Shown here one piece after another: positions 1 through 39,021 of a stretch of DNA of 39,021 bases. The notes below the pieces were generated by a model. That model saw only the letters and a list, made by a program, of their open reading frames with translations. It was not told the DNA's origin and ran no database searches. The translations under genes and the position numbers were made by a program. The DNA lies in the NCBI GenBank assembly GCA_030615105.1, contig JAUWZV010000007.1, positions 1-39,021 of the forward strand, written 5' to 3'. Origin of the DNA: Desulfobacteraceae bacterium (GTDB lineage Bacteria; Desulfobacterota; DSM-4660; Desulfatiglandales; B25-G16). The first letter of the stretch is position 1. The number at the start of each line of letters is the position of its first letter.

Positions 1-425
1 TAAGTAACTTAATGTATATTGGGACATGGTGAAACTTTAGCTACAACATATGGGGCTAAATTGGAAAATTGTTTTTTAAGATATAAAGTTATTTCCATGA
101 ATAACCCCGAAGCGTAGCGCCGGTGTCAGATCCTGTTAAATAATTGCAAATTAATCCGCCGCAGGCAAAAGGAACCTACAATAAAAAAACAAATAAAGCT
201 CATTACCGTATACATTAAACGGGGCAAATAATCATAATCATGATTTTCATTGATAGAAACCCGAGTTTTGGCTGTAATTTCAGATTATCACATCTGAGAG
301 TTTAGATGGAGACACGGAGATAAGGGCAAACCTCCCCTTCCCCGCTAAAGACGGGATCTTCGACAAGGGGGAGGAATTTATGGGTAAGGATTAGCTTTAC
401 GTAAGACTAACAACTTACTTAATAA

Positions 426-674
426 TTACATCTTTAAAATAGAATAATACTGACCATTCCGGTCTATTTTATCTCCTACAGGGGTACCACAAAATTTGCA
501 TCTGTATTCATATTTGTCACCTTCAGGTAAGATTAAAAGGAGGGATTTTATTACTGGCACAGCCCTTCCGCATTTGGGGCAGTAAAGTTCTGTGGCCTCG
601 AATTCACCGTAACTTGATTGTTCTTGCCTTTTCTCCTTTAAAGAAGAATGCCTGAATGGTCCGGAAATATTCAT
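426..674 (-). CDS. small zinc-ribbon protein, function unknown
   Basis: 82 aa ORF with two CxxC knuckles (CPKCGRAVP, CKFCGTPVG). Confidence 0.6.
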   Translation of the reverse strand: MNISGPFRHSSLKEKRQEQSSYGEFEATELYCPKCGRAVPVIKSLLLILPEGDKYEYRCKFCGTPVGDKIDRNGQYYSILKM

Positions 675-846
675 AAAGTATTTCCTTTTTTCTTATATTG
701 TGGTAGAGAGCCTTTATATTTTACAAGGTCATAAAAAAAATGCAAGTAAGGAAATGGGAATGTTTGTTGAATGTTGTCAGTTGTAAGTGGTTGAGTCAAC
801 AGACTACTTATAACCAATAATGGACAGTAATTAATAGGAGGAAGGC

Positions 847-1248
847 ATGAAAATAAAGCACATTGACCACATAGGAATTGCAGTAAAGAGTATCGAGGAG
901 GGAGGAAAATTTTTTATTGATAAACTGGGATTAAAACTTGAAAAGATAGAGACAGTTGAAGATCAAAAGGTAAAGACTGGCTTTTTCCCTATTACCGATA
1001 GTGAACTAGAACTGCTTGAATCAATCGCACCAGATGGCCCTGTAGCCAAATACATTGACTCACGTGGTGAAGGGGTGCAGCATATTGCATTCAGGGTAGA
1101 AAATATTGATGAAGCCTTGAAAGAGTTAAAGGAGAAAGGGGTCCGGTTGATTGATCAGGAACCCAGGATAGGTGCAGGTGGAGCCAGGATCGCCTTTATC
1201 CATCCAAAAGAAACACACGGCGTATTAGTGGAGCTTTGTGAAAAATAG
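847..1248 (+). CDS. mce: methylmalonyl-CoA epimerase (VOC superfamily)
   Basis: KIKHIDHIGIAVKSIEEG...GEGVQHIAFRVENIDEAL...HPKETHGVLVELCEK; RBS aggagg upstream. Confidence 0.9.
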   Translation: MKIKHIDHIGIAVKSIEEGGKFFIDKLGLKLEKIETVEDQKVKTGFFPITDSELELLESIAPDGPVAKYIDSRGEGVQHIAFRVENIDEALKELKEKGVRLIDQEPRIGAGGARIAFIHPKETHGVLVELCEK

Positions 1249-2070
1249 GGCTGCATTTTCCCCGCATATCTTTCTTATGGCATCTTTAGACAGACCAGCC
1301 TCTTTCATCTCTTTGAAGTAGCGGCCTGGTTTAATAAGGGGAAAATCGCTTCCAAATAGTATCCTATCTGGCCCCAATATCTTAGTGGATATAGAGTAAA
1401 TTTCTTTTTCGTAAAGATAAGGGGAGGCAGCAGTATCAAACCATGTGTTTCTTAATACCCTTTTAACCTCTCTTTTCATTAGATTGTAAAAGAAGAGCCC
1501 TCCTCCCCAGTGGGCAAGGATGATTTTATTATCTGGAAAGTATTGTATAAAATCATATATCTCTTTTAATGTTATAGGGGTCTTACCAGGGTAGTAATGG
1601 CCAACTGATTCGTTTGTGTGCAGGAGAATGGGTACATCATGATTTTGTGCTATTTCAGCTATTCCCTTAAAGACCTTAAGGGTATCCTTTGAAATAGTTG
1701 ATGTGTAGAATGCCAGTTCCCCTATCCCTGAAAGGCCTGATTTCATGCACCTTTCAAGCTCTTTTTCAGTACCTTTAGCGAATGGAAAAAAGGTACTGAA
1801 GCCTATCAGCCTATCTTTGTATCTTTCAACTACCTCCATGATATAATCATTATTTCTTTTGAAATAATCCTCGTTATGCCATGGGAAGCCAAATACAACC
1901 GATTTATCTAATCCCTCATTATCCATATTTCTGATAAGCTCCTCTGCCCCAGAAAGTTTTGATCCGGGAACACTATAAAGGAGCTTAAAGGCCGCCTCAC
2001 CTTCAAAGAAATCCTCTCTTTTATCCCTGACCTCAGGTGGAAATATGTGGGTGTGGATATCTATAATCAT
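1225..2070 (-). CDS. amidohydrolase family (TIM-barrel metal-dependent hydrolase)
   Basis: MIIDIHTHIFPPEVR, ILLHTNESVGHYYP, IILAHWGGG, ILFGSDFPL motifs. Confidence 0.85.
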   Translation of the reverse strand: MIIDIHTHIFPPEVRDKREDFFEGEAAFKLLYSVPGSKLSGAEELIRNMDNEGLDKSVVFGFPWHNEDYFKRNNDYIMEVVERYKDRLIGFSTFFPFAKGTEKELERCMKSGLSGIGELAFYTSTISKDTLKVFKGIAEIAQNHDVPILLHTNESVGHYYPGKTPITLKEIYDFIQYFPDNKIILAHWGGGLFFYNLMKREVKRVLRNTWFDTAASPYLYEKEIYSISTKILGPDRILFGSDFPLIKPGRYFKEMKEAGLSKDAIRKICGENAALFFTKLH

Positions 2071-4373
2071 TACATCATCTGATAAGGATCAACATCAATT
2101 ATTAATCTTACTCCGCTTGAACTCAGGATCTGGGCAGAGCCCTTCCCCACCTCTTTTAATAATTGGTTGAGGTATCCATGCCTGCGGGATTTGATAAGGA
2201 TCTGCTGCCGGTATTTACCTTTTAACTTTGCAACAGGGGCCTCAACAGGACCAAGAACCTTTATATCCTTTTTACCACTTGAGCGCTTTTTTAAAATGTT
2301 ATGGATTTTTTCACCCATCTGCTGAGCTATTTTCCCTGTCTTAGTCTTGCTGTTTCCGAGGAGGCGCAAATTGGCTATTGAGGAAAATGGCGGGTAGTCG
2401 AGTTGTTGCCTCAGGTTTGTTTCCTGAGAGAAAAATCTTTTATAGTCGTGATCTCTTGCAGCAATGATTGCATAGTGGGATGGATTGAATGTCTGGATAA
2501 TAACCCTTCCAGGCACATTTCCCCTTCCAGTCCTGCCTGCTACCTGGGAGAGCAGTTGAAAGGTAATCTCTCCAGCCCGGAAATCTGGGTTATTCAGGGA
2601 CAGGTCAGCAGAGATGACCCCAACAAGGGTTATATTGGGAAAGTCATGACCCTTGGTAACCATCTGTGTCCCAACGAGGATATCTGTTTCATAATTTTCC
2701 AGACGCCTCAAGACCTGTTGTAATCTACCCTTATATCTCATGGTATCCCTGTCCATTCTCTCCACCCGAGCCTCTGGAAACACCTCCCTTAATGTCTCCA
2801 CCACCCTTTCTGTACCAAATCCATATGGTTTTAGGTTTTCCCTGTTGCACGATGGGCACCTATCTGGGGGCTGAATCCTAAAGCCACAGTAATGACAGAG
2901 CAGATTGTTTCCTTGCTTGTGATAGGTCAGGCTTACCTCGCAGTTCGGGCATCGGAGGGTCTCTCCGCAAAACCTGCACAGATACAGGGCACTGAATCCC
3001 CTCCTGTTCAAAAATAGGATAGTCTGTTTTTTTTTGGCCAGATTTTCTCCAATAGCCTCTCTTAACGGGGGACTGATTATACTATCATTCTGCACAGTGG
3101 GACTACCCTCAAAACGTGTCATATCTATAACTGTTATATCTGGAGGTTCCCTCTTGAGGATCCTTTCTGGCATGGTGAGAAGGCCATATTTGCCTATCGT
3201 GGCATTCTGGTAAGACTGTATCGAAGGGGTTCCAGAACCAAGTATAATAAGGGATTGTGAGAGTTTTGCCCTAACGATAGCAGCATCCCTTGCCTGGTAG
3301 CGGAATTTCTCTTCCTGCTTATAAGAGGAATCATGCTCCTCGTCAATAATAATAAGTCCAGGCCTGGAAATGGGGGCAAAGAGGGCTGATCTGGCACCTA
3401 TAACCACATCGGCCTCTCCATTTGCTATCCTGATCCATTGATCGTATCTTTCTCCAGGTGAAAGCGCACTGTGAAGCACAGCTACCCTATCTCTGAGGCG
3501 GGCCTTGAAAAGAGAGGCCAGCGAAACAGTCAGGGCAATCTCAGGCACCATTATTATGGATTGCCGCCCAAGCTCTGTAGCAACCTTCACAGCTTTGTAG
3601 TAGACCTCAGTTTTCCCACTCCCTGTTACTCCATGCAAGAGATAGGTAAAAAAGGATTTTTCCTTGAGTTTTCCTGATATCTTCTCTAAGACTTCTTTCT
3701 GTTTTACACTTAGAGGTGGCGGGTTGGGGGAGATAAAGATGTTTTCACCTGCTATGTCCCTCACAACCTGCCTGAGGGATCTTTTCAGGAAACCCTTCTT
3801 AACCCATTTATCCACGAGGTAGGCCCCATTATTAAAGGCCTTTTTTACCTCCTGCAAGGAGACCCCTTTCTTTTTGATAATCATCTCTAAGAATTCTCCT
3901 TCATTTCTTGGTGCCCTTTTAGGGTCAAAAAGAGATCTGTCAAGAAAAGTACCTTTCTTTACGGTGATAAAAACCCTTTTTAAAAGGCCAACCCTGTCAA
4001 GCCATCCCTTAGGGGGCATCTCTGTGCCATACGGGATTCGCACATTCAAGCCTGTTGGAAGGGCTGTTTTAATTACCAGGCCGATTGGATACAGATAATA
4101 ATTGGAAAGCCATTCAAAGAATTCAACCATATTTGGAGGGAAAAGTGGGTAGGGGTCAATGATATTGATAATATCCTTTAAACCTTTTCTATTTTCAGGT
4201 TGGATAATCCTGAGTATATAGCCAGTTACCTTCCGCCCTGAGAAAGAAACAAGAACCCTTTTGCCCACACCTGCCTTATCTGCAAGGTCACCTGTTACCG
4301 TATAGGTGAATGTTCCGTTGACCGGAAGGGCAACCGCTATCTGAACATATATCTTTTTTAAACCTTCAGCCAT
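2070..4373 (-). CDS. priA: primosomal protein N' (PriA helicase)
   Basis: LLHGVTGSGKTEVYYKA Walker A, IIDEEHDSSYKQ, zinc knuckles CRFCGETLRCPNCEVSLTYHK, VAGRTGRGNVPG. Confidence 0.95.
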   Translation of the reverse strand: MAEGLKKIYVQIAVALPVNGTFTYTVTGDLADKAGVGKRVLVSFSGRKVTGYILRIIQPENRKGLKDIINIIDPYPLFPPNMVEFFEWLSNYYLYPIGLVIKTALPTGLNVRIPYGTEMPPKGWLDRVGLLKRVFITVKKGTFLDRSLFDPKRAPRNEGEFLEMIIKKKGVSLQEVKKAFNNGAYLVDKWVKKGFLKRSLRQVVRDIAGENIFISPNPPPLSVKQKEVLEKISGKLKEKSFFTYLLHGVTGSGKTEVYYKAVKVATELGRQSIIMVPEIALTVSLASLFKARLRDRVAVLHSALSPGERYDQWIRIANGEADVVIGARSALFAPISRPGLIIIDEEHDSSYKQEEKFRYQARDAAIVRAKLSQSLIILGSGTPSIQSYQNATIGKYGLLTMPERILKREPPDITVIDMTRFEGSPTVQNDSIISPPLREAIGENLAKKKQTILFLNRRGFSALYLCRFCGETLRCPNCEVSLTYHKQGNNLLCHYCGFRIQPPDRCPSCNRENLKPYGFGTERVVETLREVFPEARVERMDRDTMRYKGRLQQVLRRLENYETDILVGTQMVTKGHDFPNITLVGVISADLSLNNPDFRAGEITFQLLSQVAGRTGRGNVPGRVIIQTFNPSHYAIIAARDHDYKRFFSQETNLRQQLDYPPFSSIANLRLLGNSKTKTGKIAQQMGEKIHNILKKRSSGKKDIKVLGPVEAPVAKLKGKYRQQILIKSRRHGYLNQLLKEVGKGSAQILSSSGVRLIIDVDPYQMM

Positions 4374-4379
4374 AAGCGA

Positions 4380-5135
4380 TCAAAGTAAGCCCTTTTCCTT
4401 ACGCTCACTCTTACTAAATTGGGCCCTTATTAGGAGTATATCAAATATAGATAAATCAATAGGTGGGTTTACTGTAATGTCCTTTATTATATATTCCTCT
4501 GTAATGGCCCCTTTATATGAAAAGGCGATCTGGTAAGGATACCATGTTTCTTCTGTGAGCTGCCTGTAATCGGAAAAATGGAAAAGAAAATCACCATATT
4601 TTAAAAGCAGGGGGAAAAATAGGTCTTTATCAACAAGAATGGAGGGATTTCCCTCTTCTTTCTCCCCAATCAGGTATGCTATTCTCCCATGAAACCTTGT
4701 TAGGGATACCTTTTCGAGGTTTATACCTATATCTTTAAGTATTTCCAATAGTCGTTTTGGGTTTTGGGCTAAAAGAAGAAAACGATATAGAAAATCCTGG
4801 CTTTCCCTGTCATAGGCAATCCCTCCATTGATAATTCTCAAGGTTCTTGAGCCGTTATGGATTATGAGGCGTTTACCTGGTTCACCTGCAATCTCTGATC
4901 TATATAGGTAAGGAGACATAAGATAGATGGACTCTCCAAAAACCTTTTCTATTTCCTGATTTAGGCCCTTAAGTTTTGTAAGTTGTATTATATGTAATGT
5001 ATTTATAGTGGCGAATTTATTGGTCATAATCTCGATAATCTGAGCTGGGGGGAGTATATAGGCTTGTCCAATTGACGGTAAAATAACTATAATAATTAAA
5101 GATAGCACGATCAGGAAGTTTGATATCTTTGCCAT
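4380..5135 (-). CDS. outer-membrane lipoprotein-sorting (LolA-like) protein with signal peptide
   Basis: N-terminal hydrophobic signal; 'IIHNGSRTLRIINGG...LVDKDLFFPLLLKYGD' pattern of LolA-like proteins. Confidence 0.55.
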   Translation of the reverse strand: MAKISNFLIVLSLIIIVILPSIGQAYILPPAQIIEIMTNKFATINTLHIIQLTKLKGLNQEIEKVFGESIYLMSPYLYRSEIAGEPGKRLIIHNGSRTLRIINGGIAYDRESQDFLYRFLLLAQNPKRLLEILKDIGINLEKVSLTRFHGRIAYLIGEKEEGNPSILVDKDLFFPLLLKYGDFLFHFSDYRQLTEETWYPYQIAFSYKGAITEEYIIKDITVNPPIDLSIFDILLIRAQFSKSERKEKGLL

Positions 5136-6400
5136 ACCTCCTCCATCTGGAGAACCAATTCCTTAAACATCTCCCTATCTTTTCTGCCCAATATAGAGGC
5201 AGGGGGAGATTTAATCCTGAGAGGATTTATAAACCTTCCCCTTTTACTTACACTAAAGTCAAGATGGGGGCCCGTTGACAGCCCGGATGAACCTACGTAA
5301 CCTATAACATCACCTTGCCTGACCCTTGAACCTTTCCTGAGACCTTTCGCAAACCTTCTAAGATGCCCGTATCCAGTTTCATATATATGATTGTGCCTTA
5401 TTCTTATGTAACGTCCATACCCTCCCTTCCATCCAATAAAGACTACCCGGCCATCTCCTACAGACTCCACTGGTGTTCCAATTGGGGCTGCATAATCAAC
5501 GCCATAGTGGGGTCTATAAATCTTCAAAATTGGATGAAATCTCTTTAAAGAGAAACAAGAGCTGATCCTCCTATAGCTTAGGGGGGATTTCAAAAAGGCC
5601 TTTCTTAGGCTTTCCCCATTCCTGTTGTAATAGCATGATCTACCTTCAGAATCGGTAAAATAAAAGGACTCAGAAATCCTGTTCTGATTGACAAACCTGA
5701 CTGCATGTACCTTTCCATGGCCTATACATTTCCCTTTCCTGTAGTACTTGGTAAGAATTACCTGAAAAGTATCTCCAGGCCTAATATCAGCTAAGAAATC
5801 TATATCCCATGCAAAGATATCGGCAATCTCCATGATAACGTCAGATGGTATCCCCCTATCAATGGCCGATTGGTAAAATGAATTAGATACCTCTCCATTA
5901 GTTATGGTTATAATGTTTATTTTCGAGTGAGAAACAAGGCTGGGGAGGAAATCAGGGCCATTCCTTATTATATGGAGGGTCTTGTATGGTGATAGATGAA
6001 GGGAAATCTTTTCTACTTTTTGGCTCTTTTTATTTAGCCAGATATCGATTATTTGGCCTGCCTTTGTCCTGGATAGATTAAAAAGTGGCCTAATTGCCTC
6101 ATCTATCCGCATGATATTTTGGGCCGAGAGGCCATATCCAGCTAAAAGCTCGTAAAAAGTTTTACCTTTTATAAAGTGTTCCCTTATCCTCTTATGGTTT
6201 AAAAACCAGTTCTGCCGGGATTCAAAATAATCATTGTAACTAACGCGGGTAGATGCAATTAATTCATCTGTGGTTACTTCATCAGCACTTGATTGGAAAA
6301 TGATGATCAAGATTGCAACAATCAAGAAAGTGGTTATGAAAAGGAGAATAATCCTATTCCATTTGAGGGTTGGTGCATTATTTTTAATCTTCCGGTTCAA
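5111..6400 (-). CDS. OapA N-terminal / M23 (LytM) family peptidase
   Basis: N-terminal TM; HYGVDYAAPIGTPVESVGDGRVVFIGWKGGYGRYIRIRHNH...GHLRRFAKGLRKGSRVRQGDVIGYVGSSGLSTGPHLDFSV. Confidence 0.9.
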   Translation of the reverse strand: MNRKIKNNAPTLKWNRIILLFITTFLIVAILIIIFQSSADEVTTDELIASTRVSYNDYFESRQNWFLNHKRIREHFIKGKTFYELLAGYGLSAQNIMRIDEAIRPLFNLSRTKAGQIIDIWLNKKSQKVEKISLHLSPYKTLHIIRNGPDFLPSLVSHSKINIITITNGEVSNSFYQSAIDRGIPSDVIMEIADIFAWDIDFLADIRPGDTFQVILTKYYRKGKCIGHGKVHAVRFVNQNRISESFYFTDSEGRSCYYNRNGESLRKAFLKSPLSYRRISSCFSLKRFHPILKIYRPHYGVDYAAPIGTPVESVGDGRVVFIGWKGGYGRYIRIRHNHIYETGYGHLRRFAKGLRKGSRVRQGDVIGYVGSSGLSTGPHLDFSVSKRGRFINPLRIKSPPASILGRKDREMFKELVLQMEEVWQRYQTS

Positions 6401-6465
6401 TAAGCTTTTCTTTAAATGATGAGATGATTAATTTTTAATTATACTTAATAATTTGATAAAAATAG

Positions 6466-6494
6466 TTGACATATTAATTTCTTTATATTATTAA
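6466..6494 (+). promoter_or_regulatory. candidate sigma70-type promoter (TTGACA-17-TATTAA)
   Basis: TTGACA at 6466-6471, 17 nt spacer, TATTAA at 6489-6494 in a very AT-rich region upstream of ORF 6553. Confidence 0.4.
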
Positions 6495-6552
6495 ATATAA
6501 AAATTATAATATAAATATATTTAATTGTAAACAACTTTGGAGAGGAAAGCTG

Positions 6553-6750
6553 ATGGGTGATTATGTATTTTGCACGAGGAAGAAGAATAATCCCCGAATA
6601 GATGTTCGAATATGCCAGGCGAAATGTCCTTTAAAAGACGAGTGTCCGGAGTTCCTGGCCTATCAAAAGAGGTCTATCGCTCAATCCTCGATCTTGAATT
6701 CGAGATTGATCATATCGCCTCTTTTGAATCCCATGGCATCAAAAAATTGA
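6553..6750 (+). CDS. small Cys-rich protein, function unknown
   Basis: FCTRKKNNPRIDVRICQAKCPLKDECPEF with four spaced Cys; RBS ggagagg and promoter-like sequence upstream. Confidence 0.5.
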   Translation: MGDYVFCTRKKNNPRIDVRICQAKCPLKDECPEFLAYQKRSIAQSSILNSRLIISPLLNPMASKN

Positions 6751-7139
6751 AGAAGGCCCCAATCCCGCCAGTTTACAAAGGTATAAACGGTATCAACACC
6801 CACCTTTTTCATATTGTTGAGCATCTCTTCCATTAACATCTTGGCTACGCCCTTTTTCTGATAAGATGGATCAACTCCGATAGTATCTATCCAGCCAATA
6901 TTCTCTGGCATACCATATTCCCATCCACTTGCATCCCCGAGAATAAAACCGACTACCTTGCCCTCTGTTTCCGCTACGAGAGATGGGAGGGGAGATCTTT
7001 TTTCTGCCATCTCAACCTTTCCTTCCCAGTAATCCGGCCTCCTTTCCCCAAGAACCTTATTGTCTATCTCGATGATTCTCTCAAGATCATCTTCCCTCAT
7101 TACCCTAACAATCGGGAGTTCAGTTGATATGTTTTCCAT
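6681..7139 (-). CDS. GNAT family N-acetyltransferase
   Basis: VVGFILGDAS...WIDTIGVDPSYQKKGVAKMLMEEML acetyl-CoA binding motif. Confidence 0.85.
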   Translation of the reverse strand: MENISTELPIVRVMREDDLERIIEIDNKVLGERRPDYWEGKVEMAEKRSPLPSLVAETEGKVVGFILGDASGWEYGMPENIGWIDTIGVDPSYQKKGVAKMLMEEMLNNMKKVGVDTVYTFVNWRDWGLLQFFDAMGFKRGDMINLEFKIED

Positions 7140-7374
7140 ATCCTCCTCCTTTCTTATAATGAAGTTAAATTTCTTGTAACCATCCCACCGCCGATTTGGG
7201 ATCTAACTATTGGGTCAGTAAACGATCCCTTTTTTTTAAATATGCTATATATAAATGGTATTAATGTCAAAAAATGTTTGCCCCTATCTAAAAAATATCC
7301 TATCGGGAGCTATCAACCCTTTAGACGTCTATATAAGCCAATATCTTAACATTTATCCACCTGAGGCGGATTAA

Positions 7375-7649
7375 TGTCAAGCCCGCCCTGGTGCGACTTG
7401 ACTGAAAAACTGTGGAGTCATCGTAATACTTCGGGTATGTAATCTATAGAACACAGTCATTGCAAATCAGGTCTGGGCCAGGGTTTTTGAAGACGTCCAA
7501 TGCAAAATGAAAGGCAGGAGATTGCCTTCACAAACCCGTAAGAAAAAGTAATTTTGACTTTTGCACTTTGCATTTTTAATTTTGCAATTAGAAGCTTCGC
7601 TCAATTTATGTTGTTAACACCTCGTCGGTTTGAGGCGAAGCTTCGCTAG
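7375..7649. repeat. intergenic repeat element copy 1
   Basis: blocks tgtcaagcccgccctggtgc, tctgggccagggtttttg, cctcgtcggttt, aagcttcgctag shared in order with 16612-17016. Confidence 0.55.
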
Positions 7650-8755
7650 ATCTTTATCAATTCATAATTACGTGTCCCCAAGCCTATCTTCTGGGCATAA
7701 TCGAGTTGAAATCCCCAATCTATGTCAGGGAAAAGGCCCTGAAATTTATCCTCCCCCGGCCTGGTATTTACCTTAAGGGATGAACCACTTAAAACAGTCT
7801 GCTGGTTAACCATATCGGCTGAGGCCTGATCAATGGCTACTGGGTCAGTCGAGGCAATGATACCAACATCCGGTACTATTGATGCATCGGTGTATTGGTT
7901 GCAGTCACAGGTTGGTGATATCTGGGTTAGGAAGTTAATGAAGAGTACGCTTCCCTCCTTTTCTTTAAGGACTCCAAAGGCATATTCTACCATCTTTTTC
8001 TGTAACAGAGGAATATCCTTGCTCCATCGAACATTGATTGCTGAATCGGGGCAGATAACAATGCATCCACCACAGCCGATACACCTTTCAGGATCCATAA
8101 CTGCCTTTTCTTCCTTAATAGAAATGGCCTCTTGGGCACAATATGTAGCACACTCACCACAGCCAGTGCATTTCTTCTTATTTATCTTAGGTGAAAGATC
8201 AGAGTGTTGTTTAAGCTTTCCATACCTGGATGCACAACCCATACCTATATTTTTGATTGTTCCTCCAAAACCTGTGAGCTCATGTCCCTTGAAATGGGAA
8301 ACACCTATTAATACATCTGCCTCTATTATGTCTTTGCCTATATCTACCTGCTTAAAAATTTCCTGATCTATCTTTACCTTAACCGAAGATAAACCTCTCA
8401 AGCCATCAGCAATAATAATGGGGGCATTAACTACGGAATAGGCAAAGCCATTTTCTATGGCAGTCAATATATGAGAAACACTGTGACTCCTTGAACCCTT
8501 ATAGAGGGTATTGGTGTCAGTCAGGAAGGGGAAACCACCTAATTCCTTTATTCTGTCTACTATTCGGCGAATAAATATAGGCCTGATAAAGCTGGTATTG
8601 CCTTTCTCGCCAAAATGAAGCTTGATAGCTACCAGATTTCGCGGCCTTACCTTTTTATCTATACCTGCTTCATTTAAAAGTCGAGTTAGCTTTTCTAATA
8701 TATTTTCCCTTGGTGTAGACCTTAAATCGGAAAAAAATACCTTATTTGGTGTCAC
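7646..8755 (-). CDS. DUF362 domain protein with 2x[4Fe-4S] ferredoxin domain
   Basis: CTGCGECATYCAQEA and CIGCGGCIVICPDSA; DUF362-type N-term (AIKLHFGEKGNTSFI). Confidence 0.9.
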   Translation of the reverse strand: MTPNKVFFSDLRSTPRENILEKLTRLLNEAGIDKKVRPRNLVAIKLHFGEKGNTSFIRPIFIRRIVDRIKELGGFPFLTDTNTLYKGSRSHSVSHILTAIENGFAYSVVNAPIIIADGLRGLSSVKVKIDQEIFKQVDIGKDIIEADVLIGVSHFKGHELTGFGGTIKNIGMGCASRYGKLKQHSDLSPKINKKKCTGCGECATYCAQEAISIKEEKAVMDPERCIGCGGCIVICPDSAINVRWSKDIPLLQKKMVEYAFGVLKEKEGSVLFINFLTQISPTCDCNQYTDASIVPDVGIIASTDPVAIDQASADMVNQQTVLSGSSLKVNTRPGEDKFQGLFPDIDWGFQLDYAQKIGLGTRNYELIKI

Positions 8756-8904
8756 AATTTCTCCTTTCTATCTCAATAACCTCAAAGTGAGCCAAGGTTG
8801 TAATAATTCCTAAGTTCCTCAATCCCTCAATTTCAAGTGAGCAACCCAACAAACACAAAAAGTAAGATCAATTAAAAACAGTGAAGATTTTTTATGATTT
8901 TTTA

Positions 8905-8933
8905 TTGACAAACAAAGACAACTTTGATTAATT
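8905..8933 (+). promoter_or_regulatory. candidate sigma70-type promoter (TTGACA-17-TTAATT)
   Basis: TTGACA 8905-8910, 17 nt spacer, TTAATT 8928-8933 upstream of the rhodanese gene. Confidence 0.35.
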
Positions 8934-8979
8934 CAATCGTAACCTAACATGAGTTGGGTTGAAATAGCTAAGGAGAAAG

Positions 8980-9612
8980 TTGATTAATATGAATAAGCTG
9001 GTTTTTATCTTGTTAGGATCTTTCATTTGTTTAACTACCTTCTTTCAGTTACCCGCCGCAGCGCAAGAACCCAAGGATATCTTATCCATTGAGGCCTATG
9101 ACATGCTCAATACTGTTCCCAATACATATCTGATCGATGTTAGAACAAGGACAGAGTATCAATTTATAGGTCATCCACCAATGGCCTACCTATTTCCTTA
9201 CTTTTTTTTGACTAACAAACTTGCAAAAAAAGGAGAGAGCTGGATATATCAATTCAATGATAAAAATAAATCTTTTATGGAAGAGATAAGCAAGAAATTT
9301 CAAAAAACCAACAATCTCCTTATAATATGCAGAGATGGCATCAGAAGCATTTTAGCAGCCAGGGAGCTTATTAAGAACGGTTTTAAAAATGTCTACAACG
9401 TAAAGGATGGATTTGAAGGGCCACTTTTTCCATGTTTCGAAGATGAAAACAAACATAAATTTTATAGGCAATTAGCTAAAAGAAACAAGATCCCTACCTA
9501 TAATAATCGCCGTTTCTATGGCTGGCAGTGGTGGGGACTTCCCTGGACCTATGATATAGATATTAAATATATTTACCCTCCTGATAAGATTCCAAAGGAA
9601 GAGAAGAAATAG
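8980..9612 (+). CDS. exported rhodanese-like protein
   Basis: signal peptide; YLIDVRTRTEYQFIGHP and LLIICRDGIRSILAARELIKNGFKNVYNVKDGFEG; start TTG 8980 or ATG 8989. Confidence 0.85.
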   Translation: MINMNKLVFILLGSFICLTTFFQLPAAAQEPKDILSIEAYDMLNTVPNTYLIDVRTRTEYQFIGHPPMAYLFPYFFLTNKLAKKGESWIYQFNDKNKSFMEEISKKFQKTNNLLIICRDGIRSILAARELIKNGFKNVYNVKDGFEGPLFPCFEDENKHKFYRQLAKRNKIPTYNNRRFYGWQWWGLPWTYDIDIKYIYPPDKIPKEEKK

Positions 9613-9623
9613 GCTGAACATAG

Positions 9624-9738
9624 CGCACCTTCGGTGCGAAACTGTAGGGGTTCGATTTACCCGCCTGCCAGATGGCGGGCAGGTCGAATCCCGCTTTGCG
9701 GGACGTCATTAATCCGCCATAGCCCTTTGGCGGATAAA
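9624..9738. repeat. cluster of short perfect hairpins (possible terminator plus REP-like palindromes)
   Basis: cgcacc-ttc-ggtgcg (9624-9638), cccgc-ttt-gcggg (9690-9702), atccgcca-N8-tggcggat (9712-9735). Confidence 0.5.
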
Positions 9739-9779
9739 TGCCGCCCTTACAAGTACTTAAAAAGGAAATCCCTATACAA

Positions 9780-10301
9780 TTAAATTAGAGACCGAATAAA
9801 GGCCAGGGCTATAACCGTCTTACTATCAATTATCTTTTGATTTCTAATCATCCCTAACACATCTTCAAGGGTCAAGATCTCCAGGGATGATATCTCATTC
9901 TCGTCAATCTTTTTTTCTAACTTCTTTAGATCCCTACCTAAATAGAGGTGGATAAGCTCATTGGAGTATCCAACAGAAGGGGCATAGGTATATAGCCATT
10001 TGATAAATTTTGCCTCAAAGCCTGTCTCCTCCACCAACTCTCTTTTTATACATTCCTCTGGGCTCTCACCCTCATCGATCTTACCTGCAGGGATCTCAAG
10101 TGTTTCCCTTCCTAAGGCATACCTGTATTGCCTAACCATGATAATCTCATTATCTGAGACAAAGGGGACTATAGCTGCGGCCTGTGGATGATCAATGCAA
10201 ATCCTCTTGCTTATCCTTCCATTTCTTAGGCTCACTTCATCCAGATATACAGTGAAATTCTTTGTGCCCAAGCTTGCTAGACTTTGTATTTTTCGTTCCA
10301 T
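9780..10301 (-). CDS. NUDIX hydrolase (ADP-ribose pyrophosphatase-like)
   Basis: NUDIX box GKIDEGESPEECIKRELVEETGF. Confidence 0.9.
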   Translation of the reverse strand: MERKIQSLASLGTKNFTVYLDEVSLRNGRISKRICIDHPQAAAIVPFVSDNEIIMVRQYRYALGRETLEIPAGKIDEGESPEECIKRELVEETGFEAKFIKWLYTYAPSVGYSNELIHLYLGRDLKKLEKKIDENEISSLEILTLEDVLGMIRNQKIIDSKTVIALAFIRSLI

Positions 10302-10317
10302 TTCCTCATTCCTTGTT

Positions 10318-11052
10318 TCAGGTTCCTTGTTCCTGGTTACCGGAAAACCCCTCTTCTTTTTTCAGGAGTTCCATATTAGGATCATGATGATCAACCTTTG
10401 TATCAACATGCCGGGTCATGACATTTAAGGTTCTCTCCGTTTCTTTCACATATATATCAAATTCCTCACCCTTGGCCTCCTTGGGAATAAGGCATGGTTC
10501 TGATGCATAGATAACTATCTTTGAGAATGGTCTTGGGATTATCGCCTTATCCCATGCATTTACAAACATCCATACCTTGTTGGCAGACCAGGTCAGGGGC
10601 ATAAGATGTACACCTGATTTCTGGGCAATTCTGACAAGTCCCGGTTTGGCCCTAAATGCAGGCCCCTGTGGACCATCAGCAACAGTGGCTACAACCCTGC
10701 CCCCGGTATTTAAGAATTCAACCATTTGTTCGGAGCCTTCCTTCCCTCCCCTGGTTGATGAACCCCTGGCTGGAATAATACCTAATTTTTTGGCAAAATC
10801 AGCGAACAAATCTCCATCCTTACTTAAAGAGAAAAGAACCATGGGATGAAGAAAGCCATATTTAAAAAGGAAATAGATGGCGCATCTATGCCAGGTAGTT
10901 ATAACAACCTTTTTATCTCCAAGGAGAAATTCGTCTATATATTTCTTATTTATATACTGAACTCTACATGTAAAGAGGATTAGCCTTAAAATAAATATTG
11001 CCATATAGGAGAGAAGACTTATTATATATCTGTTTGTGATTCTGATTTTCAT
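10318..11052 (-). CDS. DUF374 / lysophospholipid acyltransferase-like protein
   Basis: WHRCAIYFLF..., ARGSSTRGG, VATVADGPQGPAFRAKPG. Confidence 0.85.
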   Translation of the reverse strand: MKIRITNRYIISLLSYMAIFILRLILFTCRVQYINKKYIDEFLLGDKKVVITTWHRCAIYFLFKYGFLHPMVLFSLSKDGDLFADFAKKLGIIPARGSSTRGGKEGSEQMVEFLNTGGRVVATVADGPQGPAFRAKPGLVRIAQKSGVHLMPLTWSANKVWMFVNAWDKAIIPRPFSKIVIYASEPCLIPKEAKGEEFDIYVKETERTLNVMTRHVDTKVDHHDPNMELLKKEEGFSGNQEQGT

Positions 11053-11055
11053 AGA

Positions 11056-14000
11056 CTATACTTCAAATATCACCTTAGCTCCTACCAAAGACTCAATCTC
11101 TTCGATTAAATTCTCTTCTGGCATAACGCTATAGCGATTATGGGTTACTACAGTTGCCTTTTTGTCTCCATCAAGAGTAATCTTAAATTTAAGCTGGCAT
11201 TCTCCTGGATATCTAAAGACAATATCCCTTAACTTCATCAGGCTGGAGCGGGTAAGACCCTCCTGTGAAATGGGTATTAGAATAGACTTAATTGATTTCT
11301 GTTTTACTGTTTCCAGGGCAACTATCTCTTGGGCCCTGATCTTTACCAGGTTATCTCCAACCTCGGCCTCTCCTGTTATTAAGAGGGGCCTGTCATCATT
11401 CAATAAGGTGGCACATCGTGCAAAGACATCTGGAAACACCACAACCTCAGTGAAGCCTTTTTTGTCCTCCACATTAATGACTGCCATCTTTTCCCCTCTT
11501 CTTGTCCTCTTTATCCGCATACTGTTAACAAGCCCGGCCAACCTGACTACTGATTTATCCTTAATTGCAACGAGGCCCTGTGTTGTTGTAGTTGCAAACT
11601 TGCTTATCACATCTGTAAATCTATCCAAGGGATGGCCGGTAATATAAAACCCGAGAGATTCCTTTTCTCTCCTTAACTTTTCATCATCCACCCATTCATC
11701 AATATCTTTGAACTCAACTGTTTCACCTTCTTCCCTGGATGGAAAAAGGTCAAACATATTTAGCTGATTTGGGTCTTCACTAATCCCTCCAAAAGCGAGT
11801 GCATCGTTCAGTGATGCAAAAAGTCTCGATCTAAAGACACCTGTAAAATCAAAGGCACCACACTGGATCAAGCCCTCTAACACCCTCTTATTTACCTTTG
11901 TTTTATCTACCCTTTTACAAAACTCTGTAAGCGATTTAAAGGGTTCTTCCCTTTCTCTCTCATGAACAATCGCCTCTACAGCCTTAACACCAACATTCTT
12001 TACTGCAGCCAGACCAAAGCGAATACTTTCGCCGACAACAGCAAAATCTACCTGACTCTCGTTGATATCAGGAGGAAGTATAGGTATACCCATTTCTTTG
12101 CACTCGGCAATATTTTTAATGGTTTTGTCCTGGCTTCCCATATCTTCTGTGAGCAATGCTGCCATGAACTGCACCGGATAATGGGCCTTGAGATAGGCAG
12201 TCTGATAAGCTATCATAGCATAGGCTACTGAATGGGATTTATTGAAGCCATAGCCTCCAAATTTTTCTATCAATTCATAAACATGCTCTGCCTTATTATT
12301 ATCTAATCTATTCTGGGTTGTGCCTGCCAAAAAACGTTCTTTTTGCCGTGCCATCTCCTTAGGATTCTTTTTACTGATGGCCTTTCGCAATAGGTCCGCC
12401 TCTGCAAGGGTATAGTTGGCAAGTACCTGGGCGATTCGCATAACCTGCTCCTGATAAACAATAACCCCATATGTCTCAGCCAGGATCTCTTCCAATTGAG
12501 GCAAGAGATATGTCATTTTGATTTCGCCATGCTTTCTTTTAATAAAATCATCAACCATATTGCTACCCAAGGGGCCCGGCCGATAAAGGGCAACTGATGC
12601 AACTATATCCTCAAACACACCTGGCTTAAGGTTCCTAAGGAGCTCTTTCATGCCAGAACTTTCCAGTTGAAATACCCCAGTGGTTTTACCCTCACTGGTC
12701 AATCTAAATGTTTCATCATCCCCTATTTCAATTTCATCTAAATTAACAACCTGGCCAGTTGTCCCTTTTATAAGGTCCAAAGTTTCCTGGATAACAGTCA
12801 GGGTCTTAAGCCCTAAAAAATCAAATTTGATCAGCCCGAGCTGGGCTACCTGATCCATGGTATACTGGGTCATGACCTCTCCATTTGGTCCCCTAAACAA
12901 GGGTAGATATTCGACCAAAGGCTTATCAGATATGACTATTCCGGAGGCATGGGTGGAGGCATGTCTGGTTAAGCCTTCTAAGGACCTGCTAATTCTTAAA
13001 AGTCTTCTCTCATCATCCGTTCCTTCTTCCATGGCCTTTAGCTGTGGCTCTGCCTCTATTGCCTCATCTAAGGTAATATTAATGCCCTCTGGAATAAGTT
13101 TGGCAATTCTATCTGCCTCTGCATAAGATATATTGATAGAGCGGCCGACATCTCTTATGACAGCTCGGGCCTTCATTGTGCCAAAGGTTATTATCTGGGA
13201 GACGTTTTCTCTTCCATATTTCTCACTGACATAATCAATGACTCTATCCCTGTTCTTGATGCAAAAATCTATATCAATATCAGGCATGCTTATTCGACCA
13301 GGGTTCAGGAAACGCTCAAACAGGAGGCCATATTTGATTGGATCAATATCCGTAATTTTGAGTGCATAAGCAGTGAGGGAGCCGGCAGCCGATCCCCTAC
13401 CTGGACCAACAGGAATACCTGACTGCCTTGCATAGTCTATGAAATCTGCCACTATCAAGAAATAACCTGCAAAGCCCATTTCCATAATGGTTTTAAGCTC
13501 ATAGGTCAGTCTCTCCTCATATTCCTTTCTTGATTCAGAGGATAATGATCCATCAAGGGCCTCTTTCTGAGCCAATCTCTTTTCCAGGCCTTCTCTGGCA
13601 TCTTTCTCTAATTTTTCCTCCAGACTAATATCCCCTGGCACCTGAAAAACAGGGTATTTATACTGGCCAAATTTCATCTCATAGTGGCAGCGTTTAGCTA
13701 TGTTCAGGGTATTATCTAGGGCTTCGGGAAACTCATCTAAATCAAGGGCCATTTCTGCCCCAGTTTTAAAATAAAACTCATTAGCAGAAAATTTTAACCT
13801 GTCTGCGTCATCAACACTTTTACCTGTCTGGATGCATAAGAGGATATCATGGGCTTCAGCATCCTCTTTATTTAAATAATGACAGTCATTTGTGGCAACC
13901 AAGGGGAGAGACAATTCCTGGGCTAACTTTTTTAAAGACCTGTTAACAGGAATCTGTTCAGGCATCTTATTGGCCATTACCTCTAAATAAAACCGGTCAT

Positions 14001-14547
14001 TGTCAAATATTGATGCCAGCTCAAGTGCATGTCTTTTGGCATCTTCCAACCTTCCAATCCTCAGATAATAGGGAACATGGCCCTTGAGGCATGCCGAAAA
14101 GGCGATTAATCCTGCATTATATTTCCTTAAGATCTCCATATCTATCCTTGGATGATAATAAAAACCCTCAAGATTACCCAATGTGACAAGCCTGCTCAAA
14201 TTCCTGTAACCTGTTTCATCCATAACAAGAAGAACCAGGTGATATGCATTTGGCTGACCATCAGGTGAGGGTGACTTATCTTTCCTGCTGGTAGGGGCTA
14301 TATATGCCTCGCAACCGATGATAGGTTGAATACCGGCTTTAATAGCCTGTGAGTAAAACTCTACTGCCCCAAACATGTTCCCATGATCAGTTATTGCCAC
14401 CGACTCCATGCCGAGACTGGCAGCTTTTTTTAACATTCTATTTATCCTGATAGCCCCATCAAGCAGGCTGAATTCAGTGTGAATGTGTAAGTGAACAAAA
14501 GGGGATTGGTCTTTTTTTATGGATTTATTTTCTTTTTTCTTTGACAT
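11056..14547 (-). CDS. dnaE: DNA polymerase III alpha subunit
   Basis: PHP domain FVHLHIHTEFSLLDGAI; VGPGRGSAAGSLTAYAL; PDIDIDFC; GYGFNKSHSVAYAMIAYQTAYLKAHYP. Confidence 0.97.
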   Translation of the reverse strand: MSKKKENKSIKKDQSPFVHLHIHTEFSLLDGAIRINRMLKKAASLGMESVAITDHGNMFGAVEFYSQAIKAGIQPIIGCEAYIAPTSRKDKSPSPDGQPNAYHLVLLVMDETGYRNLSRLVTLGNLEGFYYHPRIDMEILRKYNAGLIAFSACLKGHVPYYLRIGRLEDAKRHALELASIFDNDRFYLEVMANKMPEQIPVNRSLKKLAQELSLPLVATNDCHYLNKEDAEAHDILLCIQTGKSVDDADRLKFSANEFYFKTGAEMALDLDEFPEALDNTLNIAKRCHYEMKFGQYKYPVFQVPGDISLEEKLEKDAREGLEKRLAQKEALDGSLSSESRKEYEERLTYELKTIMEMGFAGYFLIVADFIDYARQSGIPVGPGRGSAAGSLTAYALKITDIDPIKYGLLFERFLNPGRISMPDIDIDFCIKNRDRVIDYVSEKYGRENVSQIITFGTMKARAVIRDVGRSINISYAEADRIAKLIPEGINITLDEAIEAEPQLKAMEEGTDDERRLLRISRSLEGLTRHASTHASGIVISDKPLVEYLPLFRGPNGEVMTQYTMDQVAQLGLIKFDFLGLKTLTVIQETLDLIKGTTGQVVNLDEIEIGDDETFRLTSEGKTTGVFQLESSGMKELLRNLKPGVFEDIVASVALYRPGPLGSNMVDDFIKRKHGEIKMTYLLPQLEEILAETYGVIVYQEQVMRIAQVLANYTLAEADLLRKAISKKNPKEMARQKERFLAGTTQNRLDNNKAEHVYELIEKFGGYGFNKSHSVAYAMIAYQTAYLKAHYPVQFMAALLTEDMGSQDKTIKNIAECKEMGIPILPPDINESQVDFAVVGESIRFGLAAVKNVGVKAVEAIVHEREREEPFKSLTEFCKRVDKTKVNKRVLEGLIQCGAFDFTGVFRSRLFASLNDALAFGGISEDPNQLNMFDLFPSREEGETVEFKDIDEWVDDEKLRREKESLGFYITGHPLDRFTDVISKFATTTTQGLVAIKDKSVVRLAGLVNSMRIKRTRRGEKMAVINVEDKKGFTEVVVFPDVFARCATLLNDDRPLLITGEAEVGDNLVKIRAQEIVALETVKQKSIKSILIPISQEGLTRSSLMKLRDIVFRYPGECQLKFKITLDGDKKATVVTHNRYSVMPEENLIEEIESLVGAKVIFEV

Positions 14548-14868
14548 ATATGTTTGACGAATTTTATTGAATCGGATAGATTAAATTTTATTTATTTTCT
14601 GGTCTATTTGTTAATTGGTGAAACTCAGGATGTGCCAACCATTTAACTAATCAAACAGTGAAAATAACACACTTCACTAATACACAAATAAACGATTTGA
14701 CAAACTCTGGGGTTATCATAAGGTAAAGAAAAGATAGCTTCAAGCTTTTTTAGATAAAAGAAAGCCTCCCTAAAAAAACCACCACGAAACCATGTTTGCC
14801 AGTGGATTGCAATGGATAATTGATAATATGTTGAAAACCATATTATTTTTCCAAAATTTGAACTACTA

Positions 14869-15258
14869 ATGAAAGAAGTAGCAAGAAGTAGGACAAAGGT
14901 GGCCACCATCCTTGTTATTGTCTATGAACATATAGCCAGGAATATTCTGGCCAGGATATTGAGAACTAAAGGTCATAAGGTGGTTACCTGTTCTGTGGGT
15001 TTTGACGGAATAAGGAAATTTAAAAAGGGGAAGGGAAAGTTTGATCTGATTATGATTGATGGTCACCTGCCCGGTATAGGTGGATTGGATGTAGCAAAAA
15101 AAATCAAGAAAATCAGTCAAAAAATACCGATTATACTAATTAAAGGATGGGAAAAAGAGCTGGATACAAAGGAGTTAAAAGAATCTGGTGTGGATCTCAT
15201 CATGAGCAAACCATTTTTTATGGATAAAACTTTAGAACTTGTAGAAAATGCAATTTAA
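14869..15258 (+). CDS. response-regulator receiver domain protein, degenerate acidic pocket
   Basis: ILVIVYEHIARNILARIL...LIMIDGHLPGIGGLDVA...DLIMSKPF. Confidence 0.8.
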   Translation: MKEVARSRTKVATILVIVYEHIARNILARILRTKGHKVVTCSVGFDGIRKFKKGKGKFDLIMIDGHLPGIGGLDVAKKIKKISQKIPIILIKGWEKELDTKELKESGVDLIMSKPFFMDKTLELVENAI

Positions 15259-16552
15259 AATCACCCCCTTAGCCATGAGGATGAGACCAGAAAGGATTGA
15301 AGAGGTCTTGGGTCAGGATCACATTCTCGGTCCATCAAGTCCATTAAGAAGGTCGCTTGAGACAGGCAATCTATTTTCCATAATATTCTGGGGACCACCA
15401 GGTTCAGGCAAAACAACAATTGCAAGATTGATAGCAAAATACAGTAATTGCCCTTTTGAATCATTTTCGGCAGTGCTATCCGGGGTGAAGGAGTTAAGAG
15501 AAATAATTGATTCAGCAAAAAGGACTTATAGATATGAGCTAAAACCAACTATCCTCTTTGTTGATGAGATCCATCGCTTTAATAAGGCCCAGCAGGATGC
15601 ATTTCTGCCCCATGTGGAAAGCGGCCTGATCATTCTATTTGGAGCTACAACCCAGAATCCCTCATTTGAAATTATTCCACCACTACTTTCAAGAACCAGG
15701 GTTATGACCTTAAAACCATTAGAGTTCAAAGATATGGCCATAATTTTGAATAGGGCCATTGAAGATAAAAAGAGAGGTCTCGGAGATCTACATATTGAGA
15801 TCGAAGAAGTTGCCTTGCAATATATCATCAACATCTCCCACGGAGATGCCCGGACAGCCCTTAATAATCTGGAGTCCGCCAGTTATTTTGTTCACCCAGA
15901 CAAGAATGATAACAGGTTATTAAATATAGCTACTGTTGCTGCTGCCCTGAATAAAAAACCTCTCTTATATGACAAGAATGGAGAGGAACATTACAACCTT
16001 ATATCGGCACTTCATAAAAGCATGAGGGGGAGTGACCCCCAGGGCTCTATCTACTGGCTCTATAGAATGCTGGAAGCAGGGGAGGACCCACTTTATATAG
16101 GTAGACGGCTCATTCGATTTGCCTCTGAGGATATTGGCTTGGCTGACCCCAATGCCCTTGAGATAGCCCTCACTGCCTATCAGGCCTGGGAAAAGGTAGG
16201 TCCGCCAGAAGCAAAGCTCTCTCTTGCCCAGGCAGTCGTTTATTTAGCCACAGCACCAAAGAGCAACGCACTCTACGTAGCAGAAAAATCCGTAAAAAGA
16301 GAGATCGAGGAATCAGGTCCTCAACCAGTGCCTTTACATCTAAGGAATGCCCCAACAAAACTAATGAAAGAGATGGGTTATTCTAAAGGCTATATTTATC
16401 CTCATGATTACCCAGAAAACCGAATAAAACAGGAGTATCTCCCTGAAAAAATCAGGGGAAAGATATTCTACAGGCCTAATGATAGGGCCTTTGAAAAAGA
16501 AATAAAAAGGAGAATGAGAGAGCAAAAAAAACTTGAGAATACAGATAAGTGA
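15248..16552 (+). CDS. rarA: replication-associated recombination protein A (RarA/MgsA, AAA ATPase)
   Basis: MRPERIEEVLGQDHILG, FWGPPGSGKTTIA, LFVDEIHRFNKAQQDAFLPHVE, GATTQNPSFE. Confidence 0.95.
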   Translation: MQFKITPLAMRMRPERIEEVLGQDHILGPSSPLRRSLETGNLFSIIFWGPPGSGKTTIARLIAKYSNCPFESFSAVLSGVKELREIIDSAKRTYRYELKPTILFVDEIHRFNKAQQDAFLPHVESGLIILFGATTQNPSFEIIPPLLSRTRVMTLKPLEFKDMAIILNRAIEDKKRGLGDLHIEIEEVALQYIINISHGDARTALNNLESASYFVHPDKNDNRLLNIATVAAALNKKPLLYDKNGEEHYNLISALHKSMRGSDPQGSIYWLYRMLEAGEDPLYIGRRLIRFASEDIGLADPNALEIALTAYQAWEKVGPPEAKLSLAQAVVYLATAPKSNALYVAEKSVKREIEESGPQPVPLHLRNAPTKLMKEMGYSKGYIYPHDYPENRIKQEYLPEKIRGKIFYRPNDRAFEKEIKRRMREQKKLENTDK

Positions 16553-16611
16553 TGTGGGCACAAATGACAAATGAAAATAGCTGTCTATATAAGTTAAAAT
16601 TTTAAAATTTT

Positions 16612-17016
16612 TGTCAAGCCCGCCTTGGCGCTTCGTGCTATAATCAGCCTGCCAAGTCTATAGGAAGCTACGTGCTCGGATCAGCTTATTAAGTCTAAAG
16701 GCCAGTTCTGGGCCAGGGTTTTTGTGCTGAAATCAAACTCTGATTTTGAAATGCGAAACAGCCAAAAGTTGATTTACTCTAGGCGAAGGATTCTTGGTTT
16801 AAAGCATTGGGATTTTTGTCACCTGCCCGCCATCGCTCTCGCTCAGGCAAAGCTGGCGGGTTGGAATTTTTTCCCCGCAAGCGGGGTATTAGAATTTAGG
16901 ATTTCTTTACTGCCTTCCTGCCTCGTCGGTTTGCCCATCTCCCGCCCCGTCCCGCTGGGGTCGGGACCCCTGCGGGGAAAGTCGGGATACGGGGCGGGAA
17001 GTCCAAGCTTCGTTAG
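16612..17016. repeat. intergenic repeat element copy 2 (copy 1 at 7375-7649)
   Basis: four short blocks in the same order as at 7375-7649, including 18/18 identity tctgggccagggtttttg. Confidence 0.55.
16941..16998. repeat. long nested GC-rich hairpin
   Basis: outer stem cccgccccgt/acggggcggg (10 bp perfect); inner cccgc-t-ggggt-cggg-acccc-t-gcggg. Confidence 0.75.
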
Positions 17017-17100
17017 TTTGATTTAATTCGCTTAATAACTTTAGGCACTTTGAACTTTAGCTCACTTTAGTTCACTTTCAAGCGTTGAACGATTGCCATC

Positions 17101-18036
17101 ATGTTTGAGCCATCTTATCTTCAATTACACAAAGAAGGTCAACTATTAAAAAGGATAGAAGAGGCTACTGAATTGCTCAAGGAATGTCGTCTTTGCCCCA
17201 GACAGTGTGAAGTTGACCGTTTGAGCAATGAAAAAGGTTTCTGCAAAACTGGTAGAAGGGCAAAGGTTGCAAGCTATAATGCCCATTTTGGAGAGGAATC
17301 ACCACTGGTTGGAAGATTTGGTTCAGGGACCATCTTTTTTGCCTTTTGCAATCTCCGCTGCTCCTTCTGTCAGAACTATGAGATAAGCCATCTGGGTGAG
17401 GGAGCAGAACTGGAAGCAAAGGATTTAGCAGCAATAATGTTAGAGTTGCAAAGAAGGGGTTGTCATAACATAAACCTGGTTACCCCTACCCATGTTGTAC
17501 CCCAGATACTGGAGGCCCTTTTACTGGCTGTAGAGAATGGTCTTACTGTGCCAATAGTCTATAATTGTGGCGGATATGAGAGGGTAGAGACCCTTAAGCT
17601 CCTGAATGGAATAATTGATATCTATATGCCTGATTTTAAGTTCTGGGATCAAAAATGGGCAGACAGATACTCCAATGCGCCAGATTATAGAGAAATGGCA
17701 GTTAAGGCATTTAAAGAGATGCATACCCAGGTTGGTGATTTAAAAATAGACAAGAATGGTATAGCTGAGAGAGGCCTCCTGGTGAGACATCTTGTAATGC
17801 CTAATGGGATTGCCGGCACAAAGGATGTTATGGAATTTCTCTCTAAAGAGATATCTGCCAATACTTATATAAATGTTATGGATCAATACAGACCATGTGG
17901 TACAGCATATCAAGATGAATATATTAATCAAAGGATCTCTACAAAGGAGTATTCAGCGGCCCTGCAATGGGCTAAAAGTGCAGGGCTAACACGATTGGAT
18001 CAAAGACAGGGTTTTAGATTGTTATTTCGTATTTGA
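17101..18036 (+). CDS. radical SAM protein, pyruvate formate-lyase-activating-enzyme-like (COG1313-type)
   Basis: CRLCPRQCEVDR...GFCKTG, FFAFCNLRCSFCQNYEISH (CxxxCxxC). Confidence 0.85.
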   Translation: MFEPSYLQLHKEGQLLKRIEEATELLKECRLCPRQCEVDRLSNEKGFCKTGRRAKVASYNAHFGEESPLVGRFGSGTIFFAFCNLRCSFCQNYEISHLGEGAELEAKDLAAIMLELQRRGCHNINLVTPTHVVPQILEALLLAVENGLTVPIVYNCGGYERVETLKLLNGIIDIYMPDFKFWDQKWADRYSNAPDYREMAVKAFKEMHTQVGDLKIDKNGIAERGLLVRHLVMPNGIAGTKDVMEFLSKEISANTYINVMDQYRPCGTAYQDEYINQRISTKEYSAALQWAKSAGLTRLDQRQGFRLLFRI

Positions 18037-18090
18037 TTAAAAGGGAGCAGAATCTTTTATTTTGACAAATTATCTATTTAATAAGGAGAC

Positions 18091-18237
18091 ATGGCAAAGC
18101 CGTTAATCCCAATGCCCAAAAAAGAGACAGGAGAAAAGCGAAAGATTCTTTGCTGGAGAGATATTCAGCGACGCCTTAAAGGCCTGTTATCAATTGCCCG
18201 CAAGCGGCAGAGATGTCACTCCCCTTGCTTTTTCTGA
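18091..18237 (+). CDS. candidate 48-aa small ORF, unknown
   Basis: aaggagac RBS directly before ATG; MAKPLIPMPKKETGEKRKILCWRDIQRRLKGLLSIARKRQRCHSPCFF*; read by eye, below the ORF-track cutoff. Confidence 0.3.
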   Translation: MAKPLIPMPKKETGEKRKILCWRDIQRRLKGLLSIARKRQRCHSPCFF

Positions 18238-19273
18238 TCGTAACAGTGTAGTTTTTTCTGATTAGTTCTCCCTGAAAGGCGACAATATTGCCCTCATCAG
18301 GTGCATCAAAGGGACTCCCATTATAGCGATTGAATGGAATAAGGTTTATCTTTGCCCTGATATTTTTTAGGAGTCTTGCCAAGTTTGTAGCATCACTAAG
18401 CCTATCATTAATATCCTTAATAAGGATGTATTCAAATGTAATTCTCCTCCCCCTTGGTAGAGGGAAGCGGGTCAGGGTGTCTATTAATTGCTTTAAAGGA
18501 TATCTACTGTTAATGGGCATAAGGAGGTTCCTGGTTTTATCATCGGCAGCATTAAGAGAAACAGCCAGATTGATAGAAAGTTCTCTCCCGAGTTTTTCTA
18601 TCTCAGGCACAAGACCACAAGTAGAAAGAGTCACCCGGCGGCGGGAAAAATTCAGGCCATCTGGAGAAATTATATTTTTTACTGCCTTTTTTACAGCCGC
18701 GTAATTTTCCAATGGCTCACCCATACCCATCAAGACGATGTTTTTAAGTTTATCTGGTTGATCCATTGATTGTCTGATCTGGATGACCTGGTCTATTATC
18801 TCTGAGCTCTTCAGGTTCCGGGTGAAGCCTTGTCTGGCAGTTAGGCAAAACTTACATCCCATGGCACAACCAACCTGGGACGATATGCAAATTGTATAAT
18901 GGTTCCTCTCAGGAATAAGCACGGACTCAATACTGTTGCCATCCTCAAGTTCAAACAAGAATTTTTTCGTGCCATCAAGAGAGACCTCGGTTTTAGCTAT
19001 TTTTAGCTGGCTTATAATGGCATTTGAGCTGAGATAATTCCTTAACTCCTTAGAGATATTGGTCATTTCCTCGAATGAATCGGTTTGGCAGCCGAATATC
19101 CACTGTCTAATCTGTTCAGCCCGGTAGGGTTCAAGCCCGCGTTTTTCTACCCACTCCTTGGTCTCCTCCAAGTCCATATCCTTTAAATCCAGCTTGGCCA
19201 TCTCAGTTTCATTTATCCTCTGGCCTTTTCCCTCAATCATTATAATTGGTTTTACTGAATGCTGATCCGTCAA
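18176..19273 (-). CDS. rlmN: 23S rRNA (adenine2503-C2)-methyltransferase
   Basis: GCAMGCKFCLTARQGFTRNL, VLMGMGEPLENY, C-terminal SDISAACGQL. Confidence 0.95.
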   Translation of the reverse strand: MTDQHSVKPIIMIEGKGQRINETEMAKLDLKDMDLEETKEWVEKRGLEPYRAEQIRQWIFGCQTDSFEEMTNISKELRNYLSSNAIISQLKIAKTEVSLDGTKKFLFELEDGNSIESVLIPERNHYTICISSQVGCAMGCKFCLTARQGFTRNLKSSEIIDQVIQIRQSMDQPDKLKNIVLMGMGEPLENYAAVKKAVKNIISPDGLNFSRRRVTLSTCGLVPEIEKLGRELSINLAVSLNAADDKTRNLLMPINSRYPLKQLIDTLTRFPLPRGRRITFEYILIKDINDRLSDATNLARLLKNIRAKINLIPFNRYNGSPFDAPDEGNIVAFQGELIRKNYTVTIRKSKGSDISAACGQLITGL

Positions 19274-19756
19274 TAATGTTGCAGAGGATAGTAATTTTTG
19301 TCAAATTAAAATCTTAAGCCCAGCAAGGTCTCTTTAGATTACCTCGGGACTTTTCACCTATGAAATGAAAACTCCTAACCCGAATTCCACGCTCCCAAAA
19401 ATTTTCAGTTGACCACTTTACAGTCTAAGTTATATATTTGGTGGAAAATAACCAAAAATATATTAAATTGAATAAGAGATCAATAATACTTATCTCCCAG
19501 AATGGTCCCTTCTCAAATTTGTTGATAGTGCTGAAATCAATATAACGGCTTTTGGTTTAGAGAGTCAAACGTTTAATACTGGAAATGATCCTGTGCCATT
19601 TTCCGTCATCATCTTTTTGATGTATACCCTCTAACTAGTTAACTTGACTTATGCTTTTAAATTTACATGGCTCATTTCCAGGACGAATTCTGAGGAAAGA
19701 TTTTAGCTGAGCTGAGATGCTCACATTGGGTAGGTTGTTATGAAGGGTTATTAAAA

Positions 19757-21175
19757 ATGGAAAAATCAAAAGCTATAATATTAACTTACTCACCAGAGCC
19801 AAAAAAGACATGTGCAGCAGCAGCTAGAATCTCCACAACCCTGGGGACAGCCACGGAAATCTATGAAAAGACAAATGATGATAATATAGGGAATTTAATA
19901 TCCAAAGTCTTAAGCTCGGGACATAAGTCCTTTATTGAACATGCATATTTCACAATTGCTTTTGAAAATGTGTCCGTTTTTTTAGAAGAGTTCATTATTG
20001 AATTTAGATTAGCCTCGTTTACAGTAAAATCAAGAAGATATGTAGACTTCAGCAATATGGGCTATTATCAGCCTGAGTTCAGATTCTCAAAAAATGTAGC
20101 AGAGAATAAGAAAGAAAAACTTTTAAGAGAGTACAACAATCATATGAATTATCTATTCAGTGAATACAGCTATTTTGTACAAAATGGTATTCCAAAAGAA
20201 GATGCAAGGTTTATTCTCCCATACAGCTACCGAAGCAATTTCTATTGTAGTGTAAATGCAAGGGAATTGCTGCATATTATTTACTCAGCTATTTATGGGA
20301 GAGGAAGAAGATTTCCCGAAATAAAAAATATTGGAAAAAGTCTGTTAGAACAGGCTAAATCGATATTCCCTGATGTTTTTGACCTTTTAGAAACTGTAGA
20401 AAGTGGGAGTGAAGATAAAGAAGAGCGACTGAGAAAACTGTTTGAACAAAAACTTATTAAAGAAAAAGCAACTACCCATCTAACTGAACTAATTTCCTAT
20501 ACTAAAGAACCTGAAGAAATAGTGGTGATTTCAGCTATAGCAAGCAATACGGGATGCAAGACATATATGGCAAAGGAAATAATCGCGAAAGATCGAAACA
20601 TTTTTGATGAAGTCCTGAAGATTATAATGCGAGATAGAAGGAAAAGGGAGTTAGAACAGGCAAATTTCACCTTTAGAATAAACGGCATTTCTTTAGCTGG
20701 GCTTACTCACATAGTAAGGCATAGAATTCATTCAATAATAGTTCCTTCTTTTACCGAATTTGGTAAGAGCGAGGAATATTCAATACCTGATACAATAAGA
20801 GGGACAAAAGGTTATCTGGAGAGATATAATGAAGTCTGGAGGAGAAATAAAGCTGCCTTTAATGATTTTAGAGAAATAGGGGTTCTGAAGGAAGACCTTG
20901 TATATTTATATCTGAGCGGCAATGTACTTGACATCATTACAACTATGAATGGAAGAGAATTATATCATTTTATCCAATTAAGATCATGCAATAGAGCACA
21001 ATGGGAAATCAGAAATATAGCTATTGATATGTTAAAAAAACTCCGAAAGGTTGCTCCTAAATTGTTCGCAGAATATGGCCCTGCATGCTTTATGACAGGA
21101 AAATGTCCGGAAGGAAAATACAGTTGCGGTAGAATGGATGAGATTCGGGAGTTTTTTGGAGGGAACTTAGAATAG
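19757..21175 (+). CDS. thyX: tandem-domain FAD-dependent thymidylate synthase (ThyX-ThyX)
   Basis: N-half SGHKSFIEHAYFTIAFENVS...RLASFTVKSRRYVDFS; C-half HIVRHRIHS...NGRELYHFIQLRSCNRAQWEIRNIA...GPACFMTGKCPEGKYSCGR. Confidence 0.85.
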   Translation: MEKSKAIILTYSPEPKKTCAAAARISTTLGTATEIYEKTNDDNIGNLISKVLSSGHKSFIEHAYFTIAFENVSVFLEEFIIEFRLASFTVKSRRYVDFSNMGYYQPEFRFSKNVAENKKEKLLREYNNHMNYLFSEYSYFVQNGIPKEDARFILPYSYRSNFYCSVNARELLHIIYSAIYGRGRRFPEIKNIGKSLLEQAKSIFPDVFDLLETVESGSEDKEERLRKLFEQKLIKEKATTHLTELISYTKEPEEIVVISAIASNTGCKTYMAKEIIAKDRNIFDEVLKIIMRDRRKRELEQANFTFRINGISLAGLTHIVRHRIHSIIVPSFTEFGKSEEYSIPDTIRGTKGYLERYNEVWRRNKAAFNDFREIGVLKEDLVYLYLSGNVLDIITTMNGRELYHFIQLRSCNRAQWEIRNIAIDMLKKLRKVAPKLFAEYGPACFMTGKCPEGKYSCGRMDEIREFFGGNLE

Positions 21176-21329
21176 GAAGATGGCTTTTGAAATAATTTAG
21201 AGTGGCCACTATATGATCGGGCAGCAATCCCTTCTAACAGTTGTGTCTCGCTTGATCGGGAATGCCATACACCGGGACTTAAATTCACAGTCCAAATTCT
21301 CTCTTTTGCCAAGGTCAAATTGCGACAAC

Positions 21330-21923
21330 ATGGACGGTAAACTGATTGTAATTGAAGGCGTAGATAAAGCTGGAAAAACTACCCAAATATTGAAAATAAG
21401 TAACTGGCTCAATTCACAAGGGATTCTAAATCTTATATCAAGTGAACTAACAACACCAATTGGCCCTTTTATTCGTGCCAATCTAGGATGTTCAACGTTT
21501 ACAGCGGCAATAAAAGCTATGCTCTTTGCCGCAGATCGATTGTACAGGTTTCAAGTCGAGGTTGAACCTTCATTAAAGTCAAATGTCAATGTTCTTGCGG
21601 ATCGGTGGGTTCTTTCATCGCTTGCATATCAAGGTGTCGAGGGTCTTGATTCCAAATTCATTCTTGCACTTAATGCCTTAGTTAGGTCTCCAGATCTTAT
21701 TATTTTAATAGATATTGCCCCTGATGAAGCGTGGCGACGTGGCCAAATAGAGGAGGAACCAATACAGTATAGTTTACCATTTTTAAAAAAGGTACGGCAG
21801 AAATATGTTGATTTAGCTAAGAAATCTCAAATACCCATAATAAACGGTATGCAGTCGCCCGAAATCGTATTTTCGGAAATAATTCAGGTCATTTATACAA
21901 ATCTGGGTAAGTTCGATATCTAG
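21330..21923 (+). CDS. tmk: thymidylate kinase
   Basis: MDGKLIVIEGVDKAGKTTQ P-loop, LFAADRLYRF, ADRWVLSSLAYQG; start trimmed from 21213 to ATG at 21330. Confidence 0.8.
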   Translation: MDGKLIVIEGVDKAGKTTQILKISNWLNSQGILNLISSELTTPIGPFIRANLGCSTFTAAIKAMLFAADRLYRFQVEVEPSLKSNVNVLADRWVLSSLAYQGVEGLDSKFILALNALVRSPDLIILIDIAPDEAWRRGQIEEEPIQYSLPFLKKVRQKYVDLAKKSQIPIINGMQSPEIVFSEIIQVIYTNLGKFDI

Positions 21924-21986
21924 TTTCAATATTCGGTGATTTTGATGGTGATGGTTCGCAAAATCAAAAGCTCCATCAAAGCTTTT

Positions 21987-23648
21987 TTAGTTAGCTTTCG
22001 ACTTCTGATTTTTAAACAGTATGCTGACTAACAACTGTACAGCAGCAACTAAAACTGTGAAGCCTAAGTTTATTAACTGTGAATAAGCACCATATAATAT
22101 TACGCCTGCAGTTATCAAAAGAGCTGTAATAATAGTGTATTTTAGGAATTTTTGAAGGCTTCCTTTTGTTTTGTGCCAAAAGGCAATGATCATAAGAGTT
22201 ATGATTACTGAAATAAAAATTTGGCCTGCTACAGATAGTGGAGGAATGAGGTAGTTCTGAGGAATGGGATAATTCAATACGAGATACCAATACACTCCTT
22301 GGATAAGTAAAATGTATATAATTTTTATGTGCCGATTCATATCGTTAAGTTGATCGGAGTAATTCATCTTTTTCTGCAGTTTGTTTGTTTCCATAATACT
22401 CGAATGAGTAGCTCTTACCTGATTATCAATCTTGACTAATTTTGTTTCGATTTCATTCACCGCCTGTTCAACTTTATTAACGCTATGGTGGATCTCTAAC
22501 ATCGAACCCATAGAACTAGCTCGGCTTATGAATTCCATCAGGCATGTTGCATTATGACAAAGTTCAAAAATTGTGCCTCGTGCATCTCCCGGATAACGCC
22601 ATAAACCTGTATTAGGATCTTGTGCTTTGACAATTTCAAAAATGGCTCTCAACATCACAGGAAGATAAGGACTCAACCCTGATCGAAGAAGAGTAGTTAA
22701 TACGATGGGTTTTGGATGAAATATGTAAGTTGCACGTCGGCCGTTGACTTCATAGACCATTGTAAGTGTATTGGACCACTGATTAGGATTTTCTATGAGG
22801 TAACTAATCCCTCTTTCTACCAGATTTCTAGAATTTTCGTTTCCCACAGAAAGTAGAGCCAACAAAGCATGAGCTGTATCCCATGGATCGCTATTTCCGT
22901 CCTTGAATTCTCTTCCCCAGCCCCCATCTGTTGGATTATTTGCTTCACAAAGCCAGGTTATTGCATCTTTTAGAGGTTTTGCAACAAAATCAAGCTCCAG
23001 AGGTTCTCGGGCTTGTAATACTGCAAGGGTGTGAATGACTAAAGATGTTACGTATATAAAAGCCCGAATTTCTTTTCGGGGTCCCCAAGATGAATCTTCC
23101 TTTTGCTGGCTAACTAACCAGTGGGCAGCTTTGATGGCTTCAGGGGAATTCAGCCCTAAATAACCAGATTCAAATAGCTGATAGAGGCAGTAGCAGGTCG
23201 GTTCTGCCAAGATAACATCTGGTATTGAAGCCATTGGCCATCCACCAACAGGTGTTGTACCTGTTGAGTCCTCCACAAAACGCTTTAAGACCGTATCAGC
23301 AGCTGTCCGCAGATCAGGATAAGTTGGGCTTGTACGACTCAAAAGCCCTACCGCATACGCCGAACTACTTATTCCAATTTTTTTTTCATCAAGATAATGG
23401 TACCATCCGACTTCATTATTTTTCCGAACAACTCGTTTTTTTAACGCATCAGTTGATTGTTTAAGCCGTAATTTTATAAGATAGACTACATCGAAAAAAA
23501 TTCTCCCACTGAAATTACCATTAGATATACAATCAAAACAAACTGAAACCCCAGGCCTTAGAAGGTATGTTTCATACTCTGAAACTGGACGTTGGCACGA
23601 TGAACAAATTACTTGAACATCTTTTTGAGACGTGTGTTCGTCTGGCAT
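21987..23648 (-). CDS. ClpX-like zinc finger + prenyltransferase/squalene-oxidase-repeat alpha-toroid + C-terminal transmembrane helices
   Basis: CSSCQRPVSEYETYLLRPGVSVCFDC; repeats with GGW/GGWG (VGGWPMASIPD, DGGWGREF...DPWDTAHALLAL); hydrophobic C-terminal third. Confidence 0.7.
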   Translation of the reverse strand: MPDEHTSQKDVQVICSSCQRPVSEYETYLLRPGVSVCFDCISNGNFSGRIFFDVVYLIKLRLKQSTDALKKRVVRKNNEVGWYHYLDEKKIGISSSAYAVGLLSRTSPTYPDLRTAADTVLKRFVEDSTGTTPVGGWPMASIPDVILAEPTCYCLYQLFESGYLGLNSPEAIKAAHWLVSQQKEDSSWGPRKEIRAFIYVTSLVIHTLAVLQAREPLELDFVAKPLKDAITWLCEANNPTDGGWGREFKDGNSDPWDTAHALLALLSVGNENSRNLVERGISYLIENPNQWSNTLTMVYEVNGRRATYIFHPKPIVLTTLLRSGLSPYLPVMLRAIFEIVKAQDPNTGLWRYPGDARGTIFELCHNATCLMEFISRASSMGSMLEIHHSVNKVEQAVNEIETKLVKIDNQVRATHSSIMETNKLQKKMNYSDQLNDMNRHIKIIYILLIQGVYWYLVLNYPIPQNYLIPPLSVAGQIFISVIITLMIIAFWHKTKGSLQKFLKYTIITALLITAGVILYGAYSQLINLGFTVLVAAVQLLVSILFKNQKSKAN

Positions 23649-23659
23649 TGCTTAGCTCC

Positions 23660-25150
23660 TCACTGGCTAATGCTAAAGTTGGTGTGGACAGCAGGTTCGT
23701 GACTTTCACGAGCAAGACCAAAAGGAAATGATTGGACACCGGCCTCCAAAACCTGCTTGATAAAATCTTTGTAGCTGACCCCTGGTGCAAAATATCCAAA
23801 CCTGCGCTGATAGTAATATTCTTCGGCGGTCTGGAATTCTTGTTCCCAATCATGAGCGATTTCCATAATATCAAAATATGTGTAGTAACGGCTGACATTT
23901 ACTGGAGTTAAGTGGCGGCGAAGCCATACTTCATCTTCAACCAAGGATCCACCAGACCCAGCAATAATCTGTTGCATTCTGTCCATTCCTTCTATTCCCG
24001 GATACATCATTAGAGGATATGCTGAAATTGCTCCTATGGTATCACGATGCGCATCTAAAAAAGCTTTGGTTTCTGATATGGTATCAGGAGATTCTCCAGC
24101 ATAAAATAAAATATTAACTTTGGCAAAAATTCCTTTTCTCCTTAGAGCTTTTAATAACTTCGAGGCTTTTGATAAGTACCTATTAGGATTGGGAGTTTTA
24201 TTCATTAATCTAAGCATGTAAGGCGAAGCAGTTTCAAGTCCAAGATCGATAATGCGCAGACCACAATCCCATAAAAGTGACACGTAACTGGGTGGAATTA
24301 CATCAACACGAGTTTCGGTCCGCCAAATCGGGCTGATTCCCATTTTTGAAAACATTGAATGCAATCCCATAAGATATTTATGTGAAGCCAAAAAAACCGG
24401 AGTTTCAAGATACATGGGTAATGAATCTGTATTGTATGATTCACATACAGATTTAATTTCAGTCGAAAGACTTTTAGGCGAACGCCTTCGGAAACTAATG
24501 TTGGTTGAGACGCAGAAAGAACATCCAAAAGGACACCCTCTCGCAAACTCAACGCTTGCTGGAAATTCCTTAAGCTCTGGATATATAGAATAGTCTAATG
24601 TTGGTAACGTTGTGAGTTCGCTATTCGAGTATCTAGGAAGTGGCATTTCGCGCGTTACTACACTAGGAATTTGGGTAATTGGCTCGCCATCATCTAGCGT
24701 CTTCAGAATTTGTAGCATGGGTAGCTCGCCTTCCCCGCAAACAACTGCATCTAGAGCACTGCACTCTTCCAAGGCCCTAGCAGGGATTTCTCCTACATGA
24801 TGCTGGCCACCAGCAATCAAGTTAGCCTTGGGTAGCAACCTTCTTGCAATTCGTGCCCACTTTAACAAATAAGGATATGAAAACCCCGTAAGGCAAGAGA
24901 ATCCAATCACATCCCAACGGTCGGATAGCAATATTTTTTGATATTGATGTTCTTTTTGCTCAACATTTTGCCAAAGCTGTGGATCGAAAAGTTGCACGTG
25001 GTGGCCGTATTCTTTCAGAATAGATCCGATCGCGAGGATGCCATAATTTGTCCCTCTTTGAAAGGAAAGACGTCCAAAATGTGCCCTTTTTCCACGCTCT
25101 GACGGTAGATTGATTAGCAATATTCTCATGTTTTTCTCAGATGAAGTCAT
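23660..25150 (-). CDS. B12-binding-domain radical SAM protein
   Basis: MRILLINLPSERGKR...GILAIGSILKEYGHHVQLFDP; VEFARGCPFGCSFCVST (CxxxCxxC); YAGESPDTISET. Confidence 0.85.
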   Translation of the reverse strand: MTSSEKNMRILLINLPSERGKRAHFGRLSFQRGTNYGILAIGSILKEYGHHVQLFDPQLWQNVEQKEHQYQKILLSDRWDVIGFSCLTGFSYPYLLKWARIARRLLPKANLIAGGQHHVGEIPARALEECSALDAVVCGEGELPMLQILKTLDDGEPITQIPSVVTREMPLPRYSNSELTTLPTLDYSIYPELKEFPASVEFARGCPFGCSFCVSTNISFRRRSPKSLSTEIKSVCESYNTDSLPMYLETPVFLASHKYLMGLHSMFSKMGISPIWRTETRVDVIPPSYVSLLWDCGLRIIDLGLETASPYMLRLMNKTPNPNRYLSKASKLLKALRRKGIFAKVNILFYAGESPDTISETKAFLDAHRDTIGAISAYPLMMYPGIEGMDRMQQIIAGSGGSLVEDEVWLRRHLTPVNVSRYYTYFDIMEIAHDWEQEFQTAEEYYYQRRFGYFAPGVSYKDFIKQVLEAGVQSFPFGLARESHEPAVHTNFSISQ

Positions 25151-25649
25151 AACCGCAATGACCGCTTACTCGTTACCCTCTTAATTTGTGCCAAATTCAA
25201 TATTTCGTATGAACTGCCAAAAATAAACAGATTAGGGCGTACTCTAGCTTCACCCTTATTCTCAAATCTTATTGTTCTGCATCCTGAGTTTTGCACATCC
25301 AAGACCTGATGATCCTCTCGAGTGCGAAATAGCGCGGATTAGGATTCAGCAAATGATTGTGGAATGAGCCAACAAGGAAAACCTGTTCATGCATAATATA
25401 CTGGATTAATTAATCTACTTAAAAATAGGCGCTTTGCCATGCCAAATTAATAATCTTGAAAGCAATATCAAATAACAAAACCTTCCTTAAGGCATATAAA
25501 CTATATTTGAGATATTATTATGGGTCAAGTCTAAACTACTTTTAAGAGCTTTAATTAATTATGCAAACTGCATCATGAGATGTATGACAGTTAGTCAAAC
25601 TCTATCATGCCCTTTGCGAAGAATGATTAAAGAAAAAAGACAGTCAGCC

Positions 25650-26054
25650 AGAAACCGACAAAGTTGAACAGTTAATAGGCATAGAGCTTCCTGAAGGAGA
25701 TTTTAAGATCCTCAAAGAACAAAACAAGGAGCAGGGAAAAACCAAATACGAAACCAGCAAAACAGAAATCAGAGAACTGATAAAAACGTTTTATGAAAAG
25801 CGCTACAAGCGTGGGGCATCCTGTCTTAAAAACTTTCTGACCGCCTATTTAGCCACATTGAACTCTGGCTGAAGGCAAGGGTAATTGCTCCAAACAAAAT
25901 ATGTCCACTGGAACGGGTATTTAGAGAAATCGGTCATCGTCTTAAGAGAATAGCTTGTGATTGGTCTGATGAAGCCGTAACCAATATTTTTAAAATCATC
26001 ATGATACGGCTGTACCCCAGAGATAAATTGGAGGAATACTGGAAAGAAAAATAA
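25650..26054 (+). pseudogene. decayed, frameshifted transposase C-terminal remnant (probable)
   Basis: frame 1: SQPETDKVEQLIGIELPEGDFKILKEQNKEQ...KRYKRGASCLKN; shift near 25846 to FSDRLFSHIELWLKARVIAPNKICPLERVFREIGHRLKRIACDWSDEAVTNIFKIIMIRLYPRDKLEEYWKEK*. Confidence 0.5.
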
Positions 26055-26445
26055 GGTATCAAGGGCTACTCCGATATCCAGATTGTATCGATCACAGCAT
26101 AAAGCCGAATCTTTTGAACGAAAAGGTTATTGACTGCAAAGCCTTTTATAAGATTCAAGCTACCATTGCCTGCGGAGCAAAAGGATGCACGATAAAAAGC
26201 TGGGGGTCATGAGTTCGCCAAAGGGGCATTATTTCGGCTTTTGGCTACTGAAGCTTTTTTCTTTTTCCGCACTGAGGAGTAAGGTCTAGCAACTAGAAAG
26301 ATGAAAAGATGTTTCCAGAACCTCTTGACGTTTCAAATTGAAATCAGTAGAATTCCAATTACAGGGAGCTTCAAGGAATTTATCTAGAGAAATAAATTGA
26401 ACCAAGTAAAAAACAAAGAACCATTAAATATATCAGTTGGCTTAG

Positions 26446-27495
26446 ATGATTGGTATTGATTTATTCGCTGGGGCAGGAGGCATGGCTCTTGGTGCAGTCC
26501 AAGCGGGAGTTGATGTACGCCTTGCGATAGAGGCAGATTCCTATGCTGCTGCAACTTATAGTCACAATCATCCAACAGTAAAGGTTCTGGTAGAGGACAT
26601 AAGGAATGTAAGAGAAATCAAGATTTCAAGCAGAGAAAAGAGCGGAATTCTTTTTGGCGGCCCCCCATGTCAAGGCTTCTCTACATCGAACCAAAGGACC
26701 AGAACTTTGGACAATCCTCATAACTGGCTTTACCTAGAGTTCATGCGAATTGTCAAGCTGTGGAAGCCAGATTGGGTGGTTTTTGAGAACGTCAAAGGAA
26801 TCAAAGAAACAGAAAAGGGTGTCTTCCTAAACCGGTTGCTCAAAGAGCTTTTTTGCTCTGGGTACACGACTGCGTGGTGGATTCTTAATGCAGCTGACTT
26901 TGGTGTGCCGCAAATGCGATCTCGGCTTTTTGTCCTTGGCTCGCTACATGGAATTATCCTTGACAGGCCAAAGCCTAAAGTGTCAGAATACGTGACGGTT
27001 CGACAAGCAATAGACGATTTACCAGATCTTCCCAACAGTGCTTCATTTAGTTCAATGCCATATAAGTCCAAACCCCGATCTGAATATGCTCAGATGATCC
27101 GCGGAAGGTTAAAGAAGTCTCCCAATCACTTTGTGACAAGAAATGCCCAACATATAGTCCGGCGATACAAATACGTACCTCAAGGCGGCAATTGGAAGAA
27201 TATTCCGACTAGGCTTATGAAAAATTACGCCGACCGCACCAGGTGCCATACAGGCATATACTACCGTCTTCGAGAAGATGCCCCGTCAGTTGTCATCGGA
27301 AACTATAGAAAGAACATGTTAATTCATCCGAAGCAAGACCGCGGGCTTTCAGTGCGGGAAGCGGCAAGACTCCAATCTTTTCCAGATTGGTACGAATTCA
27401 AGGGGTCAATTGGTTTTCAACAGCAGCAGGTAAGCAACGCGGTTCCGCCCTTGCTGGCAAGGGCAGTATTCGAAACTATCCTTAAATCCATGTAA
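26446..27495 (+). CDS. dcm: DNA (cytosine-5-)-methyltransferase
   Basis: motif I IDLFAGAGGM, motif IV GGPPCQGFSTSN, motif VI FENVKG, QVSNAVPPLLARAV. Confidence 0.95.
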   Translation: MIGIDLFAGAGGMALGAVQAGVDVRLAIEADSYAAATYSHNHPTVKVLVEDIRNVREIKISSREKSGILFGGPPCQGFSTSNQRTRTLDNPHNWLYLEFMRIVKLWKPDWVVFENVKGIKETEKGVFLNRLLKELFCSGYTTAWWILNAADFGVPQMRSRLFVLGSLHGIILDRPKPKVSEYVTVRQAIDDLPDLPNSASFSSMPYKSKPRSEYAQMIRGRLKKSPNHFVTRNAQHIVRRYKYVPQGGNWKNIPTRLMKNYADRTRCHTGIYYRLREDAPSVVIGNYRKNMLIHPKQDRGLSVREAARLQSFPDWYEFKGSIGFQQQQVSNAVPPLLARAVFETILKSM

Positions 27496-27555
27496 AAATG
27501 AGCAGGTAGTAGAATTATAAAACGATATTGAATTGCAGGCTAATGATCGTCAGCT

Positions 27556-28569
27556 ATGTGGGAACTTCGTAAAATAGAGGAAATCACAAAAAAAGCTTTG
27601 GTTGAAGAGCGAGGAGTGGTTCAAGGAGAGGAGAAATTTGCGGCATATACTATGGCCCGAAAGAATCTCGTTGAACAAGTATTGCCCGAAATAAAAGCCG
27701 TCCAGCCACAGCTTACCGACCATGGCCCTGACCACGTGGCAAATGTGCTAGATAATGCTGAGGGACTCTTGGGAGAAGACATTCATAAATTCAGGGGCAT
27801 AGAGTTGTACTGCCTGATTCTTTCAATTCTTTTTCATGACGCTGGAAATGTTTTCGATCGAAAAGAACACCAGCTTAATATCGCTAAGATTTATGATTAT
27901 ATTCGGCCAGGTCCAGAGCCTAACAAGCAAGAAAAATATATCGTACTAAAGGCCACAGAAGCTCATTGCTGTGAGGCTGGCGATGGATCTAAAGATGCTC
28001 TTAGGGATCTGGATGATACGACTCAGCTGGATCGCAAGCCCGTCAGTTTGCGTCAAATTGCTGCTATACTTAGATTTGCTGATGAATTAGCCGAGGGCCC
28101 GCAGAGAACATCTATCTTTATGCAACGCCAGCATAAGTATTCATCCGACAGCCAGATTTTCCATAAATATGCCAAAATAACGAATGTGTCTATTGACCGA
28201 GGTAATGAGCGTATTGCTTTGACGTATAATATAGACGTAGACATTGATGAGCATAGTTCTCTAAGCAATGAAAAAGAGGAGGAACTTCGTGAGCTTCTTG
28301 ATTTCACGTACAAGCGCATCATCAAATTAAATCAAGAACGGCAGTATACAAAACACTATTGTGATTTTCTGTCTCCATTCAAAAAAACAACAGTAGCTTT
28401 TAACTTTTGGATAGATGGCCAACATAACGATTTAGGTTTGGTTCAAGTTTCGCTTACAGATCTAGTGGTGCCCGGGGATACTCATAAAGGGTTTTACGAG
28501 TATGATCGCTCTTACGAGCTAAAGAACATTGTGGAAAAAATCCGTGAATGTTTAAAGATGAGCTTTTAA
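27556..28569 (+). CDS. HD-domain metal-dependent phosphohydrolase, conflict-system type
   Basis: TDHGPDHVANVLDNAEG, LILSILFHDAGNVFD, AAILRFADELAE: H...HD...D signature. Confidence 0.75.
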   Translation: MWELRKIEEITKKALVEERGVVQGEEKFAAYTMARKNLVEQVLPEIKAVQPQLTDHGPDHVANVLDNAEGLLGEDIHKFRGIELYCLILSILFHDAGNVFDRKEHQLNIAKIYDYIRPGPEPNKQEKYIVLKATEAHCCEAGDGSKDALRDLDDTTQLDRKPVSLRQIAAILRFADELAEGPQRTSIFMQRQHKYSSDSQIFHKYAKITNVSIDRGNERIALTYNIDVDIDEHSSLSNEKEEELRELLDFTYKRIIKLNQERQYTKHYCDFLSPFKKTTVAFNFWIDGQHNDLGLVQVSLTDLVVPGDTHKGFYEYDRSYELKNIVEKIRECLKMSF

Positions 28570-28678
28570 CAGCATGAGAGGATTATGGAAAAAATTAGAG
28601 ATTTTTTCGGATTAGGTTTTCACGGCGGCAGAGGATTATGAAAATAATTCGGAAATTTTTATGGACGAGGTCTTTAAA

Positions 28679-30421
28679 ATGATAGACTACTTTAATCCAT
28701 TTGAATATGAAGCTGCAAACAAATTTACGGTAGACCAGATTCTCGATTTCTATATTGAGGATTATAATTATTCACGCTTTATTCGTTCGAGGCGAAATAT
28801 CTTTTTGGTGGGCGAGCGAGGTACTGGAAAGACAATGACTCTTCTCTATAACTCTCTACCTGTGCAGCAGATAAAAGCGGACAGGGAAAGGCGGCCCATA
28901 GGCCTTGACCTCATTTGTGTTTATATCCCGTGCAACACGCCGTTAACTCATAAGAGGGAATATCAGTTGCTTGATGATTTTCCGGCGTCTGTCGTTAGTG
29001 AACATTTTTTTGTCCTCTCTATTATGCATGCAATCGCTAATACACTCTCAAAGGTCCCAAGGTTGCTTGAAGATGCTAATGAGACTCAGCTTAGGGAGGA
29101 TCTCGAATTAGTTTTGGACACGAAGTTGCAAAGCGACCGTTCATTTTTTGAGGGCCTGAAGATGATGTTGCAAAGGGAGGTAACGAAAGCGCAGAAAGCA
29201 ATTAATGCCAAAACAGCAGATGCATTTTATGAGAATGCAATATCATTTTCAGCCGGTGTGATGCCGCTAGTTACTTGTCTTAAAAAGATTCCAAGTCTTG
29301 AAAAGTCTCATTTTGCCTTAATGCTTGATGATGCCCATGATCTGAATCCTCATCAAATCAAAGCGTTAAACTCATGGATTGCTTATAGAGATAACACTAT
29401 ATTCAGCTTCAAAGTTGCTACAACAAAGGTATACCGGCCGTCTTTTTTGACAGCATCCGGGGGGCAGATTCTTGAGGGACATGACTTTACAATGGTAGAT
29501 ATGGAGCAGCCCTATCAAAGCCAGTACTCAAACTTCGGAAAGCTGGCCCGGCAAGTCGTACAGCGGAGGCTCATAAAGATAGGTGTCTCAAAAACCTCTG
29601 AAAAGTTTTTCCCTGCCAACCCTAATTTTGAAAAGGATATCGAGGCATCCAATGAGTTAGCTAGAAAAGAGGCCGAAAGGAAGTTCCCGAATGGTACACC
29701 AAAACAGATATCGGATTATGTATACAAGTACGGGCGAGCAGAATATTTCCGACAGCGCTCCACAAGAGCTAATTTGGCACCGTATTCAGGATTTGATATT
29801 TTAGTTCATTTGTCTACAGGCGTTATAAGAAATCTTTTGGAACCGTGCTATTGGATGTACGACAAAGTCATATCAGATAAGCATGCTAAAACAACAGAGT
29901 TTACACATGTTGATGAGATCCCACATTCCGTTCAAACGAATGTGATATTGGATAGGAGCAAGCGAAAGTGGGAATGGATCAGGGAAGGGTTGGACAAAAG
30001 CATCGAAGGATGTTCCCGAGAGCAGGCCAAGCAACTGTATCAATTATTTGATAACTTGGCCGTTCTTTTCAGGGAACGATTATTAAAACACAAGTCTGAG
30101 CCACGTGCTATAGCCTTCACAATTTCAGATATTGATTATCAATACTATCACGAACTTGAGCACCTATTGGAGATTGCGCGTAAGGCCCAAATCCTCTATA
30201 CTTATACAAGCTCGGCCAAGGACTCTGGGAAAAGGGAAATATACTATGTGCCAAATAGGGTGCTTTGGCCTGATAGGGGGCTTGATCCACATGGCCAGCA
30301 TGCTAGAGTGTCATTAAAGGCACGTCACTTATGGGCAGCAGCAACTGATAACCGAAAAATACCGTTTAGCGAGAGAGATGAAAAAGAAAAACAACAGCGA
30401 GGATTGTTTGATGAGCTATAG
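28679..30421 (+). CDS. ORC/CDC6-like AAA ATPase
   Basis: FLVGERGTGKTMTLLYN Walker A, FALMLDDAHDLNPHQIKAL Walker B; alternative start 28661. Confidence 0.75.
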   Translation: MIDYFNPFEYEAANKFTVDQILDFYIEDYNYSRFIRSRRNIFLVGERGTGKTMTLLYNSLPVQQIKADRERRPIGLDLICVYIPCNTPLTHKREYQLLDDFPASVVSEHFFVLSIMHAIANTLSKVPRLLEDANETQLREDLELVLDTKLQSDRSFFEGLKMMLQREVTKAQKAINAKTADAFYENAISFSAGVMPLVTCLKKIPSLEKSHFALMLDDAHDLNPHQIKALNSWIAYRDNTIFSFKVATTKVYRPSFLTASGGQILEGHDFTMVDMEQPYQSQYSNFGKLARQVVQRRLIKIGVSKTSEKFFPANPNFEKDIEASNELARKEAERKFPNGTPKQISDYVYKYGRAEYFRQRSTRANLAPYSGFDILVHLSTGVIRNLLEPCYWMYDKVISDKHAKTTEFTHVDEIPHSVQTNVILDRSKRKWEWIREGLDKSIEGCSREQAKQLYQLFDNLAVLFRERLLKHKSEPRAIAFTISDIDYQYYHELEHLLEIARKAQILYTYTSSAKDSGKREIYYVPNRVLWPDRGLDPHGQHARVSLKARHLWAAATDNRKIPFSERDEKEKQQRGLFDEL

Positions 30422-31292
30422 CGGTGCTATAATAATGGTGGCAAGCTGGGAAGAACGCTTCCTGTTCGGATTTCAAAGATGGATAAACCAGTCGCCTCCA
30501 GCAAATGCTCTGATGTATTACTACGAAGAATATGCTAAGGAAACGGAAAAAAACCGGACACAAGTTAATAAACTCTGTGAACAAAAAGACCTGCCACTGA
30601 ATGAATATAAACTGTCCTTCAATGATCCAGCCAGATCGTGGAAAGTGCTATATGAAACCATAAAAGTGTCTGAAATGGCTGGAAAAAGAGTTACTGTTGA
30701 TATTACAACTATGCCTCGGGAAACCATTTGGACAGTCCTTGACTTGCTCGAGGAAGTCGGTGCAAGAGTTGCTTACGTTTATCAAAAACCAGAACGTTAC
30801 AATACGGAATGGCTTAGTCGGGACCCAGGCAGACCACGTCTAGTTTATAAATTGGCAGGCATAGCACAGCTGGGCGCACCGACTAAGCTAATAATTCTGA
30901 CGGGGTATGATCTCGATCGAGTAAAACAGTTAATTGCCTTCTTCGAACCCGAACTTAGTTTTCTTGGCATCCAGGTGGGCGACCAATTTTATAATCAGTC
31001 TTTGAATGTTGAGAAGCATAAGAAAGAGTTTGGGAGTGATCCTGGAGTAAAACTCTTCGACGTAGATGCTTACTCGAATGACCAAGGATTCAATATAATC
31101 GAAGAACAAATTAAGTCTCATCTGGAGCATTCAAACTTTATAATGAGTTCATTAGGCCCCAAACCTTCGGCAGTCGCCCTTTATCGGCTACACAAGCTTC
31201 ACCCAGAAACCGCCCTTGCATATGCACCTTCCGGAGAGTTTAATCCAGAGTACTCTTATGGGATTGGCGAACCAGTTGTAGGCCAACTCTAG
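30411..31292 (+). CDS. Rossmann/CARF-like protein of unknown function
   Basis: MSYSGAIIMVASWEERFLFGF...VTVDITTMPRETIWTVLDLLEEVG...LIILTGYDLDRVKQL...IMSSLGPKPSAVALYRLHK; ATG at 30411 overlaps the ATPase stop by 11 nt. Confidence 0.5.
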   Translation: MSYSGAIIMVASWEERFLFGFQRWINQSPPANALMYYYEEYAKETEKNRTQVNKLCEQKDLPLNEYKLSFNDPARSWKVLYETIKVSEMAGKRVTVDITTMPRETIWTVLDLLEEVGARVAYVYQKPERYNTEWLSRDPGRPRLVYKLAGIAQLGAPTKLIILTGYDLDRVKQLIAFFEPELSFLGIQVGDQFYNQSLNVEKHKKEFGSDPGVKLFDVDAYSNDQGFNIIEEQIKSHLEHSNFIMSSLGPKPSAVALYRLHKLHPETALAYAPSGEFNPEYSYGIGEPVVGQL

Positions 31293-31427
31293 CTCAGATG
31301 CCAAGAGGTCCTTCTATGAGACCCAAGGCCTGTGAACGATCTTGGCCCAAAGTAGTTCAGCGGCCATGATCTGTGGCTTAAAAAGGCACACGGCTCTTTA
31401 AAGAATGTTCACGGCATATGCCAGAAT

Positions 31428-31838
31428 ATGGACAACCTAAGCAAAGAACAACGGTCATACTGTATGTCCCGTATTCGGGCCAAGGATACCATGCCTGAAT
31501 TGATAGTGCGGCGTATAGTCCATCGACTAGGTTACAGGTTTAGGCTGCATCGTCGTGACCTGCCCGGCTGCCCAGATATTGTTCTTCCGCGGCATAGAAA
31601 AGCAATATTTGTTCATGGTTGTTTCTGGCATATGCACAGTTGTCGATATGGCCAGGTGGCGCCAACAACAAATCGAAATTATTGGGGAAGGAAACGAAAA
31701 GGAAATGTCCAGCGTGACCAGGAAGAGCTACGAGCATTAAGACACCTTGGGTGGAAAGTTCTAATTGTGTGGGAATGTTGGACGAAAGATGTTCCGACAC
31801 TTGAGCGGCGTGTCCAACAGTTCTTGACTAACATTTAA
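31428..31838 (+). CDS. vsr: very short patch repair endonuclease
   Basis: MDNLSKEQRSYCMSRIRAKDTMPELIVRRIVHRLGYRFRLHRRDLPGCPDIVLPRHRKAIFVHGCFWHMHSC. Confidence 0.95.
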   Translation: MDNLSKEQRSYCMSRIRAKDTMPELIVRRIVHRLGYRFRLHRRDLPGCPDIVLPRHRKAIFVHGCFWHMHSCRYGQVAPTTNRNYWGRKRKGNVQRDQEELRALRHLGWKVLIVWECWTKDVPTLERRVQQFLTNI

Positions 31839-32025
31839 GGGTTTAAATGAGGTCGATATAATTACCGAAGTCTGATTTGAAGGGACATGATACTTAGTAG
31901 CCTCTAAATCTTAAGGAATTTCGTGAGGCTGAGGTCAATGATGGTAGACGTTGATTGCTATGATGAATTACTTAAGCGTAACGTTTTGTAATGAACTTGA
32001 GCCAGCAAAAATGATCGAGGCGAAT

Positions 32026-32355
32026 TCACGGATAATCTGCACTAGTGGAAGCAATGACATCGTTACCCAACTCATTCAGCACCGTCCCTTTGGACACCGT
32101 AAGGTACAGCAGGTATTGATCCAGGTAATCATTGGATACAGGATTAGGCATACCGAGAGCAGGGGGGATGTCAGGTAAAAGTGGTCTTACACCTGGAAAC
32201 TTTATGTGTACAGTTATATAATCAAACTCAAGCCTTTTTTGCCCCTCATAGCTTCCCCTATCTATTATGTATGTTCTGCCCTTTTCAAGTATCTGGTAAA
32301 CACACTGGAACCAGGCATCCGGCAGGTCCCTTGCCTCGATAAATTCAAGTTGCAT
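32026..32355 (-). pseudogene. thyA: 5' fragment of a ThyA-type thymidylate synthase
   Basis: MQLEFIEARDLPDAWFQCVYQILEKGRTYIIDRGSYEGQKRLEFDYITVHIKFPGVRPLLPDIPPALG...YLDQYLLYL resembles the N-terminal part of ThyA-type enzymes of deltaproteobacteria/archaea; no downstream catalytic half present. Confidence 0.6.
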
Positions 32356-32588
32356 CTCTTTCTATCCCCTAAATAGTGGTGTTAATTATTTTAAAATCTT
32401 GCTGCTTTTTAATCAATTTTATCTTTGCTTATACCTTATTCAGACTGAATTTTGTTGAGATCTTTGCATAACCTTCAAATTACCATCATCTCATTTAATA
32501 TTAAGTCATGCAAAGTCTCTAGATGTTATAGTGTCTAGATAAAAAGGATATTTTTCAGATTATGGAAAGAAGATTATAAGAGGTGGTA

Positions 32589-34019
32589 TTATTTTTTTAA
32601 GATCCTTTTCAGGATCTCGTTGACAAGTCTGGGATTTGCCTTTCCTTTTGTTTTTTTCATCACCTGACCAACAAAAAAACCTAATAACTGTTCTTTGCCC
32701 TCTTTATATTTAGCCACCTGTTCGGGGTTCCCTTTTAAAACCTGCTCAATAATAGCGGAAATCTCTGCTTCATCGGAGATCTGGATCAATCCCTTATCCT
32801 TTACAATTGCCCTGGCTGATCTTCCTTCTCTGTACATCTCTTTAAATACATCTTTACCTATCTTACCACTGATTGTTTCATCTTTTATCATTTTTAGAAG
32901 TTCAGTGAGTGCTGAGGGGCTTACTGGATAATCCTCTATCTCCCTATCATCACCCTTTAATTCTCTTAAAAGCTCGCTCATAATCCAATTACTGACCATT
33001 TTTGCATCGCCTGTTTCCCGAGCACAAAGTTCAAAGTAATCAGTCAATTCTATGGAAGATGTAAGCACTTCTGAATCGTACTTTGGTAATCCATACTGAT
33101 CCATAAAGCGTTTCATCTTTTCATCAGGGAGTTCGGGAAGTCTATCCCTGATAGCATCGAGCCATTCTTGATCTATAACTAATGGGAGAAGATCCGGTTC
33201 CGGAAAATACCTGTAGTCGTGGGATTCCTCCTTGCTCCTCATGGGATAAGTTTTTCCTTCATTCTCATTCCAGAGCCTGGTTTCCTGAATAACCTCTTGA
33301 CCGCTTTCCAGGATATCCAGTTGTCTTTTAATTTCATATTCAAGGGCCTTCTGCACATGCTTGAATGAATTCATATTTTTCAGCTCCGTTCTTGTACCAA
33401 AGCCCTTCATCCCTTTTCGCCTTAATGATAGATTAGCATCACATCTGAAGCTTCCCTACTCCATGTTCCCACTTGAGATACCAAGATAGCGTAAAATGGA
33501 ACGCAGTTTTTTTAGATATGTTACTGCCTCTTCAGTGGAGGAAATATCTGGTTCACTAACGATTTCTATTAAAGGCACGCCACAGCGATTGAAATCTATA
33601 TAACTTAAGCCTTCTGCATCATTATGGATAGATTTTCCTGCATCTTCTTCAAGATGTATCCTGGTAAGACCTATCCTTTTTATCCCCTGATTTGTTTCTA
33701 TCTCAATCTGACCATGTTCAGCTAAGGGGAGCTCATATTGGGATATCTGATATCCCTTTGGAAGGTCTGGATAAAAGTAGTTTTTCCTTGCAAAACGGCT
33801 CTCTGTTGCTACCTGACAATGTGAAGCCAATGCCATCATCAAGGCATGCTCTACTGCTTTTTTATTCAGCACAGGTAGAATTCCAGGAAGTCCAAGACAT
33901 ATAGGGCATGTATGTGTATTTGGTTCTGCTCCATAGGTGGTAGAGCAGCCGCAAAATATCTTGCTTGCAGTCTTTAGCTGGGCATGAACCTCCAGGCCTA
34001 TAACTACATCGTAGTCCAT
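32589..34019 (-). pseudogene. gatB: aspartyl/glutamyl-tRNA amidotransferase subunit B, interrupted by one in-frame TAG at 33456-33458
   Basis: [25 protein letters not shown]...[44 protein letters not shown]; both ORFs in the same frame. Confidence 0.9.
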
Positions 34020-34023
34020 GCCC

Positions 34024-35091
34024 CTATCCTATTTGTTCTGTCCAGCCATAAGGATCAGGCTTTTCCGCATACTGTATGGCCACAATCTCATCGTAAAGTT
34101 TTTGCGATAACTCCCCCATCTTACCGCCGGTTATTACATAGTCCTTACCCTTATATGTTATCTGCCCAACTGGTGATATAACAGCTGCGGTTCCAGTCCC
34201 AAAGGCCTCCTTAAGCTGGCCACTGGTAGCAGCAGTAGCAACTTCATCGATAGATACTAATCTCTCTTTCATCTTCAAACCCCAGTCCCTGACTATCTTG
34301 ATTACGGAATCCCTGGTGATACCCCCTAAAATACTTCCTGTCAGAGGTGCGGTTATAACCTCATCATCTATTACAAAGAACATATTCATGGTTCCCACCT
34401 CTTCTACCCACATCTTTTCGCATCCATCCAGCCAGAGAACCTGGGTGAAGCCCTTTTCTTTGGCCTCTTCTGCTGCAAGCAGGCTTGCTGCATAGTTGCC
34501 TGCGGTTTTGGCCTCTCCAGTACCCCCGGGAACAGCCCTGACGTATCTATCCTCTACATAAATTTTCACAGGATTTAGTCCCTCAGGATAGTAGGATCCA
34601 ACAGGCCCTATAATAATGTAGAATAGATATTTACTTGCTGGCCGGACACCTAAGAATGGATCGATTGCAATCATTGTAGGCCTAATGTAGAGGGAGGTAC
34701 CCCGAGTTTTAGGAATCCATTCCCTGTCAAGGAGGATCAGTTTTTTTAGGGCCTCCATGGCAAGGTCTACATCAAGCTCGGGCATACATACCCTTTTTGC
34801 CGAATGGTTGAATCTTTTAAAATTCTCGACCGCCCTGAACAGATATATTCCGCCATCTTTGCCGTAATAGGCCTTTAGACCCTCAAAGATCTCTTGACCA
34901 TAATGTAGACAAGCGGCAGCCGGGTCAAGTTTTAGATAGCCATAGGGCTCTATCCTGGCATTGTGCCAATCATGAATAGTATCGTAGTCCATAAGGAGAA
35001 TATGATCGGTAAATATTTGACCAAAACCAAGTTCGGATTCATCAGTTGGTTTTTCCTTCTTCTTGATAGCTAAATTTACTTTAATTTCCAT
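34024..35091 (-). CDS. ilvE: branched-chain amino acid aminotransferase
   Basis: [53 protein letters not shown]. Confidence 0.93.
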
Positions 35092-35308
35092 ATTATTCCC
35101 CTTTTTTCGGAATTAAATAATGTCCGTTGATAGCTGTCAGTCGCCCGTTGGTCTGTATCAGTAATTTGTTGTTTTCTTTCAAAATGTCCGTATTATTTTT
35201 AACAATAGACAATGGACAACAGGTATTACCGAAAATTAAGAGATACAAAAATCTATGTCAAGGAATTTAGTTACTGATTTCTCTAAAGGGGGAATGGAAA
35301 GGGATAAT

Positions 35309-36124
35309 TTAACCTATTTCATGGATGAATTCTAAGATAGCTGTGTTTACCTCTTTATACCTCTCAATCATAACCATATGACCAGCATTGGGGATTATCT
35401 TAAGGGTACTGACTGGGATATGCTCATTTAAAAATCTGGAAAGATTTGGTGGTGTAAGTTTGTCATCTTCACCGCAGATAATCAGACATGGCACAGAGAG
35501 CCTTTTTAAATCTTTTCTTCTGTCAAACATGTCGCAGGCCAAGAAATCATTATGAACAACTATTGGACCTGGCCCTTTCATCATCCTGGCACCTTCCATA
35601 ATCAGATCTTTTTTCGTATTCTTTGAATAGGCATAGCTGACTATTTTATCAACCGTGTTTTCAAAATCCTTTAACAAGCCATCCAAGAATTGGGGTGCTA
35701 CCTTTAACATGGCCCCAGTTCCTACCAAAATTACCCCTTTTGAAAGGTGATTATTATCGTTAATTGCTATTTCCTGAACAATGGCACCTCCCATAGAATG
35801 ACCCATCAGATAAATTGGTTGCTGGAACCAATCTTTCAGAACCTCATATAACCAGTCTGAATATCCTGATATGCTGCTAAAAGATTCTTTACCTGACTGG
35901 CCATGCCCTGGGAGATCAAGGGCAATAATATTGATTTCTTTGTCTAAAAATTCCAGCTGCAAAGACCACAATTCACTATTACCACCTGAGCCGTGGATCA
36001 TAAAAAGGGCAGGTTTTTCTTTTCTAAGCGGGCTATTTCCCGTTCTATAACCAACCTTCAAATTACCCACTAATTTAGTCGGCATTTTTTCTTTATTCTC
36101 ACCCTTCATATTTCTTAAAAACAA
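35309..36124 (-). CDS. alpha/beta hydrolase
   Basis: FMIHGSGGNSELW, ALDLPGHGQS, LMGHSMGGAIVQE, PNAGHMVMIE. Confidence 0.88.
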   Translation of the reverse strand: MFLRNMKGENKEKMPTKLVGNLKVGYRTGNSPLRKEKPALFMIHGSGGNSELWSLQLEFLDKEINIIALDLPGHGQSGKESFSSISGYSDWLYEVLKDWFQQPIYLMGHSMGGAIVQEIAINDNNHLSKGVILVGTGAMLKVAPQFLDGLLKDFENTVDKIVSYAYSKNTKKDLIMEGARMMKGPGPIVVHNDFLACDMFDRRKDLKRLSVPCLIICGEDDKLTPPNLSRFLNEHIPVSTLKIIPNAGHMVMIERYKEVNTAILEFIHEIG

Positions 36125-37343
36125 GGCTTGCGTTTATACCTCCGAAGCCAAATGAATTTGAAAGGGCTAATCTTATATCTGAGCGCCGGGCTTGATGAGG
36201 CACATAGTCTAAATCACATTTGGGATCAGGCTCATCCAGATTAATGGTCGGAGGTATTATACCTTCTTGCAAGGACTTTGCTGTAAAGATCCCTTCTACA
36301 GCACCAGCAGCTCCCCACAGATGGCCTATCATCGATTTATTGGCACTGATCATGATCTCTTTTACCCTTGGTCCGAATAGATTCTTTATTGCAAGGGTTT
36401 CTGTTTCATCATTTGCAACAGTAGAGGTTCCATGGGCGTTAATATACTCTATTTCCTCTGGCTTAATCCCAGCCTCTTCAATACTGAGTTCCATACATTT
36501 GAGTGCACTTTCCCCAGTTGGCAGGGGAGCAACTGCATGATAAGCATCACAGGTAGAACCATAGCCTAATATTTCTGCATAAATTTTGGTTCCCCTGGCC
36601 CTCGCATGCTCAAGCTCTTCCAAAATTAGGACCCCTGACCCTTCACTACTGACAAAACCATTTCTCTCTTTGTCAAAGGGCCTGCTTGACCTGTGAGGTT
36701 GGTCATTCCAGGAGGTTGCTATTGCGCCGAGATTATCCAGACTTGCCATCAGGGTAGAACTGATACCGGCATCAGAGCCACCCACAATCATTACCTCAGC
36801 CTCCCCGTATTTAATCGTTTTGAATCCCAACCCTATTGCATTTGTTCCAGCTGAACAGGCCTCTTGAAGGAAATGGTGAGGCCCTCGAGCCCCACACATA
36901 GATGCCATCTCCCCTCCAGCAGTATTGGCAGAAAGGTTGATCACCAGGTATGGAGTAACATTTCTCATGAGCCCCTTTAGAATTAGCTCATGGTTTGCCT
37001 CAAAGGTTTTGCAGGATCCAATCGCAGTAGCAGCTATTACCCCCACCCTATATTCCTCCCCAGAGTCTATTTCTAACTGGCCATCCTCCAGGGCCATCTT
37101 TGTTGCTGCCAGAAGGAAGTGTACAAAGCGATCGGTCCTCCTGATCTTTTTTCGATTTAAAAAATCTTCTGCTGAAAAGTCCCTTACCTCACCTGCTACC
37201 TGGCATTTCAGGGAAGATGCATCGAACTGGGTAATTTTTTTGATTCCAGACTCTCCAGCGCATAATTTTTTCCAGCTTTCCTCCACACCAACAGCCAAGG
37301 GAGTTACAGCTCCCATACCTGTAATGACAACTCTCCTCGCCAC
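36099..37343 (-). CDS. fabF: beta-ketoacyl-ACP synthase II
   Basis: RRVVITGMGAVTPLA, EACSAGTNAIG, NAHGTSTVANDETE, NKSMIGHLWGAAGAVE: Cys-His-His triad. Confidence 0.92.
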   Translation of the reverse strand: MARRVVITGMGAVTPLAVGVEESWKKLCAGESGIKKITQFDASSLKCQVAGEVRDFSAEDFLNRKKIRRTDRFVHFLLAATKMALEDGQLEIDSGEEYRVGVIAATAIGSCKTFEANHELILKGLMRNVTPYLVINLSANTAGGEMASMCGARGPHHFLQEACSAGTNAIGLGFKTIKYGEAEVMIVGGSDAGISSTLMASLDNLGAIATSWNDQPHRSSRPFDKERNGFVSSEGSGVLILEELEHARARGTKIYAEILGYGSTCDAYHAVAPLPTGESALKCMELSIEEAGIKPEEIEYINAHGTSTVANDETETLAIKNLFGPRVKEIMISANKSMIGHLWGAAGAVEGIFTAKSLQEGIIPPTINLDEPDPKCDLDYVPHQARRSDIRLALSNSFGFGGINASLVFKKYEG

Positions 37344-37372
37344 TTTCTACCCCCTACCCTTTATCCACCTTT

Positions 37373-37474
37373 ACCCCGTTAGAATACTCCGGCGGGTGCA
37401 CAAAGGTAGTATCCAAAATTGTATTCAGCTTTCTCGCAATGGGTTTAATCAGCCGTTTTGAATTCTAACGGGGT
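37373..37474. repeat. 13-bp inverted repeat at the ppsA 3' end / fabF upstream junction
   Basis: accccgttagaat (37373-37385) and attctaacggggt (37462-37474), perfect reverse complements. Confidence 0.7.
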
Positions 37475-39020
37475 TTATTCCCATCTCTTCCTCCTTTTTG
37501 GCAATGGCAAGCCTTGTCTTTACCACTGTGTCAGGTATAAGGCTTATTGAGTCAATACCACATTCTACAAGGAAGGTGGCAAATTCTGGAAAATCACTTG
37601 GTGCCTGACCACAGATCCCTATCTTCTTTCCCCTTCTTCGTGCAACATCAATAACCTGTTTTACCATTGTCTTTACTGCATCATTTCTTTCATCAAAGAT
37701 GTGGGATACCAGGTCACTGTCCCTGTCAAGGCCTAAGGTTAACTGGGTGAGGTCATTTGAGCCAATAGAGAATCCATCAAAGATATCAGCGAATCTATCA
37801 GCTGAAATTACATTGCTGGGGATCTCACACATCACATAGAGCTCAAGCGCATTTTCTCCCTGAACAAGGCCAAATTCAGCCATTGTATCAACTACCTTCT
37901 TACCTTCCTCAGGTGTCCTGCAAAAGGGGACCATCACCTTTATATTGGTAAGTCCCATCTCACCTCGCGCCTTTAGGATTGCCTTGCACTCTAAGCCAAA
38001 TGCATCTTTGAACTTTTCATCATAGTACCTGGAGGCACCTCTCCAGCCTATCATTGGGTTGCTCTCTACTGGTTCATAGAGATGCCCTCCAATGAGGTTT
38101 GCATATTCATTGGTCTTGAAATCAGAAAGCCTTACAATGACATCATTGGGGTAGAAACCTGCTGCAATCCTGCCAATGCCCTGAGATAGTTTACTGATAA
38201 AGAACTCCTTTTTGTCTCCAGGATAACCAGCAGTCATCTCATCTATTCTTTTAATGATCTCCTTTATTTCAGGGTCCTGTTTCCCCTTCTCCTTTAGCTC
38301 ATCATAATGTATTAGGGCAAGGGGATGGATTCCTATGTGGGAATTTATAATGAACTCCTCTCTTGCAAGCCCAACACCATCATTAGGTATCTGGCCATCC
38401 AGGAAGGCCCTCTCAGGGATCCCCACATTCATCATGATCTTTGTCTTGGTCTTGGGGATGTTTTCAAGATCCAGCCTTTCAATATCAAAGTTAAGCAGTC
38501 CCTCATAGATATAGCCGGTCTCACCCTGGGCACATGAGATGGTAATGGGCTTTCCAGTGGAAAGCTTCTCAGTTGCATGCTCTGTTCCAATGATACAGGG
38601 AACCCCGAGCTCCCTTGAGATTATAGCAGCATGGCAGGTACGTCCCCCCTTGTTTGTTACAATACCAGATGCTATCTTCATTATTGGCTCCCAGTCAGGA
38701 TCTGTCATGGTGGTAATGAGCACCTCATCTTCTCTAAATTCCCCAATATGGGCGCTGTCTTCTATTATATGGGCTATCCCCTGGCCTATCTTGGTTCCTA
38801 CTGCCTGGCCGGTGAGGATAACAGGGCCGGTGTCTTTGAGTATATAGGTTTCAATGGTTTTCTGACTCTGCTGGGAGTGCACTGTCTCTGGTCTTGCCTG
38901 CACAATAAAGAGCTCACCCTCAGCTCCATCCTTTGCCCACTCGATATCCATGGGCTTTCCATAGTGGTCCTCAATAATACATGTCCATTGTGCCAGGGTA
39001 AGGATCTCATCATCTGTAAG
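37449..39020 (-). CDS. ppsA: phosphoenolpyruvate synthase, C-terminal part (runs off window edge)
   Basis: IEWAKDGAEGELFIVQARPETV, NKGGRTCHAAIISRELGVPCIIGT, GSNDLTQLTLGLDRDS, GICGQAPSDFPEFA. Confidence 0.95.
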   Translation of the reverse strand, partial: LTDDEILTLAQWTCIIEDHYGKPMDIEWAKDGAEGELFIVQARPETVHSQQSQKTIETYILKDTGPVILTGQAVGTKIGQGIAHIIEDSAHIGEFREDEVLITTMTDPDWEPIMKIASGIVTNKGGRTCHAAIISRELGVPCIIGTEHATEKLSTGKPITISCAQGETGYIYEGLLNFDIERLDLENIPKTKTKIMMNVGIPERAFLDGQIPNDGVGLAREEFIINSHIGIHPLALIHYDELKEKGKQDPEIKEIIKRIDEMTAGYPGDKKEFFISKLSQGIGRIAAGFYPNDVIVRLSDFKTNEYANLIGGHLYEPVESNPMIGWRGASRYYDEKFKDAFGLECKAILKARGEMGLTNIKVMVPFCRTPEEGKKVVDTMAEFGLVQGENALELYVMCEIPSNVISADRFADIFDGFSIGSNDLTQLTLGLDRDSDLVSHIFDERNDAVKTMVKQVIDVARRRGKKIGICGQAPSDFPEFATFLVECGIDSISLIPDTVVKTRLAIAKKEEEMGINPVRIQNG

Positions 39021-39021
39021 T

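Follow-up and report, generated by a model that had tools for sequence, protein, structure and literature searches.

A mobile cassette joining a C5-cytosine methyltransferase to an HD hydrolase, an ORC/CDC6-like ATPase and a CARF6 protein: a candidate modification-linked conflict system

The window analyzed here is a stretch of 39,021 nucleotides from a Desulfobacteraceae bacterium (contig JAUWZV010000007.1, assembly GCA_030615105.1). ORF calls in the window gave a plus-strand cassette of five genes at 26446-31838, every ORF being intact, and the surrounding island carries further genes of thymidylate metabolism. The features are as follows.

19202-32099, no strand: acquired island of 12.9 kb, replacing about 490 bp between RlmN-like and thymidylate synthase genes as compared with the same-genus genome G395
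19757-21175, plus strand: ThyX flavin-dependent thymidylate synthase, same island (TIGR02170, E 8.3e-58)
21213-21923, plus strand: thymidylate kinase (Tmk) adjoining ThyX (PF02223, E 3.1e-34)
26446-27495, plus strand: Dcm, DNA C5-cytosine methyltransferase, 349 aa, the modification component (PF00145, E 1.9e-64)
27556-28569, plus strand: HD-CE phosphohydrolase, 337 aa, predicted nucleotide-targeting effector (PF24391, E 9.1e-25)
28661-30421, plus strand: ORC-CDC6-like AAA+ ATPase, 586 aa (PF24389, E 7.6e-99)
30411-31292, plus strand: CARF6-family protein, 293 aa, predicted sensor (PADLOC CARF6 PDLC01917, E 3.9e-29)
31428-31838, plus strand: Vsr mismatch endonuclease, 136 aa, accessory (TIGR00632, E 6e-42)
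32029-32355, minus strand: native ThyA-type thymidylate synthase gene, which the island cuts short behind codon 88 (remnant codons 32355-32092)

The preliminary description of this DNA, made from the letters alone, had read the cassette as Dcm, an HD phosphohydrolase, an ATPase, a Rossmann-like protein and Vsr, and the profile matches bear out this reading, with the fourth protein now assigned to CARF6. The HD-CE and ATPase genes are adjacent on the same strand in one operon, and both Pfam matches were above the cut-off. The Walker A (GERGTGKT) and Walker B (LMLDD) motifs of the ATPase are conserved across all full-length relatives. For its start, the ATG at 28679 that had been chosen earlier suits the alignments better than 28661. 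The CARF6 ORF overlaps the ATPase stop and has an alternative upstream ATG at 30378. As had also been noticed, a classical restriction endonuclease is missing: profile searches found no such family among the cassette proteins, in which Vsr is the sole nuclease. The decayed transposase proposed upstream could not be confirmed; that stretch holds no intact ORF of transposase size and is single-copy in the genome.

The limits of the island were defined by blastn of loci L078/L085 against the window, which gave collinear flanks of 92-94% identity at 18186-19201 and 32100-32370. Terminal repeats were sought at the island ends and none were found. The island ThyX was absent from the 30 relatives searched. 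The housekeeping gene described earlier as truncated downstream of the cassette is the ThyA-type gene, of which codons 1-88 encode a sequence 91% identical to the 217-aa orthologue of G395, itself a match to PF00303. We considered that the rest of this gene might continue elsewhere, and no remainder was found in the 81%-complete genome. The gatB gene just past the remnant is split by a frameshift, not truncated. The five genes first described are conserved. ThyX, present in about 8 of 20 loci that had been collected without using it, is a recurrent sixth component that had been missed.

The HD motif of HD-CE is intact, and in an alignment of nine homologues residues H56, H60, H94, D95, H137 and D176 are invariant. 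The closest PDB folds to its AF2 model (pLDDT 84.8) were the HD domain of PPX/GppA and cyclic-nucleotide phosphodiesterases, to which the model is closer than to dNTPases. HD-CE may hydrolyze free nucleotides. PDB sequence searches returned no convincing solved relative for the HD, ATPase or CARF6 proteins.

The fourth protein matched no Pfam family in the profile search. Its AF2 model (pLDDT 89.5, pTM 0.90) has two Rossmann-type (CARF) halves, and Foldseek matched it to Can1 (6sce, TMq 0.59), Csa3, Cam1 and Csm6; matches to cation-chloride cotransporters were discarded for an rmsd of about 17 and low TM. The PADLOC profile, the model and Foldseek correct the earlier label 'Rossmann-like': the protein belongs to the CARF6 family of sensors, and its fold is a tandem CARF. 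The modeled fold suggests that it responds to a nucleotide-type ligand. Profile searches found no nucleotide cyclase (Cas10 or CD-NTase) among the five cassette genes, and SMODS and Cmr2 had no match in the 81%-complete source genome; these results leave no known source for a CARF6 ligand.

The grouping is no accident: Dcm, HD-CE, ATPase and CARF6 genes were found together in 13 distinct loci, in Desulfobacterota, Poribacteria, Alphaproteobacteria, Bacteroidota and viral contigs. The cassette thus represents a mobile module of which phages, plasmids and chromosomes carry copies; an Agrobacterium plasmid has one such unit (L014). Dcm homologues of at least 46% identity were linked to HD-CE/ATPase/CARF6 genes in plasmids, MAGs and viral contigs. 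Among 72,556 plasmids scanned, the four with such a Dcm were the same four that carried the ATPase, HD and CARF6 genes, and in 2.9 million viral contigs, searching with Dcm or, in four scans, with the ATPase recovered the same eight contigs plus one. A scan of genome contigs with a single ATPase query gave nothing and one with a two-sequence ATPase alignment gave three loci; an eight-sequence alignment was too diverged to serve as query. No ATPase relative was found in the phage collection. Vsr also occurs in the cassettes of L022, L024 and L028. Whether the three central genes co-occur in other genomes had been named as one of the points on which the first interpretation could fall; they are widely linked, also with Dcm. 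In the ATPase neighborhoods, a survey of which had been proposed at that time, the trio stands together with Dcm in the loci counted above, and trio-like sets with no methyltransferase in sight also exist (L013, L035, L036).

Pairwise distances within the HD, ATPase and CARF6 set were strongly correlated (Mantel r 0.89, 0.77 and 0.90, each p 0.0002), which indicates that the three proteins co-evolve as a trio. The co-variation of Dcm with each trio member was weak (Mantel correlation 0.19-0.34).

The effector and methyltransferase slots of the module are swappable. Beside the ORC-CDC6-like ATPase and CARF6, the effector can be HD-CE, PRTase-CE (L012, L018, L074, L076) or a calcineurin-like enzyme (L075). 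The methyltransferase slot holds the present C5 clade or an unrelated C5 enzyme (L012), and an N4/N6-type methyltransferase accompanies the ATPase-CARF6 pair in L076 (by Pfam), L018 (by motif) and L074 (as annotated). A Desulfovibrio locus (L010) has Dcm, ATPase and CARF6 without HD, its CARF6 carrying GNAT and methyltransferase domains in a fusion; L040 consists of ATPase and CARF6 only. The close Dcm clade is not exclusive to the cassette: a 48% homologue lies in L071 with GHKL and Z1 genes.

Exchange as a unit is seen in two related phages (L039 and L046), of which the flanks are 86-87% identical and the cassettes, at one and the same site, are strongly diverged. The unit order is Vsr-Dcm-HD-ATPase-CARF6 in one and Vsr-HD-ATPase-CARF6-Dcm-ThyX in the other, so the exchanged unit contains Vsr in both and ThyX in one. 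The cassette moves between phages as a unit. Neighbors of the cassette copies include BREX, AbiEii, ThsB-like and other defense genes. With this context, the mobility and the wide co-occurrence, the proposal of a candidate defense system is partly supported. HD-CE and ORC-CDC6-like are already curated conflict-type Pfam families, so the parts of the cassette are not unknown.

These families reportedly belong to nucleotide-targeting 'CE' effector systems, which include HD-CE (PF24391), PRTase-CE (PF24390) and ORC-CDC6-like (PF24389). The cassette shares the first and last of them, and its PRTase-CE relatives share the ATPase-CARF6 pair; the trio is here tied to one C5-methyltransferase clade and Vsr, and often to ThyX. 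The CARF6 family is said to have been defined in a general classification of CARF proteins. Our protein agrees with it in profile match and tandem CARF fold, whereas the cassette is without type III Cas10 or a CD-NTase.

In PADLOC v2.0.0 no one system covered the core genes, in line with the earlier failure to recognize the triad as a named system; the HD and ATPase proteins were unmatched at E<=10 and CARF6 was matched as a family. Compared with classical type II restriction-modification, the methyltransferase is present (PF00145) while a cognate restriction endonuclease was not found. GHKL (MORC/MutL-like)-Z1 restriction-modification systems with Dcm and Vsr use the same Dcm clade, which in L071 lies beside HATPase_c_3 and Z1 proteins; where those systems have GHKL, Z1 and nuclease, the cassette of the window has the ORC-CDC6-like ATPase, CARF6 and HD. 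BREX and SspABCDE pair DNA modification with an ATPase of the ORC/Cdc6 clade (PMC12839542, PMC10853773). The logic is the same, but the cassette lacks PglZ, BrxX/BrxC and Ssp homologues, and PADLOC gave no BREX match for the HD, ATPase, CARF6 and Vsr proteins. Clover consists of the HD dGTPase CloA, which is activated by dTTP, and the nucleotidyltransferase CloB (PMC12265719). An HD-fold nucleotide hydrolase as effector (predicted here) and a link to thymidine nucleotides are common to both, whereas the five genes include no nucleotidyltransferase and have ATPase, CARF6 and Dcm instead.

We lean, at slightly better than an even chance, toward a mobile modification-linked conflict system, most likely antiphage, of which the restriction arm attacks nucleotides. 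Dcm would methylate host DNA, and the ATPase, CARF6 and HD-CE would form one co-evolving complex. The ATPase would engage incoming, unmethylated or replicating DNA and would be gated by CARF6 by means of a nucleotide-type ligand; hydrolysis of nucleotides by the HD enzyme would follow, starving replication of the invader. Dcm as self mark and the ATPase as sensor would be the roles already suggested in the preliminary description. Vsr would mend T:G mismatches provoked by the methyltransferase, and ThyX, in or beside the unit, may rebuild dTMP so that the host is protected or restored. Overall this would be restriction-modification with an attack on the nucleotide pool replacing DNA cutting. 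Against this reading stand the missing source of a CARF6 ligand, the lack of HD in L010 and L040, the sets that show no methyltransferase, the weak co-variation of Dcm with the trio, and the closer likeness of the HD model to PPX/GppA and phosphodiesterase HD domains than to dNTPases. A broader scheme is offered tentatively and could well be wrong: the methyltransferase would define self, the ORC/CDC6-type ATPase and CARF6 would detect non-self replication, the nucleotide pool would be destroyed and thymidylate synthase would give built-in recovery, with slots interchangeable around a fixed ATPase-CARF6 core.

It is possible, though in our view rather unlikely, that the trio is instead a signal-triggered abortive system in which CARF6 responds to a nucleotide that infection produces or perturbs, while Dcm and Vsr only keep the element stable or act as an addiction module and the effector is not gated by methylation. 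The co-evolution of the trio without Dcm and the ligand-sensor fold of CARF6 agree with this, Clover offers a precedent in its dTTP-activated HD dGTPase (PMC12265719), and the methyltransferase-free sets show that methylation gating would not be universal. Against it, the ATPase-CARF6 pair has recruited three unrelated types of DNA methyltransferase, an indication that modification as such is important. We consider it improbable that HD-CE is a phosphodiesterase off-switch destroying the CARF6 ligand, with the ATPase or an unrecognized activity acting on DNA. The resemblance of the model to cyclic-nucleotide phosphodiesterases and PPX/GppA would fit, but the cassette has no nuclease domain except Vsr, and the HD slot looks more like one for interchangeable effectors than for a ligand-specific off-switch because PRTase-CE or a calcineurin-like enzyme occupies it in relatives. 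It is equally doubtful that the cassette is maintenance cargo with no antiphage role, Dcm and the trio serving competition or addiction in an island that becomes essential by capturing thymidylate synthesis: the island does truncate the ThyA-type gene and bring ThyX and Tmk, and ThyX recurs near homologues, but many cassettes lack it and the defense-island neighbors and phage exchange site favor defense.

If the conflict-system reading is right, the cassette would join DNA self-marking and nucleotide depletion, two branches of immunity that are usually separate, and CARF6 would gain a setting outside CRISPR. It raises the question of whether methylation status gates a nucleotide hydrolase via an ORC-type ATPase, for which the two exchanged phage cassettes are ready-made minimal units. 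That a thymidylate synthase recurs beside three different effectors predicted to target nucleotides was not expected, and it suggests dTMP as the relevant pool.

The cassette consists of five intact plus-strand ORFs arranged head to tail, in agreement with the preliminary description:

26446-27495, plus strand, C5-cytosine DNA methyltransferase (Dcm)
27556-28569, plus strand, HD-CE protein
28661-30421, plus strand, ORC-CDC6-like AAA ATPase
30411-31292, plus strand, CARF6 protein
31428-31838, plus strand, Vsr

Profile searches assigned four of the proteins to these families; the fourth in order matched no Pfam family and was identified as CARF6 by its PADLOC model (E 4e-29), which its homologues also match (E down to 1e-94). 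For HD-CE and the ATPase PADLOC gave no hit, even with the threshold relaxed to E 10. The predicted model of CARF6, the protein first labelled 'Rossmann-like' (pLDDT 89.5, pTM 0.90), has two Rossmann halves and resembles Can1 (6sce, TMq 0.59), Csa3, Cam1 and Csm6 in fold. The HD model (pLDDT 84.8) matches PPX/GppA HD domains and PDEs, and the HD ligands H56, H60, H94, D95, H137 and D176 are invariant across the homologues compared. Among solved structures no convincing sequence relative of HD, ATPase or CARF6 was found. The HD-ATPase intergenic region (28570-28660) contains an imperfect duplication of ~45 bp (agaggattatg...aattttt), spotted by eye.

Existing catalogues already contained the domains and the CARF6 family; the HD-CE and PRTase-CE families reportedly stem from Nicastro et al. 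2023. As first suspected, the set appears to lack a name: PADLOC holds no system matching the cassette and the literature search gave no paper naming Dcm with the HD-ATPase-CARF6 trio, although supplementary tables elsewhere may list some loci.

The question whether the three central genes co-occur elsewhere was answered by homologue searches with each cassette protein separately. Together with Dcm they form a complete four-gene set in 13 distinct loci (the window, L014, L015, L016, L017/L034, L020, L022-L026, L028 and L029). Among 72,556 plasmids, tblastn with the ATPase hit five records, four with the order Dcm, HD-CE, ATPase, CARF6 (Agrobacterium L014, Yoonia L015, R. leguminosarum L016, Spirosoma L017/L034). 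The same four plasmids headed an independent Dcm search (47-58% identity; next 39%), and three were recovered with HD. The Dcm alignment picked out eight close viral contigs in IMG/VR, L022-L029, all with HD, ATPase and CARF6 (L026 and L027 are near-identical); four ATPase alignments returned these again and added L040, which sits behind a phage tail tube gene. A close Dcm occurred in 2 of 395 Desulfobacterota genomes, the window genome and the Desulfovibrio of L010/L019 (E below 1e-180; next 2e-81). Genome contigs contributed:

L020, Poribacteria MAG: four-gene set as in the plasmids
L021, Bryobacterales: ATPase (cut by contig end), CARF6, Dcm
L010/L019, Desulfovibrio: ThyX, Dcm, ATPase, CARF6 fused to GNAT and methyltransferase domains

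In L010/L019 ThyX lies 22 bp upstream of Dcm, and the fusion of CARF6 to GNAT acetyltransferase and SAM methyltransferase (3865-6300) directly follows Dcm and ATPase; there is no HD gene, a different effector being placed on the same ATPase-CARF6 core.

Mean identities across the 13 loci were 52% for Dcm, 32% for ATPase, 27% for HD and 26% for CARF6. A Mantel comparison of distance matrices gave r 0.77-0.90 (p 0.0002) among HD, ATPase and CARF6, and the trio behaves as a single unit. Dcm gave r of only 0.19-0.34 against these three; it is conserved but loosely coupled to the trio, or exchanged.

Beside ORC-CDC6-like/CARF6, the effector position is taken by PRTase-CE in L012, L018, L074 and L076 and by a calcineurin-like phosphoesterase in L075. 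The methyltransferase is an unrelated C5 enzyme in L012 and of N4/N6 type in L076 (Pfam), L018 (SPPY and DPFSGSGT motifs) and L074 (annotated 'DNA methyltransferase'). Both slots are thus exchangeable around a fixed ATPase-CARF6 core. ATPase and CARF6-like genes with no methyltransferase in view occur in L013, L035 and L036, together with a PRTase-like gene identified by motif reading only. These loci, from three genomes of the window's phylum, read SIS/HAD-like, PRTase-like, ORC-CDC6-like ATPase, CARF6-like; L013 has a kinase-like gene after these. In L071 a GHKL/Z1 system uses a Dcm (48% identity) that groups with the cassette Dcms, not clearly outside them; this clade therefore also serves a restriction-type system.

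Whole cassettes are naturally swapped at one site in two related viral contigs, 86-87% identical on both sides of the exchanged segment:

L039, 4938-10464: Vsr-Dcm-HD-ATPase-CARF6
L046, 7370-14093: Vsr-HD-ATPase-CARF6-Dcm-ThyX

Between them the ATPases share ~34% and the Dcms ~48% identity, and the exchange identifies Vsr as a cassette member, as it does ThyX in one of the two. Defence neighbours are:

L022: BREX brxA-brxB-brxC-pglX
L015: AbiEii
L020: ThsB-like and PD-T4-2/NsnA-like genes
L016: PDC-M01A

Composition, conservation, co-divergence, exchange and defence context are directly supported. In the mechanism we propose, Dcm would mark self, the ATPase would engage DNA that is foreign or being replicated, on the model of the ORC/Cdc6-clade ATPases of BREX and Ssp (PMC12839542, PMC10853773), and CARF6 would gate the response via a nucleotide ligand. 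HD would then hydrolyse nucleotides, as suggested by its family name, its fold, its replacement in other loci by PRTase-CE or calcineurin-like enzymes and the precedent of Clover, in which an HD dGTPase answers to dTTP (PMC12265719); ThyX would restore dTMP. The main alternative is an abortive system set off by a signal, with an effector that Dcm does not control; it is plausible but less likely.

ThyX is adjacent or near in 8 of about 20 ATPase-CARF6 loci (window, L010, L014, L016, L018, L022, L026, L028), all found without using ThyX. Chance would give this with p about 3e-6 even at a generous 5% per-locus background; gene density puts the background at roughly 0.7% for each locus, and related rhizobial plasmids are not fully independent. 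ThyX is carried by 240 of the 72,556 plasmids, and three of five further ThyX plasmids examined have the ORC-CDC6-like/CARF6 pair beside it (L074, L075, L076). The Agrobacterium fabrum plasmid L075 (1450-6861) encodes calcineurin-like phosphoesterase, ORC-CDC6-like ATPase, CARF6 and ThyX consecutively. In L072 ThyX stands beside the PADLOC candidate pair PDC-M65A/B, and L073 is alike by gene sizes; ThyX may accompany defence genes on rhizobial plasmids more generally.

Compared with the same-genus genome G395, a 12.9-kb segment of the window (about 19,202-32,099) replaces about 490 bp. Beyond it, at 32589-34019, a frameshift near 33410-33456 splits gatB, of which G395 has only a remnant there. 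The relevant genes are:

19757-21175, plus strand, ThyX
21213-21923, plus strand, thymidylate kinase
32029-32355, minus strand, native ThyA-type thymidylate synthase

The island truncates the ThyA-type gene after codon 88, and no other copy was found in the window genome, a fragmented 81%-complete MAG in which an assembly error is possible, though both island flanks are collinear on one contig. The island brings its own thymidylate kinase and a ThyX absent from the 30 relatives searched, and the host may depend on it for dTMP.
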